DNA from: an uncultured Oscillospiraceae bacterium
GTDB lineage: Bacteria; Bacillota; Clostridia; Oscillospirales; Oscillospiraceae
Direction of reading: 5' to 3'
DNA length: 64,000 nucleotides
NCBI GenBank assembly: GCA_934593275.1
Contig: CAKTQE010000003.1
Location: 29,439 to 93,438 of the forward strand
Made by a program: the position numbers and the translations under genes. The notes beneath the pieces were generated by a model. It was not told the DNA's origin, ran no database searches, and was given only the letters and a program-made list of their open reading frames with translations. Positions 1 to 64,000 of the stretch are shown here, in pieces (position 1 is the stretch's first letter; each line of letters opens with the position of its first letter).

Positions 1-1
1 T

Positions 2-178
2 CTGGGAACCCTTTCTCTGGAAGTGTTCAGGGCCTTGAACCATATGCTGACAGACCTGAAAATGGACTGCAAGGCCTGTGAGTGGAAAATTGTCTGCGAT
101 GAGGTGGAGGGCATGAAGACCCTGCACCAGGAGCGGCTTAGCAAGGAGCAAAAGAATAAACAGGAGGAATTATCTTGA
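2..178 (+). CDS. C-terminal end of an unidentified cysteine-containing protein (partial)
   Basis: An open frame enters from the left edge and stops at TGA 176-178, giving the last 58 residues of a protein. It contains a C-x2-C-x5-C cluster (CKACEWKIVC) followed by an acidic segment and a charged Lys/Gln/Glu tail. The cysteine spacing suggests a metal or Fe-S site near the C-terminus, but I do not recognise the family. The stop overlaps the TTG start of the next gene (175), so the two are probably translationally coupled and in one operon with the flavin reductase. The real start lies outside the window. Confidence 0.6.
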   Translation: MGTLSLEVFRALNHMLTDLKMDCKACEWKIVCDEVEGMKTLHQERLSKEQKNKQEELS

Positions 179-2457
179 GTAATTTTAGGGTAGACCCTGA
201 AATCCAGGAACTTTGCGACAGCTTTGGCAACTGGTTTCAGGATGGGTGCAAAAATCAGGCGGGCAACGCCGCCAAGATGACCAGGGAGCTTTACCCCTAT
301 ACGTCCATCTTCTCTCCCATCCGGGTGAACCGCCTGACCATCAAAAACCGTGTGGTCATGGCCCCTATGGGAAACCTGATGATGGCCGAGGAGCATGGCC
401 GCCCCAATGAAAAAATGATCCAGTATTTCCTGGCCCGGGCCAAGGGCGGCGTGGGTCTGCTGACCTCCGGCCTGGTACCTATCAGTGACGGCATTGATAA
501 CACGGTGCAGGAGCCGGATAAGAAAGTCATGATGCCCCGGATCAGTCCCGCCCGTACCCTGATGTCCGGTTGGAGAGACCTGGCCCAGGGCTGCCATGCC
601 TACGGCTCCCGGTTCTTCATTCAGCTGACTCCGGGTCTGGGCCGTGTCGGTCCCCCCACTTGCCTGGTACAGCAGCATAAGTTCCCGGTGTCCGCTTCAT
701 TTAATCCCAACTTCTACATTCCGGAAGTACCCTGTATGCGGCTGACGGACCACAGCCTGAACAAAATCATCAAAAATGCCGGTCAGGCTGCCGCCGATGC
801 AAAGGAATGCCTGATTGACGGCGTGTACCTCCACGGCCACGAGGGCTATCTTCTGGAGCAGATGACCAACAAGGCATTCAACCACCGGAAGATGGGCAAA
901 TTCGCGGACTGGCAGCGGTTCGGCATTGACATGGTCAAGGAAATCCGGAACCGTGTGGGACCTAACTATCCCATTATGTACCGCATTGATTTGTCCCTGG
1001 CTCTGAACGAGACCTACGGCGAGAGCGGTATGGACCGGGTAAACTCCCTGAAAAAGTTCAAGAATGGCCGCAATATTGCGGAGACCCTGAATTATATGGA
1101 GAACCTGGTGAAAGCCGGTGTGGACCTGTTTGACGTGGATATCGGCTGCTATGACAACTGGTGGCTGCCCCATCCCCCCGCGGGGATGCCTGCGGGCTGC
1201 TTCCTGGATGTGTCCAAAATCGTCAAGGACCACTTTGAAAAGAACAAGATTTTGTCCAATGCCGGTATTCCCGTGCCTGTGGTGGCGGTGGGCAAGCTGG
1301 GCTACCCCGATGTTTCCGAGCGGGCCATCCGGGAGGGCATGTGCGATATGGTTATGCTGGGCCGTCCGCTGCTGGCAGACCCTGAGTGGTGCAACAAAGC
1401 CTATGCCGGTGACGTAGACAAGATTTGCCCCTGCATCGGCTGCCAGGAGGGCTGTGTCAACGAGTTTGTGGAGGGTGGCCACATCCAGTGCGCCGTCAAC
1501 GCCAGAACCGGCTTTGAAGAAATCATTCCGGAAATCCCGCCCAGAGCGGAGAAGCCCAAGAAAATCGGCGTGGTAGGCGGCGGCCCTGCCGGTATCGTCT
1601 TTGCGGTGAATGCCGCCAAGCGGGGCCATACTGTGGAACTGTTGGAGCGGAGTGACCGGCTGGGTGGCCGTGTGGTTCCCGGCAGCGTTCCGGCCATCAA
1701 GTTTGATTTCGCCAACTATCTGGAATGGCTCCATAACCAGGTGAAAGAGGCGGAAGCAAACTACAATTTCACCCTGAAAATGAATACGCCTGTGGACAAG
1801 GACTATCTGGCAGCCCAGAAATACGATACCATCGTCTTTGCCATGGGTACCAAGAACGCGTTCCCGCCCATCCCCGGCATTGACAAGGTGAAGACCGTCC
1901 AGGCGGTAGACCTGCTGGTACATCCGGAACTGATGGATGGGGCCAAGAAAGTGGTGGTCTGCGGCGGCGGCGTTGTGGGCTGCGAAACGGCCTACTGGCT
2001 GAGCTATGAACACGGCAAGGACGTGAAGGTCATCGAAATGATGAAGAACTTCATGGAAGGTGTCTGCACCGCCAACCGGGGCCATCTGCTGCACTATATG
2101 GAGGGCAGGGTAGAGCTGATCAACTGCGCCCGGGTCACCTCCTTTGAGCCGGGGAAGGTCCATTATAACCGCAACGTCTCCAAGGGCGTTCCCAACCCCT
2201 ACAATACCTGGCAGCCCCTGCTGCCACCCAACATTCCCAATCCCATGGAAAAGAAGTTGGGAACGGAGACCCAGGACTTTACGGCTGAGGCCGACCTGAT
2301 CGTTCTGGCCATGGGTGGCCGTCCGGATGACGCGTTGTATGTGGAGGCCCTGCGGGGCAACCTGGCACCGGAGATCTGCAACATCGGTGACAGCTTCGCC
2401 GGTGGCAGAGTTCTGGAAGCCAACCGCGCGGCTTTCCGTCTGGCACAGCGTATCTGA
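175..2457 (+). CDS. Old-yellow-enzyme family Fe-S/FAD NAD(P)H:enoate reductase (FadH/BaiCD-like)
   Basis: The 760-residue protein has the layout of 2,4-dienoyl-CoA reductase and related 2-enoate and bile-acid reductases. An FMN TIM barrel comes first, with HGHEGYLLEQMTNKAFNHR near residue 220. A 4Fe-4S site follows (C420, C423, C427, C439, spacing C-x2-C-x3-C-x11-C). FAD (VVGGGPAGI, about 466) and NAD(P) (VVVCGGGVVG, about 593) Rossmann motifs come last. The family reduces activated C=C bonds of enoates, enoyl-CoAs or steroid-like substrates; the substrate here cannot be read from sequence. It is longer than the usual roughly 670 residues, partly from about 40 extra residues before the barrel. 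The start is TTG at 175, with AGGAGG eight bases upstream, overlapping the previous stop. Confidence 0.9.
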   Translation: MSNFRVDPEIQELCDSFGNWFQDGCKNQAGNAAKMTRELYPYTSIFSPIRVNRLTIKNRVVMAPMGNLMMAEEHGRPNEKMIQYFLARAKGGVGLLTSGLVPISDGIDNTVQEPDKKVMMPRISPARTLMSGWRDLAQGCHAYGSRFFIQLTPGLGRVGPPTCLVQQHKFPVSASFNPNFYIPEVPCMRLTDHSLNKIIKNAGQAAADAKECLIDGVYLHGHEGYLLEQMTNKAFNHRKMGKFADWQRFGIDMVKEIRNRVGPNYPIMYRIDLSLALNETYGESGMDRVNSLKKFKNGRNIAETLNYMENLVKAGVDLFDVDIGCYDNWWLPHPPAGMPAGCFLDVSKIVKDHFEKNKILSNAGIPVPVVAVGKLGYPDVSERAIREGMCDMVMLGRPLLADPEWCNKAYAGDVDKICPCIGCQEGCVNEFVEGGHIQCAVNARTGFEEIIPEIPPRAEKPKKIGVVGGGPAGIVFAVNAAKRGHTVELLERSDRLGGRVVPGSVPAIKFDFANYLEWLHNQVKEAEANYNFTLKMNTPVDKDYLAAQKYDTIVFAMGTKNAFPPIPGIDKVKTVQAVDLLVHPELMDGAKKVVVCGGGVVGCETAYWLSYEHGKDVKVIEMMKNFMEGVCTANRGHLLHYMEGRVELINCARVTSFEPGKVHYNRNVSKGVPNPYNTWQPLLPPNIPNPMEKKLGTETQDFTAEADLIVLAMGGRPDDALYVEALRGNLAPEICNIGDSFAGGRVLEANRAAFRLAQRI

Positions 2458-2482
2458 TTCTTTTAGACAGGTTCAAAAAAAG

Positions 2483-2520
2483 GAAGCCACATCGGTTCAA
2501 CAGGGCTGATGTGGCTTCTT
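2483..2520 (+). terminator. Rho-independent terminator after the flavin reductase
   Basis: GAAGCCACATC pairs with GATGTGGCTTC (11 bp) around a 14-base loop, followed by a short T-rich run. It lies 25 bases after the stop codon at 2457. Confidence 0.8.
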
Positions 2521-2566
2521 TGCGGTGGACGCCGGAAATTCCAAAAACGAATTTGTGAAAAAAGTG

Positions 2567-2595
2567 TTGACAAACGGAGAACCCCGTTGTATAAT
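2567..2595 (+). promoter_or_regulatory. Consensus sigma-70 type promoter for the tRNA pair
   Basis: TTGACA at 2567-2572 and TATAAT at 2590-2595 are both perfect and are separated by 17 bases. The first tRNA begins 36 bases after the -10 box. Confidence 0.9.
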
Positions 2596-2631
2596 ACCCA
2601 AGCTGTCAGCGAGACAGCGCATCGCAAAGAT

Positions 2632-2707
<76 letters not shown>

Positions 2708-2733
2708 TATTACCTGAAATTTTTCAGGTAATA
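2708..2733 (+). repeat. Perfect 12-bp inverted repeat between the two tRNAs
   Basis: TATTACCTGAAA and TTTCAGGTAATA are exact reverse complements separated by only two bases. They begin right after the CCA of tRNA-Phe and end three bases before tRNA-Gly. It may be a transcript processing hairpin; there is no clean T tract of the intrinsic terminator kind. Confidence 0.85.
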
Positions 2734-2736
2734 GAT

Positions 2737-2812
2737 GCGGGTGTAGCTCATCCGGTAGAGCGCCACCTTGCCAAGGTGGAGGTAGCGAGTTCGAGCCTCG
2801 TCACCCGCTCCA
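2737..2812 (+). tRNA. tRNA-Gly (GCC)
   Basis: A 76-base cloverleaf. The acceptor GCGGGTG pairs with CACCCGC, the anticodon stem is CCACC/GGTGG with loop TTGCCAA (anticodon GCC), and the T loop is TTCGAGC. CCA is encoded at 2810-2812. It is co-transcribed with tRNA-Phe. Confidence 0.97.
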
Positions 2813-2818
2813 AACATG

Positions 2819-2848
2819 AGAGATCTGCGAAAGCGGGTCTCTTTTTTT
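2819..2848 (+). terminator. Terminator of the tRNA operon
   Basis: AGAGATC pairs with GGTCTCT (one G-U) around a 10-base loop and runs directly into seven T residues, immediately downstream of tRNA-Gly. Confidence 0.8.
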
Positions 2849-2880
2849 GTTGGCATGATGAAATCTGAAATCCGCCTCCC

Positions 2881-2929
2881 AAAAAAAACGGGAAGCCCAG
2901 GCTCCGCTTTTGGCGAAACCGGGCTTCCC
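2881..2929 (-). terminator. Terminator of the membrane protein gene (minus strand)
   Basis: GGGAAGCCC and GGGCTTCCC form a 9-bp stem. Read on the minus strand it is followed by a run of eight T residues, 58 bases after the stop of the gene at 2987-3988. Confidence 0.85.
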
Positions 2930-2986
2930 TGGTTCTGTAAATATTCGATTCCGGAAAAAACCTGATGGAGACCGCTACGGGGATTT

Positions 2987-3988
2987 TCACATCTGGAAAA
3001 TGTTTCCCAGAACCGCGCCGCCCTGGTCATCTTCTTTGGGCTTTAGTTCCCCATAGGCCAGGGCATAGGTCACATTCAGCTTGTTATACAGCCGATAATA
3101 CAGAAAAAAGTTGGCGGCCAGGGAGAGCAGGGCAAAGAGGTAGAAAGATACATTGCTGCTCAGGGGCAGGGTAATGCCCGCAAAGGACAGCAGCCAGTCC
3201 CCATAGGCCAGGGCGTTGGCCAAAAACAGCAGCACATAGTACCACCAGAAGCTTAAATCCAGCCGGAACAGCCCAAAGCGGCTGCCCCGCATCATCTGGC
3301 GGCTTTCCCGCAGGGCATACAACGCACCAGCCTCCGGGTGATCCAGAAGCACAAAGTCCGCCATCCGGTAGCGGTACACAATGGGCAGCACAAAGGCCAG
3401 GAACACCACTAGGAAAATCCCCAGAATGGGCAGCATCAGCCAGGACAGCTGGTCTAATGCGGCGGCATCAATTTGAATGGTGCCGCTGCCGCCCAAAAGA
3501 CTGCCGCCTGAGAGATAAGGCTCCAGCATTTGGGTGAAGCTGTCAGAAAGAGGCGACAGGAGGAACACCATAATGGACAGGTAAAAGGCGGCCATGCTGG
3601 CCCCCAGAATGATGCATCCCTGCAATAGCTTCATTCGAACCAGCGGCCAGAACCGCTCAAAGCCGGTCCGCAGAGCATTCCGGGAGGCGTACTGCCCCCG
3701 GCTGATCCGGAGCATCCCCCCTGCGTAGCCAAAGCCCAGGCAAAGGGTGAGGATGCTGCACACCACCGGCAGAAAGGTGGATACCGTAGACAGGAAAGAG
3801 CGGAAGCCCATATTGGCCAGCCCTCCCGTATTGGCGATCTGGCTGGACACCAGGTCCTGCAGCAGCAGATTTATAAGACCGATGCCGATGACCAAACCGC
3901 TGTAAAGCAGCACGATTTGCCGTTGATTCTGGGCCGCTGCCAATTTTTGCGATGCCGTTTGTTTCAGTTCACGGCTTTGAAACGTCAT
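2987..3988 (-). CDS. Polytopic membrane protein, DUF975-like
   Basis: A 333-residue integral membrane protein with about six hydrophobic segments. It starts with a charged stretch (SRELKQTASQKL) of the kind seen in DUF975 proteins and carries the segment ALRESRQMMRGSRFGLFRLD, which resembles the conserved middle of that family. Its function is unknown. The frame opens at 3997, but GGAGG abuts that ATG with no spacing, whereas it lies 9 bases from the ATG at 3988, so I chose 3988. It has its own promoter and terminator and is transcribed away from the HTH regulator at 4171, which may control it. Confidence 0.75.
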   Translation of the reverse strand: MTFQSRELKQTASQKLAAAQNQRQIVLLYSGLVIGIGLINLLLQDLVSSQIANTGGLANMGFRSFLSTVSTFLPVVCSILTLCLGFGYAGGMLRISRGQYASRNALRTGFERFWPLVRMKLLQGCIILGASMAAFYLSIMVFLLSPLSDSFTQMLEPYLSGGSLLGGSGTIQIDAAALDQLSWLMLPILGIFLVVFLAFVLPIVYRYRMADFVLLDHPEAGALYALRESRQMMRGSRFGLFRLDLSFWWYYVLLFLANALAYGDWLLSFAGITLPLSSNVSFYLFALLSLAANFFLYYRLYNKLNVTYALAYGELKPKEDDQGGAVLGNIFQM

Positions 3989-4020
3989 AAATTCCATCCT
4001 CCATTTGATTCATTATTACA

Positions 4021-4049
4021 GTTATAACCCAAAGGGGACAAAATAGCAA
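4021..4049 (-). promoter_or_regulatory. Promoter of the DUF975-like gene
   Basis: On the minus strand TTGCTA (4049-4044) and TATAAC (4026-4021) are separated by 17 bases, about 33 bases upstream of the start at 3988. Confidence 0.6.
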
Positions 4050-4088
4050 ATGAATTTTTTGTGTTCGATGGATTTTGACCGCTGTATC

Positions 4089-4097
4089 TGCTATAAT
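4089..4097 (+). promoter_or_regulatory. Extended -10 element (TGCTATAAT) before the HTH regulator
   Basis: TGCTATAAT matches an extended -10 box. No good -35 is present at 17 bases. It lies 73 bases before the GTG start at 4171 and diverges from the promoter at 4021-4049. Confidence 0.5.
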
Positions 4098-4170
4098 CAA
4101 AGGAAACTCTGATGAAACCCCAATCGTAGTCGATTCATTCAGAGCTTCCCAACAAAAAGGAGGGGCCAAT

Positions 4171-4959
4171 GTGAAACTAGGCGCGCGTATCAAACAGGCC
4201 CGGCTGGAAGCGGGGCTGAGCCAGCGGGAGCTGTGCGGAGACCGGATCACCCGGAATATGCTCTCTCAAATCGAGCATGGTACCGCCAGCCCATCCATGC
4301 AGACCCTACGGTATTTGGCCGAACGCCTGGAAAAACCTATAAGTTTCTTCCTGGAAGAATCGGCGGTAACACCCAATCAGATATTGATGGCCAAGGCCAG
4401 ACAGGCCTACAGCCGGGGAAACGGCCGGGAGGCCCTGCTTGCCCTGGAGGATTACAGCGGCCCGGATGAGGCCCTGGACTGGGAACAGGGTCTACTGGGT
4501 TTCCTGTGCTGCCTGGAGCAGGCGGAAAAAAATCTGTCCCAGGGCCGGGAACCTGTGGCGGAAAAGCTGCTGTCTCAGACCTTTCTGTATGACAGCCCCT
4601 ATATTACCCCGGAGCTGGCCCAGCGTCGGGACCAATTGAGCTTTCGCCTTGGAAAAAAAGACATGCCCCAGAGTTTCCCCTCCCTGGATGAGGAACTGCT
4701 GCGCCGTGCCGAGTCTGCTCTGGCAGAGGGAAACACGGAGCGCGCCAACAGCCTTTTGGAAGCAACGGAGACCCGGGACGAAAGATATTACTTTTTCAGC
4801 GGCAGAATCCTGTTTTTGCAGAAAAACTACAGAGCAGCCAGGGACGCCTTTTTAGAATCCGAGTCCCGGGGGAAAAACTGTGACGACTTTTTGGAGATTT
4901 GCTATCGGGAACTGGGGGATTATAAAAGTGCCTATGCCTACGCCAGAAAACAAAAATAA
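4171..4959 (+). CDS. XRE-family HTH transcriptional regulator with TPR-like C-terminal region
   Basis: A 262-residue protein. Residues 1-60 form a Cro/C1-type helix-turn-helix (GARIKQARLEAGLSQRELC, then MLSQIEHGTASPS). The rest is helical and TPR-like, as in regulators whose repeats bind a peptide or partner protein. The frame is open back to 4075, but AAGGAGG at 4157-4163 lies 7 bases from GTG 4171 and the protein from there begins exactly like other XRE regulators. It is divergent from the DUF975-like gene and directly upstream of the polysaccharide locus, so it may regulate either; the target is inference. Confidence 0.85.
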   Translation: MKLGARIKQARLEAGLSQRELCGDRITRNMLSQIEHGTASPSMQTLRYLAERLEKPISFFLEESAVTPNQILMAKARQAYSRGNGREALLALEDYSGPDEALDWEQGLLGFLCCLEQAEKNLSQGREPVAEKLLSQTFLYDSPYITPELAQRRDQLSFRLGKKDMPQSFPSLDEELLRRAESALAEGNTERANSLLEATETRDERYYFFSGRILFLQKNYRAARDAFLESESRGKNCDDFLEICYRELGDYKSAYAYARKQK

Positions 4960-5017
4960 CCGGGAAACTCCGTAAAAAAGCGTTTCTCCTGAAAAAAGCA
5001 ACAATTATATGGATGGT

Positions 5018-5048
5018 TTCTTCAAAAAAATATAAATTTTTTGAAGAA
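5018..5048 (+). repeat. Perfect 12-bp inverted repeat upstream of the polysaccharide locus
   Basis: TTCTTCAAAAAA and TTTTTTGAAGAA are exact reverse complements around a 7-base loop. They lie 58 bases after the regulator stop and 26 bases upstream of the -35 box of the locus promoter. It could be an operator or a weak terminator of the regulator gene. Confidence 0.75.
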
Positions 5049-5073
5049 TGTGTGCAATTTATGGGAATAGAAC

Positions 5074-5101
5074 TTGAAAATATCGCGCAATGCGGTAGAA
5101 T
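5074..5101 (+). promoter_or_regulatory. Candidate promoter of the 26-kb polysaccharide locus
   Basis: TTGAAA (5074-5079) and TAGAAT (5096-5101) are separated by 16 bases. They leave a leader of about 110 bases before the ATG at 5215. Confidence 0.55.
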
Positions 5102-5214
5102 ATACCGGAATATGGTGTGATGAAAAAAAGTCGGTGCGCCGTTTCCTTTGGAGCCGCCGACCAAACCAGGCCGAAATGAGAAAAGATGGGCCTGAGAGGA
5201 GTGAAGAACCAAAC

Positions 5215-7167
5215 ATGACAAGAGGAAAAGTCCGCTGGCCGCTGGTGGTCTATGATGTGCTGATTCTGCTGGCGGTGGATGTTCTCCTTCTGGGATTCTA
5301 TCGAAGCAACGAAAGCCTTTCCTGGAGCGGTGTGGCGTTCCATACCATTGTCTCCTTTGTATGTGTTTTTTCTGCCAGATGTATCGGGAATATTTACCAG
5401 CAGATTTGGCGTTATGGCGGCATTCAATGCTATATTCGGCTCCTGCTGGTGGATGCCGCTGGGTTCCTGGTGTTTCTTGCCATCGAACTGGGCGTCCGGG
5501 TCTACTACCCCATTGAGCAGGTGACTTTTGCCCGACTGGTTTCCATTTCCAGTATCAATTTGTTGATGTCTCTGTCCATGCGGATGTTCTACCGGTACGC
5601 CTTTAAGTGCGGAACGGAGGACACATCCATGGGCAGATTCTTGCGGATTTGTCTGCGCATTTTCGCCGGTGAGGAAATGATCCACGAGGTGGACAGGGAA
5701 AAGCGAATCAAGGTCGCCATCATCGGCGCGGGCCGTGTGGGCGTGAATCTGGCGGAAGAACTGCTTGCGAACAGTGCTTCCAGCTATGTACCCAGATGTT
5801 TTGTGGATTCCAACGATGAGAAAGCCGGTAAGGAAATTCATGGCATTCCCGTATGGAAAGAAGATGACGGAACGGTTGAGCGGCTTCACAAAGTAGAGGT
5901 TCAGGAGGTGGTGTTTGCCATCCCCAATATGAACGATGAGAAAAAGCGCAGCCTCTGCAAAATGTACATGGATGGCGGATTCAAGGTCAAGGTCTATGAT
6001 TATCCCGTGATCCAGAGTGCCGGACAAAAGCGGCACCTCCGGGATTTTGATATTGAGGAACTATTGTTCCGCAAGCCCATTACCATTTCTGATCCCCGCA
6101 CCAGTGCCTATTATCGGGATAAGGTAGTCCTGATCACCGGCGGTGGCGGTTCCATAGGCTCAGAACTGTGCCGCCAGTTGGCAAAAATGGAACCCCGGCA
6201 GATCATTCTCCTGGACATTTACGAGAACGGGGTATATGATATTCAGCAGGAATTGAAAATCGCCTATGGTGAACAGCTGAATTTGCAGCTGGAAATCTGT
6301 TCCATTACCAATCGCAGAGCTTTGGAGCGGGTTTTTGTCCGTTATAAGCCCCAAATCGTCATCAACGCCGCGGCCCATAAGCATGTGCCGTTGATGGAAA
6401 AGAACTGCGTTGAAGCGATTTATAATAATGTATTCGGCACCCGAAACCTGATCGACTGCTGTGAGGCTTACGGGGCGGAGCGAATGATGATGGTCTCCAC
6501 AGACAAGGCGGTAAACCCCACCAACGTTATGGGTGCCACCAAGAGAATGTGCGAAATGCTGGTCCAAAGCGCGGCCACCTGGGGGCGGGTCAATTACAGT
6601 GCCACCCGGTTTGGAAACGTCCTTGGTTCTGCCGGTTCCGTCATTCCTCTTTTTAAGCGGCAGATCGCCAGCGGCGGACCTGTGACGCTGACGGACAAAC
6701 GGATCATCCGCTACTTTATGACCATCCCGGAAGCTTCCCAGCTGGTGCTGGAATCCGGCCCCATGGCCAAAAACGGAGAGATGTTCGTGCTGGATATGGG
6801 CCAGCCGGTGAAAATTCTGGAATTGGCGGAGAACATGATCCGCCTCTCCGGTGCCCAGGGCATTGAAATCATGGAAACCGGTCTGCGGCCCGGTGAAAAG
6901 CTTTATGAGGAGCTTCTGGTAAAAACCGAGGAACTGGATAAAACGGACAATCGCCTGATTTTCATTGAAAAGGATTGCCCCCTACCCCGGGAGGAGATGG
7001 ACCGCCGCATGGAACTTTTAGCCCGGGCTGTGGAGAGCGGCAGCGATGCCAAGGCCCGAAAGGCCCTCAAACAGGCAGTACCCACCTACCGTTCCCCGGA
7101 GGAGGTCAACGCCAGTGCGGAGCAGTCTGAGGAAATGAAAATGCAGCGGGAAACCGTCTGCGTGTGA
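5215..7167 (+). CDS. Membrane-anchored nucleotide-sugar 4,6-dehydratase (CapD/PglF/FlaA1-like)
   Basis: A 650-residue protein of the full-length CapD/PglF type. It has four N-terminal membrane segments (about 9-27, 41-58, 77-93, 105-125), a first Rossmann-like domain (VAIIGAGRVG, about 167) and a C-terminal SDR dehydratase domain with the NAD motif GGGGSIGSE (about 308) and the family active-site motif T429-D430-K431. The family converts UDP-GlcNAc to a UDP-4-keto-6-deoxyhexose on the cytoplasmic membrane face. Aminotransferase and phospho-sugar transferase domains follow, as in bacillosamine-type pathways. The frame is open to 5074, but AGGAG about 13 bases before ATG 5215 and the usual family N-terminus favour 5215. 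Confidence 0.92.
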   Translation: MTRGKVRWPLVVYDVLILLAVDVLLLGFYRSNESLSWSGVAFHTIVSFVCVFSARCIGNIYQQIWRYGGIQCYIRLLLVDAAGFLVFLAIELGVRVYYPIEQVTFARLVSISSINLLMSLSMRMFYRYAFKCGTEDTSMGRFLRICLRIFAGEEMIHEVDREKRIKVAIIGAGRVGVNLAEELLANSASSYVPRCFVDSNDEKAGKEIHGIPVWKEDDGTVERLHKVEVQEVVFAIPNMNDEKKRSLCKMYMDGGFKVKVYDYPVIQSAGQKRHLRDFDIEELLFRKPITISDPRTSAYYRDKVVLITGGGGSIGSELCRQLAKMEPRQIILLDIYENGVYDIQQELKIAYGEQLNLQLEICSITNRRALERVFVRYKPQIVINAAAHKHVPLMEKNCVEAIYNNVFGTRNLIDCCEAYGAERMMMVSTDKAVNPTNVMGATKRMCEMLVQSAATWGRVNYSATRFGNVLGSAGSVIPLFKRQIASGGPVTLTDKRIIRYFMTIPEASQLVLESGPMAKNGEMFVLDMGQPVKILELAENMIRLSGAQGIEIMETGLRPGEKLYEELLVKTEELDKTDNRLIFIEKDCPLPREEMDRRMELLARAVESGSDAKARKALKQAVPTYRSPEEVNASAEQSEEMKMQRETVCV

Positions 7168-7187
7168 TCAAGACTAGGAGGAAAACG

Positions 7188-7250
7188 ATGGAAGCAGCAA
7201 ACGAAAAAAGAAGGACAAATCTGCGGTTCTTGCTTCTGGCGACACTATGA
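7188..7250 (+). CDS. Short 20-residue ORF with a strong ribosome binding site
   Basis: ATG at 7188 is preceded by AGGAGG with good spacing and codes for MEAANEKRRTNLRFLLLATL before TGA. It sits in the 250-base gap between the dehydratase and the aminotransferase fusion. It could be a leader peptide or the remains of the start of a longer membrane protein: a charged N-terminus is followed by a hydrophobic stretch that is cut off. No function is assigned. Confidence 0.3.
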   Translation: MEAANEKRRTNLRFLLLATL

Positions 7251-7418
7251 TTTGTATTGCGATTTTCGGTTGCTTTCAGGCTCTATAGCAGCCATTAGCC
7301 CATGCGTATGCAGCCTGTGCAGTTTGTGGCATAGGTTGAAAATTGGTTGCAGTGGATCCATTACCGTTTTGCAAAGAGCTTACCCATTCATTTATTGAGA
7401 ATGGAAAGGATGATTGAA

Positions 7419-9461
7419 ATGAAAGAGAACTATTTGTTCAACAGAAGAAACGCAGTAAAAGCATTGATGATGCTCTTTGACGCTGTGGCGGTGAATCTGG
7501 CCTATTTTCTTGCGCTGGTATTGCGATACTACATGATGTTCCATTTTAACGCTGAGGCGACACGGTTTGTTGAGTTTTTTTGGAAAACTGCTCCGTGGTA
7601 TAGCGTTATTTGCGTTGTCGTATTTTATATATTCCGACTTTACAATACGATATGGAAATTCGGTGGTCTGCGTGATTTGAACCGAATTTTTATGGCATGT
7701 ATTGTTACGGCACTGATTCAAGTTGCTGGTACGATACTCTTTTTTGAACGAATGTCTCTGAGCTACTACACCCTTGGTGCGGCAATCCAATTGGTGCTTA
7801 TCGTTTGTGGCCGCTTTGCCTATCGCCTTTATTTATTGGAACGCAATTCGGCTGAAGCGCAGTGGAAAGCCAGGACCAATGTCATGGTGATTGGTTTGGA
7901 CGGAATCGGCTATTTTGCTCGGAAGCACGTGGAACAGGATGGTTCCATGAAGGTAGTCTGCCTGGCCAGCAAAAGCAAAGAATGGCCCAATCAGTATATT
8001 AACGGTGTTCCGGTTGTTAGTGGCTTGTCCAATTTGGATCAGGCCATTAAGAAGAATAAAGTTGATTATGTTGTAATCGCGGATGAAAAACTGACCGTAG
8101 AAGAAAGAAATCGAATCAAAAAAATCTGTGATGAACAGAAAGTTGAAGTGCAGGACTTTATCGAGTTTGTCCGGAATGATAATGAAGCGGTCACACCTAT
8201 TCCTGCGGTAAAGAATGAGGGGGGACGCAGGATGATTCCTTTCAGTCCTCCCGATATCACAGACGCAGAGATCGAGGAAGTCGCCCGAGCAATGAAATCC
8301 GGCTGGATCACTACCGGACCCCGCACTAAGGAGTTGGAGCGAAAGCTGGCGGATTTTTGCCATACGTCTAAGGTGGTTTGTCTCAACTCTGCTACCGCGG
8401 CAGAGGAACTGAATTTCCGTGTCTGCGGTATTGGTCCCGGAGATGAAGTGATCGTCCCGGCCTATACCTATACCGCCTCTGCCTCGGCGGCAATCCATTG
8501 TGGGGCAAAGGTCATTTTCGTGGATAGCCAAAAGGACAACTGCGAGATGGACTATGAGAAAGTAGCAGCTGCCATTACAGAGAAGACCAAGGCTGTTGTT
8601 GCTGTGGACCTTGGCGGCATTGTGGCTGACTATGATAAGTTGTACGCAGCTGTAGAGAGCAAGCGTTCTCTGTTCCGGCCCAAGCAGGGCGATGGCCTGG
8701 GAGCCAGGATTCAGCAGACCATTGGCCGGGTCTTGGTGTTTGCGGATTGCGCCCATGCGCTGGGTGCCCAGTGGCACGGGAAAATGGCCGGAGAGATTGC
8801 GGACTTCACGGATTTCTCTTTCCATGCTGTAAAGAACTTTACCACCGCTGAGGGTGGTGCTGCCACCTGGCGGGATATTCCCGGTATTGACAATGAGGAA
8901 ATGTACCACCAGTACCAGCTCTACAGCCTCCATGGCCAGAGTAAGGATGCCCTGGCAAAGACCAAGTTGGGAGCCTGGGAATATGACATCGTTGGGCCTT
9001 GGTACAAGTGCAATATGACGGATATTATGGCCGCCATCGGTCTGAAGCAGTTTGACCGCTATCCCGGCCTGGTTGCCAGAAGACATGCGATCATTCAGAA
9101 GTACGATACCATTTGTGACGAACTTGGGGTCATGCACCTGAGCCACGAGGGGCCGGACTTCCGTTCTTCCGGTCATCTGTATATTACCCGTATTCCTGGA
9201 ATTACACTGGAGCAGCGGCAGGAAATCATCGTTAAACTGGCAGAATTGGGCGTATCCACCAATGTGCATTATAAACCTTTGCCCATGATGACGGCATATA
9301 AGGCGTATGGTTGGAATATCCAGGATTTCCCCAATGCCTATGATTATTATCATAACCTCATCACACTGCCTCTGCATACCTGTTTGACCGATGAGGACGT
9401 GGATTATGTCTGCCAGTGTTTCAAGCAGGTAGTGGCGGAGTATGTCAAGACACCTGTTTAA
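7419..9461 (+). CDS. Fusion: FlaA1-type membrane/Rossmann domain + DegT/DnrJ/EryC1 aminotransferase
   Basis: A 680-residue two-part protein. Residues 1 to about 265 resemble the N-terminal half of CapD/FlaA1 dehydratases: four membrane segments, the IWKFGG motif and a Rossmann-like fold beginning at NVMVIGLDGIG. They lack the catalytic dehydratase domain. From about residue 272 a complete DegT-type PLP aminotransferase follows (SGWITTGPRTKELE, PAYTYTASASA, the PLP lysine K472 in SFHAVKNFTTAEGG). It is expected to transaminate the 4-keto sugar made by the gene just upstream, but held at the membrane. ATG 7419 has AAAGGA 8 bases upstream; ATG 7401 and TTG 7347 are weaker alternatives. Confidence 0.88.
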   Translation: MKENYLFNRRNAVKALMMLFDAVAVNLAYFLALVLRYYMMFHFNAEATRFVEFFWKTAPWYSVICVVVFYIFRLYNTIWKFGGLRDLNRIFMACIVTALIQVAGTILFFERMSLSYYTLGAAIQLVLIVCGRFAYRLYLLERNSAEAQWKARTNVMVIGLDGIGYFARKHVEQDGSMKVVCLASKSKEWPNQYINGVPVVSGLSNLDQAIKKNKVDYVVIADEKLTVEERNRIKKICDEQKVEVQDFIEFVRNDNEAVTPIPAVKNEGGRRMIPFSPPDITDAEIEEVARAMKSGWITTGPRTKELERKLADFCHTSKVVCLNSATAAEELNFRVCGIGPGDEVIVPAYTYTASASAAIHCGAKVIFVDSQKDNCEMDYEKVAAAITEKTKAVVAVDLGGIVADYDKLYAAVESKRSLFRPKQGDGLGARIQQTIGRVLVFADCAHALGAQWHGKMAGEIADFTDFSFHAVKNFTTAEGGAATWRDIPGIDNEEMYHQYQLYSLHGQSKDALAKTKLGAWEYDIVGPWYKCNMTDIMAAIGLKQFDRYPGLVARRHAIIQKYDTICDELGVMHLSHEGPDFRSSGHLYITRIPGITLEQRQEIIVKLAELGVSTNVHYKPLPMMTAYKAYGWNIQDFPNAYDYYHNLITLPLHTCLTDEDVDYVCQCFKQVVAEYVKTPV

Positions 9462-9557
9462 GGGAGAAGGAGTGCATCTGCGGTGGCTGTGAATCACACT
9501 TTGAGCGGATGCAAAAGGGACAGTGACTTTGACTGCTGCCCGGAAGGAGAATGAGGT

Positions 9558-10271
9558 TTGCTGAGAAGATGGGAGGAACTTCCGGAGGCCATGCGCTGCC
9601 CGGAAGTACGGGAATACTACGATATTTTGCGGAAACGGCAGGGGAGCTTGCTGTTAAAGCGAGGTTTCGACATTGTGGCAGGACTGTGTGTGCTGGTACT
9701 GACGGCCATTCCTATGGTCGTTATTGCGGTACTCATTAAACGGGATTCTCCCGGTCCGGTGTTCTACCGCCAGGAGCGGGTGACGGCCTACGGAAAGAAA
9801 TTCCGTATCCATAAATTCCGTACCATGGTCAGCAACGCCGATAAAATCGGTACGGCAGTTACCGTGGGCAATGATAGCCGAATCACCAAAATCGGCGCAA
9901 AACTCCGGGGTTGCCGCTTGGACGAACTGCCCCAGGTTTTTGATGTGCTCAGCGGCGACATGAGCTTCGTAGGCACTCGCCCGGAGGCAACGAAATATGT
10001 AGAACAATACAGACCTGAATACTATGCTACCCTGCTGCTCCCTGCCGGCATCACCAGCGAGGCCAGCATTCTCTATAAGGACGAAGCAACCCTCCTGGAT
10101 GGAGCGGAAGATGTGGACCGTACCTATATGGAAAAAGTCTTGCCTGGAAAGATGAAATACAACCTGGATAGTATCCGTGGCTTTAGCTTCCTGGGAGAGT
10201 TGGCGACAATGTTCCGCACAGTAGGGGCGATATTGGGGTTGGAGTATTCGGATAAGGAGATACCTGTATGA
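9558..10271 (+). CDS. Initiating phospho-sugar transferase (bacterial sugar transferase, PglC/WcaJ-type)
   Basis: A 237-residue protein with one N-terminal membrane helix (about 38-58) and the conserved motifs of polyprenyl-phosphate phospho-sugar transferases: KFRTMVSNAD, RLDELPQ and SFVGTRPE. It transfers a sugar-1-phosphate from a UDP-sugar to undecaprenyl phosphate, which starts repeat-unit assembly. The short form, without the five-helix N-terminal domain of WbaP, is like PglC. The substrate is probably the 4-amino-6-deoxy sugar made by the two preceding enzymes. TTG at 9558 is supported by GGAAGGAGA seven bases upstream. The next gene overlaps it by 4 bases. Confidence 0.93.
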   Translation: MLRRWEELPEAMRCPEVREYYDILRKRQGSLLLKRGFDIVAGLCVLVLTAIPMVVIAVLIKRDSPGPVFYRQERVTAYGKKFRIHKFRTMVSNADKIGTAVTVGNDSRITKIGAKLRGCRLDELPQVFDVLSGDMSFVGTRPEATKYVEQYRPEYYATLLLPAGITSEASILYKDEATLLDGAEDVDRTYMEKVLPGKMKYNLDSIRGFSFLGELATMFRTVGAILGLEYSDKEIPV

Positions 10272-11038
10272 TCGATGGCCTTGTATCTATTATTATGCCT
10301 TCCTGGAATACAGGGCGGTTTATTGGAGAGTCCATCCAGTCTGTATTAAATCAGTCCTACCGGAATTGGGAACTCATCATCGTGGACGATTGCTCTACAG
10401 ATCATACGGATGAAGTGGTTGCATCCTTTCAGGATGAGCGTATTCGATACTTCCATAATGAACACAATTCCGGTGCTGCTTTAACTCGGAACTATGCCCT
10501 CCGGGAGGCTAGAGGCGAGTGGATCGCATTTCTGGATTCTGATGATTTGTGGGAACCGGAGAAATTGGAGCATCAGATCAAGTTCATGGTGGATAACGGA
10601 TACAGCTTGTCCTATACCGAGTATGAGAAAATCGATGAGGCTTCCCAGCCTTTGAATATCTATGTTTCCGGGCCTGAAACGGTCAACAAGCGGAAGATGT
10701 ATCATTATGATTATATCGGCCAGCTGACCATGATGTACAGTGCCAAACATTTTGGCTTGGTCCAAATCAAGGACATCAAAAAGAACAATGACTATGCGAT
10801 CCGACTCCAGCTATTCCGGCAGTCGGATACCTGCGCCTATCTTTTAAAGGAAAATTTGGCAAAGTATCGCATCCGAAAGGTCAGCATCAGCCACGATAAA
10901 TTCAAAAGAAAGTTCAAAAGCCACTTTGATCTGTTCCATGTATGTGACGAAAAAACGGCCCCGGTAGCCCTATGGCTGGCATGCTGGAATATGTGGTTTG
11001 GATTGATGAAGAAGAAAAAGTACGAAAAGTGCTATTAG
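10268..11038 (+). CDS. Glycosyltransferase family 2 (TuaG/EpsE-like)
   Basis: A 256-residue GT-A enzyme with VSIIMPSWNTGRFIGESIQSVLNQ at the start, the nucleotide-binding DDCSTD and the metal-binding DSDD (near residue 94). Such enzymes add a sugar to the lipid-linked acceptor on the cytoplasmic face. Its ATG overlaps the stop of the phospho-sugar transferase (ATGA at 10268), so it is translationally coupled and may add the second sugar. Donor and linkage cannot be read from sequence. Confidence 0.9.
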   Translation: MIDGLVSIIMPSWNTGRFIGESIQSVLNQSYRNWELIIVDDCSTDHTDEVVASFQDERIRYFHNEHNSGAALTRNYALREARGEWIAFLDSDDLWEPEKLEHQIKFMVDNGYSLSYTEYEKIDEASQPLNIYVSGPETVNKRKMYHYDYIGQLTMMYSAKHFGLVQIKDIKKNNDYAIRLQLFRQSDTCAYLLKENLAKYRIRKVSISHDKFKRKFKSHFDLFHVCDEKTAPVALWLACWNMWFGLMKKKKYEKCY

Positions 11039-11046
11039 AGGTTTAC

Positions 11047-12078
11047 ATGAAAAAGGTCTGTGTGATTGGCCATTTCGGGTTTGGTAAAGAAATGCTGAAT
11101 GGGCAAACCATCAAAACAAAGATCGTTGCGGCGGAGCTGGAAAAACAGCTTGGCTGTGAGCAAATCATGAAGATTGATACCCACGGCGGGGCCAGGGTAT
11201 TACCAAAAGTGATGATACAGATGGCAAGAGCCTTTAGAAGTTGCGAGAATATCATCATTCTCCCTGCTCAGAATGGTGTCCGTATTTTTCCTCCACTATG
11301 TGTGGTGTTTCGTAAGTTGTATCAAAGAAAACTTCACTATATTGTAATCGGTGGATGGCTGGATCATTTTCTGGAAAGGAACCCACGCTTTCTAAAAGCA
11401 TTAGATTCCTTTACCGCGATTTACGTTGAAACCCGAACAATGATGCAGGACCTGGAGAAAAGGGGGTTGCGTAATCTCTGTATTCTTCCAAACTTCAAGG
11501 ACATTCATATTTTGGCAGAAGATGAACTGGTTTATCCCACCGGAGAACCCTACCGCCTATGTACGTTTTCCCGAGTAATGAAGGAAAAGGGAATTGAGGA
11601 TGCAGTTGATGCGGTCAAGGCCGTTAACGAGAAATACGGAAGGACCGTCTATACCCTGGATATCTATGGTCAAATCGATGCCGAACAGACAAAGTGGTTT
11701 GAAGGTTTGAAAGCAACTTTTCCGGGTTATGTGCGGTATAAGGGCTTGGTCCCATTTGATAAAACGGTAGAGATTTTGAAGATTTACTATGCTCTTCTTT
11801 TTCCTACATACTATAGCGGAGAAGGATTTGCCGGTACGCTGCTGGATGCAATGTCGGCAGGCGTCCCAGTGATAGCAAGCGATTGGAAATACAATTCAGA
11901 AGTAATTGTCCCGAACAAGACAGGTATTTTGTTTTTTCCTAAGGACGTTACAGCACTTGCACGAGCCTTAGAATCATCAATGTCTGGGAATTTGAATGAA
12001 ATGAGAAGCACATGTATCTATGAGGCACAAAAATATGCGTCTGATACTGTTATTCAAGTGGTGTTGGAGCATTTATAG
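11047..12078 (+). CDS. Glycosyltransferase, GT4/GT1-like (GT-B fold)
   Basis: A 343-residue GT-B type enzyme. The N-terminus reads MKKVCVIGHFGFGKEMLNGQ, and the C-terminal donor-binding region contains GEGFAGTLLDAMSAGVPVIAS, the E-x7-E-like signature of GT4 enzymes. The frame is open back to 10972 inside the previous gene, but ATG 11047 has AGAGG close upstream and begins with a normal first beta strand. It lies 8 bases after the GT2 gene. From here the base composition becomes more AT-rich than in the flanking genes. Confidence 0.85.
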   Translation: MKKVCVIGHFGFGKEMLNGQTIKTKIVAAELEKQLGCEQIMKIDTHGGARVLPKVMIQMARAFRSCENIIILPAQNGVRIFPPLCVVFRKLYQRKLHYIVIGGWLDHFLERNPRFLKALDSFTAIYVETRTMMQDLEKRGLRNLCILPNFKDIHILAEDELVYPTGEPYRLCTFSRVMKEKGIEDAVDAVKAVNEKYGRTVYTLDIYGQIDAEQTKWFEGLKATFPGYVRYKGLVPFDKTVEILKIYYALLFPTYYSGEGFAGTLLDAMSAGVPVIASDWKYNSEVIVPNKTGILFFPKDVTALARALESSMSGNLNEMRSTCIYEAQKYASDTVIQVVLEHL

Positions 12079-12101
12079 TAAAATAGTAAAGGATCATACA
12101 T

Positions 12102-13208
12102 ATGAAAAGACTGCTTTGCATTGTTTCCGCAATGAACACCGGGGGTGCGGAAACATTTTTGATGAAAATGTATCGGTCGCTGGATCGTGAAAAATATCAG
12201 ATGGATTTTTGTGTCAATAGTGACGAGAATTTCTATGAGCAAGAGATTCTTAAAATGGGCGGAAAAATTTATAAGATTTCTGCAAAGTCTCAAAACGTGC
12301 TCAAGTGGCATCAGGAACTAAAGCAGGTTGTGCATGAGAACGGGTATCAGTATGTGATTCGTGTCTGTGAGCATTCCTTAGCGGCGTTGGATTTGCTTGT
12401 GGCCCGTGAGGGCGGTGCGAAACAGTTGATCATGCGCTCCAGCAATACGGGATCTGGCGGTAAAATAACCACAGTGGTTCATAGATGCTTCCGCTTTCTT
12501 CCTCAGACCGTTCCAACGGTTAAACTGGCACCCTCTACCGAGGCTGCGGAATATACCTTTGGAAAAGGGTGTATCGGGCGGGGCGAGGCGTTTCTTTTGC
12601 ACAACGCTATTGACACGAGCGTATATTGTTTTGACGAAAACGGTAGAGAGCGACTGCGCAAAGAGATGGGGCTGGAAGATAAGTTTGTAGTCGGCCATGT
12701 GGGCCGTTTCAACCAACAGAAAAACCATGCGTTTCTGATTGACGTTTTTCAGGAACTCCATAATAGGAACCCCCAGGCCAGATTGGTTTTGGTAGGAAAG
12801 GGGGAGCTGGAACAAGCGGTGCGGCAGAAAGTTTGTGCTCTCGGGCTGGAAGAATACGTGATTTTTACCGGAGTCCGCCAGGATATTCCGCAATTGTTGT
12901 CAGCTTTTGACGTGTTCCTTTTTCCATCTCTGTATGAGGGAATGCCCAATACAGTCATTGAGGCCCAGGCGACAGGGCTGCCTTGTGTAATATCGGATAC
13001 TATTACGCAACAAGCAAGAATTACAGATCTTATCCGTTTTTGCTCACTTCAGTCCTCAGTATTGACTTGGGCTGACGCTTGCTTAAAAGTAACAAGCGTT
13101 AATCGTGCAAAGTACAGTAATACATTGATAGAGGCTGGATATGACATTAGTGCTGTTGTGCCACAATTTGTAAAATGGACATTTGGGTGCAATACTGAAA
13201 ACAGTTGA
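12102..13208 (+). CDS. Glycosyltransferase family 4 (EpsF-like)
   Basis: A 368-residue GT-B enzyme. It has the N-terminal acceptor motif NTGGAETFLMKM, a central VVGHVGRFNQQKNH and the donor-binding EGMPNTVIEAQATGLP. It closely resembles the gene at 17034-18164 in motif order and is probably a paralog. It acts in the cytoplasm on the lipid-linked repeat unit. The gap after its stop (13209-13450) holds only a short open frame. Confidence 0.88.
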   Translation: MKRLLCIVSAMNTGGAETFLMKMYRSLDREKYQMDFCVNSDENFYEQEILKMGGKIYKISAKSQNVLKWHQELKQVVHENGYQYVIRVCEHSLAALDLLVAREGGAKQLIMRSSNTGSGGKITTVVHRCFRFLPQTVPTVKLAPSTEAAEYTFGKGCIGRGEAFLLHNAIDTSVYCFDENGRERLRKEMGLEDKFVVGHVGRFNQQKNHAFLIDVFQELHNRNPQARLVLVGKGELEQAVRQKVCALGLEEYVIFTGVRQDIPQLLSAFDVFLFPSLYEGMPNTVIEAQATGLPCVISDTITQQARITDLIRFCSLQSSVLTWADACLKVTSVNRAKYSNTLIEAGYDISAVVPQFVKWTFGCNTENS

Positions 13209-13240
13209 TAGAAGAAAGACAAAGGGAAGCTCCTTTGATA

Positions 13241-13345
13241 ATGTACATATACAACGGCCTTTTACTGCCTGTGTATGGCATGTTGTTCAGTATTTTCTTT
13301 TATTTCAATAATAGACTTTTCGGGCATGATGTCAAGATTGCATAG
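13241..13345 (+). pseudogene. 34-residue hydrophobic open frame, possible remnant of a membrane protein
   Basis: ATG 13241 to TAG 13345 codes for a very hydrophobic peptide (MYIYNGLLLPVYGMLFSIFF then FNNRLFGHDVKIA), with no clear ribosome binding site. It looks like the first membrane helix of a polytopic protein cut off by a stop. No Wzy polymerase is recognised in this locus and this is where one could have been, but the identification is speculation. The rest of 13209-13450 is AT-rich and shows nothing else. Confidence 0.25.
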
Positions 13346-13450
13346 AACGGCATAACTACTATAAATAAATTAGTGCCGTATGCGGTGTGCCTCTAAGTAT
13401 AATTCTAATCAACTTTTATAAAAGACATTATAGTGGGCAGGGAATCTGAA

Positions 13451-14386
13451 ATGAAAAAAATGTCAGCTGAAATAGCGAAAGGTTTGCGTTATATATCAGA
13501 TAAGAATTACAGAACGATTATAAATGCGAATTTGGGATTATATAATCATTTGCCAGATGATAAGTATCTGAAAAAGATTTATCAGGCGCATTTTCATGAG
13601 AACCTGGATTTGAACGATCCCCAAACCTTTAACGAAAAACTCCAATGGCTGAAACTCTACAACCGGAAGCCGGAATACACCATGATGGTGGACAAGTACA
13701 AAGTCCGGGAATACATTGCCCAGACTCTGGGGGAAGAATATTTGATTCCTCTGATTGGGGTATGGGATGACCCGGATGAAATTGATTTTGATACTTTGCC
13801 GGATCAATTTGTCCTGAAATGCAATCACAATTCTGGTTTGGGTATGTGCATATGTAAAGACAAATCTAAGCTGGATATTTCAAAAGTCAAGGCTGAGCTT
13901 CGGAAAGGACTCAAACAGAATTACTACCTGACAGGGAGAGAGTGGCCCTATAAAGATGTGCCTAGAAAAATTATCTGCGAGAAGTATATGCAGGATGATT
14001 CCAAAACGGGCAATCTTGCAGATTATAAGGTGCTTTGTTTTAACGGAGAGCCTCGATTGGTAGAAATACATCGAGGACGATTTGAAGGAGTTCATACCCA
14101 GGATTTTTATAATGAGGATTGGGTAAAAACAGACATTGAGCAGCCGGAATTACCCTTGTCTGATGAAATAATGCAAAGACCGCCATTTGCCGACGAAATG
14201 TTTCGTTTGAGCAGAATTTTGGCGAAAAATATTCCGCACGTACGTGTTGACTGGTATTACACTGGTGGGAGACTGTACTTTGGAGAATTGACATTTTTTG
14301 ACGGTTCTGGTTTTGGAGCGTTTGAAGACAACCAAGACATGGAACTCGGAAGTTGGATGAAACTTCCTGAAAAAAACAACGATTAA
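13451..14386 (+). CDS. TupA-like ATP-grasp protein of polysaccharide loci
   Basis: A 311-residue protein of the ATP-grasp TupA-like family. It has NPQTFNEKLQWLK, the segment DKYKVREYI, the nucleotide-binding FVLKCNHNSGLG, KIICEKYM, DYKVLCFNGEP and a late acidic motif (GELTFFDGSGF). TupA is named from teichuronopeptide synthesis, where an amino-acid polymer is joined to a glycan; relatives are common in capsule clusters. GTG 13433 is possible, but AGGGA lies 7 bases before ATG 13451. It is followed by an amino-acid symporter and a CapA protein, which fits an amino-acid-bearing glycan. Confidence 0.82.
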   Translation: MKKMSAEIAKGLRYISDKNYRTIINANLGLYNHLPDDKYLKKIYQAHFHENLDLNDPQTFNEKLQWLKLYNRKPEYTMMVDKYKVREYIAQTLGEEYLIPLIGVWDDPDEIDFDTLPDQFVLKCNHNSGLGMCICKDKSKLDISKVKAELRKGLKQNYYLTGREWPYKDVPRKIICEKYMQDDSKTGNLADYKVLCFNGEPRLVEIHRGRFEGVHTQDFYNEDWVKTDIEQPELPLSDEIMQRPPFADEMFRLSRILAKNIPHVRVDWYYTGGRLYFGELTFFDGSGFGAFEDNQDMELGSWMKLPEKNND

Positions 14387-14406
14387 CTATTACTTGGGGA
14401 AGAAAA

Positions 14407-15756
14407 GTGCGTGTTATAGTAGAAATCAATGATTTCATAAATGGAATTGTCTGGGGAACACCGATGATTATCCTGATATTTGGGACAGGTATTTATTTCA
14501 CCCTCCGGCTTGGGTGTGTTCAATTCCGGCATCCAAAATTCCTAATAAAAGAGACCGTAATTAAGGCGTTTCGGAAAAAGACAGATCAGGCGACTGCCCC
14601 CGGCGAATTAACGAGTTTTCAAGCTGCTATGACATCAGTTGCTGCAATTGTTGGATCTGGAAATATTGCCGGAGTTGCTACTGCTGTGGTTATGGGTGGA
14701 CCGGGGGCTCTAGTGTGGATGATCTTGGCAGCATTCGTCGGAATGGCAACGAAGTTTGCAGAGATTGCCTTGAGTGTTCGTTATCGCAGAATCAACAATG
14801 ATGGTTCTATTAGTGGCGGCACGATGTATTACCTCACGGATGGATTGAACGTCAGATGGCTGGGATGCATTTTTGCAGCTTTAATTATTCCTACAGCCTT
14901 TGTTATTTCCGGAATCGTGGATACAAATACCATAGCACTTACGGTTCAGGACTATTGGGGTGTTTCCACGTTGGCGACTGGCGTGATTCTAGCGATTTGC
15001 GTTGGAGTCGTGATTTTTGGAGGCGTAAAACGTGTTGGGCATGTTTGCGAAGTTGTTTCTCCGTTTATGGGAGGCGCTTACATACTGGCTGGTGTTCTGA
15101 TTCTGATTTTGCACTATCGTCAAATACCGGAAGCGGTTGGCCTTATTTTTAAGGCAGCCATTACTCCCGAAGCTGTTACCGGAGGAGCAGTAGGTTCTGT
15201 GTTCCTTTGCATGCGATACGGAGTTGCTCGTGGAATTTTCTCAAACGAAGCAGGACTGGGAACGGCAGCAATGGCGCACTGTTGCGCAAAAGTGAATGAC
15301 CCTATTGAACAGGCATTGTGGGGGCCGGTAGAAGTTTTTTTGGATACAGTTTTTATCTGCTCAGTTACCGGGATTTCCATTGTATTGTCCGGCCTATGGA
15401 ACAGTGGCATGGATGGTGCTGTTTTAACGATGCGCGCTTTTGAGGCATTGCTTCCGGCAGGTGGTATTATTTGCCTCTTTTCCGTGATCCTTTTTGGATT
15501 TTCTTGCTTGATCAGCTATTACACATACGCAGAACGTGCTTGCGATTTCTTGTTTGGCAAAAAATCTAAGAAGTTCGTTAAATTTCTTTGGATCGTTGCG
15601 ATTTTTATAGGTTCCCAAAGTACACTCGGCTTGGCTTGGGATTTGGCAGATACGTTTGATGGATTGATGATTATTCCAAATCTAATTGGTATTCTGCTAC
15701 TGAGCAATGAGGTTGTATCCTTAAAAAAAGAATACTTCTCAAAACAAGGGCGATAA
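14407..15756 (+). CDS. Sodium:alanine/glycine symporter family transporter (AGCS)
   Basis: A 449-residue polytopic membrane protein with about ten helices and the AGCS signatures: FQAAMTSVAAIVGSGNIAGV near residue 75, GGPGALVWM, KFAEIALSVRYR and GIFSNEAGLGTAAMAH. The family imports alanine or glycine with Na+. An amino-acid importer inside a polysaccharide operon is unusual. It may supply an amino acid for the neighbouring ATP-grasp, CapA and opine genes, or it may be a passenger. The start is GTG 14407 (GGGGAAG upstream); the next in-frame ATG would remove much of the first helix. Confidence 0.93.
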   Translation: MRVIVEINDFINGIVWGTPMIILIFGTGIYFTLRLGCVQFRHPKFLIKETVIKAFRKKTDQATAPGELTSFQAAMTSVAAIVGSGNIAGVATAVVMGGPGALVWMILAAFVGMATKFAEIALSVRYRRINNDGSISGGTMYYLTDGLNVRWLGCIFAALIIPTAFVISGIVDTNTIALTVQDYWGVSTLATGVILAICVGVVIFGGVKRVGHVCEVVSPFMGGAYILAGVLILILHYRQIPEAVGLIFKAAITPEAVTGGAVGSVFLCMRYGVARGIFSNEAGLGTAAMAHCCAKVNDPIEQALWGPVEVFLDTVFICSVTGISIVLSGLWNSGMDGAVLTMRAFEALLPAGGIICLFSVILFGFSCLISYYTYAERACDFLFGKKSKKFVKFLWIVAIFIGSQSTLGLAWDLADTFDGLMIIPNLIGILLLSNEVVSLKKEYFSKQGR

Positions 15757-15775
15757 ACCCAAATAAGGAGCTAAA

Positions 15776-16912
15776 ATGAAAATTTTAATCGGTGCCGATT
15801 TGGTGCCAACGAAGCGTAATATTTCGCTGTTTGAGTCCGGGAATGCGGAGGAACTTCTGGGGAAAGAGCTTGCGGAATGCTTGAATAGTGCGGACTATCG
15901 TATTTTTAACTTGGAGGTGCCCTTGACAGACCGGGAGCAGCCGATTCCCAAATGTGGCCCAAACCTGATCGCACCCACCAAGTGCATTGCGGGTTATCAG
16001 GCCATGGGGGTGGATTTGCTGACCCTGGCCAATAATCATATTTTAGACCAGGATCAGCAAGGCCTGGAGAGTACGGTCAGGACGTTAAATCAGGCCGGAA
16101 TCGCCTACACCGGTGTGGGCAGCACCCCGGAAGATGCGGCGAAGCCCTATCTGTTTACCTGTGACGGCAAAAGAATCGGTGTGTATGCCTGTGCGGAGCA
16201 TGAGTTTTCCATCGTTACAGACCATTCCGCCGGTGCAAATCCCATTGACCTGCTGGAATCCCCGGATCATGTGGCAGAGCTGAAGAAACAGTGCGACTAT
16301 GTAATTGTTCTGTACCACGGCGGTAAGGAACACTATCGTTACCCCTCTCCCAATTTGCAAAAGGTCTGCCGGAAGCTGGTAGAAAAGGGCGCCGACCTGG
16401 TGGTGTGCCAACACAGCCACTGTATCGGTTGCGAGGAAAAGTATCTGCACGGCACCATTGTCTACGGGCAGGGAAATTTCCTGTTTGATGACGATGAAAG
16501 TGAGTTCTGGAAAACAAGTTTAATTATTCTATTGAATGAAAAGAACGATATAACTTATATACCAATTATGAAGAACGCAAATGCTGTTCGACTGGCTAAC
16601 GAAGATGATGCTGCAAAGATTATTTCTGATTTTAATACTAGGAGCGAGAAAATAAGAGATGAAGTGTTTGTTGAGTCGGAATATAGAAAGTTTGCAGATA
16701 AAATGATTGGTAGCTATCTGGGAACGATTACAGGTAAAAGCAGAAATCTTGTGTTTAGAATAAAGAATAAAATAACCCGAGGAAAATGGAGCAAAAAGAT
16801 TGTAGGGAAGATTCCACAAAAAGATAAGTTGGCAATTCTTAATTTCATGATGTGTGAGGCACACATAGAACTCCTAATTGATGCTTTGCAATCGGATACC
16901 TACAGTGGTTGA
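15776..16912 (+). CDS. CapA-family metallophosphatase-like protein
   Basis: A 378-residue protein of the CapA/PgsA family (calcineurin-like fold). Signatures are ADLVP near the start, NLEVPLT, TLANNHILD, VLYHGGKEHY, CQHSHCIG and YGQGNFLFD. In poly-gamma-glutamate producers CapA helps make or export the amino-acid polymer; many capsule loci carry relatives of unknown role. No signal peptide or N-terminal membrane anchor is seen, unlike many CapA proteins, so it may act in the cytoplasm. The last third (from about residue 245) is AT-rich and does not match the family. It lies 19 bases after the symporter gene. Confidence 0.88.
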   Translation: MKILIGADLVPTKRNISLFESGNAEELLGKELAECLNSADYRIFNLEVPLTDREQPIPKCGPNLIAPTKCIAGYQAMGVDLLTLANNHILDQDQQGLESTVRTLNQAGIAYTGVGSTPEDAAKPYLFTCDGKRIGVYACAEHEFSIVTDHSAGANPIDLLESPDHVAELKKQCDYVIVLYHGGKEHYRYPSPNLQKVCRKLVEKGADLVVCQHSHCIGCEEKYLHGTIVYGQGNFLFDDDESEFWKTSLIILLNEKNDITYIPIMKNANAVRLANEDDAAKIISDFNTRSEKIRDEVFVESEYRKFADKMIGSYLGTITGKSRNLVFRIKNKITRGKWSKKIVGKIPQKDKLAILNFMMCEAHIELLIDALQSDTYSG

Positions 16913-17033
16913 GAAGAATTGTAAGAACAAGAAAAGCATCTTCTATGTTGAATGCTACGGAAAGGCTAGTATATAGATGCTGTGGTAAGTGATTCAAAGG
17001 AACAAATAGAGTGGATTTAGGGAGAACAGAAAA

Positions 17034-18164
17034 ATGATAAAAGTAGTACACTTTATTCATGGCCTGAGCATGGGAGGGGCCGAAACATTAGTAAAAAACT
17101 ACGCACTTTTCCTGGATAAGACAAAGTTTAATGTAACTGTTCTGTGCTATGAGCATTTTGATTCTCCCTATGAGGATTTGTTACGTCAGAATAACATTGA
17201 TGTTATTTATGTTTGTGATCAGATTCCGAAATATCGGAAACCAAATTTGATAACGAGAGTTCTCAATCATTATCGACTCGATTGGTCGATTCGTAAGGAA
17301 TTAAATAAACAAAACCCGGACATTGTACATTTCCATTTGGGATTGAGTAGGTATATTCGATATGCAAGATTAAAAAAGAATGTCCATTTGTTCTACACGC
17401 AACATTTTAGCACGGATACGTTAGAAAAAGAATGTCCAGAGTATATTACAAATATAAAGTGGCTTTTAAGGCATTACGATGTCCATCTGATTGCCCTTCA
17501 CGAAGCAATGAAAAAGAGTATGGATAGAATATTCCAAATCAACAGCACAAAAGTACTGAACAATGGTGTGGACATGGAGGCTTTTAGAAGTCCGCTGAAT
17601 CTGGAAGAAAAACGAGCAGAACTGGGAATTCCATCAAACGCTTTTGTAGTCGTTCATGTAGGCCGATTTGACCCTGTCAAGAACCATGACTTCTTGGTGG
17701 AGGTTTTTGCAGAGCTAAAAAAGAAAAACGAAAACGCTTTTTTACTCATGGTCGGGAGAGGAGAAACAGAGCAACAGGTTTGCGATAAGCTGAAAAAGTT
17801 GGGGCTGGAAGATTCTTACAAAATTCTGCATGATCGCACGGATGTTGCAGAAATTCTGCGGGCATGTGATGCTGCAGCGTTTCCATCGATTTCAGAGGGA
17901 GTTCCACTTACTTTAATTGAAATGCAGGCTGCGGGGTTGCCCTGTGTGGTATCGTCTGGCGTTCCGAAAGATGTATGCATCTCAAACAGAATACGTTTTC
18001 TCGGTTTAAAGTTAAGTGCGGAGAAATGGGCTGTTGAACTGCTTGAAATGTCAAACGCAAACACACCAATTCAATATTACGGAATCGAAGAATGGGACAT
18101 CCGACATAACGTCAAGCAGCTGGAAATGATGTATGAAGATGCAATGATGTGTGAAAGAGACTGA
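17034..18164 (+). CDS. Glycosyltransferase family 4 (EpsF-like)
   Basis: A 376-residue GT-B enzyme with LSMGGAETLVKNY at the N-terminus, VVHVGRFDPVKNHDFLVEVF in the middle and SEGVPLTLIEMQAAGLP at the donor site. It is the likely paralog of 12102-13208. It is AT-rich. The 121 bases before it show no recognisable promoter; a weak AGGGAGA lies upstream of the ATG. The acceptor and donor are unknown. Confidence 0.88.
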   Translation: MIKVVHFIHGLSMGGAETLVKNYALFLDKTKFNVTVLCYEHFDSPYEDLLRQNNIDVIYVCDQIPKYRKPNLITRVLNHYRLDWSIRKELNKQNPDIVHFHLGLSRYIRYARLKKNVHLFYTQHFSTDTLEKECPEYITNIKWLLRHYDVHLIALHEAMKKSMDRIFQINSTKVLNNGVDMEAFRSPLNLEEKRAELGIPSNAFVVVHVGRFDPVKNHDFLVEVFAELKKKNENAFLLMVGRGETEQQVCDKLKKLGLEDSYKILHDRTDVAEILRACDAAAFPSISEGVPLTLIEMQAAGLPCVVSSGVPKDVCISNRIRFLGLKLSAEKWAVELLEMSNANTPIQYYGIEEWDIRHNVKQLEMMYEDAMMCERD

Positions 18165-18358
18165 TATGCAACAATAAGGAAAATGATGAGCTTCTCGCTG
18201 TGTATCAGCAAGGAGCAAGATGAGTTTTGTCTTATATAGGCTCAGTGCGCTAACCAGTATTGTATTTAGTAATATTACAACTGTATTATGGGCGAATTTG
18301 CGCATTTGTGAGGAAAATTCTGCTTGTAAAAGTGTTGTAAAGAAGAATAGGAGACCAT

Positions 18359-19312
18359 ATGGAACAAGTTCAGGTAAGCATCGTCTGCAATGCCTATAAC
18401 CATGAACCCTATATCCGGGATGCTTTGGAAGGATTTGTGATGCAGAAAACCACATTCCCTTTTGAAGTATTGGTTCATGACGATGCTTCTACAGACAATA
18501 CGGCGAATATTATCCGGGAATATGAAGCGAAATATCCGGAAATTATCAAGCCCATCTATGAGACGGAGAACCAGTATTCCAAAAACGATGGCTCTCTGGG
18601 GAGAATTCAGTATGGGCGGGTCAGAGGAAAGTACATTGCTATGTGCGAGGGTGATGACTACTGGACGGACCCTATGAAGCTTCAAAAACAGTACGATGCG
18701 CTAGAAAGTCATCCGGAATTGGATATCTGTGCAACGGGCGCAAAAATTGAAAAGGATGGATCCATTGTTGGCAGCTTCACTACGGTAGAACATGATGCGA
18801 TTTTTACACCGGAGGAAGTGATTTTGGGCGGCGGTGGATTTGTTGCTACTGCTTCTCTAATGTATCGGACAGACATTCGAAAGGATCCCCCAGCCTTTTT
18901 TAGAATGATGGCTCTGGACTATTTTATCCAGATTCTGGGGTCCCTCAGGGGAGGAATGCTGTATCTTGCTGAGGAAAGTTGCGTTTATCGAACTATGACT
19001 CCAGGCTCGTGGTCCGAGCGCATCGTTAGCGATATAGAAAAACAAAACTCTTTTGCGAGAGAACTGTGTGATGTGTTACGCTGCTTAGATGCAGATACAT
19101 CCGGTAAATATCACAATGAGGTAGATTATACTATTCGGATGCATGAGTTTAACGTTGATTATAGAAATCGTGCCTATAAATCCATGTGCGCCCCAGAATA
19201 CAAGGAGTTTCTTCAGGAACTCTCGGTTTCCAGAAGAATGATGGTACGGGTTGGAAAATACTGCCCGCAAGCTGTGAATTTTGCGCTGGCTATTCGTAAG
19301 AGGTTTCAGTAA
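18359..19312 (+). CDS. Glycosyltransferase family 2
   Basis: A 317-residue GT-A enzyme beginning VSIVCNAYNHEPYIRDALEGF, with HDDASTDNT and the metal-binding GDDYWTDP (near 100). Its composition is closer to the GC-richer flanks than to the preceding gene. AATAGGAGACC precedes the ATG. The stop (19312) directly abuts the ATG of the flippase, so the two are coupled. The 194-base gap upstream (18165-18358) has only a 59-codon frame overlapping this gene, which I do not accept. Confidence 0.88.
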   Translation: MEQVQVSIVCNAYNHEPYIRDALEGFVMQKTTFPFEVLVHDDASTDNTANIIREYEAKYPEIIKPIYETENQYSKNDGSLGRIQYGRVRGKYIAMCEGDDYWTDPMKLQKQYDALESHPELDICATGAKIEKDGSIVGSFTTVEHDAIFTPEEVILGGGGFVATASLMYRTDIRKDPPAFFRMMALDYFIQILGSLRGGMLYLAEESCVYRTMTPGSWSERIVSDIEKQNSFARELCDVLRCLDADTSGKYHNEVDYTIRMHEFNVDYRNRAYKSMCAPEYKEFLQELSVSRRMMVRVGKYCPQAVNFALAIRKRFQ

Positions 19313-20764
19313 ATGGCAAAAGACAATACACGGGTTCTATCCAATTTCCTCTGGCGATTCGCTGAACGCTGTGGGGCGCAGGGCGTGTCTTTTGTTGTCT
19401 CTGTGGTTCTGGCCCGGTTGTTGGTACCGGAGGTTTACGGTACCATTGCGCTGGTAACGGTGTTTACTGCCATTCTGAATGTCTTCGTGGACAGCGGTCT
19501 TGGAAGCGCGCTGGTTCAGAAAAAGGATGCGGATGATTTGGATTTTTCGTCTGTGTTCTATTTCAATGTGGCGGTGTGTTGTCTGCTGTATCTGGGGATG
19601 TTTTTTGCGGCTCCTTTTATAGCGGAATTCTACAATCGGCCAGAGCTGACCCCGGTGATTCGGGTTTTGAGTTTGACACTGGTGATTTCCGGTGTCAAAA
19701 ATGTGCAGCAGGCCTATGTTAGCCGGACCATGCAGTTCAAGCGTTTTTTCTTTGCCACATTGGGTGGCACCGTTGGGGCAGCGGGGATCGGTATTGCCAT
19801 GGCTTACTGCGGCTTTGGCGTGTGGGCGTTGGTTATTCAGCAGATTTTTAATGCCACGGTGGATACCGTCATCCTGTGGATCACCGTCAGATGGCGGCCC
19901 AAGCGGATGTTCTCCTGGAAGCGGCTGAAAGGGCTGTTTTCCTATGGTTGGAAGCTGCTGGTTTCCGCTTTGCTGGATACTGTTTATGGAAACCTCCGGC
20001 AACTGATCATCGGCAAAATGTATAGTTCGGCAGATTTGGCTCAGTACAATCGGGGCAGACAGTTTCCGGACGTGATCATTACCAACATCAATTCCTCTAT
20101 TGACAGTGTACTCCTGCCAACCATGGCGAGAGTCCAGGAGGATGCCGCCCAGGTAAAGGGAATGACCCGCCGGGCCATGAAAACCAGCACCTATATTATG
20201 GCCCCTTTGATGATGGGCCTTGCGTTCTGCGCCCAACCGGTGGTTCGCCTTGTTCTGACAGAAAAATGGCTGCCATGTGTACCCTTTATGCAGATATTTT
20301 GCATTACCTATATGTTTTACCCTGTCCATACCGCCAACCTGAATGCAATCAAGGCCATGGGACGCAGTGACCTGTTTTTGAAGCTGGAAATCGTAAAAAA
20401 AGTGGTAGGTCTGGTGCTGCTGCTTTCTACCATGTGGTTTGGCGTCATGGCCATGGCGTACAGCTTGTTGGTCAGTACATTGACTGGAATGATCATCAAC
20501 AGCTGGCCCAACAAGCGATTGCTGCGTTACAGTTACTTCGAGCAAATGAAAGACATCCTCCCGGGCATTCTGCTGGCGGTATTGATGGGCTGCTGCGTTT
20601 ACCCAATCCAGTGGCTGGGCTTGCCGGATATTGTATCACTCCTGCTCCAAGTCCCCCTGGGGGCCTTGATCTACATTGGAGCCTCAGCGGTGCTGCATCT
20701 GGAATCCTATGAGTACTTGATGGATATGATAGTTCCATTTATAAAGAGAATTAAGAAAAAATAA
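19313..20764 (+). CDS. Wzx-type repeat-unit flippase (polysaccharide transporter, MOP superfamily)
   Basis: A 483-residue membrane protein with about 14 hydrophobic helices. It starts TRVLSNFLWRFAERCGAQGV and has the early VVLARLLVPEVYGTIALVTVF motif typical of Wzx/PST proteins. It moves the undecaprenyl-linked repeat unit across the membrane. A Wzx protein implies a Wzx/Wzy-dependent route, with the Wzz, tyrosine kinase and phosphatase encoded at 49505-51895. No polymerase was recognised near it. It starts at the base after the previous stop. Confidence 0.93.
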   Translation: MAKDNTRVLSNFLWRFAERCGAQGVSFVVSVVLARLLVPEVYGTIALVTVFTAILNVFVDSGLGSALVQKKDADDLDFSSVFYFNVAVCCLLYLGMFFAAPFIAEFYNRPELTPVIRVLSLTLVISGVKNVQQAYVSRTMQFKRFFFATLGGTVGAAGIGIAMAYCGFGVWALVIQQIFNATVDTVILWITVRWRPKRMFSWKRLKGLFSYGWKLLVSALLDTVYGNLRQLIIGKMYSSADLAQYNRGRQFPDVIITNINSSIDSVLLPTMARVQEDAAQVKGMTRRAMKTSTYIMAPLMMGLAFCAQPVVRLVLTEKWLPCVPFMQIFCITYMFYPVHTANLNAIKAMGRSDLFLKLEIVKKVVGLVLLLSTMWFGVMAMAYSLLVSTLTGMIINSWPNKRLLRYSYFEQMKDILPGILLAVLMGCCVYPIQWLGLPDIVSLLLQVPLGALIYIGASAVLHLESYEYLMDMIVPFIKRIKKK

Positions 20765-20774
20765 GGTTATAGAT

Positions 20775-21977
20775 ATGAAAAAATTGATGATTTTAGGCGG
20801 TTCTAGATATGCGCTCCCTGTTATTGATGCAGCAAGAAAACTTGGGATTTATACGATTACTGCTGATTTTCTTCCGAACAATATTGCGCACAAGTATTCA
20901 GATGAATATGTAAATGTCAGTATTATTGACAAGGATAAGACGTTAGAAGAGGCAAAAAAACGGAGAATTGATGGAATTATGTCGTTTGCCTGTGATCCAG
21001 GTGTTGTTACCGCTGCATATGTTGCCGACAAAATGGGATTGCCCAATGTTGGCCCATATGACTCTGTGTGCATTCTCCAGAATAAAGGAAAATTCAGACA
21101 GTTTTTGACAGACAACGGATTTAATGTTCCTGTTGCAAAGAGCTATACAAATGTAGATGCTGCACTGACGGATGTTGATATTTTTCATTGGCCTGTAATT
21201 GTAAAACCTACAGATTCAGCAGGAAGCAAGGGCGTTTCCAAGGTGGAGTCACCAGCGAATCTGAAAAGAAGCATTGAATACGCTCTTTCATTCTCACTTT
21301 CCAACGAATTCATCGTTGAGGATTTTATCGAACAAAAGGGATTTTCTTCTGATACCGACAGCTTTTCAATTGATGGGGAATTAAAATTTATTTCCTTTAA
21401 TTGTCAGAGATTTGATTCCAATGCCGAAAACCCGTATACACCGGCCGCATATAGCTGGCCATCCTCTCTGAGCAGTGAACATCAGCAGGAATTGAAAAAT
21501 GAAATTCAGCGGCTTATTAAATTACTTGGAATGAAAACGGCAATTTACAATATTGAGACTCGTGAAAGCACAAATGGAAAAGCCTATATTATGGAACTGT
21601 CCCCCCGGGGCGGTGGCAACCGATTGGCTGAGTGCCTTCGTTATGCAACGGGTGTGGATATGATTACCAATATGGTGAAATACTCTGTTGGTTTAGCTAC
21701 TGATGAGATTATGCAAGAGAATTATAATGGGTGCTGGTGCGAAATCATTCTGCATAGTGACAAGCCGGGAACATTCAAAGAACTATGGATAGCAGATGAA
21801 ATCAAAGAGAATGTTGCGGAGCATGATTTGTGGATACCCAAAGGGACTAAAGTAGGTGGTTTTAGTGCTGCCAACGAGGCTATTGGCACATTAATTTTGA
21901 AAATGGAATCGCAGGAAGATGTTGAACAGGTGCTTTCGAATCAGGAGAGGTACGTGAAGGTTTTGGTGAGCGAATGA
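20775..21977 (+). CDS. ATP-grasp carboxylate-amine ligase-like protein (first of two)
   Basis: A 400-residue protein. It has an N-terminal Rossmann-like pre-ATP-grasp domain (MILGGSRYALPVIDAARKLG), a central ATP-grasp with the lid and P-loop-like segment WPVIVKPTDSAGSKGVSKV (about 140-160), and the Mg-binding end IMELSPRGGGNRLAE. The fold joins a carboxylate to an amine or other nucleophile through an acyl phosphate. The substrate is not known. It begins the AT-rich block 20775-27230. The next gene overlaps it by 4 bases (ATGA at 21974), and a second ATP-grasp protein follows, giving a ligase/PLP-protein/ligase arrangement. Confidence 0.87.
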   Translation: MKKLMILGGSRYALPVIDAARKLGIYTITADFLPNNIAHKYSDEYVNVSIIDKDKTLEEAKKRRIDGIMSFACDPGVVTAAYVADKMGLPNVGPYDSVCILQNKGKFRQFLTDNGFNVPVAKSYTNVDAALTDVDIFHWPVIVKPTDSAGSKGVSKVESPANLKRSIEYALSFSLSNEFIVEDFIEQKGFSSDTDSFSIDGELKFISFNCQRFDSNAENPYTPAAYSWPSSLSSEHQQELKNEIQRLIKLLGMKTAIYNIETRESTNGKAYIMELSPRGGGNRLAECLRYATGVDMITNMVKYSVGLATDEIMQENYNGCWCEIILHSDKPGTFKELWIADEIKENVAEHDLWIPKGTKVGGFSAANEAIGTLILKMESQEDVEQVLSNQERYVKVLVSE

Positions 21978-22966
21978 ACGAAATCGGCGGCTATATCGAG
22001 TTGGATACTTACACAGGCCCTATGCTTCACGATGATGGCATTAAACTGAATTGCGGCAGAAATGCCCTTGCTTATCTGATTGAAGCGAAAAGCATCCAAA
22101 AGATCTGGATGCCCAGGTTTATGTGTGACTCCTGTAATCGGGTGCTGAAAGACCATAATGTTGAAGTGGCGTACTATTCCATTGGCATGGATTTGAGACC
22201 CAGAATTAAAAACTGGGATGGTTGGCTTTACGTGGTCAATTTCTACGGGCAGTTAACCAACGAATACCTGGCATCTCTGGGGGAAAATGTCATCGTGGAC
22301 AATGCCCAGGCATATTTTCAGGAACCCATTCCGGGTATTGATACGCTGTATACATGCCGGAAGTTTTTCGGAGTGGCAGACGGTGCAATTCTCTATACTG
22401 ACAAAACCATACCTGTTTCCCAACAGGACGAATCTTTTGAACGGATGCACTTTCTGCTGGGCCGGTATGAGCGAACCGCATCGGAATTCTATCAGGAATA
22501 TGTGGACAACAACCACTACTTTGAGTCCGAACCGATTAAGAACATGTCCCGCCTGACAGAGAATCTTCTGCACGGGATCGACTATGAATTTGTCCGTAAA
22601 CGCAGAACAGAGAACTTTACATTTTTGCAAAAAAATTTTGGAAACATCAACAAACTGACACTGCAAATACCGGATGGGGCCTTTATGTATCCGCTATATG
22701 TTGACAACGGAGCGCAGATACGAAAAGAACTTCAAAAACAGAAAATCTATATTCCCACATTGTGGCCTGCGGTTTTTGGTATATGCGGGGAGACAGAACT
22801 GGAATATGACATGGCAAAGAATATTCTGCCATTGCCATGTGATCAACGGTATAGTATGGTAGCGATGTTTAATGTTATGAAAGCATTGCTAATTGAATTA
22901 ACGAAAATAGGTGAATTTGATGCTAAAAGGAAAAAAACTTTTGATTTTGGGATGTACGGTGGATGA
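21974..22966 (+). CDS. Short PLP-dependent transferase of the DegT-like superfamily
   Basis: A 330-residue protein with a shortened DegT-like layout: CGRNALAYLIEAKSI near the N-terminus, VVNFYGQ, ENVIVDNAQAYF (the cofactor-ring aspartate in VDNAQ) and CRKFFGVADGAILYT carrying the presumed PLP lysine. It is shorter than the usual roughly 370-400 residues and its C-terminal half is divergent, so it may not be a normal sugar aminotransferase. It sits between two ATP-grasp ligases and overlaps both reading frames, a sign of tightly coupled expression. A role in making or transferring an amino group onto the ligase substrate is inference. Confidence 0.75.
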   Translation: MNEIGGYIELDTYTGPMLHDDGIKLNCGRNALAYLIEAKSIQKIWMPRFMCDSCNRVLKDHNVEVAYYSIGMDLRPRIKNWDGWLYVVNFYGQLTNEYLASLGENVIVDNAQAYFQEPIPGIDTLYTCRKFFGVADGAILYTDKTIPVSQQDESFERMHFLLGRYERTASEFYQEYVDNNHYFESEPIKNMSRLTENLLHGIDYEFVRKRRTENFTFLQKNFGNINKLTLQIPDGAFMYPLYVDNGAQIRKELQKQKIYIPTLWPAVFGICGETELEYDMAKNILPLPCDQRYSMVAMFNVMKALLIELTKIGEFDAKRKKTFDFGMYGG

Positions 22967-24215
22967 GTTCCAAATAATTGATGCTGCAAAAGGGATGGGA
23001 GTGTACACGATTGTAACTGATAACCATATGGATTGGTCACAAGCTCCTGCAAAGTACCGGGCAGACGAAGCATGGGATATTAGTTGGTCAGATGTTACGA
23101 CCTTGAAAGAGAAGGCTTTGCTCAGCGGTGTGGATGGTGTGATGGCTGGGTATAGTGAGCGAAGAATTGAGTGTGCTATCAAATTATGTAGGGAACTAAA
23201 AAAACCATTTTATGTTGATAATGAGGATATACTCTATAAAACATTCAACAAACGGCTTTTTAAGGATATTTGCCGCAGGTATTCTGTACCTGTTACAAAA
23301 GACTATTCTGTAAATAATGCAGGGAATGAAGTAGCTGGGCAAACCATTGAGTTCCCTGTGCTTGTCAAGCCATTAGATAATGGTGGTTCCAGAGGAATTC
23401 GAACCTGTTGGAATACTCAAGAACTGGAGCAGAATGTAAAATATGCACTAACTTTCTCACAGATGGATACGGTCGTTGTTGAGGAGTTAATTCGTGATGC
23501 ACGAGAAGTGGTGGTGTATTATACAATTTCTGATGGCGAAATTGCGCTTTCGGCAATGTGCGATAAATTTGAGAGGAGAACTTCTGAGGGCTTCAATTCT
23601 TTACCTGATGTTTATATGTATCCGTCTTTGCATACGCAAGAGTACATTGAAAAACACAACATAGACGTAATTGCAGCATTGAAAAGTATGGGTATGCGGG
23701 AGGGAAGTGCAAACCTGCAGGGATTTTACAAACCAGGACGTGGATTCATTTTCTTTGAAATGGACTTTAGACCGGGTGGAACGAATACTTTTCATTTCAC
23801 AGACTACTTTTCAGGAGAAAACTATCTGAAGATGCTGATCAATTATTCGCTTACGGGTGAACCAGGGAAAGAGAATATTAAATACGCAGATCCTTTATTT
23901 GCTGGAAAATACGGATGTATATATACACTTCTATCCAAAGATGGCATAATCAGCCAGATGGGGGGAGAAGAAAAAGTTCAAAACAACCCCAATGTACTCT
24001 ATACGTGTTTTTACCATAGCATTGGGACCAAAATTGAGGTAAATGGATCTCAATTTCCTAAAACATTTCGTGCGTATATTGTAGGTGACGATATAGAGAC
24101 AATCAAAAAAACAATTTTGGAAATTCAAGAGACGGTTTACGTCAAAGATGAATTCGGGGATAATATGCTATTTTCACCTTTTAACGTAAATAAGCTGGAT
24201 ATTTACCAGAAATAA
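22920..24215 (+). CDS. ATP-grasp carboxylate-amine ligase-like protein (second of two)
   Basis: A 431-residue protein with the same design as 20775-21977: a first domain KKLLILGCTVDEFQIIDAAKG, the ATP-grasp core FPVLVKPLDNGGSRGIRTC (about 145) and the Mg site FFEMDFRPGGTNTFHF. The two are probably diverged paralogs. ATG 22920 lies 47 bases inside the end of the PLP gene; GTG 22911 is an alternative with a worse ribosome site. A carboxylate substrate and nucleophile cannot be named. The following gene starts 33 bases later after a possible internal -10 box. Confidence 0.85.
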   Translation: MLKGKKLLILGCTVDEFQIIDAAKGMGVYTIVTDNHMDWSQAPAKYRADEAWDISWSDVTTLKEKALLSGVDGVMAGYSERRIECAIKLCRELKKPFYVDNEDILYKTFNKRLFKDICRRYSVPVTKDYSVNNAGNEVAGQTIEFPVLVKPLDNGGSRGIRTCWNTQELEQNVKYALTFSQMDTVVVEELIRDAREVVVYYTISDGEIALSAMCDKFERRTSEGFNSLPDVYMYPSLHTQEYIEKHNIDVIAALKSMGMREGSANLQGFYKPGRGFIFFEMDFRPGGTNTFHFTDYFSGENYLKMLINYSLTGEPGKENIKYADPLFAGKYGCIYTLLSKDGIISQMGGEEKVQNNPNVLYTCFYHSIGTKIEVNGSQFPKTFRAYIVGDDIETIKKTILEIQETVYVKDEFGDNMLFSPFNVNKLDIYQK

Positions 24216-24227
24216 CCGGATAACATA

Positions 24228-24236
24228 TGATATAAT
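24228..24236 (+). promoter_or_regulatory. Possible internal extended -10 box (TGATATAAT)
   Basis: TGATATAAT lies 12 bases before the ATG of the opine dehydrogenase gene with no clear -35. If used, transcripts would be almost leaderless for that gene, so it may be chance in AT-rich DNA. Confidence 0.25.
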
Positions 24237-24248
24237 GAGGGCAATGCG

Positions 24249-25301
24249 ATGATAAACAAAAAAACAGTTTGTATTTGTGGTGGTGGACATCAAGGATTGT
24301 CAATGGCGGCGCATATGGCTCTGAATGGAGTACCTGTTACGATGTGGAACAGATCGGCAAATCATATTCAAGAGATTATTGATACAGGAAAAATCTTTTG
24401 CCAGGGGGTTGTACACGGAATTGCCAAAATAGAGAGGGCTTCTACAGATATGGAGAATGTCATCTCAGACTTTGTGATGGTGACAACACCTAGTAGTGCG
24501 CATAAGGATATTGCTCATCAACTTGCCCCGTTTGTTCATAAGAATATGGTTATTGTACTAAATCCTGGAAGAACATTTGGAGCAATTGAATTCACAAGGA
24601 CCTTGCTGGAATGTGGCGTTAAAGAACTCCCACACATCGCAGAAGCTCAAACGATTGTCTACACATGTAGAAGGGGCGAGAAAAACAATACTACAATCAT
24701 TGCATTAAAACATGGTGTAAAAATTGCAGCAATCAGAGGTAGCGATATTCAATTCATTATGGATCGAATGCCTAAATGTATAAGAGAGTTTTTTACTGTT
24801 AGCAATTCTATCTTGGAGACGTCACTCAGTAATGTTGGAATGGTTCTTCACTGTGCACCGGTAATGATGAATATTGGGTGGATAGAAACACCAAAGGTTG
24901 ATTTCAAGTACTACTATGATGGGATTTCTCCAAGTGTGGGACGATTTCTTGAAAAAATTGATAGGGAAAGGCTCTTAGTGGCACTGGAACTCGGCTGCTC
25001 GGTGGAGTCAGTTACAGAGTGGCTAAGGAGAACATATCAGTGTGATGGTAGTTCGATTTTTGATTGCATTCGGAATAATGATAGTTACAGAGAGATTGAT
25101 GCTCCACCAACTATTCAGTGCAGATACATTTTAGAGGATGTACCTAACGGCCTTGTTCCGATAGAGGCTGTAGGCAGAGAGTTAGGCATAGATACTCCCA
25201 ATATTACTACAATAATTAATTTGGCATCTTCTGTAATGGATTTAGATTTTAGAAAAAACGGAAGAGTCTTTCCTTTGAAATTGATTCAAGAATTTATTTA
25301 A
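24249..25301 (+). CDS. NAD(P)-dependent octopine/nopaline (opine) dehydrogenase family protein
   Basis: A 350-residue protein. The N-terminal nucleotide-binding motif is VCICGGGHQGLSMAAHMALNG, followed by VTTPSSAHKDIA and IVLNPGRTFGAIEF. The all-helical C-terminal domain has SLSNVGMVLHCAPVMMNIG, which matches the octopine/nopaline dehydrogenase domain (the NxxxHP-like region of the family). These enzymes reductively condense an amino acid with a 2-keto acid to give an N-(carboxyalkyl) amino acid. Opine groups such as N-(1-carboxyethyl)lysine are known in some bacterial O-antigens. The neighbouring ligases and B12 protein support an amino-acid modification role. GAGGGCAATGCG precedes the ATG. 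Confidence 0.85.
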   Translation: MINKKTVCICGGGHQGLSMAAHMALNGVPVTMWNRSANHIQEIIDTGKIFCQGVVHGIAKIERASTDMENVISDFVMVTTPSSAHKDIAHQLAPFVHKNMVIVLNPGRTFGAIEFTRTLLECGVKELPHIAEAQTIVYTCRRGEKNNTTIIALKHGVKIAAIRGSDIQFIMDRMPKCIREFFTVSNSILETSLSNVGMVLHCAPVMMNIGWIETPKVDFKYYYDGISPSVGRFLEKIDRERLLVALELGCSVESVTEWLRRTYQCDGSSIFDCIRNNDSYREIDAPPTIQCRYILEDVPNGLVPIEAVGRELGIDTPNITTIINLASSVMDLDFRKNGRVFPLKLIQEFI

Positions 25302-25322
25302 CTTAATTCAGAAGTGGGAAAA

Positions 25323-27230
25323 ATGAATATTGAAAAAAATGAGACATTCGGATTAATAAAGACTATTTTGGATGCACATACAATGGGGGTCCATGCAGCA
25401 GCAGCACTACTGAGAGATTGCGGATACCAAGTATTGATAGCACCACCTGAAATAGAAGATGCTTTAGACAAAGTATCCGCAAGAAGCAGCCAAAGACTAA
25501 TCAAAAATTGGCTATTAACGAACAATGTGAAACATATTGGTGTATCTTATCGTTTGGATCCTGATGATGCGGTAAACATCGTGGGTCGGCTGGTTGAAAT
25601 GCTAAAAAGAGATCGCCTTTTTGAGGTACCCAATGCGGCTGTGAAAAGCGTATTTTTTGCGGGTCTAGCACCTGCGTGCAAGCAAATCGATAAAGATTAC
25701 ATGGGGCTAATTAAAACATTCTGCGGCGGTGAGTCTGCAGAAGAAACCCTGCGTAATATGGGAGTCCCGGAGAAAGACATTCCACACCATATCATTGAGG
25801 GCTGTAAATATGACAAAGAACTTCTGAAATTTGGGCAGGAGATCATTTGTGATGGTACATATCCATCATTGAAGCCACTTACAAGAAAAAAATATCCTGC
25901 ATTTGGAACTAAAAAAGATACGTTAGAGGCTCGGCTTGCACACAATTTTGAAGGCGGTTTTCAGCCTCTTATTCGTGCACATTCTGGTCCTTATTCTGCA
26001 GAGATGACCAGAGTCCAATGCTTGCATGAATACAATGATTGGTGTAAAAAATTAGCAGAGTCTGGATACCTTGACATTCTTTCAATTGGTTCTTCTCAGT
26101 TGTCTCAGTCAAATTTTGGAGAGGAATGGAAAGATAAACCTAATGGTGGTGGAGTGCCTGTTAATTCTGAAAAAGAGTTTCATGATATATGGAAAGCTGC
26201 TCAACCTATGCTTGTGCGAACATATTCAGGAACCAAAAATGTTTTGTACATGGCAGATATGTATGAGCGAACCATTAATATATCGTGGCATGCTCTCTCT
26301 CTATGGTGGTTCAACGAACTGGACGGTCGGGGGCCAAACTCACTTTATCAGAACTTAAAAGAACATATTGATACAATACGACACATAGCGCAAATAGGAA
26401 AACCGGTGGAAACCAATGTTCCGCACCATTTTGCGTTTAGAGGTTGTGACGATGTAACATATATTGTGTCTGCATTTTTGTCTGCAAAAATGGCAAAGAT
26501 GTGCGGAGTGAGGACATTCATCCTTCAAAATATGTTAAACACACCACGAAGTACGTGGGGAATTCAAGATTTAGCAAAATCTCGTGCAATGCTACATCTT
26601 GTGAAGTCATTGGAAAATGACAACTTTAGGGTTATATTGCAGACTCGTGCAGGACTGGACTATTTCAAACCAGATATCGATGAAGCAAAAGTTCAGCTTG
26701 CAGCAGTAACAGCTATGATGGATGATATAGATCCGGAAAATATTTATAGTCCTGAAATCATTCATGTAGTAAGTTATAGCGAGGCACTATTTTTGGCTAC
26801 ACCTGAAATAATCGATGATAGTATCAAAATAACCAGAAAGGCACTGCAAGAATATCGAAAGAAAAAACAAGCTGGAGAAACGCCAAATGTTAATACACCG
26901 GATATTCAGAACAGAACAGTTCGATTGATGGATTCCGCAAAAAAAATCATCGCTGCCATGGAACAAAGCATTCCCAATTTGTATTCTCCAGAGGGGTTGT
27001 ATGTAGCTTTCATTGCAGGTTGGTTGCCTGTTCCAGAATTATGGTCCAACTCAAATGAATTTCTTCACGCCAAATGTTGGGAAACAAAGGTGCATAATGG
27101 AGGGATTGAACTTGTAGACCATGGCCTCTTGATGACAACAGAATCCAGAATCAGTCGGTGCCTCGATTTTATGAAGGATGCCGAAGATATGTTATGTCAA
27201 AAATATCTAGATAAACAAAAAGGAATTTGA
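25323..27230 (+). CDS. Cobalamin-dependent mutase-like protein (N-terminal B12-binding domain + TIM-barrel domain)
   Basis: A 635-residue protein. The N-terminal domain has the cobalamin signature DxHxxG as D17-A-H19-T-M-G22 (DAHTMGVHAAAALL). A degenerate SxL-like S75-Y-R-L and an AG at 113-114 stand in place of GG. From about residue 190 a barrel-like region resembles the large subunit of glutamate/methylaspartate mutase type proteins (LDILSIGSSQLSQSNFGEEW, NISWHALSLWWFNELDGRGP, NVPHHFAFRGCDDVTY). Such enzymes use adenosylcobalamin for carbon-skeleton or amino-group rearrangements. The exact reaction is unknown. ATG 25323 is preferred over GTG 25314. It starts 21 bases after the opine dehydrogenase, and the DegT gene follows after one base. 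Confidence 0.8.
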   Translation: MNIEKNETFGLIKTILDAHTMGVHAAAALLRDCGYQVLIAPPEIEDALDKVSARSSQRLIKNWLLTNNVKHIGVSYRLDPDDAVNIVGRLVEMLKRDRLFEVPNAAVKSVFFAGLAPACKQIDKDYMGLIKTFCGGESAEETLRNMGVPEKDIPHHIIEGCKYDKELLKFGQEIICDGTYPSLKPLTRKKYPAFGTKKDTLEARLAHNFEGGFQPLIRAHSGPYSAEMTRVQCLHEYNDWCKKLAESGYLDILSIGSSQLSQSNFGEEWKDKPNGGGVPVNSEKEFHDIWKAAQPMLVRTYSGTKNVLYMADMYERTINISWHALSLWWFNELDGRGPNSLYQNLKEHIDTIRHIAQIGKPVETNVPHHFAFRGCDDVTYIVSAFLSAKMAKMCGVRTFILQNMLNTPRSTWGIQDLAKSRAMLHLVKSLENDNFRVILQTRAGLDYFKPDIDEAKVQLAAVTAMMDDIDPENIYSPEIIHVVSYSEALFLATPEIIDDSIKITRKALQEYRKKKQAGETPNVNTPDIQNRTVRLMDSAKKIIAAMEQSIPNLYSPEGLYVAFIAGWLPVPELWSNSNEFLHAKCWETKVHNGGIELVDHGLLMTTESRISRCLDFMKDAEDMLCQKYLDKQKGI

Positions 27231-27231
27231 T

Positions 27232-28338
27232 ATGCAGAGAATCCTCGTCACCCGTTCCTCCATGCCCACATTTGAGGAATACTGCGGTGAAATCAAAGAA
27301 CTGTGGGATACCCACTGGCTGACGAATATGGGGGTCAAGCACCGGCAGCTACAGGAAGAACTGGAAACATACTTGGATGTTCCCCATGTGACGCTTTATA
27401 CCAATGGCCATTTGGCTTTGGAAAATGCCATCGGGGCGATGAATCTTCCGGAGGGCGGCGAGGTGATCACCACCCCCTTTACCTTTGCGTCTACGACCCA
27501 CGCCATTGTACGCAACGGACTGGTGCCGGTGTTTTGTGACGTAAATGACAGGGATTACACCATGGATGTGTCCAAAATCGAAAGCCTCATTACAGACCGT
27601 ACAGTGGCCATCGTCCCTGTGCATGTCTATGGCAATCTCTGCGACGTGGAGGCCATTGAGCGGATCGCCGGAAAGTATGGCCTGAAAGTGGTTTATGATG
27701 CGGCTCATGCTTTCGGGGTGCGATATAAGGGCGTTTCCTCCGCTTGCTTTGGGGATGCCTCTATGTATAGCTTCCATGCCACCAAGGTGTTCAACACCAT
27801 TGAGGGCGGTGCGGTATGCTTCCGCGATGACAGCATGGTGCAGATTCTAAATGACATGAAGAATTTCGGCATCCACGGCCCGGAGTCTGTGGAGTATATC
27901 GGCGGAAATGCCAAAATGAATGAATTTCAGGCTGCTATGGGCATTTGCAATCTGCGGCATTTGGATGAAGAAATCACCAAACGAAAAAAGGTCGTAGAGC
28001 GTTACCGTCAACGCCTGGAAGGGGTAGAGGGGATTCATCTCACGGCGGCTCAGGAGCATGTTGAACCCAACTATGCCTATTTCCCCGTGGTATTTGACGG
28101 TTACAAGTATACCCGCAATGAGATTTTTGCAATGCTTCAAGAGCAGAACATTACCGCCCGGAAGTATTTTTTCCCCTTGACCAACAGCTTTGAGTGCTAT
28201 CGGCACTATCCCACCGCCGGCGTGGAAAAAACCCCGGTTGCCCAGCACCTGGCTCTGCGTGTGCTGACACTGCCGCTGTACGCTGACCTGGCACCGGAAG
28301 ATGTGGACCGAATCTGCGATATTATTTTGGGAGTGTAA
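27232..28338 (+). CDS. DegT/DnrJ/EryC1/StrS nucleotide-sugar aminotransferase
   Basis: A 368-residue sugar aminotransferase with HWLTNMGVKHRQLQEELETYL, TPFTFASTTHAIV, VPVHVYGN, VYDAAHAFG (the cofactor aspartate) and the PLP lysine in SFHATKVFNTIEGGA. Together with RmlA and RmlB encoded just downstream it probably makes a dTDP-amino-dideoxyhexose from dTDP-4-keto-6-deoxyglucose (VioA/WecE/FdtB-like). The position attacked, C3 or C4, is not certain. GC content returns to that of the host here, so the boundary of the AT-rich block is between 27230 and 27232. Confidence 0.92.
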   Translation: MQRILVTRSSMPTFEEYCGEIKELWDTHWLTNMGVKHRQLQEELETYLDVPHVTLYTNGHLALENAIGAMNLPEGGEVITTPFTFASTTHAIVRNGLVPVFCDVNDRDYTMDVSKIESLITDRTVAIVPVHVYGNLCDVEAIERIAGKYGLKVVYDAAHAFGVRYKGVSSACFGDASMYSFHATKVFNTIEGGAVCFRDDSMVQILNDMKNFGIHGPESVEYIGGNAKMNEFQAAMGICNLRHLDEEITKRKKVVERYRQRLEGVEGIHLTAAQEHVEPNYAYFPVVFDGYKYTRNEIFAMLQEQNITARKYFFPLTNSFECYRHYPTAGVEKTPVAQHLALRVLTLPLYADLAPEDVDRICDIILGV

Positions 28339-28343
28339 CCGAT

Positions 28344-29435
28344 GTGAATACAAATATGCAGAAAATGTGCGTAGGGGGGGTACAGAAGCCGCCGCGTGAT
28401 TCCAACGTAGAACTTTACAGAATTATTGTCATGCTTGCAATCGTAGCCCACCATTATGTGGTAAATTCCGGACTTATGAATATAATTGATCAAAATGGTG
28501 CTACGAGACCCGCATCCATTTTCTTATTGTTGTTTGGTTGCTGGGGAAAAATTGGTATCAATTGCTTTGTATTGATCACGGGCTACTTTATGTGCAAGTC
28601 CAACATCACCCTGAAAAAATTCCTGAGACTGTTCCTGGAATGGATGTTCTATAAGTATGTCATCTGGGCCATTTTCATTCTTTGCGGATACCGGTTTTCT
28701 TCTGTGAAACAGGCACTTAAAAGTCTGCTTCCCATTACATCGCTGACAGATGGGTTTACCAGCTGCTATATTGTCTTTTTCCTGTTTATTCCGTTCCTGA
28801 ACATCCTGATTCAGGGAATGAACCAGCGGCAGCACCAGCTATTGCTGCTGCTTTCCCTTGGTGTGTTTTCCGTTCTTGGGTCAGTTATCCCGGTAGGTTC
28901 CAGCTATGTCATTTGGTTTGTGAATCTGTATTTTTTGGCTGCGTACATTCGGTTGTATCCCGTTGCACTGTTCGAAAACACACGCTTTTGGGGATGGATG
29001 TCTTTGCTTGCGGTTGTCTGCGCCTATGGGAGCGTTATTTTGATGGCGTGGGTGAAAGACTGCTTTGGATACTCGGGTTACTACTATTTCCTGGCCGATT
29101 CCAATAAAATCACAGCTCTGGCCGCGGCTCTTTCTTTCTTCCTGTTTTTTAAAAATTGGAAGATAAAATACAACAGGGCGATCAATACGGTTGCTTCGTC
29201 AACTTTTGGAGTTCTCTGCATCCATGCACACAGTGATGCAATGCGAACTTGGTTGTGGGAAGAACTGTGCAGGAATACAGAAGTATATGATTCCGCGTTT
29301 TTAGTGTTACATGCGTTCAGTGTTGTGATCGCTGTGTATCTGGTATGTACCGTCATTGACCAACTTCGTATAAAATTCATTGAAGAGAGATTCTTCCAAT
29401 TCTACGACCGGAAGATTTCTTCCAAACTGCTATAA
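28344..29435 (+). CDS. Acyltransferase family 3 membrane O-/N-acyltransferase
   Basis: A 363-residue membrane protein with about ten helices. It begins with the family hallmark NVELYRIIVMLAIVAHHYVV (charged residues in the first helix and a conserved His) and has GINCFVLITGYFMC and a late CIHAHSDAMR. These enzymes move acetyl or other acyl groups to sugars across the membrane. It could acylate the amino sugar made by the DegT/Rml enzymes or the finished repeat unit. The start is GTG 28344 with GGGAG about 9 bases upstream; ATG 28356 is the alternative. Confidence 0.88.
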   Translation: MNTNMQKMCVGGVQKPPRDSNVELYRIIVMLAIVAHHYVVNSGLMNIIDQNGATRPASIFLLLFGCWGKIGINCFVLITGYFMCKSNITLKKFLRLFLEWMFYKYVIWAIFILCGYRFSSVKQALKSLLPITSLTDGFTSCYIVFFLFIPFLNILIQGMNQRQHQLLLLLSLGVFSVLGSVIPVGSSYVIWFVNLYFLAAYIRLYPVALFENTRFWGWMSLLAVVCAYGSVILMAWVKDCFGYSGYYYFLADSNKITALAAALSFFLFFKNWKIKYNRAINTVASSTFGVLCIHAHSDAMRTWLWEELCRNTEVYDSAFLVLHAFSVVIAVYLVCTVIDQLRIKFIEERFFQFYDRKISSKLL

Positions 29436-29453
29436 TTAAACAAGGAGAAAGCT

Positions 29454-30338
29454 ATGAAGGGAATCATCCTTGCCGGAGGTGCCGGTACTAGACTATATCC
29501 GCTGACCATGGTGACCAGCAAACAGTTGCTGCCGGTCTACGACAAGCCCATGATCTACTATCCCCTTTCTACCTTGATGCTGGCACGGATCCGGGACATT
29601 CTGCTGATTTCCACCCCTGAGGATACCCCGCGGTTTCAGGCACTGCTGGGGGACGGAAGCCAATTCGGCATTCACCTGAGCTATGCGGTACAGCCCAGCC
29701 CGGATGGGTTGGCCCAAGCGTTTCTGATTGGTGAAGAATTCATCGGAGACGATGCCTGTGCCATGATTCTGGGGGACAATATCTTTTACGGCAACGGCCT
29801 GGGCAGCAAGCTCATGTCTGCCAGAACACATGCGGAAGCGGGCTGTGCCTCTGTTTTCAGCTATTACGTGGATGACCCGGAGCGTTTTGGAGTCGTGGAG
29901 TTTGACAAGGATGGAAAGGTTCTGAGCCTGGAAGAAAAACCTCAGAATCCCAAAAGCAACTATGCGGCTACGGGCCTATATTTTTATCCCAGCGGAGTCA
30001 GTAAAATGGCTGCCCAGGTGCGGCCCAGCAGCCGGGGAGAGTTGGAAATCACAACACTGAATGAAATGTTCCTGCACCAAGGAAAACTGAATTGCGAATT
30101 ACTAGGCCGCGGCTTTGCCTGGATGGACACCGGCACTATAGAAAGTCTGCTGAATGCAGGGGAATTTGTACATATGATCGAGCGAAACCAAGGCATGAAA
30201 ATCTCCGCGCCTGAGGAGATCGGCTACCGCTTCAAATGGATCACCCGGGAGCAATTGCTGGAGAGTGCCATCCGTTACGGCAAGAGCAGCTACGGCAAGC
30301 ACCTGAAATCCGTTGCCGAAGATAGAATTTTGCGCTGA
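29454..30338 (+). CDS. rmlA: Glucose-1-phosphate thymidylyltransferase
   Basis: A 294-residue enzyme of normal length that makes dTDP-glucose from dTTP and glucose-1-phosphate. Signatures are [13 protein letters not shown] at the N-terminus, [42 protein letters not shown] and [25 protein letters not shown] precedes the ATG. It is followed after 11 bases by rmlB. No rmlC or rmlD is present, so dTDP-rhamnose is not made from this locus; the 4-keto sugar is probably taken by the aminotransferase at 27232. Confidence 0.97.
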
Positions 30339-30349
30339 GAGGTAAAATT

Positions 30350-31423
30350 GTGAAAACATATCTGATCACCGGCTGCGCCGGATTTATCGGCTCCAATTTC
30401 GTTTATTATATGCTGAACAAGTATCAGGATATTTTGCTTGTCAACCTGGACAAGCTGACCTATGCCGGGAACCTGGAAAACCTGAAAGGCGTGGAGGGGG
30501 ATCCTCGCCACATTTTCGTCCAGGGTGACATCTGCGACAGGAAATTGGTGGCATCTTTGTTTGATAAATATGACTTCGACTACGTCATCAACTTTGCGGC
30601 GGAAAGTCATGTAGACCGGTCCATTGCTAACCCGGAGGTTTTTGTCCAGACCAATGTTATGGGAACCGTGAACCTCTTGCAGCGGGCAAAGGAAGCCTGG
30701 TACGATGCCGAGGCCAAGACCTGGAAAGCGGGGAAAAAGTATCTTCAGGTTTCTACGGACGAGGTATACGGTGCCTTGGGTGCGGAGGGATTCTTTATGG
30801 AAACCACGCCCCTCAGCCCCCACAGCCCCTATTCCTCCTCCAAGGCCAGTGCGGATATGTTCGTTATGGCGTTCCATGATACCTACGGTATGCCCATTAA
30901 TATTACCCGCTGCTCCAATAACTACGGTCCCTACCAGTTCCCGGAGAAGCTGATCCCCCTGATGATCAACAATGTGAAGCACCACAAGCAGCTCCCCGTC
31001 TACGGCGACGGTATGCAGGTTCGGGACTGGCTGTATGTAGAAGACCACTGTAAGGCCATTGATATGGTGGCCAACGGCGGCACAATCGGAGAGGTTTACA
31101 ATGTGGGCGGCCACAATGAGCGGCCAAACATCTTTATCGTGAAAACCATTATTCGACAACTCCACCACAGACTTCATGACGAGGGTATTTCCGAAGACCT
31201 CATCAAGCACGTAGAAGACCGCCTGGGCCACGACCGCCGCTACGGCATCGACCCTACCAAAATCAAAAACGACCTGGGCTGGTATCCTGAGACCTCCTTT
31301 GAAAAGGGCATTGTTCTGACCATCGATTGGTATCTGGAACACCAGGAATGGATGAACAATGTCACCTCCGGTGCCTATCAGAAGTATTACGAGGATATGT
31401 ACGCCGCCAAGGCTGAGATGTAA
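30350..31423 (+). CDS. rmlB: dTDP-glucose 4,6-dehydratase
   Basis: A 357-residue SDR enzyme that converts dTDP-glucose to dTDP-4-keto-6-deoxyglucose. It shows the NAD motif GCAGFIGSNFV, the active-site TDEVYG, the YxxxK pair in YSSSKASADMF, NITRCSNNYGPYQFPEKLIP and RDWLYVEDHCKAI. GTG at 30350 begins the normal family N-terminus, with GAGAGGT upstream. It is the last gene of the first polysaccharide locus. Confidence 0.97.
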   Translation: MKTYLITGCAGFIGSNFVYYMLNKYQDILLVNLDKLTYAGNLENLKGVEGDPRHIFVQGDICDRKLVASLFDKYDFDYVINFAAESHVDRSIANPEVFVQTNVMGTVNLLQRAKEAWYDAEAKTWKAGKKYLQVSTDEVYGALGAEGFFMETTPLSPHSPYSSSKASADMFVMAFHDTYGMPINITRCSNNYGPYQFPEKLIPLMINNVKHHKQLPVYGDGMQVRDWLYVEDHCKAIDMVANGGTIGEVYNVGGHNERPNIFIVKTIIRQLHHRLHDEGISEDLIKHVEDRLGHDRRYGIDPTKIKNDLGWYPETSFEKGIVLTIDWYLEHQEWMNNVTSGAYQKYYEDMYAAKAEM

Positions 31424-31460
31424 CGGCACAATGCCATCGGTATACCAAAAAAGAATGAAA

Positions 31461-31504
31461 TGTGGACTTTACGGAGTGACACCTGGGCTAGGTGTATGTC
31501 CACA
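31461..31504 (+). other. Nested stem-loop downstream of rmlB
   Basis: TGTGGAC (31461-31467) pairs with GTCCACA (31498-31504), and inside it ACACC pairs with GGTGT. The outer and inner stems are joined by an uneven internal loop. It has no T tract. It may stabilise the transcript 3' end or be a small structured RNA. Confidence 0.4.
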
Positions 31505-31568
31505 CGGTTCTTTCCCTGCTGCTCGCCGGTTGGGGACATTTCTGAGCATCCTATTCTACGCATCCCCC

Positions 31569-31596
31569 GCAGGGACGGCACCACCGCCGTCCCTGC
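31569..31596. terminator. Perfect 11-bp hairpin between convergent genes
   Basis: GCAGGGACGGC and GCCGTCCCTGC surround a 6-base loop (ACCACC), between the end of rmlB and the end of the minus-strand spoIVB gene. The stem is strong, but neither side has a good T tract, so termination is likely but not certain. Confidence 0.55.
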
Positions 31597-31603
31597 GCAT
31601 TTC

Positions 31604-32557
31604 TTATCCCGCCGCTTCCAGCATGTTCTCAATGAAAATGCCATATCCTGAGGACGGGTCGTTGATCAGGACGTGGGTTACGGCGCCGATGAGTTTGCCG
31701 TCTTGCAATATGGGGCTGCCGGACATGCCTTGGACGATGCCGCCGGTCAGGGACAGGAGTTCCGGGTCGGTGATTTTCAGAAGAAAATTCCGGTGGGTCG
31801 TCCGGTCTTTTGGATATAATTTCAGAATTTCCACAGAATAATCCCGAGGCGGCCCGGGTTGGACGGTGGCCCGGATGGTGGCGGGGCCGCAGTGCAGGGT
31901 GTCCCAGCTGCCCACCGGCACGGGGGAGCCGGTAAAGCCTCCGGGGGCGGTGCCGAAAATGCCCTGGGGGGTATTGCCGGACAGAGTACCCAGGGGAAAG
32001 CCGGCGGTGGCTTCACCTTTCAGCAGTCCTGGGGTGCCGATTTTTCCCTTTTGAACGGCACTGACCTGGGCGGCGTAAACGTCCCCGGATACCATTTTCA
32101 AAAGCCCTTCCTTTGGGGTGCTGACCCCGTGGCCCAGGGCGGCAAAGCGGTGGGTCTCCGGGTCATACCAGGTGACGGTGCCAATGCCTGAGATCCCCTG
32201 GCGAAGATAAACGCCCAGAACGGCGGTACCCTGTCTGACCTTTGGGGTGACGGTCAAGGTCAGTTGGCGGCTGCCCCGGAGTACCGTCAGTTCCACAGGT
32301 GCGGGGCTATGCTGCAAAGCGGTACGGACCTGGGGAACGGTGGAGACTGGGGTGCCGTTGACTGCCGTGATCCGGTCTCCGATTTTCAGTCCCGTGCTTT
32401 TTCCGTCGGCGGCATCGTCATAGGCCGCCACGGTAACGCTATCGGTGCGCAGCTGCAGCCCTACCAACTGCCCCACGGGAACCAGGGTCGTTTCCGCGTT
32501 GACAGTCAGGGGAAGCACCCATATCCATAAAAGAAAAACCCGCAAAAAACGCTTCAT
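31604..32557 (-). CDS. spoIVB: SpoIVB-type serine peptidase (family S55) with PDZ domain
   Basis: A 317-residue protein with an N-terminal signal or anchor helix (FLRVFLLWIWVLPL), a PDZ domain (about 35-105, LKIGDRITAVNGTPV) and the S55 peptidase with H143 in FAALGHGVS and S279 in GIVQGMSGSPI. These match the catalytic His and Ser of SpoIVB, the protease that signals SpoIVFB to activate sigma-K during sporulation. It is shorter than the Bacillus protein (about 426). AAGGAGGG seven bases before ATG 32557 sets the start, although the frame is open further upstream. It is good evidence for an endospore former. Confidence 0.92.
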   Translation of the reverse strand: MKRFLRVFLLWIWVLPLTVNAETTLVPVGQLVGLQLRTDSVTVAAYDDAADGKSTGLKIGDRITAVNGTPVSTVPQVRTALQHSPAPVELTVLRGSRQLTLTVTPKVRQGTAVLGVYLRQGISGIGTVTWYDPETHRFAALGHGVSTPKEGLLKMVSGDVYAAQVSAVQKGKIGTPGLLKGEATAGFPLGTLSGNTPQGIFGTAPGGFTGSPVPVGSWDTLHCGPATIRATVQPGPPRDYSVEILKLYPKDRTTHRNFLLKITDPELLSLTGGIVQGMSGSPILQDGKLIGAVTHVLINDPSSGYGIFIENMLEAAG

Positions 32558-32719
32558 CAAAAATCCCTCCTTTCTTTTGTGCCTTCTTAATATGACCCGG
32601 CAGCTGGGATGTAACCGCTGAAAAAGTCGAAAAATCTGGGGATGACTGGGTGCCTTTTCAAATTTTTCTTGATTGTCTTCCAGAATTTCAGTAGAATAGG
32701 GGAGAAAGGCGGGAACAAT

Positions 32720-33175
32720 ATGAAATTTGAAACAGATTATCAGGAACTTCTTCAAAATCTGGAAGCTCTGACCCAGGGAATTCCTTATTTGACCAGCAAT
32801 CTAGCCAATACCGCGGCCCTCATCTGGCAGACGGTGCCGGGCCTTAACTGGGCGGGGTTTTATGAAAGAATAGAAGATGCCCTAGTGCTTGGACCTTTCC
32901 AGGGAAAACCGGCCTGTATCCGCATCCCCTTGGGCCGGGGCGTTTGCGGCACCGCGGCCCAGGAGGGCAGAACGGTCCGGGTGGAAAACGTGCATGATTT
33001 CCCGGGACATATCGCCTGTGACGGAGCTTCCAACTCGGAAATCGTCATTCCCCTCTATAAAAACGGCACGCTCTGGGGTGTTTTGGACTTGGACAGCCCC
33101 CATTTTGGACGCTTTACCCCGGAAGATCAGCAAGGACTTGAAGGTCTGGCGGCGGGGATACAGGCATTTTTGTAA
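32720..33175 (+). CDS. Free methionine-(R)-sulfoxide reductase (fRMsr, GAF domain)
   Basis: A 151-residue GAF-fold protein. The three conserved cysteines C66, C76 and C100 have spacings of 10 and 24, exactly those of the Escherichia coli enzyme (84, 94, 118). The motifs are ACIRIPLGRGVCGTAA and HIACDGASNSEIVIP. It reduces free methionine-R-sulfoxide, an oxidative stress repair reaction in the cytoplasm. The frame is open to 32642, but ATG 32720 begins at the normal family N-terminus. It is divergent from spoIVB and just upstream of the iron-sulfur operon. Confidence 0.93.
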   Translation: MKFETDYQELLQNLEALTQGIPYLTSNLANTAALIWQTVPGLNWAGFYERIEDALVLGPFQGKPACIRIPLGRGVCGTAAQEGRTVRVENVHDFPGHIACDGASNSEIVIPLYKNGTLWGVLDLDSPHFGRFTPEDQQGLEGLAAGIQAFL

Positions 33176-33193
33176 GAAGAAAAGAATTACCTA

Positions 33194-33222
33194 TTGACAA
33201 GGTAGGCAAAATGTGGTATGCT
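33194..33222 (+). promoter_or_regulatory. Promoter of the isc operon
   Basis: TTGACA (33194-33199) and TATGCT (33217-33222) are separated by exactly 17 bases, 65 bases upstream of the iscS ATG. Confidence 0.8.
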
Positions 33223-33266
33223 CCCTACATAACTACTAGGGAGATTCCTTTGGGAAGACCTCTCCG
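33223..33266 (+). promoter_or_regulatory. Inverted repeats in the isc leader, candidate Rrf2 operator and hairpin
   Basis: CCCTA and TAGGG frame a 9-base centre (33223-33241) just after the -10 box. Then GGAGA...TCTCC encloses TTCC-TTTG-GGAA (33239-33266). The first repeat overlaps the transcription start and could bind the Rrf2 regulator encoded at 34924; the second could fold in the mRNA leader. Confidence 0.35.
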
Positions 33267-33286
33267 ATACCATAGGAGGTTCATTC

Positions 33287-34474
33287 ATGCAAATTTACGC
33301 AGACAATGCGGCAACCACCAAAATGAGCCAGACGGCCATGGATGCCATGCTGCCTTATATGACCACGATTTACGGCAACCCCTCCAGCCTGCACACCGTA
33401 GGCCAGGAGGCCCGAGAGGCCCTGGATGCCGCCCGGGAGACGGTGGCCAAGTGCCTGGGCTGTGAGCCTCGGGAAATTATCTTCACCTCCGGCGGCAGCG
33501 AGGCCGACAACCAGGCCATTATTTCCGCTGCCAGACTGGGGGAGAAGAAAGGGAAAAAGCACATTATTTCCACAGCCTTTGAACATCATGCCGTGCTGCA
33601 CACCCTAAAAAAGCTGGAAAAAGAGGGCTTTGAAGTGACCCTGCTGGATGTCCGCCAGGGTCACAATATCCGCGCCCAGCAGGTAAAAGATGCCATCCGG
33701 CCTGATACCTGCCTGGTCACCACCATGTACGCCAACAATGAGATCGGCTCCGTGCTGCCCATTGCGGAAATCGGTGCCATCTGCAAAGAGGCAGGGGTTC
33801 CGTTCCACACCGACGCCGTTCAGGCGGTGGGACATCTGCACATCAACGTTAAAGAGCAGAATATCGATATGCTGAGCCTGTCCGGCCACAAGTTCCACGG
33901 CCCCAAGGGCGTGGGTGCTTTGTATGTCCGCAAGGGCTTCCCTCTGGTAAACCTCATTGAGGGCGGTGCCCAGGAGCGGGGCAAGCGGGCCGGTACCGAG
34001 AACATCCCTGGCATCTGCGGCATGGCTGCCGCCCTGAAAGAGGCCTGTGACCACATGGATGAGAACGCCGCCAAGGTTTCCGCCATGCGGGATAAGCTTT
34101 TGACGGGCCTTGCCACCATCCCCCACAGTGCCGTCAACGGCGATCTGGAACATCGGCTTCCCGGCAACGTGAGCTTCTGCTTTGAGGGCATCGAGGGCGA
34201 AAGTCTGCTGCTGCTGCTGGACCAGAAGGGCATCTGCGCTTCCTCCGGCTCTGCCTGCACCTCCGGCTCTCTGGACCCCAGCCACGTGCTACTGGCCATC
34301 GGCCGGGTTCACGATGTGGCCCACGGCTCCCTGCGGCTGAGCCTGTGCGAGAGCAACACCATGGAAGAAATGGACTATATTTTGCAGGCCGTCCCGGAAG
34401 TGGTGGCCTATCTGCGTGGGTTCTCCCCTGTTTGGAGAGACCTGCAAACCGGCAAACGGCAATTCATTCTGTAA
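33287..34474 (+). CDS. iscS: Cysteine desulfurase (IscS/NifS)
   Basis: A 395-residue PLP enzyme that takes sulfur from cysteine for Fe-S clusters. Seen are YADNAATTKMSQTAMDAMLP at the N-terminus, FTSGGSEADNQAI, HTDAVQAVGH, the PLP lysine in SLSGHKFHGPKG and the sulfur-carrying cysteine in CASSGSACTSGS. AGGAGG precedes the ATG. The order IscS-IscU-Rrf2 with gaps of 16 and 4 bases makes one operon with the promoter at 33194. It is of usual length for the group. Confidence 0.96.
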   Translation: MQIYADNAATTKMSQTAMDAMLPYMTTIYGNPSSLHTVGQEAREALDAARETVAKCLGCEPREIIFTSGGSEADNQAIISAARLGEKKGKKHIISTAFEHHAVLHTLKKLEKEGFEVTLLDVRQGHNIRAQQVKDAIRPDTCLVTTMYANNEIGSVLPIAEIGAICKEAGVPFHTDAVQAVGHLHINVKEQNIDMLSLSGHKFHGPKGVGALYVRKGFPLVNLIEGGAQERGKRAGTENIPGICGMAAALKEACDHMDENAAKVSAMRDKLLTGLATIPHSAVNGDLEHRLPGNVSFCFEGIEGESLLLLLDQKGICASSGSACTSGSLDPSHVLLAIGRVHDVAHGSLRLSLCESNTMEEMDYILQAVPEVVAYLRGFSPVWRDLQTGKRQFIL

Positions 34475-34490
34475 TTTGGAGGAAAAAAAC

Positions 34491-34919
34491 ATGGCACTTT
34501 ACAGTGAAAAAGTGATGGATCATTTTACCCACCCCCGGAACGTAGGCGTGATCGAGGATGCCAACGGCGTGGGCGAAGTGGGCAACGCCAAGTGCGGCGA
34601 TATTATGAAAATCTACCTGAAAATCGAGGACGACATCATCAAGGACGTGAAGTTTGAGACCTTTGGCTGTGGCAGTGCCATTGCCTCCTCCTCCATGGCT
34701 ACCGAGATGATCAAGGGCAAGTCCATTCACGAGGCCATGGCCCTGACCAATAAGGCCGTGGCAGAGGCTCTGGACGGCCTGCCTGCCCACAAGCTGCACT
34801 GCTCCGTTCTGGCAGAGGAAGCCATTAAAAACGCCCTGAAGGACTACTATGACCGGACAGGGCTGCCCTACGACGAAAAGGACTTCCCCGACTGCGAGCA
34901 TTGCGACCACTGCGAATAA
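34491..34919 (+). CDS. iscU: Fe-S cluster scaffold protein (IscU/NifU N-terminal type)
   Basis: A 142-residue protein with the three cluster cysteines in GNAKCGDIMKIY, ETFGCGSAIASSS and LHCSVLAEEA, preceded by YSEKVMDHFTHPRNVG. It builds Fe-S clusters with sulfur from the desulfurase encoded upstream. The C-terminus carries an extra Cys/His-rich tail (DCEHCDHCE), common in clostridial versions. TTGGAGG precedes ATG 34491; the frame is open further upstream but overlaps iscS. Confidence 0.95.
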   Translation: MALYSEKVMDHFTHPRNVGVIEDANGVGEVGNAKCGDIMKIYLKIEDDIIKDVKFETFGCGSAIASSSMATEMIKGKSIHEAMALTNKAVAEALDGLPAHKLHCSVLAEEAIKNALKDYYDRTGLPYDEKDFPDCEHCDHCE

Positions 34920-34923
34920 GCCC

Positions 34924-35352
34924 ATGATCGTATCGACCAAGGGACGCTACGCCCTGCGGGTGATGCTGGCCATGGCCCAGCGGGGTGGGGAAGAGTACAT
35001 TCCCATTAAGGAAATCGCGGAGCAGGAGGGTATTTCTCAAAAATACCTGGAATCCATTATGACCATTCTGTCCAAAGGGGGCCTACTGGATGCGGTACAC
35101 GGAAAGGGTGGCGGCTATCGGCTGAACCGGAAGCCCGAGGAATATACCGTGGGCAGCATCCTGAAGCTGACAGAGGGCGGCTTGGCGGTGGTGTCCTGCA
35201 CCACCCAAGGGCCTACGGCCTGTTCCCGCAGCAGCTGCTGTGAGACAAGGCCCATGTGGGACAAGCTGGATGCCATGATCAATGCTTTCTTCGAGGGCAT
35301 CACCCTGGCAGACCTGCTGAAAGAGAACCCTGCCGGGACAGAACTCCAATGA
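34924..35352 (+). CDS. Rrf2-family transcriptional regulator (IscR-like)
   Basis: A 142-residue winged-helix regulator beginning MIVSTKGRYALRVMLAMAQ, with IKEIAEQEGISQKYLESIM and a recognition wing rich in glycine (HGKGGGYRL). Four cysteines (SCTTQGPTACSRSSCC) lie in the region where IscR binds an Fe-S cluster. It probably senses cluster supply and represses its own operon, perhaps at the inverted repeat 33223-33241. ATG 34924 lies 4 bases after iscU. A frame open to 34849 overlaps iscU and is not needed. Confidence 0.92.
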   Translation: MIVSTKGRYALRVMLAMAQRGGEEYIPIKEIAEQEGISQKYLESIMTILSKGGLLDAVHGKGGGYRLNRKPEEYTVGSILKLTEGGLAVVSCTTQGPTACSRSSCCETRPMWDKLDAMINAFFEGITLADLLKENPAGTELQ

Positions 35353-35364
35353 CCCAATATCAAA

Positions 35365-35402
35365 AGGGCGTGCCGCTGAAAAATGCGGTACGTCCTTTTC
35401 CA
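35365..35402 (+). terminator. Terminator of the isc operon
   Basis: GGCGTGCCGC pairs with GCGGTACGTCC, allowing G-U pairs and one bulge, around an 8-base A-rich loop. It is followed by TTTT, 13 bases after the Rrf2 gene stop. Confidence 0.65.
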
Positions 35403-35414
35403 ATGTATCGGTCT

Positions 35415-35440
35415 TTTTCAAACGAAAATTCGTTTGAAAA
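35415..35440 (+). promoter_or_regulatory. Perfect palindrome upstream of uvrA, candidate operator
   Basis: TTTTCAAACGAA and TTCGTTTGAAAA are exact reverse complements with two A residues between. The palindrome ends 4 bases before the -35 box of the uvrA promoter. The position fits a repressor site; it does not contain the standard Gram-positive LexA core GAAC-N4-GTTC, so the regulator is unknown. Confidence 0.65.
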
Positions 35441-35444
35441 TCCC

Positions 35445-35473
35445 TTGTAGAAAAAAACATTTCGTGGTATAAT
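35445..35473 (+). promoter_or_regulatory. uvrA promoter
   Basis: TTGTAG (35445-35450) is 17 bases from TATAAT (35468-35473), and the latter is part of an extended -10 (TGGTATAAT). It is 60 bases upstream of the uvrA ATG. Confidence 0.7.
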
Positions 35474-35533
35474 ATATTAAGTGCTTTTAGATCACCGGCT
35501 GCGTACTGGGGTCAACAAAAAACGAGGTAGTCT

Positions 35534-38365
35534 ATGAACGACAAAATCATCATCCGGGGTGCCCGGGAAAACAATTTGAAAAATGTGGATGTGACCATCC
35601 CCAGAGACAAAATGGTGGTCTTTACCGGCCTCAGCGGCTCCGGCAAATCCAGCCTGGCCTTTGATACCATCTATGCCGAGGGCCAGCGGCGGTATGTGGA
35701 AAGTCTCAGCTCCTACGCCCGGCAGTTTTTGGGCCAGATGGAAAAGCCGGATGTAGATGCCATTGAGGGACTGTCCCCGGCCATTTCCATTGACCAGAAA
35801 ACCACCTCCAAAAGCCCCCGGTCTACCGTGGGAACGGTGACGGAGATTTATGACTATCTGCGTCTGCTGTGGGCCAGAGTGGGCGTACCCCATTGCCCCA
35901 AGTGCGGCAAGGAAATTCGCCGCCAGACCATTGACCAGATCGTTGACCGGGTAGAGTCCCTAGGGGAGGGGACCCGGTTTGTGGTGCTGTCTCCGGTGAT
36001 CCGGGGGAAAAAGGGTGAACATGTGAAAGTCCTGGAGGATGCCCGGAAGCAGGGCTTTTCCCGGGTCAGAGTCGATGGCATCCTTTATGATCTGACGGAA
36101 GAGATCAAACTGGAAAAGAACAAAAAACACACCATTGAACTGGTGGTGGATCGCCTTGTTTTGAAAGAAGGTCTGCGCCGCCGCCTGACGGACTCCATTG
36201 AAACCGCTTGTGTCCATTCCGGGGGCCTGGTGACTGTTGAGCTTCCCAAGGAAAACCGGGAGTTGAGTTTCTCTCAGAATTACGCCTGCGAGGACTGCGG
36301 CATCAGCCTGACGGAATTGGAACCCAGAATGTTCTCCTTTAATAACCCCAGCGGGGCCTGCCCCAGCTGCACCGGCTTGGGCTTCCAGCTCATTGCGGAT
36401 GAAGACCTGGTGATCCCGGACAAAGAAAAGTCCATTTTTGAGGGAGCGATCCAGGCCTCCGGCTGGCAGAATGCCCGGACGGATTCTATTTTCCGGATGT
36501 ATTTTGAGGCCCTGTCCCAGAAATATCATTTCTCTTTGACAGACCCCGTAAACACTCTGAGTAAAGAGGCCATGCAGGTGATCCTCTACGGCACCGGCAC
36601 GGAAAAGCTACGGATGACTTACAACCGGGGAAACGGCATGGGTGTCCTGGAGCAGCCCTTTGAGGGAATTTTAAACAATGTCTCCCGCCGCTATCGGGAA
36701 ACCCAGTCCGATGCCGCCCGGAAAGAATTGGAGGAGTGCATGTCCACGGCACCCTGTCCCAAGTGCCATGGGGACCGGCTTTCGGAAATTGCTTTGGCGG
36801 TGACGGTTGGGGGCCTGAACATCATGGAGTTCTGCCGCATGAGCGTGGTTCAGGAACTTGCGTTCATGGAAAACCTGCACCTGGAGGGCAATATGGCGGT
36901 GGTGGCCCAGCAGATCATCCGGGAAATCACTTCCCGGCTGCGGTTCCTGACGGATGTGGGCCTGAGTTACCTGACCCTGTCCCGTGGGGCCGGAACCCTC
37001 TCCGGCGGCGAAAGCCAGCGCATCCGTCTGGCCACCCAGATCGGTTCTTCCCTGATGGGGGTGCTGTACATTCTGGATGAACCCTCCATTGGCCTGCACC
37101 AGCGGGACAATGACAAGCTGCTGGCGACCCTCAAGCACCTGCGGGATATTGGCAACACCCTGATCGTGGTGGAGCATGACGAGGATACCATGCGGGCGGC
37201 GGACTTTATTGTGGATGTCGGCCCGGGGGCCGGAAGCCACGGGGGAAAAATCGTGGCGGCAGGCAGCTTGCAGGATATTCTGGACTGCCCGGAATCCATT
37301 ACAGGGCAGTACCTCTCCGGCAAAAAGAAAATCCCTGTACCGGAAACCAGAAGACCCGGAAACGGACAACTTCTGACCGTCCGAGGGGCCAGGGAAAACA
37401 ACCTGAAAAATGTGGACGTGTCCATCCCTCTGGGAACACTGACCTGTGTCACCGGCGTGTCCGGTTCCGGCAAGTCCAGTCTTGTAAATGAGGTGCTGAA
37501 CAAGACCCTGCTTTCCAAGCTGAACCATGCCCGGTGCCGTCCGGGGGCTTGCCGGTGCGTGGAGGGCCTTGTTAACCTGGATAAGGTCATCGACATTGAC
37601 CAGAGTCCCATTGGTCGCACTCCCCGATCCAACCCCGCCACCTACACGGGGCTGTTCAATGACATTCGGGACTTGTTCGCCTCTACGGCGGATGCCAAAA
37701 TGCGGGGCTACGGCCCGGGCCGGTTCAGCTTCAATGTAAAGGGTGGCAGGTGTGAGGCCTGTTCCGGTGACGGCCTGGTAAAAATCGAGATGCACTTTTT
37801 GGCGGATGTCTATGTACCCTGCGAGGTCTGCCACGGAGCCAGGTATAACCGGGAGACCCTGGAAGTGCTTTATAAGGGGAAAAACATTGCCCAAGTGCTG
37901 GACATGACCTGTGAGGAAGCGGTGGAGTTCTTTGAGAACATCCCCAAAATCCGGAAAAAGGCCCAGATGCTGGTGGAAGTTGGACTGGGTTATATCAAGC
38001 TTGGCCAGGCCAGTACCACCCTCTCCGGCGGCGAAGCCCAGCGGGTGAAACTGGCTACGGAACTGAGCCGCACGGCCACAGGCCGCACCATCTATATTTT
38101 GGACGAACCCACCACGGGACTCCATGCGGCGGATGTTCACCGGCTGATCGAGGTTCTGAACCGACTGGTGGAGGCGGGGAATACCGTGTTGGTCATTGAG
38201 CATAACCTGGATGTAATCAAAACCGCCGACTACCTCATTGACCTTGGCCCTGAGGGCGGTGACGGCGGCGGCACCATTGTAGCCACCGGTACCCCGGAAC
38301 AGGTGGCCCTGGTTCCTGAGAGCTATACGGGCCAGTATTTGAAGCCTTTCCTGAAAACCGTGTGA
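35534..38365 (+). CDS. uvrA: Excinuclease ABC subunit A
   Basis: A 943-residue protein of normal length. Two ABC ATPase halves are seen: Walker [14 protein letters not shown] near residue 35 and [10 protein letters not shown] near 644, signature sequences [13 protein letters not shown] and [13 protein letters not shown], and Walker B segments [11 protein letters not shown] and [11 protein letters not shown]. The zinc-binding pairs CPKC, CEDC/CPSC and CEAC/CEVC are present. With UvrB it finds bulky DNA lesions for nucleotide excision repair. It stands alone with its own promoter and terminator; uvrB lies 2.3 kb downstream. Confidence 0.98.
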
Positions 38366-38372
38366 TTTGAAC

Positions 38373-38426
38373 CAACCGGGGCAGGCGGTTCCTGTGGAAA
38401 TCCGTCTGCCCCGGTTGCTTTTTTTA
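38373..38426 (+). terminator. uvrA terminator
   Basis: AACCGGGGCAGACGG-like arms (AACCGGGGCAGGCGG and CCGTCTGCCCCGGTT) form a 15-bp stem with one G-U, followed by seven T residues, 8 bases after the uvrA stop. Confidence 0.92.
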
Positions 38427-38444
38427 GGCGGTGGGGCTATAATG

Positions 38445-38485
38445 AACAAAAAAGAAGTGCTTCCCCCAAAAAGGAAAGCACTTCT
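38445..38485 (-). terminator. Terminator of the sensor-kinase-like gene, separated from it by a repeat
   Basis: On the minus strand AGAAGTGCTTTCC pairs with GGAAGCACTTCT and is followed by six T residues. The gene it should serve ends at 38661; the 163-bp repeat copy lies in between. Confidence 0.75.
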
Positions 38486-38486
38486 A

Positions 38487-38649
38487 GGGAAGCTCTGATT
38501 AAATCGGCAAGAGCTGACGGCGAAAGATTTTGGCTCCAGGCAAGGTTTGGAAAATGAGGGAATACTTTGTGTATTTCCCATTTTTCGAACCGCAGACTGG
38601 GGGCAAAAGATTTGCCGCTCAGCCGCAGACGATTTATTCAGAGTTTCCC
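38487..38649 (+). repeat. Dispersed 163-bp inverted-end repeat, copy 1
   Basis: It starts GGGAAGCTCTGATTAAATCG and ends with the reverse complement of GGGAAACTCTGAATAAATCG, so the ends are imperfect 20-bp inverted repeats. The centre contains a hairpin (AAATGAGGGAATAC and GTATTTCCCATTT). TA is found on both sides (TA-GGG...CCC-TA). It lies between the stop codon (38661) and the terminator (38445-38485) of the minus-strand kinase-like gene. It is a non-coding, MITE-like element. Confidence 0.9.
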
Positions 38650-38660
38650 TAACAAGAAAT

Positions 38661-39698
38661 TCATTCCAGGCTGCCATACAGGTCTGTTGGAAGAACGTCG
38701 GAAAGTTCCACCAGCGCATGATCCCGTTCACCGGCATAGTCAATGCGCATGCGGGGGGAGCGGAGGGTGTTGCCGGTGTCCTGCCGGATGGCCAGGGTCA
38801 TGGTGACCCGGGTCCCCCCCTGGGCGGGATGGTCAATCAGCACCGCACCGCCGTGATGACTGGCACAGGCCCGGACCAGTACCAGCCCCAGCCCCAGGCC
38901 CCAACGTCCGTCTTCAATGGCGGGCTGCCGCAGATAACGGTTAAAAACACTGCCCAGAATTTCCTCTGGAATGCCGCTGCCCTCATCCTGGATGCACAGC
39001 CGTAGGACTCTGTTCTGGCGGGTCAGGCTGCAACGGATGCTGCTGCCCCGGGGGCTGAATTTGGCACTGTTGGACAGTAGATTCAGTACACTGCGTTCCA
39101 GTTCCTGGGCATCTGTCAGGCAGTAAATGGAATGCTCCGGCCCCTCATAGTGAAGCCGGAGACCCGCGCTTTCCAGCAAGGGCTGGGCTTTCATAAAAAT
39201 CTCCCGGAAAACAGCGGTAATGTCTGCAAGCTCCGGGTGAGAGATGGGCGCAGCGGCGGCTGACATATTTCCGATGAGCCGCAGCAGCTGGGAAAGGCCC
39301 CGGTTCAAAGCACTGATTTGAGCGGACTGGTCAGCATCCAGCTGCTGGACAGTGGCAAAGAGTCCGGAAAGGGGCTGCCGCAGTTCCCGGGCGGCCAGAG
39401 AGAGGATCCGCAGTTCCGGGTTCCCCTCTGCTTCTTCCAGAAGAAAGAAATCCAGGTCTCCCTTTCGCTCAACGGCGGCACCAAAAAGGGTGCCTTCCAC
39501 GGAAAGGGTCAGATACAAACTTCCGCCTGTAAAGCCCCAATAGGCCTCCCCTCCGGCGGCAAGCAGGGGTTCTACGCATTCACCCAAAGGCAGCTTCCGG
39601 GCCGCCGCGTTACGGCCCAGAATCACCCCGTCCTTTACCCAAAAGCAGGGGGCAACGAGAAGCTCCAGGGTCTCTATGCACAAGGTTTGATCGTCCAT
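38661..39698 (-). CDS. Sensor-kinase-like protein with HATPase domain but no phospho-acceptor histidine
   Basis: A 345-residue soluble protein. An N-terminal PAS-like region (about 1-90) is followed by a dimerisation helix in which the usual SHELRTPL motif reads ARELRQPL. The phospho-accepting His is replaced by R104. The HATPase domain is intact: the N-box around N206-N210 (LNLLSNSAKFSP), the G1 box DEGSGIPEE and the G2 box GLGLGLVLV. No response regulator gene is next to it. It may be an ATP-binding regulator, a phosphatase or a partner-switching protein. ATG 39698 has AGGAGG six bases upstream. Copies of the 163-bp repeat flank it in opposite orientation. Confidence 0.82.
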   Translation of the reverse strand: MDDQTLCIETLELLVAPCFWVKDGVILGRNAAARKLPLGECVEPLLAAGGEAYWGFTGGSLYLTLSVEGTLFGAAVERKGDLDFFLLEEAEGNPELRILSLAARELRQPLSGLFATVQQLDADQSAQISALNRGLSQLLRLIGNMSAAAAPISHPELADITAVFREIFMKAQPLLESAGLRLHYEGPEHSIYCLTDAQELERSVLNLLSNSAKFSPRGSSIRCSLTRQNRVLRLCIQDEGSGIPEEILGSVFNRYLRQPAIEDGRWGLGLGLVLVRACASHHGGAVLIDHPAQGGTRVTMTLAIRQDTGNTLRSPRMRIDYAGERDHALVELSDVLPTDLYGSLE

Positions 39699-39728
39699 GA
39701 CAGTCCTCCTGACCGTATTAGGGTTTCG

Positions 39729-39891
39729 GGGAAACTCTGAATAAATCGTCTGCGGCTGGACAGCGGATCTTTTGCTTCCATGCTGCGGTTTGAAAAATGG
39801 GAAATACATACAGTATTCCCTCATTTTCCAAACCTTGCCTGGAAACAAAATCTCTCGCTGCCAGCTCTTGCCGATTGAATCAGAGCTTCCC
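39729..39891 (-). repeat. Dispersed 163-bp inverted-end repeat, copy 2
   Basis: This copy is in inverse orientation to copy 1, beginning GGGAAACTCTGAATAAATCG and ending with the reverse complement of GGGAAGCTCTGATTCAATCG. It lies 30 bases upstream of the kinase-like gene start, where that gene's promoter would be expected. The rest of the gap to radC (39892-40015) shows nothing else. Confidence 0.9.
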
Positions 39892-40015
39892 TAGCATGCG
39901 CAGATTCTCAGAAAAATTCCCCGCAGATTTCGACAATTCTTACCACCCATTTTAGCGGGTTTCCACGAAAAAGGCAAGCATAACTTCAAAAAGATTGGAA
40001 AGAGGGGCAAGGACC

Positions 40016-40702
40016 ATGCACGAAGGCCACCGAGCAAGGGTAAAAAAGCGATTTTTAGAGGAGGGTCTGGACCATTTTTCGGACATTCAGGCCCTGGAAC
40101 TGCTGCTTTTTTACGCCATCCCCCGGGCGGATACCAATCCCATTGCCCACAGACTTTTAGACCACTTTGGAAGCCTTTCCCAGGTGTTGGAGGCAAACCC
40201 GGAGGAACTGAAAAAAATCTCCGGGGTAGGGGAGAGTGGGGCGTTGCTGCTGAACCTGATCCCCCAGATGGGCCGGTTTTATATGACGGACCGGGCCAGT
40301 ACCCCGGGAGTCCTGACCACCTTGGAGCAGTGCGCCCAATACCTGATGCCCCGGTTTTTCGGACGAAAGCTGGAAACGGTGTTTATACTGTGCCTGGATG
40401 CCAAGTGCAAAGTGCTGTGCTGTAGAGAAGTGGGGGAGGGCGGCACCAATTCTACCGGCATTTCCATTCGCCGGGTGGTGGAAACGGCCCTTGGGGTCAA
40501 CGCTTCCTCGGTGGTGCTGGCTCACAATCACCCCAGCGGTGTGGCCCTGCCCTCGCCGGAGGATATTCAAACCACCCGCCGGGTGGCTATGGCCCTACAG
40601 GCGGTGGAAATCGTGCTGGTGGACCACATCATTGTGGCGGATGACGATTACGTGTCCATTGCCCAGTCTGATGAACGCTTTAACCAATGCTTGCTGCTGT
40701 AA
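40016..40702 (+). CDS. radC: RadC/YsxA-family JAB-domain protein
   Basis: A 228-residue protein. An N-terminal helix-hairpin-helix region contains [15 protein letters not shown] (about 63-77). The C-terminal JAB/MPN domain has the metal-binding AHNHPSG followed by PSPED. The family is linked by name to DNA repair, but its biochemical role is unsettled. TTG 39995 is open upstream, but ATG 40016 has AAGGA close by and starts as the family does. Its stop lies 11 bases before the uvrB ATG, so it is in an operon with uvrB. Confidence 0.93.
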
Positions 40703-40713
40703 GGAGGCAGAAC

Positions 40714-42681
40714 ATGGATCATTTTGAATTGGTTTCCGATTACAAACTCTCCGGCGACCAGCCGGAGGCGGTGGAGGCCCTGACCAACGGCGTGAACTGG
40801 GGCCTGCGGGAGCAGACCCTTTTGGGCGTGACCGGCTCCGGCAAGACCTTTACCATGGCTTCCGTCATTGCACGGCTCAACCGGCCCACCCTGGTGCTGG
40901 CCCATAATAAAACGTTGGCTGCCCAGCTGTGTTCGGAGTTCCGGGAGTTTTTTCCCAACAATGTGGTGGAATACTTTATTTCCTATTACGATTACTACCA
41001 GCCGGAGGCCTACATTGCCCATACGGATACCTATATTGAAAAGGATTCCGCGGTGAATGAGGAAATTGACCGTCTCCGGCACTCCGCCACCTCCTCGCTT
41101 TTTGAGCGGCGGGATGTGATCATCGTGGCCTCTGTCAGCTGCCTTTACGGTCTGGGTGACCCCATTGACTACAAAAGCATGGTCATTTCCCTGCGGGTGG
41201 GCAATGAGCGGCCCATGGATGACATTCTGCGGCAGCTGACAGAAATCCGCTACGAGCGCAACGACATTGATTTTTCCCGAAACAAGTTCCGGGTCCGGGG
41301 GGATACGTTGGAGGTATACCCCGCCTACTGGTCCGGTCGGGCCATCCGGGTGGAGTTTTTCGGGGACGAGATTGACCGCATCAGCGAAATCAACGCCGTG
41401 TCCGGCATGGTGGAACGGTATGTAGACCATGTGGCCATTTACCCCGCCAGCCACTATGTAGCCTCCCGGGAAAAGCTTCAGCGGGCCATGCTGGAAATCC
41501 AGAAAGAGTGCGACCAGCAGGTGGAAAAATTCAATGCGGAAAACAAGCTGATTGAGGCCCAGCGGATCGCCCAGCGGGTGAATTACGATTTGGAAATGTT
41601 GACGGAGATCGGCTTCTGCACCGGCATTGAAAACTATTCCCGGGTTATTCAGGGCAGGGCACCGGGAACGCCCCCCACGACCCTGCTGGATTATTTTCCC
41701 AAGGATTACCTTATGTTTGTGGATGAAAGCCACGTGACCCTGCCCCAGTGCCGGGCCATGTACGCCGGAGACCGGAGCCGAAAGGATTCCCTGGTAAACT
41801 ACGGCTTCCGGCTGCCCTCGGCCTATGACAACCGGCCTTTGAATTTTGGAGAATTCGACCAGAAAATCAACCAGGTGATCTATGTCTCCGCCACCCCCGG
41901 GGAGTATGAGCGCACCCGGTCCGGCCAGATCGTGGAGCAGGTCATCCGGCCTACAGGCCTGCTGGACCCCCAGGTGGAGGTCCGGCCCATTGAGGGGCAG
42001 ATCGATGACCTGATCGCAGAGATCAACGCCCGCACCGCCCGACAGGAGCGGGTCCTGGTCACCACCCTTACCAAGAAAATGGCCGAGGATTTGACGGTGT
42101 ATCTGCAAAAGGCGGGCATCAAGGTCCGGTATATGCACTCGGATATTGGGGCCATGGAGCGGATGGAGATCATTCGGGACCTGCGGCTGGCCAAGTTTGA
42201 TGTGCTGGTGGGCATCAATCTGCTGCGGGAGGGCCTGGACTTGCCGGAGGTGAGTCTGGTGGCTATTCTGGATGCGGACAAAGAGGGCTTCCTCCGGTCC
42301 GAGACCAGCCTGATTCAGACCATGGGTCGGGCGGCCCGAAACGCCGAGGGCAAGGTCATTATGTACGCAGATACGGTCACGCCCTCTATGCGGGTGGCCA
42401 TGGATGAGACCGCCCGCCGCCGGGAGTTGCAGGATGCCTACAACAAGGCCCACGGCATCGTCCCCCGGACGGTTATCAAGTCGGTTCGGGATTTGATTGA
42501 AATCTCCTCTCCCACCGCCGAGCGCAAGAGCCGCACGGGCATCAAGATGACCAAGGCAGAAAAGGAAAAGGAAATCGCCCGTCTGGAAAAGCAGATGAAA
42601 GAAGCGGCCAGAATGATGGAATACGAACTGGCAGCCGTCCTGCGGGACCAGATCATCGAGCTTCGGGGCAACGGGATTTAA
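40714..42681 (+). CDS. uvrB: Excinuclease ABC subunit B
   Basis: A 655-residue protein. Walker A is [12 protein letters not shown], the DNA-separating beta-hairpin is in [11 protein letters not shown], the DEAD-like box is [11 protein letters not shown], helicase motifs follow ([22 protein letters not shown], split here for clarity), and the UVR domain is at the C-terminus ([20 protein letters not shown]). It takes the lesion from UvrA and recruits UvrC. AAGGAGG precedes ATG 40714. It is co-transcribed with radC. Confidence 0.98.
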
Positions 42682-42721
42682 CCCCATATTCAAAAATATT
42701 CCACAGCGGGTTAAATTGTCC

Positions 42722-42749
42722 TTGCAATTTTCGCTGTGGATGGTATAAT
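42722..42749 (+). promoter_or_regulatory. yajC promoter
   Basis: TTGCAA (42722-42727) and TATAAT (42744-42749) lie 16 bases apart, and the -10 is extended (TGGTATAAT). It is 33 bases upstream of the yajC ATG. Confidence 0.65.
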
Positions 42750-42781
42750 AAACTTCATCAAATACAAAGGAGTTCGTCCCA

Positions 42782-43159
42782 ATGATTATGTTGACTAATG
42801 CCGGAGCCTCCGGAATGTCCAGTATGCTGGTGACTCTGGTCCTGATGCTGGCCGTATTCTACTTCATGCTGATCCGTCCTGAGAACAAGCGGAAGAAAGA
42901 AGCAGAGCAGATGCGTTCCGCCGTCAAGACCGGCGACAAGATCACCACCATCGGCGGCATTGTCGGTACCGTTGTCAATGTGAAAGAAAACAATCTGGTC
43001 ATTGAAACCGGTGCCGATCAGGTTCGCATTGAAATCGCCAAGTGGGCCATGTCCACCAACGAGACCGCTGCGGAGAATGCCAAGGCAGAGGCCAAGAAGG
43101 CCCAGGAAGCCAAGGCCAAGGCAAAGGCTGCCAAGAAGGCCGCCAAGGAAGACAAGTAA
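42782..43159 (+). CDS. yajC: Preprotein translocase subunit YajC
   Basis: A 125-residue protein with one N-terminal membrane helix (about 13-31, MLVTLVLMLAVFYFMLIRP), the family motif RPENKRKKEAEQM and the domain VKTGDKITTIGGIVGTVV. The tail is an Ala/Lys/Glu-rich helix of about 35 residues, longer than in many homologs. YajC associates with SecDF at the translocon. secD and secF are not adjacent here. A terminator directly follows. Confidence 0.95.
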   Translation: MIMLTNAGASGMSSMLVTLVLMLAVFYFMLIRPENKRKKEAEQMRSAVKTGDKITTIGGIVGTVVNVKENNLVIETGADQVRIEIAKWAMSTNETAAENAKAEAKKAQEAKAKAKAAKKAAKEDK

Positions 43160-43164
43160 AAAAG

Positions 43165-43197
43165 AATTGGCTGTCCGAAAAGGACAGCCAATTTTTT
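43165..43197. terminator. Bidirectional terminator between yajC and the PHP phosphatase gene
   Basis: AATTGGCTGTCC and GGACAGCCAATT form a 12-bp stem with a 4-base loop, with T runs on both strands. It serves the converging genes. Confidence 0.92.
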
Positions 43198-43984
43198 AAA
43201 GGTATTGTAGTTCTACAGTTTCCAGAACCGGAATGCCCAGGGAAGACAAAAGGCCCCGGACTTTGGTTTCCGTAGCGGCTACGGTCAGGTCTTCAGGCCG
43301 GTGGGCATCGCACCCCAGAACCATGGGCAGGTTTTCTTGCGCCACCAGCTCTAAAAAGCGGCGGTTTGGGTAATTCCGGCCCTCCCGGTAGCCCAGAAAG
43401 TTGAATTCCAGGGGAATACCGTGATCCTTGGCTTCCCGCACCAGAAGACCCATCCAGTCCTCATAAACCTGGTGGGAGCCTACAAAGTTCAGAATATCCG
43501 GGTGGGCAATGTAGGTGTAGACCCCGGTGTCCATGGCGGCAATGACCTGGCGGACATAATCTTCCAGAATTTGCTTATCATCGGTTTCGTGGCCGCTGTA
43601 AACACCCAAAGGCTCATTGCCTGTAAAGTGCTGGCCCAAAATCATGTATTCCACCCGGTTCTGCCGCAGATAGTCCAGCAGCTTTTCAAAATAACTGGGA
43701 TAGTATTCCGCTTCCACGCCGGTGTGCAGCTGGATTTTTCCGGAATACCGTTTTTTTAGACCCTCTATGGTGGCAACATAGCCAGGCAGTTCCTCCGGCC
43801 GCATCCGAAAGCCGGAGTAGTAGTCCCCGGGGAAGAAGTAGGGGGTATGGTCCGAAAAACCCAGAATTTGCAGCCCGGAAGAAATCGCTTTTTCTACATA
43901 GGCTTCCTCGGAGCCATGGGCGTGATTGCAGCGTGGGGTGTGAGTATGGTAGTTGGCAATCAAAGAAATCGTTCCCTCTTTCAC
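43196..43984 (-). CDS. Histidinol-phosphatase-like PHP-domain phosphatase
   Basis: A 262-residue PHP-fold metalloenzyme. The metal-binding motifs are NYHTHTPRCNHAHG at the N-terminus, FSDHTPYF, GVEAEYY, YIAHPDIL and GCDAHRPED near the end. This is the arrangement of HisK-type histidinol-phosphate phosphatase. No other histidine biosynthesis gene is nearby, so the natural substrate is not assured. ATG 43984 is chosen as the first Met of the frame; the following gene on the plus strand diverges from it. Confidence 0.88.
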   Translation of the reverse strand: MKEGTISLIANYHTHTPRCNHAHGSEEAYVEKAISSGLQILGFSDHTPYFFPGDYYSGFRMRPEELPGYVATIEGLKKRYSGKIQLHTGVEAEYYPSYFEKLLDYLRQNRVEYMILGQHFTGNEPLGVYSGHETDDKQILEDYVRQVIAAMDTGVYTYIAHPDILNFVGSHQVYEDWMGLLVREAKDHGIPLEFNFLGYREGRNYPNRRFLELVAQENLPMVLGCDAHRPEDLTVAATETKVRGLLSSLGIPVLETVELQYL

Positions 43985-44058
43985 CTTTTTTCTTTAGTAT
44001 AACACATCAGAGGGGAAAATGGAAACAAAATAAAAACCAACCTTGGGAGGAACATCGA

Positions 44059-44694
44059 ATGAAAGATTTTCCTGTTTTTACTACGGAAAATGGCGTGGCC
44101 AGCCTGATTTTGAAAGAGATCCCTTATCGGGGAGAGGCCTATATCCATTTGCGGGATTCCCAGAATCCCCAGGCACTGTTGGAAGAATGTGTTTCTTTCT
44201 GTACTGCCTGTGGGGCAAAGGCCGTTTACGCCGCGGGAAACCCGATTCTGGAAAGTTACCCCCTCCATACGGCCATACTGGAAATGCGGGGCGTTCCCAA
44301 TATAGAGGTGGAGCAGATCGCCTCCTTGTTTCCGGTGACCGAGACCACGGCGGGCCGTTGGCGGGAACTTCACAACCGTGCCATGGCCCAGGTACCCAAC
44401 GCCGGGACCTTGGAGCAGCGGGACGAAGAAGAGCTTACAAAGGGCGGTGCCTATTTTGTTCATCAGCAGGGGGAGCTTTTGGGCATTGGCTATCTGAAAG
44501 AGGACTGCATTGCCGCTTTGGCGGCCTGTAAGCCCGGGGCAGGGAAACAGGTGCTGCATTCCCTTTGCTCCGTATGCCCCGGAGTTCCCCTGCGCCTGGA
44601 AGTGGCCTCCACCAACGAGCGGGCCATTGGACTGTATGAGCGCATGGGCTTTTTGAAGGTCCGGGAAATTTCCCGGTGGTATCGGGTACAATAA
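44059..44694 (+). CDS. GNAT-family N-acetyltransferase
   Basis: A 211-residue protein. The C-terminal half carries a GNAT-like acetyl-CoA fold: GELLGIGYLKEDCIAAL, a region equivalent to the pyrophosphate-binding loop (CKPGAGKQVL), and LEVASTNERAIGLYERMGF at the end, the classical GNAT motif B. The N-terminal half (about 1-95) is less conserved and may be a second, decayed GNAT domain. GGGAGG precedes ATG 44059, although the frame is open to 43933. The substrate is unknown. Confidence 0.85.
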   Translation: MKDFPVFTTENGVASLILKEIPYRGEAYIHLRDSQNPQALLEECVSFCTACGAKAVYAAGNPILESYPLHTAILEMRGVPNIEVEQIASLFPVTETTAGRWRELHNRAMAQVPNAGTLEQRDEEELTKGGAYFVHQQGELLGIGYLKEDCIAALAACKPGAGKQVLHSLCSVCPGVPLRLEVASTNERAIGLYERMGFLKVREISRWYRVQ

Positions 44695-44700
44695 AGATTT

Positions 44701-44740
44701 CGGGCGCATGCTTTCTTCCGGTGAGAGCGTGCGCCCGCTT
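44701..44740 (+). terminator. Terminator after the GNAT gene
   Basis: CGGGCGCATGC pairs with GCGTGCGCCCG (one G-U) and is followed by TTTTTT, 6 bases after the stop. Confidence 0.85.
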
Positions 44741-44807
44741 TTTTATGTCGGTATCTACAAAAACAGAGAAAATCCACAATAAATCATTACTATCTGATAA
44801 AATCCTC

Positions 44808-44836
44808 TTGAAAACAGGAAACAAATGGAATATAAT
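44808..44836 (+). promoter_or_regulatory. Promoter of the solute-binding lipoprotein/hybrid kinase operon
   Basis: TTGAAA (44808-44813) and TATAAT (44831-44836) are separated by 17 bases. The transcript would have a leader of about 105 bases. Confidence 0.75.
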
Positions 44837-44849
44837 AGTTCCCACATTT

Positions 44850-44930
44850 CCGCCCCACGCCTGAGGACCGGCGGAAAAAAGGATTTTGAGTGCGCTGTCA
44901 GGCATAGGCGGCGTGTTTTTGTTTGCTTGC
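44850..44930 (+). promoter_or_regulatory. Structured leader with an attenuator-like hairpin
   Basis: TTTCCGCC pairs with GGCGGAAA in the first part. CGCTGTC pairs with GGCGGCG (with G-U pairs) around AGGCATA, followed by TGTTTTTGTTTG. The second hairpin plus T run resembles a terminator placed before the coding region. I do not recognise a known riboswitch class. Confidence 0.35.
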
Positions 44931-44946
44931 AGCAGGAGTATTAGAT

Positions 44947-45792
44947 ATGCGACAAAAGAAGAAAAACAGAAAACTTGTGTTTTCCAAGACCCTTGCCGGT
45001 GTATTGACGGCCCTCCTTTTGATTGGGCTGCTTTTCGGCTGCGGCTTTTGGGGCAGTACAGACAAGGAGGCAGAGAAGCTCCCCCAAATTGTGGTGGGCA
45101 GCGATGTTTATCCGCCCTTTAATTATGAGGATGCCGATGGAACCCCCACAGGCATTGATGTGGAACTGGCCAGGGAAGCCTTTCGCCGTATGGGCTACGA
45201 ACCTAAGTTTACGACCATTGTCTGGGAGGAGAAAAACGAGCTGCTGGAGCAGGGAACCATCGACTGCATCTGGGGCAGTTTTTCCATTGACGGACGGGAG
45301 GACCAATACCGTTGGACGGAACCCTATATGTACAGCCGTCAGGTGGTGGCGGTCCGGGAGAACAGCCCTATTTACACCCTCCAGGATTTGGAGGGAAAGC
45401 GGGTGGCGGTGCAGTCCACCACCAAGCCCGAGGGCATTTTCCTGTCCCATACAGACCCCCGAATTCCCCAGATCCGGGAACTGTTCTCCCTGCAAAATCG
45501 GGAGCTGCTCTATCCCTATCTCAGCAAGGGCTACGCCGATGCCATTGCGGCCCATGAGACTTCCATCATGCAGAGCATGGTCGAATACAATCTGCACTAT
45601 CGGATTTTAGAGGAGCCATTGCTTACCGTGGGCCTGGGAGTGGCCTTTGCAAAAGAGGATGAGAGAAGCGTTTGTGACGAACTTTCCCAAACCTTCCGGG
45701 GTATGCGGGAAGACGGCACCATGGAAAAAATCATCGGCAAATATCTTAAAAATCCGGAAAGCTATTTGGAGGTAGACGGCAATGAAAAATAA
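44947..45792 (+). CDS. Extracellular solute-binding lipoprotein, family 3 (amino-acid-binding type)
   Basis: A 281-residue protein with a basic N-terminus, one hydrophobic segment (about 16-30) and a lipobox LFGC, so it should be a membrane-anchored lipoprotein. The mature part is a periplasmic-binding-protein type 2 fold with VVGSDVYPPFNYEDADGTP, GIDVELAREAFRRMG, YMYSRQVVAVRE and LEGKRVAVQS. No ABC transporter genes are adjacent. Instead it overlaps by 11 bases the gene of a hybrid histidine kinase, so it is probably the ligand-sensing partner of that kinase. AGGAGT lies 8 bases before ATG 44947. Confidence 0.9.
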   Translation: MRQKKKNRKLVFSKTLAGVLTALLLIGLLFGCGFWGSTDKEAEKLPQIVVGSDVYPPFNYEDADGTPTGIDVELAREAFRRMGYEPKFTTIVWEEKNELLEQGTIDCIWGSFSIDGREDQYRWTEPYMYSRQVVAVRENSPIYTLQDLEGKRVAVQSTTKPEGIFLSHTDPRIPQIRELFSLQNRELLYPYLSKGYADAIAAHETSIMQSMVEYNLHYRILEEPLLTVGLGVAFAKEDERSVCDELSQTFRGMREDGTMEKIIGKYLKNPESYLEVDGNEK

Positions 45793-47950
45793 AGCCCGTG
45801 TCATCTCCAAACGCCGGATCCTTTGGCAGTTTGCGGCAGGCCTGGTGCTGCTGGTGGTGGTGGCCCTGGGGACCATCCAATACGATTTGGTCACGGCCCA
45901 AAGGGGCCTTTCCAGCACCGCTGATTACATCAAGGAACAGTGCAACCAGTATTCCCGGAACCATCTGGCGGCGGAGACCAAAAGCCTCATGCGCATTATT
46001 GAGGGCTGCAATCAGGCAGCCGGTCATCTGAAAAACTGTGGCCCGGAGGGAAGCCTGGAGGAGTACGCCCAGGATGCCTATCTGACGGGTCTGCTGCTGC
46101 TGGATGAAGACGGAAACGTCACCCAGGCATACTATGGAGAGGGCCACGCCCCGGAAGGACTGCTGGATGCCCTTCGTTCTCCGGCACTGCTGGATACCTA
46201 CCAGTATCCGGAAAAACGCTATACCGCCCGACTGCGCTGCACGGACAACAGCGAAATCGATCTGGCCGCCGTGGCCCGGCAGGATGCCCCCGGCATTGTG
46301 GTGGCCTATTACCACACCCCGACAGAATACATTGAGTCCTTTAATCTCTCCCTGGGTTCCATGCTCTCCGGCTACAACAAGGACCGGGACGGCACCATTG
46401 TGGTCACCAACGGAGAAATCGTGGTGGCCAGCAACGCGGAGATTTTTGTAGGCACCCGAACCAAAGAAATTCCGCTTCTGCAAAAAATCAAATCCGCCCC
46501 CAAAGAGGGGGAACTGGCCCATGCCGGCAGGAGGGACGGTGCTTCCGGCCAGTATCTGGGCCTGATGAAGCGGGGACAGAATGTGTATGTTTATTGCATT
46601 ATGCCCGAGCGCAGTGTCTTCGCCCAGACACCCCGGATGGTTGCTTACAGCCTGGTGGCCTATCTCCTGCTGCTCATAGGCACCAATGCCATCCGGCTTC
46701 GCAGCAACCAGCAGGCCCAGAAAGAATACGCCCGGCAGCTTCAGGAGAAAAACGCCCAGCTTAGCGCGGCGGTAGACGAGGCCCAGCGGGCCAATGCGGC
46801 GAAAACCAGCTTCCTTTCCCGGATGAGCCACGACATCCGCACACCCTTAAACGGCATCATCGGTATGTTGGAAATTGCGGAGGCCCACCCGGAGGATGTG
46901 GAACTGCTGAAAGCCAACCGGGAAAAAATGCGGGTGGCGGCAGACCATTTGCTTTCTCTTGTCAATGACGTTTTGCAGATGGGCAAACTGGAAAGCGGGG
47001 AGTTAAACCTGGCCCACGAGGTCATGGACATCAAAGCCCTGGCCTCGGAGGTCATGACCCTGGTCAGCCAGCGGGCAGCGGAATCCGGCGTGACCATGGT
47101 GTATGATCTTCGCTCCGACCAGGTCAAATACCCCTGGGTCTACGGTAGCCCCCTGCATGTAAGGCAGATTTTCCTGAACATTTACACCAACTGCGTCAAG
47201 TATAACCGCATGGGCGGCACCATTACCACCCTGTTTCAGTGCCAGAATGTCAAGGAAAATCGGGTGGAATACCACTGGACCATTACCGATACGGGCATTG
47301 GCATGAGCCAGGAGTTTTTGCGGCACATCTTTGACCCCTTTACCCAGGAAAGCACCGATGCCCGCAGTGTTTATCAGGGTACGGGCCTGGGCATGGCCAT
47401 TGTAAAAGAACTGGTGGAGAGCATGGGCGGCAGCATTTGCGTACAGAGCCGCCCGGGAAAAGGCTCTGTGTTTGATATCGTCCTTCCCTTTGAAATCGCT
47501 CAGCCGGAGAAGAACACCCCGGATGGGGAACCGGAACAGGAGAAAGCTTCCGTCCGCGGTCTGCGGCTGCTGCTGGTGGAGGACAATGCCCTGAATGCGG
47601 AAATCGCCAAGGTGCTTCTCACCGACGCCGGTGCGGAAATCACCTGGGTGCAGGACGGAAAACAGGCCCTGGATTTGTTTCAGCAGGAACCGCCCGGAAC
47701 CTTTGACGGCATTCTCATGGATATCATGATGCCGGTGATGGACGGCCTTGCCGCCACCAAAGCCATCCGGGCCTTGGACCGGAAAGACGCGAAAACCGTT
47801 CCCATTATCGCCATGACCGCCAACGCCTTTGACGAGGACGCGAAAAAGTGTCTGGACGTCGGTATGAATGCCCATCTGGCCAAGCCCTTGGACATTCAAA
47901 AGCTTATTGATGTTCTGGCCCGGTGTGTCCGGCTAAAGAATACTCTATAA
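45782..47950 (+). CDS. Hybrid sensor histidine kinase with C-terminal receiver domain
   Basis: A 722-residue protein. It has membrane helices at about 13-33 and 283-300 enclosing an extracellular sensor domain, a linker coiled coil, HisKA with H350 in SRMSHDIRTPLNG, HATPase with the N-box IYTNCVKYN and G boxes DTGIGMS and GTGLGMAIV, then a receiver domain with the acidic start LLVEDN and D647 in LMDIMMPVMDG. No output regulator is encoded next to it. The sequence order (binding protein gene, then kinase) resembles a split version of BvgS-type sensors. It overlaps the lipoprotein gene by 11 bases. Confidence 0.93.
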   Translation: MKNKARVISKRRILWQFAAGLVLLVVVALGTIQYDLVTAQRGLSSTADYIKEQCNQYSRNHLAAETKSLMRIIEGCNQAAGHLKNCGPEGSLEEYAQDAYLTGLLLLDEDGNVTQAYYGEGHAPEGLLDALRSPALLDTYQYPEKRYTARLRCTDNSEIDLAAVARQDAPGIVVAYYHTPTEYIESFNLSLGSMLSGYNKDRDGTIVVTNGEIVVASNAEIFVGTRTKEIPLLQKIKSAPKEGELAHAGRRDGASGQYLGLMKRGQNVYVYCIMPERSVFAQTPRMVAYSLVAYLLLLIGTNAIRLRSNQQAQKEYARQLQEKNAQLSAAVDEAQRANAAKTSFLSRMSHDIRTPLNGIIGMLEIAEAHPEDVELLKANREKMRVAADHLLSLVNDVLQMGKLESGELNLAHEVMDIKALASEVMTLVSQRAAESGVTMVYDLRSDQVKYPWVYGSPLHVRQIFLNIYTNCVKYNRMGGTITTLFQCQNVKENRVEYHWTITDTGIGMSQEFLRHIFDPFTQESTDARSVYQGTGLGMAIVKELVESMGGSICVQSRPGKGSVFDIVLPFEIAQPEKNTPDGEPEQEKASVRGLRLLLVEDNALNAEIAKVLLTDAGAEITWVQDGKQALDLFQQEPPGTFDGILMDIMMPVMDGLAATKAIRALDRKDAKTVPIIAMTANAFDEDAKKCLDVGMNAHLAKPLDIQKLIDVLARCVRLKNTL

Positions 47951-47958
47951 CTGATTCT

Positions 47959-47989
47959 GGCAGAGTTCTAAAGTGGGACTCTGCCTTTT
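47959..47989 (+). terminator. Terminator after the hybrid kinase gene
   Basis: GGCAGAGT pairs perfectly with ACTCTGCC, followed by TTTTG, 8 bases after the stop. Confidence 0.8.
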
Positions 47990-48000
47990 GTCTTCCCTTG

Positions 48001-48017
48001 CCGTGGCACGGCCACGG
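48001..48017. repeat. Short perfect inverted repeat
   Basis: CCGTGGC and GCCACGG surround ACG. It lies between the terminator at 47959 and the promoter at 48096; a second hairpin or operator is possible. Confidence 0.5.
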
Positions 48018-48095
48018 TTTCCTCGAATGATTGGAGAAGAATGGGCCTTTTCTGAATCAAATCTTGTCATATTCGCAAAAGAAATGATAGAGTGG

Positions 48096-48123
48096 TTGAT
48101 TTTTGAAATTCTTATGTTATAAT
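48096..48123 (+). promoter_or_regulatory. Promoter of the second polysaccharide operon
   Basis: TTGATT (48096-48101) and TATAAT (48118-48123) lie 16 bases apart, 67 bases upstream of the ATG at 48191. Confidence 0.65.
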
Positions 48124-48190
48124 ACCTTCGATACTGTGAAAAGTGTGGCCTCAAAGGCGAGGCGAAAGAATAACTGTGGAGAACAAAATT

Positions 48191-49477
48191 ATGTGGGAAA
48201 ATGAAGGAAAAAAGACGCTTATCCGTAATATCATCATCTTTTTGCTGCTGACAGTTGTGGTGGCAGTCCTGGTGGTGGCAATGTTTGCCGTAAAAAAGCA
48301 GATCGATGCCGAAGATGAGCTGCTGAAAGCCCAAAGCTCCAGCCAGCAGCAGGAACTCAGTGTAGAGCGGCAGGAAAATCTGGATTCCATTCAGCAGGCC
48401 TATGACAAGGATATGCAAACCGTCCAAACCTACCTCCCCGGAATCGTCTGCTGGGGTGACAGCCTCACCGCCGGGTCTTCCGGTAATGTGTCCTATCCCG
48501 GTACCCTGCAAAAATATATCAATACATACATGTGCGATATTTACGAATTCTATTCCACCATCGATAACGCCCAGGATTACTCCCGGCTGGATTGGTCCCA
48601 GTACACCGTGTCCATCCCTGTGGTCAATATGGGTTCCGGCAAGGAAAACTGTGCCACGGTTCTGGGCCGCAGCGGTGTAAGCCCCTATGTGGTGGGAAAA
48701 CAGTTTGAGATTCCTGGGGAGACGGAAGCCGTAACCATTACCATCAAGTCTCAGGATGGCCAGACCGTTGCGCCCCTGACCGCCGGTAATGTTGGCGTCA
48801 ATCCTGTGGTGCTGTCCGGTGTGGAAGGAACCATCACCCTGGTTTCTGAGGGTCAGGGAGAGGGAAAGAATTCCTACCGCTTTACCCGTACAGAGTCTGG
48901 CGACCCGGTTACCGTGGAAGCGGGTACCGAGATCATCACCGCCGCCACGGGGGAATACACCGACTACGTGCATATCGTCTGGATCGGAACCTACGATGAT
49001 GTTAAAACCCCGGACAGCCTGGTCGCATCCGTAAAGCAGCTGCTTTCCCGTCAGGCCCAGAACCCGGACCGTTACCTGGTCCTTGGACCTTGCACCATCA
49101 AAGGGTCCTGGTCCGGTGTAAGTGCCTCTACTATGAATGCCATCGATTCTGCCATGCTCCAGGAGTTTGGCAATCACTATATCAATGTCCGGAAGTATCT
49201 GATGGGTGACGGCATGACCGATGCGGGCCTGTCTGTTTCCCGGGAGGAAAAGAGCCAGATCCAGCAGGGGCAGATTCCCGCCAGCTTCCGCAGCAATACG
49301 AACGGTGCGGACCTCAGCGGTACAGCCTATAAGCTGATTGGCAAGCTTGTCTATGACCGGATGGAGTCTCTGGGTTATTTTGCCGAGGTGCGGCAGGAAC
49401 TGGGCCTGGATAAGACCACCCAGGATATTCTGAAAACCAATCCCAGGTATTTTGAGAACATTCTGAATGCGAAATAA
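48191..49477 (+). CDS. Membrane-anchored SGNH/GDSL hydrolase-like protein
   Basis: A 428-residue protein with an N-terminal membrane anchor (about 12-33, IIIFLLLTVVVAVLVVAMF), a charged coiled-coil stretch (about 38-75) and an SGNH domain that starts with the catalytic-serine block IVCWGDSLTAGSSGN. The enzyme domain would face outside. SGNH proteins in capsule operons often deacetylate or hydrolyse esters on the polymer, and this one could balance the acyltransferase encoded at 28344. A long insert of beta-rich sequence separates block I from later blocks. GGAG lies 9 bases before ATG 48191; GTG 48143 or 48176 are alternatives. Confidence 0.8.
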   Translation: MWENEGKKTLIRNIIIFLLLTVVVAVLVVAMFAVKKQIDAEDELLKAQSSSQQQELSVERQENLDSIQQAYDKDMQTVQTYLPGIVCWGDSLTAGSSGNVSYPGTLQKYINTYMCDIYEFYSTIDNAQDYSRLDWSQYTVSIPVVNMGSGKENCATVLGRSGVSPYVVGKQFEIPGETEAVTITIKSQDGQTVAPLTAGNVGVNPVVLSGVEGTITLVSEGQGEGKNSYRFTRTESGDPVTVEAGTEIITAATGEYTDYVHIVWIGTYDDVKTPDSLVASVKQLLSRQAQNPDRYLVLGPCTIKGSWSGVSASTMNAIDSAMLQEFGNHYINVRKYLMGDGMTDAGLSVSREEKSQIQQGQIPASFRSNTNGADLSGTAYKLIGKLVYDRMESLGYFAEVRQELGLDKTTQDILKTNPRYFENILNAK

Positions 49478-49504
49478 CGGGGAAGAAAAGGAAAGAGGAA
49501 GAAT

Positions 49505-50308
49505 ATGAATCATATGGAAGAAGATACCATTGACCTGCTGGAACTGGCCAAGGCGATTTGGAAGAACATTCTGATCATTGCCCTGGTTGCCGCTCTGGTA
49601 GGCTCGGCGGCTTTTGCCTACACCGCTTTTATGGTCTCTCCCAAGTATCAGGCAAAGGCATCTCTCTACGTCAACAACAGTTCTTTCAGCCTGGGTTCCA
49701 CCAGCTTCTCCATCTCCAATGCGGAGCTGTCGGCCTCCAATTCCCTGGTTTCTGTGTACATCTACATTCTGAATTCCAGAACCACCATGGAAGATGTGAT
49801 CAAAGAGGCAAACCTTTCCTACACGCCGGAAGAACTCAGCAAAATGGTAGAAGCCGAGGGCATCAGCTCTACAGCGGCCTTTGAGGTCACGGTGACCAGT
49901 GAAGACCCTGCGGAGGCAGAACTGATTGCAAATACCATCGCCCGACTCCTGCCGGACCGGATCGCTGAGATCGTTGACGGCAGTTCGGTGCGTATTGTGG
50001 ATTACGCCATCATTCCCTCTCATCGTGCCGGACCCAGCATGGTGAAGAATACCGCCATCGGAGTATTGGCCGGTGCCTTCCTCAGTATTGCGGTGGTGGT
50101 TGTGCGGTTCCTGATGGATGACCGGTCCAAGGCCATGATCCAGTCTGTAGACGAACTGCGGGCAATCTATCCGGACATTATGGTCCTGGCCATGATCCCG
50201 GATATGCGGATATCCGACAAGAAGAACGGCTATTATTCCAATTATTATGCCCAGCCGGACAAGAAAAAGAAGGAGGGAGCAAGCAATGCCTCAGCAAAGC
50301 GTGCATAA
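49505..50308 (+). CDS. Chain-length determinant / capsule kinase adaptor (Wzz/YveK/CapA-type)
   Basis: A 267-residue membrane protein. It has an N-terminal helix (about 21-43), an extracellular region beginning VSPKYQAKASLYVNN, and a second helix near 181-201 with the conserved proline-rich approach (PSHRAGPSM). It controls polymer length and activates the cytoplasmic tyrosine kinase encoded by the next gene, which it overlaps by 23 bases. AAGAGGAAGAAT precedes the ATG. Confidence 0.93.
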   Translation: MNHMEEDTIDLLELAKAIWKNILIIALVAALVGSAAFAYTAFMVSPKYQAKASLYVNNSSFSLGSTSFSISNAELSASNSLVSVYIYILNSRTTMEDVIKEANLSYTPEELSKMVEAEGISSTAAFEVTVTSEDPAEAELIANTIARLLPDRIAEIVDGSSVRIVDYAIIPSHRAGPSMVKNTAIGVLAGAFLSIAVVVVRFLMDDRSKAMIQSVDELRAIYPDIMVLAMIPDMRISDKKNGYYSNYYAQPDKKKKEGASNASAKRA

Positions 50309-51032
50309 TCAGGTCAACGGTTCCAAAAAGGACCCCAGACGCACCGCAAAAATCTGCGAATATATGTCCTATTCCGGCCGGGAGGCTTTTAAACGGCTCC
50401 GCTCCAATGTTTTGATCGGTCTGCCGGAGAAGAAAGCAAAGGGCGGCAGAATTCTGGGTATTACCAGTGCCCAGGCTTCTGAGGGCAAGAGTACCGTGAC
50501 CATCAATCTGGCCTACACCCTAGCAGAACTGGGCAACACCGTTCTGCTGGTGGACTGCGATATGCGCCGCCCTGCCATTCACGACAATGTAGGTGCCAAG
50601 CTTACCCCCGGACTCAGTGATGTGCTGCTGGGCAAGGTCAATCTGAACGATTCCGTGGTGACCTACAAAAGCACCACCGACAATACCCATTTTGACATTA
50701 TTCCCGGTGGAGACATCCCTGACCATCCCTCGGAGCTGCTGAATTCCACCCGTTTTCAGAAGCTCATTGAAGTGGTGGCCTCTGCCTATGACTATGTGAT
50801 TCTGGACCTGCCCCCTGTAGGCCCGGTGGTGGACGCGGTGGTCGTCAGCAAGGTCACCGAGGGACTGCTGGTGGTCATTCGGGAAAACCACTGCCCCCGT
50901 TTCGCCCTGGACGACTGCATGGAGCAGCTGCGTTATGCCAAGGCCAACGTTCTTGGCTTTGTACTCAATGGCTGCGTGGAAGGTGCCAGCAAGCGATATC
51001 AATACAGTCAAAAATACGCTTACCAGGCGTAA
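50286..51032 (+). CDS. CpsD/CapB-family bacterial tyrosine kinase
   Basis: A 248-residue cytoplasmic BY-kinase. Walker A is in SAQASEGKSTVTINLA, Walker A' in LLVDCDMRRPAI and Walker B in YVILDLPPVGPVVD. The C-terminal end is a tyrosine cluster (RYQYSQKYAYQA, four Tyr), the autophosphorylation tail. With the Wzz-like adaptor it regulates assembly of the polysaccharide. AAGGAGG lies 8 bases before ATG 50286. A hairpin separates it from the phosphatase gene. Confidence 0.95.
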   Translation: MPQQSVHNQVNGSKKDPRRTAKICEYMSYSGREAFKRLRSNVLIGLPEKKAKGGRILGITSAQASEGKSTVTINLAYTLAELGNTVLLVDCDMRRPAIHDNVGAKLTPGLSDVLLGKVNLNDSVVTYKSTTDNTHFDIIPGGDIPDHPSELLNSTRFQKLIEVVASAYDYVILDLPPVGPVVDAVVVSKVTEGLLVVIRENHCPRFALDDCMEQLRYAKANVLGFVLNGCVEGASKRYQYSQKYAYQA

Positions 51033-51118
51033 AAAACCGCTGCCTGAAAAAGGGCGGCCCATGGCCCCGGCAGATTTCGGAAAATGGGCTGCTTGCGCAG
51101 GCTCGGTCATAAACGGAT

Positions 51119-51144
51119 AGGACCGGCCTTGCGCCGGTCCTTTG
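51119..51144 (+). terminator. Hairpin between kinase and phosphatase genes
   Basis: AGGACCGGC pairs perfectly with GCCGGTCCT around a 5-base loop, followed by only TTTG. It may be a partial terminator that lowers downstream expression. Confidence 0.55.
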
Positions 51145-51175
51145 CCGTAAAAAACGACCCATTAGGAGAATGCCC

Positions 51176-51895
51176 ATGATCGATTACCATAGTCATATAC
51201 TCCCCCATATGGACGATGGGGCCTCTCGTACTGCGGAAAGCCTGGAAATGCTTCGGGAAAGCTACCGGCAGGGCGTTGGGGTCATGGTCTCCACCAGCCA
51301 TTTCTACGCCGATGAAGAGGACCCCAAAAGCTTTGTGAACCGCCGGAATCAGGCGTTTCTGCGGCTTCGGGACGCCATGACCCAACTGCCGGAGGCTTTT
51401 CCTTTAATCGTTCTGGGGGCGGAGGTGCTGTATTTTCCCGGTATCAGTCAGGCTGACGGCGTGGAAAAACTGACCATCGGCTGTGGCAGTACCATTCTGG
51501 TGGAGCCACCAATGGCCCCATGGTCGGATGCCATGCTGGATGAAATCGCCTGCCTGGGGGAGAATCTGGGCTGCAAGCCGGTGATCGCCCATGTGGATCG
51601 TTTTATGAAATACCTCCGGGATAAGCGTCTGATTGACCGTGTTCTGGAACGGGATATGCTGGTCCAGGTAAACGCCGGGTATTTTCTGGACCGTAAAACG
51701 ATGCGTGACGCAATCAAAAATCTGAAAAAAGGGAAAATCCATCTGATCGGCAGCGACTGCCACAATATGCTCACCCGCTACCCCAATCTGGAAGCGGCAC
51801 GGACGGTGGCCAAAAAGCACGGTGCCGAGACCCAGTTCCTGAATCTCTCTCAAAACGCGGAGCGTCTTCTGTTTCCAGACGGTATGCCCTTGTGA
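51176..51895 (+). CDS. CpsB/CapC-type PHP-domain tyrosine-protein phosphatase
   Basis: A 239-residue metal-dependent phosphatase of the PHP family. The motifs are DYHSHILPHMDDGA at the N-terminus, VVSTSHFY-like MVSTSHFYADEED, LGAEVLY, PVIAHVDRF and GSDCHNM near the C-terminus. It removes phosphate from the tyrosine tail of the kinase encoded upstream, and kinase and phosphatase cycling is needed for polymerisation. ATG 51176 is 8 bases from AGGAG; ATG 51170 is too close to it. Confidence 0.94.
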   Translation: MIDYHSHILPHMDDGASRTAESLEMLRESYRQGVGVMVSTSHFYADEEDPKSFVNRRNQAFLRLRDAMTQLPEAFPLIVLGAEVLYFPGISQADGVEKLTIGCGSTILVEPPMAPWSDAMLDEIACLGENLGCKPVIAHVDRFMKYLRDKRLIDRVLERDMLVQVNAGYFLDRKTMRDAIKNLKKGKIHLIGSDCHNMLTRYPNLEAARTVAKKHGAETQFLNLSQNAERLLFPDGMPL

Positions 51896-51939
51896 TGATT
51901 TGAATACGGGCGTTCCCCGGAAATCGTAAAATTTTAGGG

Positions 51940-51968
51940 GCGACAAATGAAGCAAGCTGTGATATAAT
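51940..51968 (+). promoter_or_regulatory. Possible promoter of the GDP-sugar genes
   Basis: An extended -10 TGATATAAT (TATAAT at 51963-51968) has only a weak GCGACA 17 bases upstream. It lies 33 bases before the gmd ATG. Confidence 0.5.
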
Positions 51969-52000
51969 AACCACAAAAAACACCGAAAGAGGTTTCTGAT

Positions 52001-53047
52001 ATGAAAAAAGCACTGATCACCGGTATCACCGGCCAGGATGGCTCCTATCTTGCGGAGTTCCTGCTGGAAAAAGGCTATGAGGTTCACGGCATCGTCCGCC
52101 GGGCCTCCATTTCCAATACCGGACGCATTGACCATATTCTGGGAAAAATCACCCTTCATGACGGGGATTTGACGGACTCCACCAGCCTCATTCGTATCCT
52201 TTCCCTGGTGCAGCCTGATGAAATCTACAATCTGGCGGCCCAGAGCCATGTACAGGTCTCCTTTGACGTGCCGGAGTATTCAGGTGACGTGGATGCTCTG
52301 GGCGTGCTGCGGATTTTGGAAGCGGCGCGCATCTGCGGCCTGACCAAGAAAAGCCGCATCTATCAGGCCTCTACCTCGGAGCTTTTCGGCAAGGTAGAGG
52401 AGGTCCCCCAGCGGGAGACCACGCCTTTCCATCCCTATTCCCCCTATGCCGTTGCCAAGCAGTACGGTTTCTGGATGATCAAGGAGTACCGGGAAGCCTA
52501 CGGCATGTTTGCCGTCAACGGCATCCTGTTTAACCACGAGTCCGAACGCCGGGGCGAGAATTTTGTCACCCGGAAAATCACCCTGGCCGCCGGACGCATT
52601 GCCGAGGGCATTCAGGACCATCTGGAACTGGGCAATATGGACTCCCTGCGGGACTGGGGCTACGCCAAGGACTATGTGGAGTGCATGTGGCTGATTTTGC
52701 AGCAGGAAAAGCCTGATGACTTTGTGATTGCCACCGGCGAGCAGCATACCGTCCGGGATTTCACGGAAAAGGCCTTTGCGGCCAATGGCATGACCATCCG
52801 CTGGGAGGGGACCGGCGTTGACGAAAAGGGCTATGACGCGGCCACGGGCAAATTGCTTGTATCCGTGAACAAGGCCTGGTTCCGGCCTACGGATGTGGAC
52901 AACCTCTGGGGCGACCCCACAAAAGCCAAAACCGTTCTGGGCTGGGATCCCCAGAAGACCAGCTATCCGGAGCTGGTCCGAATCATGGCAGAGCATGACC
53001 GCGCCCTTGCCAAGAGAGAAAAAGCCATGTTGGAGGCGGCAAAATGA
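52001..53047 (+). CDS. gmd: GDP-mannose 4,6-dehydratase
   Basis: A 348-residue SDR enzyme with the NAD motif [31 protein letters not shown], the STSELFGK active-site segment, YxxxK in [11 protein letters not shown] and [16 protein letters not shown], which is typical of Gmd. It converts GDP-mannose to GDP-4-keto-6-deoxymannose, the precursor of GDP-L-fucose. AAAGAGGTT precedes the ATG. The next gene overlaps it by 4 bases. Confidence 0.97.
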
Positions 53048-53988
53048 TGGAAAAGAACGCAAAAATCTATGTTGCCGGTCACCGGGGCATGGTGGGTTCC
53101 GCCATTGTCCGGGAGCTGACCCGCCAGGGCTATACCAACCTGGTCACCCGGACCCACAAAGAACTGGATTTGACCCGTCAGGACCAGGTGGAAGCCTTTT
53201 TTGCCCAGGAAAAGCCTGAATATGTGTTTCTGGCCGCTGCCAAGGTGGGGGGCATCGTTGCCAACCAGAACGCTTTGGCGGACTTTATGTACGACAACAT
53301 GGTTTTGGAGATGAACGTCATCCATGCGGCATGGCGCAACGGCTGCAAGAAGCTGGAATTTTTGGGTTCCTCCTGCATCTACCCCCGGATGGCCCCTCAG
53401 CCTATGAAAGAGGACTGTCTGCTGACTTCCGAGCTGGAAAAAACCAATGAGGCCTACGCCCTGGCAAAAATTTCCGGGCTTAAATACTGCGAATTCTTAA
53501 ACCGGCAGTACGGCACCGATTACATTTCCGTGATGCCCACCAACCTCTACGGACCCAATGATAATTACCATCCCACCCACAGCCACGTGGTTCCCGCCCT
53601 GATCCGCCGGTTCCATGAGGCCAAGGAGGCGGGATTGCCCACGGTCACCTGCTGGGGTGACGGCAGCCCCCTGCGGGAGTTTTTGTACGTGGACGATCTG
53701 GCCAACCTCTGTGTGTTCCTGATGAATCATTATTCCGGCAATGAAACCGTCAATGCCGGTACCGGAAAAGAGTTGACCATTAAGGAGCTGACAGAGTTGG
53801 TTGCCAAGGTGGTGGGCTACGAGGGCCAGATCCTCTGGGACCCCTCCAAGCCCAACGGCACCCCCAGAAAGCTTCTGGACGTGTCCAAGGCTACGGCTCT
53901 GGGCTGGACCTACAAGACCGAGCTGGAAGACGGTCTGCGCCGTTCCTATGAAGATTTCCTCCACAACCCCATGCGGGCGGAGCGATAA
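53044..53988 (+). CDS. fcl: GDP-L-fucose synthase
   Basis: A 314-residue epimerase-reductase (WcaG/Fcl). It carries [16 protein letters not shown], the signature [16 protein letters not shown], and YxxxK in [13 protein letters not shown], followed by [18 protein letters not shown]. It completes GDP-L-fucose synthesis after Gmd. ATG 53044 overlaps the gmd stop. A fucosyltransferase is not recognised in the second locus, so the donor is probably used by a glycosyltransferase of the first locus. Confidence 0.97.
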
Positions 53989-53994
53989 ATAAAC

Positions 53995-54026
53995 AGGCCG
54001 AGCTTTCCATTGCCCGGCCTTTTTCC
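53995..54026 (+). terminator. Weak terminator between fcl and manC
   Basis: AGGCCG pairs with CGGCCT around a 14-base loop and is followed by five T residues. It is a short stem, probably partial. Confidence 0.5.
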
Positions 54027-54046
54027 AATACAAAGGAGTGTTTCGA

Positions 54047-55363
54047 ATGAACCTTGTTTTGCTATCCGGTGGCTCCGGCCAGCGGTTGTGGCCCCTTTCC
54101 AACGATGTCCGTTCCAAGCAGTTTATCAAAATTTTCCACCGGGCCGATGGAGAACTGGAATCCATGGTCCAGCGGGTCTACCGGCAAATCCGGGAGGTGG
54201 ACCCGGCGGCTTCTGTGACCATCGCCACCGCCAAATCCCAGGTTTCTGCCATTCACAATCAGCTGGGGGAGAATGTGGGCATCAGCGTAGAACCCTGCCG
54301 CCGGGATACCTTTCCGGCCATTGCCCTGTCCGCCGCCTATCTCCGGGATGTCCGGGGAATTTCCGAGGATGCTCCGGTGGTGGTCTGCCCGGTGGACCCC
54401 TATGTGGATAACGACTATTTTGAAGCACTGAAAGCCCTGAATGACCGGGCAGCGGTCAGCGAGGCCAACCTGGTACTCATGGGCATTGAACCCACCTATC
54501 CCAGTGAAAAGTACGGCTATATCATCCCCCAGGGGAAAGAGGCCGTCAGCAAGGTTTCCATGTTTAAGGAAAAGCCCACCCAGGATGTGGCCCGCTCCTA
54601 TATTTCCCAGGGGGCCTTGTGGAACGGCGGCGTGTTTGCGTTCCGGCTGGGCTATGTGCTGAACCGCGCCCATGAACTGCTGGATTTTGTAGACTACGAA
54701 GACCTGTTCCGGAAATACGATACCCTGAAAAAAATCAGCTTTGACTATGCGATGGTAGAGCATGAGCCGAAAATTGAGGTCATGCGTTTTTCCGGCACCT
54801 GGAAGGACTTGGGTACCTGGAATACCCTGACCGAGGCCATGGACAGCCGTGCCGTAGGCGAAGCCCTGTTTAACGAAAACTGCCACAATGTCCATGTGAT
54901 CAACGAATTGGATGTACCCATCCTCTGCATGGGCCTGAAAGACGTGGTGGTTTCCGCCAGCCCCAACGGCATTCTGGTCTCCGATAAGGAACAGTCCAGC
55001 TACATCAAGCCCTATGTCAATACCCTGGACCAGCGGGTCATGTTTGCGGATAAGAGCTGGGGTTCTTTCCGGGTCATCGATGTGGACGACAGCTCCATGA
55101 CCATCAAAGTGACCCTGAACCCAGGCCACAGCATGAACTACCACAGCCACAGCCGCCGGGACGAGGTCTGGACCGTGATCTCCGGCCGGGGCCGTACCGT
55201 GGTGGACGGCATGTCCCAGGAGGTTCAGGCAGGAGACGTGATCACCATGGCGGCGGGCTGCCGTCATACGGTGTTTGCGGAAACGGAGCTGAAGCTGATC
55301 GAGGTCCAGCTGGGTCAGGAGATCAGTGTCAGTGACAAGCAGAAATTTGAATTGGACGATTGA
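54047..55363 (+). CDS. manC: Mannose-1-phosphate guanylyltransferase with C-terminal cupin isomerase domain (ManC type)
   Basis: A 438-residue protein. The nucleotidyltransferase domain begins LLSGGSGQRLWPLSND with RSKQF, and has VCPVDPYV and FKEKPTQDVA. The C-terminal third is a cupin (NYHSHSRRDEVWTVISG, DVITMAAGCRHT) as in bifunctional mannose-6-phosphate isomerase/GDP-mannose pyrophosphorylases. It makes GDP-mannose for Gmd. AAAGGAG lies 8 bases before ATG 54047. The following manA gene starts 2 bases after its stop. Confidence 0.94.
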   Translation: MNLVLLSGGSGQRLWPLSNDVRSKQFIKIFHRADGELESMVQRVYRQIREVDPAASVTIATAKSQVSAIHNQLGENVGISVEPCRRDTFPAIALSAAYLRDVRGISEDAPVVVCPVDPYVDNDYFEALKALNDRAAVSEANLVLMGIEPTYPSEKYGYIIPQGKEAVSKVSMFKEKPTQDVARSYISQGALWNGGVFAFRLGYVLNRAHELLDFVDYEDLFRKYDTLKKISFDYAMVEHEPKIEVMRFSGTWKDLGTWNTLTEAMDSRAVGEALFNENCHNVHVINELDVPILCMGLKDVVVSASPNGILVSDKEQSSYIKPYVNTLDQRVMFADKSWGSFRVIDVDDSSMTIKVTLNPGHSMNYHSHSRRDEVWTVISGRGRTVVDGMSQEVQAGDVITMAAGCRHTVFAETELKLIEVQLGQEISVSDKQKFELDD

Positions 55364-55365
55364 CC

Positions 55366-56346
55366 ATGGGAAACAGCCCTTTTTTACTGAAACCGGCGGG
55401 AAAGGATTACCTCTGGGGAGGCAGACGGCTGAAAGATGCCTTTGAAAAGGACTTGCCCCTGACCCCTTTGGCTGAAACCTGGGAGTGTTCCACCCATCCG
55501 GACGGCCCAAGTACCGTGGCCTCCGGCCCTCAGGCAGGAAAGACGCTAAGCCAGGTTCTGCAGGAACACCCGGAATATCTGGGCCAACGCCACAAAGGCC
55601 GGGACTCCCTTCCCATTCTGGTCAAGTTCATTGATGCCAAGCAGGACTTGTCCGTCCAGGTCCACCCGGATGACCGGTACGCCCAGACCCAGGAGGGGGG
55701 CCAGCTGGGAAAAACGGAAATGTGGTACGTGCTGGATGCCGGAAAGCATACCAAGCTGGTTTACGGTCTCAAGCAGGATGCTACCCGGGAGACGGTACTC
55801 CAAGCGGCCCGGCAGGGGACTCTGATGGGGCTTTTGCAGCAGGTTCCCGTGGAAAAAGACGATGTATTTTTCCTGGAACCAGGTACCATTCACGCCCTGG
55901 GAGCCGGGGCCTTGGTGGCGGAAATTCAGGAAAGTTCCAATCTTACTTACAGGCTTTATGACTACGACCGGGTGGACAAGCAGGGGAACAAACGCCCCCT
56001 GCACCTGGAAAAGGCATTGGCAGTTGCGGACCTTCACAGCAGTGCCGCCCCCAGGCAGCCTATGCGGGTGCTGCGCTATCGCCCTGGGGTGGCCTCAGAG
56101 CTGCTGAGCCGCTGCAAATATTTTGAGGTATACCGGATGCTCTTGAACACGGAACGCCGCCAGCGGGTCACCTATCAGGCCGATGCCCTGGCTTTCCGGG
56201 TGCTGCTGTGTGTGGCAGGCTGCGGCAGCATTCGCTTTGGGCAGGAGACCCTGCTCTTTTACAAGGGGGACTGCGTATTCGTACCGGCCTCCTCCCAGTG
56301 CCTGACCCTCCACGGTCAGGCCCAGTTCCTGGACATTCGGGGATAA
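55366..56346 (+). CDS. manA: Mannose-6-phosphate isomerase, class I
   Basis: A 326-residue zinc enzyme with LKPAGKDYLWGGRRLKDAF, ETWECSTHPDGPS, the metal-binding QVHPDDRYA and KTEMWYVL, and FLEPGTIHALGAG. It turns fructose-6-phosphate into mannose-6-phosphate, the entry point of the GDP-mannose route. ATG 55366 is two bases after manC; a TTG at 55360 is less likely. ManC may have a cupin isomerase as well, so the activity could be duplicated. Confidence 0.93.
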   Translation: MGNSPFLLKPAGKDYLWGGRRLKDAFEKDLPLTPLAETWECSTHPDGPSTVASGPQAGKTLSQVLQEHPEYLGQRHKGRDSLPILVKFIDAKQDLSVQVHPDDRYAQTQEGGQLGKTEMWYVLDAGKHTKLVYGLKQDATRETVLQAARQGTLMGLLQQVPVEKDDVFFLEPGTIHALGAGALVAEIQESSNLTYRLYDYDRVDKQGNKRPLHLEKALAVADLHSSAAPRQPMRVLRYRPGVASELLSRCKYFEVYRMLLNTERRQRVTYQADALAFRVLLCVAGCGSIRFGQETLLFYKGDCVFVPASSQCLTLHGQAQFLDIRG

Positions 56347-56363
56347 AGGAAAGGAAATCACTT

Positions 56364-58037
56364 ATGAATATACAAGAGGAATACAGACGCTGGCTGGAAA
56401 AGGCCACCGAAGATGCCGACCTTCTTCCTGAGCTGCGGGCCATGGATGAAAGCCGGATGGAGGATGCTTTTTATCGGAATCTGGCTTTCGGCACCGGGGG
56501 CCTGCGGGGCGTGATCGGTGCCGGTACCAACCGGATGAACGTCTATACCGTGGCCAAGGCCACCCAGGGTCTGGCCAATTTCCTGAAAAAGCAATACGCC
56601 GCCCCCTCCGTTGCCATTGGCTATGACAGCCGTATTAAAAGTGACCTCTTTGCCCGGGTAGCGGCGGAGGTCTTCGGAGCCAACGGGGTCAAGGTGTTCC
56701 TCTGGCCCCAGCTGATGCCGGTGCCTACGGTGTCCTTTGCCACCCGGTATCTGCACACTTCCGCCGGTGTGATGATCACCGCTTCCCACAACCCGGCCAA
56801 ATACAACGGCTACAAGGTCTATGGCCCTGACGGCTGCCAGATCACCACCGCCGCTGCCGGGGAAATCCTGGGAGAAATTGAGAAGCTGGATATTTTTGAG
56901 GATGTGTCCCGGGGAGATTTTGAGGCGGCACTGCACTCCGGCACCATCGAGTATATTGCCCCCCAGGTTTATACCGCCTTTGTAGAGGCGGTAAAAGGGG
57001 AGTCGGTACTTTTTGGAGACCGGGTGAACCGGAATGTGGCCATTGTCTATACCCCCCTCAACGGCAGTGGCTTGATGCCTGTGACCAGAACTTTGGAGGA
57101 AATGGGCTACACCAATATTACCGTGGTACCGGAACAGGCCCAGCCTGACGGCCATTTCCCCACCTGCCCCTATCCCAACCCGGAGATCCGGGAAGCCATG
57201 GCCCTGGGCATGGAATACGCCAGGAAACACAATGCGGATTTGCTTCTTGCCACGGACCCGGACTGTGACCGGGTGGGCATTGCGGTGAAAGATGCCGCTG
57301 GTGATTACCGGCTCCTTTCCGGAAATCAGGTGGGGCTTCTGCTGCTGGACTATATCTGCGCCCAGCGGGTCCGGCATGGGAAAATGCCCAAAAATCCGGT
57401 TCTCGTCAAAACCATTGTAACCATGGACCTGGCCCAGCGCATTGCCGAGCATTACGGTTTGGAAACCCGCAATGTGCTGACGGGCTTTAAATTCATCGGA
57501 GAGCAGATCGGCGCACTGGAACGGCAGGGCCGGGCCGACAGCTATGTGTTCGGCTTTGAAGAAAGCTACGGCTATCTCTCCGGCACCTATGTCCGGGATA
57601 AGGACGGGGTCAACGGTGCCTATATGATTTGCGAGATGTTTAGCTTCTACGCCACCCGGGGCCTGAGCCTGCCCGAAAAGCTGGAAGAACTGTACAAAAC
57701 CTATGGCTACTGCCTCAATACCCTCCACAGCTACGAATTTGAGGGCAGTGCCGGGTTTGCCAGAATGCAGCAGATCATGGCCTCTTTCCGTGGGAACGTC
57801 CTGGCTTTCGGCGGAAAAAAGGTGAATGCCTTGCTGGACTACAGTCAGGGGCTGGACGGACTGCCCAAGTCCGATGTACTGAAATTTATGCTCCAGGACA
57901 ACTGCTCTCTGGTGGTCCGGCCCTCCGGCACAGAGCCGAAGCTAAAGGTTTATATCTCTGTCACTGCGGAAAATGAGGAACAGGCCCGTGAGATTGAACG
58001 TTCCATTTCCCGTGATACCCAGGCGTTTATGGATTGA
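56364..58037 (+). CDS. Phosphoglucomutase/phosphomannomutase (alpha-D-phosphohexomutase, PgcA-like)
   Basis: A 557-residue phosphohexomutase. The catalytic phosphoserine lies in TASHNPAKYNGYKVYGPDG, the metal loop in DPDCDRVGIAV, the sugar-binding loop in GFEESYGYLSG and the phosphate loop in VRPSGTEPKLKVY. It interconverts hexose-6- and hexose-1-phosphates and could feed both the GDP-mannose route (mannose-1-phosphate) and RmlA (glucose-1-phosphate). AAAGGAAAGGAAA precedes ATG 56364. It lies 17 bases after manA. Confidence 0.93.
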   Translation: MNIQEEYRRWLEKATEDADLLPELRAMDESRMEDAFYRNLAFGTGGLRGVIGAGTNRMNVYTVAKATQGLANFLKKQYAAPSVAIGYDSRIKSDLFARVAAEVFGANGVKVFLWPQLMPVPTVSFATRYLHTSAGVMITASHNPAKYNGYKVYGPDGCQITTAAAGEILGEIEKLDIFEDVSRGDFEAALHSGTIEYIAPQVYTAFVEAVKGESVLFGDRVNRNVAIVYTPLNGSGLMPVTRTLEEMGYTNITVVPEQAQPDGHFPTCPYPNPEIREAMALGMEYARKHNADLLLATDPDCDRVGIAVKDAAGDYRLLSGNQVGLLLLDYICAQRVRHGKMPKNPVLVKTIVTMDLAQRIAEHYGLETRNVLTGFKFIGEQIGALERQGRADSYVFGFEESYGYLSGTYVRDKDGVNGAYMICEMFSFYATRGLSLPEKLEELYKTYGYCLNTLHSYEFEGSAGFARMQQIMASFRGNVLAFGGKKVNALLDYSQGLDGLPKSDVLKFMLQDNCSLVVRPSGTEPKLKVYISVTAENEEQAREIERSISRDTQAFMD

Positions 58038-58040
58038 CCG

Positions 58041-59387
58041 ATGAAAAAAACGACAAAGAATTTGCTGTCAGCCCTGCTGATCCTCCTGGGGCTGTCATTG
58101 CTCGGAACGGCGGGATGGCTGTGGTATGACAACAATGTAGACCGCAGCGGTTGGGTTTTGGAGGACGGAGTGTACTCCTATACGGATTTCCACGGCAAGA
58201 AGATCACCGGCTGGCTGACCCTGGAGGACCGGACTTACCACTTTGATGAGGAGTATCATCTAAGCACCGGCTGGCAGCAGCTGGAAAACGGAACATGCTA
58301 TTTTGGCACCGATGGCGTTCTGCGGCTGGGTTTTGTGACCATCGATGGGAAAACCTACTATTTTGACCCCAAAACCGGGGCCATGTGTACCGGCTGGAAA
58401 ACCGTTGACGGAAAGACCTACTATTTTGACGGTTCAGGCCCCATGGTCACCGGCTGGCAGGAAATTGAAGGCAATACCTATTATTTAGGCTCCGACGGTG
58501 CCTTGGCAACCCAGTGGCTGACATTGGAAACCGGTACCTATTATCTGGGCGATGACGGCATTCCCAGAACCGGCAAGCAGCAGATGGATGACGGTCTGCG
58601 GCTGTTCAGGCCCGACGGCACCATGGTCACCGGCTGGGAGGACGAGGAAGATGGCCGTCATTACTATGACGACCAGGGCCTCATGGTCTCCGGCTGGACC
58701 GAGGTGGAGGGAAAACGCTATTTCCTCTCGGAAGAGGGGATCGTGCAGACCGGCTGGCATGAGGAGGGGGAGTACCGCTATTACCTGCAAGAGGACGGCA
58801 GCGCAGCGGTGGGACGGCTGGAATTGGAGGGGGATGTGTATTACTTCACCCCCAAGGGCATCCACGTGATTCTGGTGAACAAAAACAATCCCATTCCCAA
58901 ATACTATAAGACCGACGTGGTGGTGGTAGAGGATTACCACCGCATTCAGCGCATTGCCCTGGAGCCTCTGCGGCAAATGCTGGCAGACTGCCGGGGAACC
59001 GGCATCAAGTGCATCTTCAACAGCTCTTACCGCAGCACCAAAGAGCAGACGGACATTCTGGAGACCCGTACCGAGGAATACGCCGACACCGGCATGAGCT
59101 ATGAGGAAGCCTATAAGAAAGCCCTGGAGACCGTGGCCCTGCCCGGAACCAGCGAACACCAGCTAGGCCTGTCCTGCGATCTGGTGGGCAAGGAAGCCAA
59201 CGAGTGGCTGGCCCAGCACTGCTGGGAGTATGGCTTCATTCTCCGCTACCCCGAGGGCAAGTGGGAATACACCGGCATTATCAACGAACCCTGGCACTTC
59301 CGCTATGTAGGAAAAGAAGTGTCCATGGACATGAAAGACAGCGGCCTTTGCCTGGAAGAATACCTGGGCGCAGACCCCGTCTACTAA
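58041..59387 (+). CDS. VanY-type D-Ala-D-Ala carboxypeptidase with choline-binding-like cell-wall repeats
   Basis: A 448-residue protein. An N-terminal anchor or signal helix (about 7-29) is followed by roughly ten 20-residue aromatic repeats (about 38-285) of the GW...YYF..G type (GKTYYFDPKTGAMCTGWK). The C-terminal domain is a D,D-carboxypeptidase of the VanY family with the zinc motifs SEHQLGLSCDL and EPWHFRYVG. It would bind a wall polymer and trim peptidoglycan stems outside the cell. It is the last gene of the second polysaccharide operon, 3 bases after the mutase. Its TAA stop abuts repeat copy 3. Confidence 0.92.
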   Translation: MKKTTKNLLSALLILLGLSLLGTAGWLWYDNNVDRSGWVLEDGVYSYTDFHGKKITGWLTLEDRTYHFDEEYHLSTGWQQLENGTCYFGTDGVLRLGFVTIDGKTYYFDPKTGAMCTGWKTVDGKTYYFDGSGPMVTGWQEIEGNTYYLGSDGALATQWLTLETGTYYLGDDGIPRTGKQQMDDGLRLFRPDGTMVTGWEDEEDGRHYYDDQGLMVSGWTEVEGKRYFLSEEGIVQTGWHEEGEYRYYLQEDGSAAVGRLELEGDVYYFTPKGIHVILVNKNNPIPKYYKTDVVVVEDYHRIQRIALEPLRQMLADCRGTGIKCIFNSSYRSTKEQTDILETRTEEYADTGMSYEEAYKKALETVALPGTSEHQLGLSCDLVGKEANEWLAQHCWEYGFILRYPEGKWEYTGIINEPWHFRYVGKEVSMDMKDSGLCLEEYLGADPVY

Positions 59388-59549
59388 GGAAACTCTGAAT
59401 AAATCGTCTGCGGCTGAGCGGCGAATCTTTTGCCCCCAGACTGCAGTTTGAAAAATGGGAAATACACAAAGTATTCCCTCATTTTCCAAACCTTGTCTGG
59501 AAGCAAAATCTTTCGCCGTCAGCTCTTGCCGATTTAATCAGAGCTTCCT
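59387..59549 (-). repeat. Dispersed 163-bp inverted-end repeat, copy 3
   Basis: It has the same orientation as copy 2: GGAAACTCTGAATAAATCG at the left end and the reverse complement of GGAAGCTCTGATTAAATCG at the right end. The outermost bases differ (AGG, CCT). The A of the VanY stop codon (59387) may be its first base. It separates the stop from the terminator at 59560. Confidence 0.9.
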
Positions 59550-59559
59550 AAAAAACATC

Positions 59560-59591
59560 AGGCCGCTGCCTTGTTGTGGGCAGCGGCCTTA
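59560..59591 (+). terminator. Terminator of the second polysaccharide operon, displaced by the repeat
   Basis: AGGCCGCTGCC and GGCAGCGGCCT form a perfect 11-bp stem with an 8-base loop. The T tract is poor (TTAG). It lies 170 bases after the VanY stop because of repeat copy 3. Confidence 0.7.
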
Positions 59592-59648
59592 GATATTTTC
59601 TCCCTTGGGTTGAAGCATTTACGGTTGTACTGTCAAAGTACCCGACAT

Positions 59649-60035
59649 CTATGAAAGTCCGTACAAAAGCCCAGGTACGATGAATGCGGATGGATGGGCA
59701 ATGCACCAAGCGGTTACGCTATAGATGCTTCCTGCATTGACAGGTAAAACGTATATAATAGCCGAACAAGCGTATATAAGCACAAGCAGAATCGAGAGAA
59801 TTCTCATGGAACGCCGAAATGTTGCCGGTATGCGGTTTCCAATGTTCAAAATGGCCCCAATCAGTATTCCTGAGCATACCCACGAAAGCGGAGAGAGAAC
59901 AAAGGCGTTTAGCTTTTCAACAAATGTGATTTTATAATCCAGTCCTCTTTGCTCTTTGCTGAAATCACAATAAATATTGATCCCAATACAGACGGCAATC
60001 ACCAAGCAAAGGACGATGATATAGGTTCTTTTCAT
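59649..60035 (-). CDS. Small membrane protein, unknown function
   Basis: A 128-residue protein with about three to four hydrophobic helices (about 5-20, 45-66, 78-98, 105-127). I do not recognise the family. AGGAGG lies 8 bases before the ATG on the minus strand, which makes the start convincing. The base composition is AT-richer than the neighbours. It stands alone between a terminator and the DUF4179 gene. Confidence 0.65.
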   Translation of the reverse strand: MKRTYIIVLCLVIAVCIGINIYCDFSKEQRGLDYKITFVEKLNAFVLSPLSWVCSGILIGAILNIGNRIPATFRRSMRILSILLVLIYACSAIIYVLPVNAGSIYSVTAWCIAHPSAFIVPGLLYGLS

Positions 60036-60144
60036 TTATGATACCTCCTATGATTGAAGCCTGATTTGTTTTATTGATTACATGTCAAAGATAATTGTCC
60101 AATTCCTGTTCCACCTGGGGGGTGCAGAATGGGTCTGCTATATT

Positions 60145-61182
60145 CTACCCGATTTGCTCCACGATCCACACGGTTCCGACGACCTCGGAATCCGAATTTC
60201 GGATCTGAATCGTGGCCCGTCCGAAATCGTTGGTGGGAATGTCATAGAAGACGTTTCCGGTACTCTTGTCCAGCAGTCCCCAGAGGTCCAGCTCCTGGCA
60301 GTAGGTTTTCAGATAATCGTCCACGAGACCCTTGTCCGTAATGGTAAAGGGTAGCTGCAGACGGTAGCCGGACAGGGACTTTGACAGGGTGCCGTCCTGG
60401 AACAGCATACCGGGAACGCTGTCCGATACCACGGGATGGAAAATCTGTTTGTCACCCTCCGGCTCAGGAGCGGCGGTCAGGGACAGGGGCAGCTCTTCCG
60501 ACAGCGAATCCTCCTGCCCAAAGGGCCGCACCAAAACCTTGCAGGTGCCGGTCAATTCTTCCGGTCCCCGGAAGGTGTGTTCGCTTTCCAGAATGAGCGT
60601 TATTTCATCGGTGCCGTGGTTCTTGGTGAACAGTCCCTGGCCGTTGGTGTCCCAGTCGGCAAATTCCATGCGGGCGTTTACGTGAAGTAAGGTTTTTCCC
60701 AGTTCGTTCGCGTATTCCTGTAGGGTTTTGCTGCCGCTGAGACCAATCACGCCAACGCTGTCCGAGGCCATGGCATCCTCAGGGATCAGTAGGTATTCTT
60801 CACCGGCCCGGACGGTGATACTGAGCATGATTTTTTCGCCGGTATACAGGCTTTCTGTCAGGGCGCAGCTCCAACCGGCGTCTGATTCCGCTGCGGCGGT
60901 CTCCGGGGTAATATAAGCCGCCTCTCCCGGGGATACCTGCTCAAGTGTTCCCGTCATCGCTTCCCGGATGCCCATGAAGTTGGCTGCGTAGGCCGTGAAC
61001 GCCATAGCAATCACCAGGCAGGCTGCCAATATCAGCACCCACAGCCGCCGATGGCCGGAGCGGGCCTCATCGTTTCCCTTGCCCTGGGGCAGGGGGACAA
61101 ATTTTTCCTGCCGTTCCTCCCAGGCAGAGAGAAAACGGTCATCGATGCCGTTTATGGCCTTGTTGAATTCCAAAATGTTCAT
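60145..61182 (-). CDS. DUF4179-like membrane protein, probable anti-sigma factor
   Basis: A 345-residue protein. A cytoplasmic N-terminus (about 1-45) is followed by one membrane helix (about 47-66, LWVLILAACLVIAMAF) and a large extracellular region with the DUF4179-like segment SLYTGEKIMLSITVRAGEEY. Proteins of this kind are encoded directly after ECF sigma genes and are thought to hold the sigma factor at the membrane. The ATG overlaps the stop of the sigma gene by 4 bases. There is no zinc-binding anti-sigma motif. Confidence 0.8.
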   Translation of the reverse strand: MNILEFNKAINGIDDRFLSAWEERQEKFVPLPQGKGNDEARSGHRRLWVLILAACLVIAMAFTAYAANFMGIREAMTGTLEQVSPGEAAYITPETAAAESDAGWSCALTESLYTGEKIMLSITVRAGEEYLLIPEDAMASDSVGVIGLSGSKTLQEYANELGKTLLHVNARMEFADWDTNGQGLFTKNHGTDEITLILESEHTFRGPEELTGTCKVLVRPFGQEDSLSEELPLSLTAAPEPEGDKQIFHPVVSDSVPGMLFQDGTLSKSLSGYRLQLPFTITDKGLVDDYLKTYCQELDLWGLLDKSTGNVFYDIPTNDFGRATIQIRNSDSEVVGTVWIVEQIG

Positions 61183-61739
61183 ACCGCAATACCCTCCTGT
61201 TCCAAACGCTTGCGCAGGGAATACCGCATTTTTTGCAGGCGATATTGAATTTGCCGCACAGAATTCCCGTAGGTTTCAGCGATTTGCTCCAATGGCACGG
61301 CGTAAAAGTACCGGGCTACGAAAATACCCTGCTCCTCCCGGGAAAGGCTTCCCAGAAACGCATTAATATTTCTGGTGATTTCCCGCTGCTCCATGCGTTG
61401 GGCGGGATTCTGCCGCCCGTCCGGCAGGCAGTCCTCGATTTCGGACAGCAGAATGTCCGTTTCCGCGGACCGCTTGGCGGCGGTCAGGTAGCTGTAGCGT
61501 GTGAAGGACTGATTCCGGACAATGCGGCTGAGAAAGTGCCGCAGCACCCGGGGCCGGGTAGGTGGGATGGTATTCCAGGCGGCCAGATAGGTATCGTTCA
61601 CCGCCTCCTCTGCGTCTTCGTGGCGGTGAAGAATATTTTCGGCAATGGTATTCAGGTATGCGCCGTATTTTTTCCCGGTCTCCCGGATGGCCTGTTCCGA
61701 CCTGGCAAAATACAGCGTCACAATGGCATTGTCTTCCAT
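61179..61739 (-). CDS. ECF-type RNA polymerase sigma factor
   Basis: A 186-residue sigma-70 family protein with region 2 (NTIAENILHRHEDAEEAVNDTYLAAW) and region 4 (LSREEQGIFVARYFYAVPLEQIAETYG then SVRQIQYRLQKMRYSLRKRL). It would direct transcription in response to a signal relayed by the DUF4179 protein. AAGGAGC precedes the ATG. A palindrome (61763-61779) lies about 25 bases upstream. Confidence 0.92.
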   Translation of the reverse strand: MEDNAIVTLYFARSEQAIRETGKKYGAYLNTIAENILHRHEDAEEAVNDTYLAAWNTIPPTRPRVLRHFLSRIVRNQSFTRYSYLTAAKRSAETDILLSEIEDCLPDGRQNPAQRMEQREITRNINAFLGSLSREEQGIFVARYFYAVPLEQIAETYGNSVRQIQYRLQKMRYSLRKRLEQEGIAV

Positions 61740-61762
61740 AGCTTGCTCCTTGTTTGCTTTTT

Positions 61763-61779
61763 GTGTAAGGGCCTTACAC
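61763..61779. promoter_or_regulatory. Palindrome upstream of the sigma factor operon
   Basis: GTGTAAGG and CCTTACAC are perfect reverse complements around one central base. It lies 24 bases upstream of the sigma gene start and may be an operator. Confidence 0.5.
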
Positions 61780-61831
61780 CAATATAGTAGGCAAAGAGGG
61801 GGATGGAAACAAAAAGAAAGGAAATCTTTTA

Positions 61832-63112
61832 TTACAGATAATTATCCAGCTCCTGCTCGACCTGGGGGATGGGGGAGACTTTGGAGGTGTAGCGTTTTCC
61901 CCGGAAGATGACCTGGGAAAGCTGCCGCAGGGCGGCCAGATTGTTCAGGGGGTTGTCCCGGCATACCAGCAGGTCCGCGGACTTTCCGGCTTCGATGGAG
62001 CCGGTTTCTTTGTCAATTCCGGCGATTCTGGCGTTGCCCAGGGTGGCCATGTACAAAGCCTGGGTGTTGGAGACTCCGCAAAACCTATGCAGGTAGTGAA
62101 GCTCCCGCCAGGTGTCGTATTGGGTCACGTAGGGACAGGCGGTGTCCGTTCCAACGCCCACGGGAATACCGGCTTCCAAACAGGCCTTAGCGCAGCCCAC
62201 AATGCCGTCCATTACGATTTTGCCGTTGTACTTTTGCAAATCCGTGGCGTGGCTGACGGACTGGTCAAAAAGGGCAAAGGACAGGGTAGGGGAGATGGTG
62301 GTCACAAGGCTTGCTCCGGTTTTTTTGAACAGGTCGATGGTCTCCTCGTCCGGCATGGCACCATGCTCAATGGTGTCCACGCCGTTTTCCAGCGCGGCCC
62401 GAACGCCCTGGGGGCTTTCCACATGGGCGGCGACCTGAAGCCCCAGCTGGTGGGCTTTGTCACAGGCGGCCCGGATAATGGCCGGATCCATTTTCAATAC
62501 CCCCGGCTCTCCCTTTTTTACCGCGTCCAGCACCCCACCGGTGACCATGAGTTTGATCAGGTCCGGCTTGGTGGCGGCGATGTTGTCAACGCATTCCTTT
62601 GCCTCTGCCGGAGTGGTGACGGCGTAGGCCAGAGAACCGGCCATGTGGCCTCCCGGTACGGAAATGGCCATATTGCCCGCCAGAATCCGGGGTCCGACTT
62701 TGCGCCCGGCGTTGATTTCATCCCGCAGCTGGGCATCAAAGTCCAGAATGCCGCCTACAGTCCGGATGGTGGTGACGCCGGAGAGCAGCTGCTCCTTGGC
62801 AAAGCCCGCCACCATGGCCTTGCCCACTTTCCGGGTCAGGGAATTGGCGGTAACAAGCTTCACGGCCTTTACAGGGTCTGTCTGCTTCTTTTTGGGCTTG
62901 CCGCTTCCGGCCAGGTGGACGTGGAGATTGATCAGTCCCGGCAGTACATATTGCCCCTCTAAATCCCGTAAGGCATAGCCCTTGGGGATGGCAGTCTGGG
63001 GGACGATGCCCTGAATCCGGCCCTCCTTTACCAAAATGGCCAGGCCTTTCCGGGGCTGCATGGTTTCGGTTCCGTCCAGCACGATACAGTTTGTCAATGC
63101 GTAGGTTTCCAT
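61832..63112 (-). CDS. Amidohydrolase family protein (imidazolonepropionase/Xaa-Pro dipeptidase-like)
   Basis: A 426-residue metal-dependent hydrolase. It has an N-terminal beta-sandwich (NCIVLDGTETMQPRKGLAILVKEG split by position), the metal-binding INLHVHLAGSG, AAHVESPQG, DTIEHGAMPDEETI and the catalytic GVGTDTACPYV. The closing segment (SADLLVCRDNPLNNLAAL) is typical. Substrates of this group include cyclic amides and dipeptides with a C-terminal proline; the substrate here is not defined. AAGGAGG lies 8 bases before ATG 63112. Confidence 0.88.
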   Translation of the reverse strand: METYALTNCIVLDGTETMQPRKGLAILVKEGRIQGIVPQTAIPKGYALRDLEGQYVLPGLINLHVHLAGSGKPKKKQTDPVKAVKLVTANSLTRKVGKAMVAGFAKEQLLSGVTTIRTVGGILDFDAQLRDEINAGRKVGPRILAGNMAISVPGGHMAGSLAYAVTTPAEAKECVDNIAATKPDLIKLMVTGGVLDAVKKGEPGVLKMDPAIIRAACDKAHQLGLQVAAHVESPQGVRAALENGVDTIEHGAMPDEETIDLFKKTGASLVTTISPTLSFALFDQSVSHATDLQKYNGKIVMDGIVGCAKACLEAGIPVGVGTDTACPYVTQYDTWRELHYLHRFCGVSNTQALYMATLGNARIAGIDKETGSIEAGKSADLLVCRDNPLNNLAALRQLSQVIFRGKRYTSKVSPIPQVEQELDNYL

Positions 63113-63183
63113 AGAGGAGGCCTCCTTTTTATTTTTGTATGCCGCTCCCACAGGCAGTCCCGGCGGGAGGGCAGAGCGTTTTC

Positions 63184-63717
63184 TTAATCGCCATTCTCCG
63201 GCAGGTCCACCAGGCGGTAATCGTGGCCCACAGCCGGTAGAAACTTTTCCAGAAGATCGGTCATGGAAAGACGTATACTGGAAGTGTTGACGCAGGGATG
63301 GCAGCCCAGAAAGGCATCCTGAATCAGAGACCGGTCAATCAGCAGTTGCACCCGGTGTTCCCGGTCGTTCATGAGTCCCATAACGCTGACGGAGCCGGGG
63401 TGAATATCCAAAAGGGCTTCCATATGGCCCTCGTCTGCAAAGGAAAGTCTGGAACAACCCAATTGAGCGGACAGTGCTTTCGTTTTGAACTTTTTCTCTC
63501 CGGGCATCAGCAGCAGATAAAAGTCGGTCTGCTGACGGTTGCATAAAAATAGGTTTTTACACATGTGTACCCCCAAGGCCCGGTCCACTTCCTGACAGGC
63601 TTCCATGGTCATCGCCGCCGGGTGGTCAACGCGGGTATAGGGAATGGACAGGCTGTTCAGAAAATCATAGGTCCGAAGCTCCCTGACCTGACGGCCAGAG
63701 GAAAAAGAAACATCCAT
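63184..63717 (-). CDS. YbaK/ProX-type aminoacyl-tRNA deacylase (prolyl-tRNA synthetase associated domain)
   Basis: A 177-residue single-domain protein related to the editing domain of prolyl-tRNA synthetase. It has YTRVDHPAAMTMEAC, GVHMCKNLFLCNRQQTDFYL, the conserved lysine region KFKTKALSAQLG, and HPGSVSVMGLMND. Such proteins clear mischarged Ala- or Cys-tRNA-Pro in trans. The ATG at 63717 is preceded by AAGGAAG. It is downstream of nothing obvious and 71 bases upstream of the amidohydrolase on the same strand. Confidence 0.9.
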   Translation of the reverse strand: MDVSFSSGRQVRELRTYDFLNSLSIPYTRVDHPAAMTMEACQEVDRALGVHMCKNLFLCNRQQTDFYLLLMPGEKKFKTKALSAQLGCSRLSFADEGHMEALLDIHPGSVSVMGLMNDREHRVQLLIDRSLIQDAFLGCHPCVNTSSIRLSMTDLLEKFLPAVGHDYRLVDLPENGD

Positions 63718-63884
63718 TCAAAAAACTTCCTTTTTTTAACAGGTATGATGTGTTTATTATAGCATTTTTTGATAAAGATGCAATACTTTTTTGAAAAACA
63801 TTCAAACTGGGTATCTACTACAAAAAGTTGCATATTATACAAAATTATGAACGCAAAGTAAAATAAAAAAATATTGTTAGATAG

Positions 63885-63913
63885 TTGATTTTTTTGAAAT
63901 ATAATGCTATAAT
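63885..63913 (+). promoter_or_regulatory. Promoter of the last (partial) gene
   Basis: TTGATT (63885-63890) and TATAAT (63908-63913) are 17 bases apart, with an extended -10 (TGCTATAAT), 33 bases before the ATG at 63946. The DNA upstream (63718-63884) is very AT-rich. Confidence 0.75.
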
Positions 63914-63945
63914 ACGGCAAGAATAAATGAATGGGGAGCGGTCAT

Positions 63946-64000
63946 ATGGCAGAGGATGCACGCGTTCGGAAAACAAAACAAAAATTATCGGCAGCTCTTG
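63946..64000 (+). CDS. N-terminus of a probable TetR-family regulator (partial)
   Basis: ATG 63946 has GGGAG upstream, and the frame runs to the window end with MAEDARVRKTKQKLSAAL, the charged first helix pattern of TetR-type regulators. Only 18 residues are visible, so the family is a guess. Confidence 0.45.
   Translation, partial: MAEDARVRKTKQKLSAAL

Follow-up and report, generated by a model that had tools for sequence, protein, structure and literature searches.

The window, the 64,000-nucleotide stretch of DNA analysed here, contains six open reading frames, A to F, which a window ORF check found unbroken on the + strand at the places given in the preliminary description. A (20775..21977, 400 aa) is an ATP-grasp protein with a PF13535 match and an L-amino-acid ligase C-terminal domain below cut-off, B (21974..22966, 330 aa) is a short PLP-type protein with a predicted DegT fold, and C (22911..24215, 434 aa; an alternative ATG start at 22920 is possible) is a second ATP-grasp protein. 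D (24249..25301, 350 aa) is a predicted opine dehydrogenase whose nearest solved structure is 1bg6 (ArODH/CENDH), E (25314..27230, 638 aa, or 635 aa from the ATG at 25323) is a B12-mutase-like protein, and F (27232..28338, 368 aa) is a DegT sugar aminotransferase. The tight spacing claimed for the six consecutive genes was borne out: A and B overlap by 4 nt, B and C by 56 nt (47 nt if C starts at 22920), and gaps of 33, 12 and 1 nt separate C from D, D from E and E from F. The genes were all present, but F starts just beyond the span 20775..27230 first assigned to the six. Pfam recognised A and C as ATP-grasp, D as PF02317 and F as DegT/DnrJ/EryC1; B and E, which had also been called recognisable, matched no Pfam family above cut-off.

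The surroundings confirm that the six genes lie in a polysaccharide locus, with a sugar transferase, glycosyltransferases, a flippase, RmlA and RmlB nearby. Directly 5' of A is a polysaccharide flippase-type protein (19313..20764, + strand; PF13440, with NCBIfam flippase models below their cut-offs). F is followed on the + strand by an acyltransferase (28344..29435, PF01757), the glucose-1-phosphate thymidylyltransferase RmlA (29454..30338, TIGR01207) and the dTDP-glucose 4,6-dehydratase RmlB (30350..31423, TIGR01181). Of the candidate genes for a dTDP-4-amino-4,6-dideoxyhexose, RmlA and RmlB scored above their equivalog cut-offs, and the best NCBIfam model for F was DesI (270 bits, below its cut-off of 650); F is a likely sugar C-4 aminotransferase.

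For B, PF01041 was not among the Pfam matches at a maximum E of 10, and a sequence comparison with solved structures gave no match. Its predicted model has the sugar-aminotransferase fold (DegT/DnrJ/EryC1), and neither D109 nor K130 varies across 19 aligned rows. Close relatives of A occur in L064 and L076 and also in loci without D-E, and A and B were found without D or E in four similar clostridial regions (L125-L128); L129 ends at a contig end. B may well be a PLP-type protein with a DegT-type fold, but it accompanies A and not D-E.

The opine dehydrogenase and the B12-mutase-like protein

D matched PF02317 with an E-value of 5e-48 (163 bits vs a gathering cut-off of 30). In the alignment to 1bg6, R108 (24570..24572) is the counterpart of ArODH A111 and G197 (24837..24839) that of N198, and H201 (24849..24851) and D297 (25137..25139) form the predicted His-Asp dyad; each of the four residues is kept in 37/37 rows. 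PMC10787698 describes this dyad in opine dehydrogenases and reports that Arg at ArODH position 111 accompanies a preference for acidic amino acids, with Gly at position 198 making space for the Arg. By these hallmarks, the assignment of D as a true opine dehydrogenase is supported. Since R108 and G197 correspond to the published Arg/Gly residue switch, D is predicted to take an acidic amino acid (Asp/Glu type), which narrows the opine dehydrogenase identity proposed earlier.

E carries a putative cobalamin-binding motif, DAHTMG (DxHxxG; residues 20-25, 25371..25388), in which H22 and G25 are invariant and D20 is kept in at least 90% of 61 aligned rows. A barrel domain (residues 196-615, 25899..27158) matches glutamate mutase MutE, and the fold also matches lysine 5,6- and ornithine 4,5-aminomutase. 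E had no Pfam or NCBIfam family at E 0.01; a looser scan gave only B12-binding (E 0.12; PF02310, 12.6 bits vs a cut-off of 32.1). PF06368 was absent from the matches at a maximum E of 10, in a search where HMMER filters drop most weak matches, and it matched a 544-aa E relative (L082) at 1.4e-4, below cut-off. Solved proteins gave no match by sequence (best E 0.12). Because the E profile matched six MutE sequences only weakly (E 0.02, probability 2%), the relation to MutE rests on the fold. Motif and fold together support E as a protein of the B12-mutase fold in the glutamate-mutase fold class, and the mutase-like identity first given to it stands. The family is large, with 2860 matches among 8000 candidates scored.

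The MutE arginine claw, which we take to be R66, R100 and R149, appears in the alignment to be replaced by H223, Q265 and Y304, in E as in its sister subfamily, so that 0/3 arginines are kept; a classic glutamate mutase was rejected for E on this apparent replacement. Five other arginines (R221, R302, R339, R376 and R445) are invariant in the aligned rows of E and the sister subfamily. This pattern is what a larger, polyanionic substrate might need, and it would suit a scheme in which D acts first, joining a keto acid to glutamate or aspartate to give a tricarboxylic secondary amine, whose carbon skeleton E then rearranges. We consider this order possible but rather unlikely: the D and E genes lie so close that they overlap in 35/66 loci (an upper estimate, counted from the first possible start codon of longest-start ORFs), but no mutase that acts on secondary amines of the opine kind is known to us. 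More speculatively still, and doubtful in our view, E may represent an undescribed adenosylcobalamin mutase class acting on an acidic opine made by D to give branched opines unknown in nature, with the two-enzyme module occurring in several phyla and ligases or amidotransferases turning its product into osmolytes, decorations of glycans and further amides.

Linkage and genomic contexts of D and E

D lay no more than two genes from E in 66 of 80 E loci. The complete A-B-C-D-E order is kept in L064 and L076, both from Bacteroidales, and L004, a locus cut at its start, has B-C-D-E-F. Among the carriers of D-E is a culturable species, Acidaminobacter hydrogenoformans DSM 2784 (L021), and the pair stands in a glycan-type locus in ATCC 27753 (L011) and Selenomonas bovis DSM 23594 (L014); of the two adenosyltransferases looked for in the L011 genome, neither was present. 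The search for the same gene order suggested earlier therefore found relatives, but the recurring unit is the D-E pair. Scattered genes in relatives had been named as evidence against a common pathway; D and E are linked across phyla, but A and B are unlinked from them in L125-L128. In a residue census of PF02317 rows, E was nearby in 19/23 rows of one class vs 0/45 others, where 'nearby' covers E or Epar matches at any position in the fetched stretch and the absence of E is less certain for some genes close to a contig end. The census was done in two parts (65 + 3 of 68 rows) after 5 of 73 listed rows had been dropped (two below cut-off, two fragments and one with internal stops); G001, of that class, and G006, of the second class, were picked because they carry E. 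In the 65-row part, 15/16 E matches lay within 175 nt and one (L102) at 1196 nt. The correlation of D and E distances was lower (r 0.46, 74 rows) when the sister subfamily was added.

The census rejects chance clustering of D and E. The two genes are found together in several phyla of bacteria, and this points to an as yet undescribed way of making unusual amino acids for surface sugars and for other uses. That the six are unrelated decoration genes sharing a variable locus by chance is consistent with the occurrence of A and B without D-E, but the linkage in 66/80 loci and the census make it highly improbable overall; it is already disfavoured for D-E, but could hold for A and B with respect to D-E.

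A glycan label was assigned by hand to 22/80 E loci, that of L058 (three genes) resting on little, and the other 58 have another context or are too short to tell. The glycan role first proposed for the gene set fits the locus here, and the glycan label a minority of E loci. On the E tree, which omits the short E of L013 and L058, the label changes at least 4 times on well-supported branches, and therefore D-E was repeatedly recruited to glycans; the pair looks like a general metabolic module recruited more than once. One may ask whether amino-acid fermenters use D-E chiefly for catabolic or redox purposes, consuming or producing acidic opines, with glycan loci as a side branch. The 58 loci without a glycan label, many from clostridia, would agree with this, as would the genes for an amino-acid ABC transporter close to E in L024, the flavin amine oxidase adjoining E in L042, the AGCS symporter adjoining it in L080, and four clostridial loci in which R/G-type D lacks E and has a TRAP-type permease nearby. 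However, ATP-grasp genes near E in 28/80 loci and AsnB-like amidotransferases in L047, L059 and L065 point to amide synthesis, and the repeated glycan recruitment also speaks against it, so we consider this reading, too, rather unlikely. The same AsnB-like genes, together with genes of the MscS family close to D-E in L059 and L065, raise the idea that in some hosts the product is a compatible solute, amidated by the AsnB-like enzyme and released via MscS channels; such loci are few among the 80 and the genes are absent from the window, which makes it improbable.

No cobalamin riboswitch was among the Rfam matches in 32 related loci (a tRNA, one c-di-GMP-I and two FMN riboswitches were present), and therefore regulation gave no substrate clue. 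At gathering score, Rfam found two tRNAs in the window. CbiZ was found in 0/10 genomes searched, a result that carries no information.

Proposed pathway and known systems

The explanation we prefer, to which as a whole we give an even chance, is that D-E builds an acidic opine block that a ligase amidates, here onto a dTDP-amino sugar. D and E would form a two-step module for an unusual acidic building block, in which E would be an adenosylcobalamin mutase made of one chain and belonging to the glutamate-mutase fold class, and D an opine dehydrogenase that uses NAD(P)H and takes acidic amino acids, the keto acid most likely being pyruvate. Acting together, they would yield a rearranged acidic amino acid carrying an N-(1-carboxyalkyl) group, similar in kind to N-(1-carboxyethyl)-3-methylaspartate. 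The neighbouring ATP-grasp ligase C, and perhaps also A, would activate a carboxyl to form an amide, in the window most likely with the amino group of the dTDP-4-amino-4,6-dideoxyhexose from RmlA, RmlB and F, and the decorated sugar would enter the surface polysaccharide and then be flipped. The D-E linkage, the E fold, the D family with its acid-specificity residues, the ligase association and the dTDP-sugar genes were computed; we infer the substrates, the order of D and E, the keto acid and the attachment site. The mutase-then-dehydrogenase scheme of the preliminary description keeps its enzyme types, although E may act on the opine itself. The link to ligases and amino sugars was upheld, as both kinds of genes accompany D-E, and a search of the available literature for such combinations found none, in agreement with the preliminary description, which knew of no such pathway.

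If correct, this pathway would link vitamin B12 to bacterial surface glycan chemistry. The analysis assigns a large family with no Pfam or NCBIfam match here to the fold class of glutamate mutase, uses a published residue switch to predict which class of substrate its usual partner takes, and turns the orphan family E into a testable pathway.

Glutamate mutase (methylaspartate mutase; MutE, 1cb7/6h9e) consists of two subunits. E shares its barrel fold, but is one chain with an N-terminal B12 domain, has the claw apparently replaced, lacks a PF06368 match and has an opine dehydrogenase as neighbour. Lysine 5,6- and ornithine 4,5-aminomutase pair with product dehydrogenases in their pathways; these mutases use PLP, and their dehydrogenases belong to families other than that of D. 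D resembles ArODH/CENDH (1bg6) and the metagenomic mODHs in the PF02317 family and the His-Asp dyad, and shares the R/G pair with the mODHs, in which it goes with L-Asp/L-Glu according to PMC10787698; the passages of that paper considered here name no gene partners for the mODHs, and the acidic preference of D is a prediction from its residues. The closest likeness to the proposed product is the Providencia alcalifaciens O35 polysaccharide, in which, as a reference title in PMC10609480 indicates, an opine is carried on a 4-amino sugar (alanopine-substituted 4-amino-4,6-dideoxyglucose). Unlike the proposed D-E product, alanopine requires no mutase.

Organization of the gene run and conservation of the D-E pair

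The preliminary description had read six consecutive genes in the polysaccharide locus as a pathway in which a mutase, an opine dehydrogenase and ligases build an amino-acid or opine block for a surface glycan. The run itself was borne out and is more general than first seen. The ATP-grasp gene A (20775-21977), the short DegT-fold PLP-type gene B (21974-22966), the second ATP-grasp gene C (22911-24215), the PF02317 opine dehydrogenase gene D (24249-25301), the B12-mutase-like gene E (25314-27230) and the DegT sugar aminotransferase gene F (27232-28338) form one uninterrupted series that continues into genes for an acyltransferase, RmlA and RmlB; the spacings from A through RmlB are -4, -56, 33, 12, 1, 5, 18 and 11 nt. 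Genes for a flippase-type protein, glycosyltransferases, a TupA-type ATP-grasp protein (13433-14386), a sugar transferase and nucleotide-sugar synthesis lie 5' of A, and the locus also encodes a PGA_cap protein (15776-16912). An AGCS-type amino-acid carrier (14407-15756; TIGR00835, 426 bits) is found in the same locus; the related locus L080 also has an AGCS-type gene, there beside E. The 704-residue protein at 7347-9461 looks like a fusion, with a DegT aminotransferase as its C-terminal part (303-692) and no family match for its long N-terminal part at the thresholds used.

When one genome was scanned for each species, 188 relatives of E were obtained, of which the best 80 were examined. D lies within two genes of E in 66 of these 80 loci, directly adjoins it in 63, and is separated from it by 60 nt or less in 62. 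Four of the other 14 loci (L013, L038, L050 and L052) stop at or beside E; for the remaining ten, a D relative was found elsewhere in nine of the genomes searched, the genome of L080 being the sole exception. The D-E loci span Bacillota, Bacteroidota, Verrucomicrobiota, Thermotogota and one deltaproteobacterium, and the nearest relatives of E on the tree are mostly clostridial. Distances on the D and E trees correlate with r of 0.80 for the window and 65 loci (66 rows in all), a value to which shared ancestry contributes and which 0 of 2000 permutations reached; r falls to 0.46 once Epar, the sister subfamily of E, is included. Among 291 genomes of one clostridial class, 17 were carriers, five of E and 12 of the shorter Epar (530-560 residues; L082:373-2007 and L100-L107). 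All eight loci examined (seven of the 12 and one from another genome) carry D with Epar; the two are neighbours except in L102, where a single ATP-grasp gene separates them. The conserved unit is D-E, a widespread module that joins a new B12-mutase-like family to an acidic-type opine dehydrogenase, and no description of it was found in the literature searched.

Predicted chemistry of D and E

Part of a 2024 study (PMC10787698) describes tests of metagenomic opine dehydrogenases that favour L-aspartate and L-glutamate with pyruvate, and a double change (A111R/N198G) in the structurally solved relative ArODH that makes it favour L-Asp over the L-Phe it originally preferred. D, when aligned, carries R108 and G197 at these two positions, and R108, G197, H201, D297 and W258 are invariant in all 37 D rows, Epar partners among them. 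In a control census of usable PF02317 genes from 341 genomes of the clostridial class (68 of 73 rows used), 19 of 23 genes with the R/G pair are near E or Epar, versus none of 45 without it (Fisher p 2.6e-13, the relatives not being independent). In a second class (155 genomes, 12 genes), the locus contains E or Epar for six of nine R/G genes versus none of three others. From these residues D is predicted to be an acidic-type opine dehydrogenase.

The four clostridial R/G genes without E (L219:2442-3512, L221:2938-4008, L225:2501-3574 and L226:2520-3617) all have a TRAP-type (DctM) permease nearby, and all except that of L226 have an ornithine-cyclodeaminase-family gene; L174 of the second class has the same appearance. 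These loci fit a candidate operon for acidic-opine uptake and breakdown.

A MAFFT alignment of 14 E, seven Epar and six glutamate mutase (MutE) sequences places H223, Q265 and Y304 of E where MutE has arginines, which we take to be R66, R100 and R149, and aligns MutE E171 and E330 with D337 and E490. Five arginines (R221, R302, R339, R376 and R445) are common to the aligned E and Epar rows. We therefore read E as a putative mutase for a polyanion with an amino group, not for free glutamate bound in the MutE fashion. 

An adenosyltransferase of the CobA/CobO or PduO type was found in 11 of 14 genomes carrying E. Neither type was found in the genomes of L064, L006 and L011; since the first two are metagenome assemblies and the third is an isolate, the absence goes mildly against the mutase reading.

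Probable glycan recruitment and sugar acceptor

Relatives of A and B also occur in four clostridial regions (L125-L128), flanked by a flippase-type gene on one side and by DegT-RmlA or DegT-RmlA-RmlB on the other, and no D or E is present in the examined stretches; L129 contains the flippase gene together with A and B, and its stretch stops at the contig end. Among the further genes of these regions are those for acetyltransferases, an aminotransferase and a carboxylate transporter. Of the gene set first described as linked, D-E held together in other genomes, whereas A-B also occurs apart from it. Because A and B appear with different partners, their stretch looks like a changeable cassette for amino-sugar decoration, with D-E and a ligase as one filling. 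On the E tree, hand-assigned glycan labels sit within one clade of gut clostridia and one of Bacteroidales, on L019 and, within Epar, on L102; well-supported branches force at least four changes of label.

Of the best 80 loci, 28 have an ATP-grasp gene no more than five genes from E, and in 20 of these it lies two genes before E; D-Ala-D-Ala-ligase-like proteins (counted in the 28) or AsnB-like amidotransferases are found near D-E in other loci. In two loci (L059:8100-17188 and L065:6954-13216), D-E is accompanied by genes for MscS-type channels and for an AsnB-like amidotransferase, a combination that would fit an osmolyte.

For the window, we infer that D-E is likely used for a glycan. RmlA and RmlB score above their equivalog cut-offs, the closest family of F is DesI (below its cut-off), and the gene separating F from RmlA encodes an acyltransferase and no ketoisomerase; the acceptor is therefore likely a dTDP-4-amino-4,6-dideoxyhexose. 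Providencia alcalifaciens O35 reportedly carries an opine on a 4-amino-4,6-dideoxyhexose-type sugar, the same type as the acceptor proposed here.
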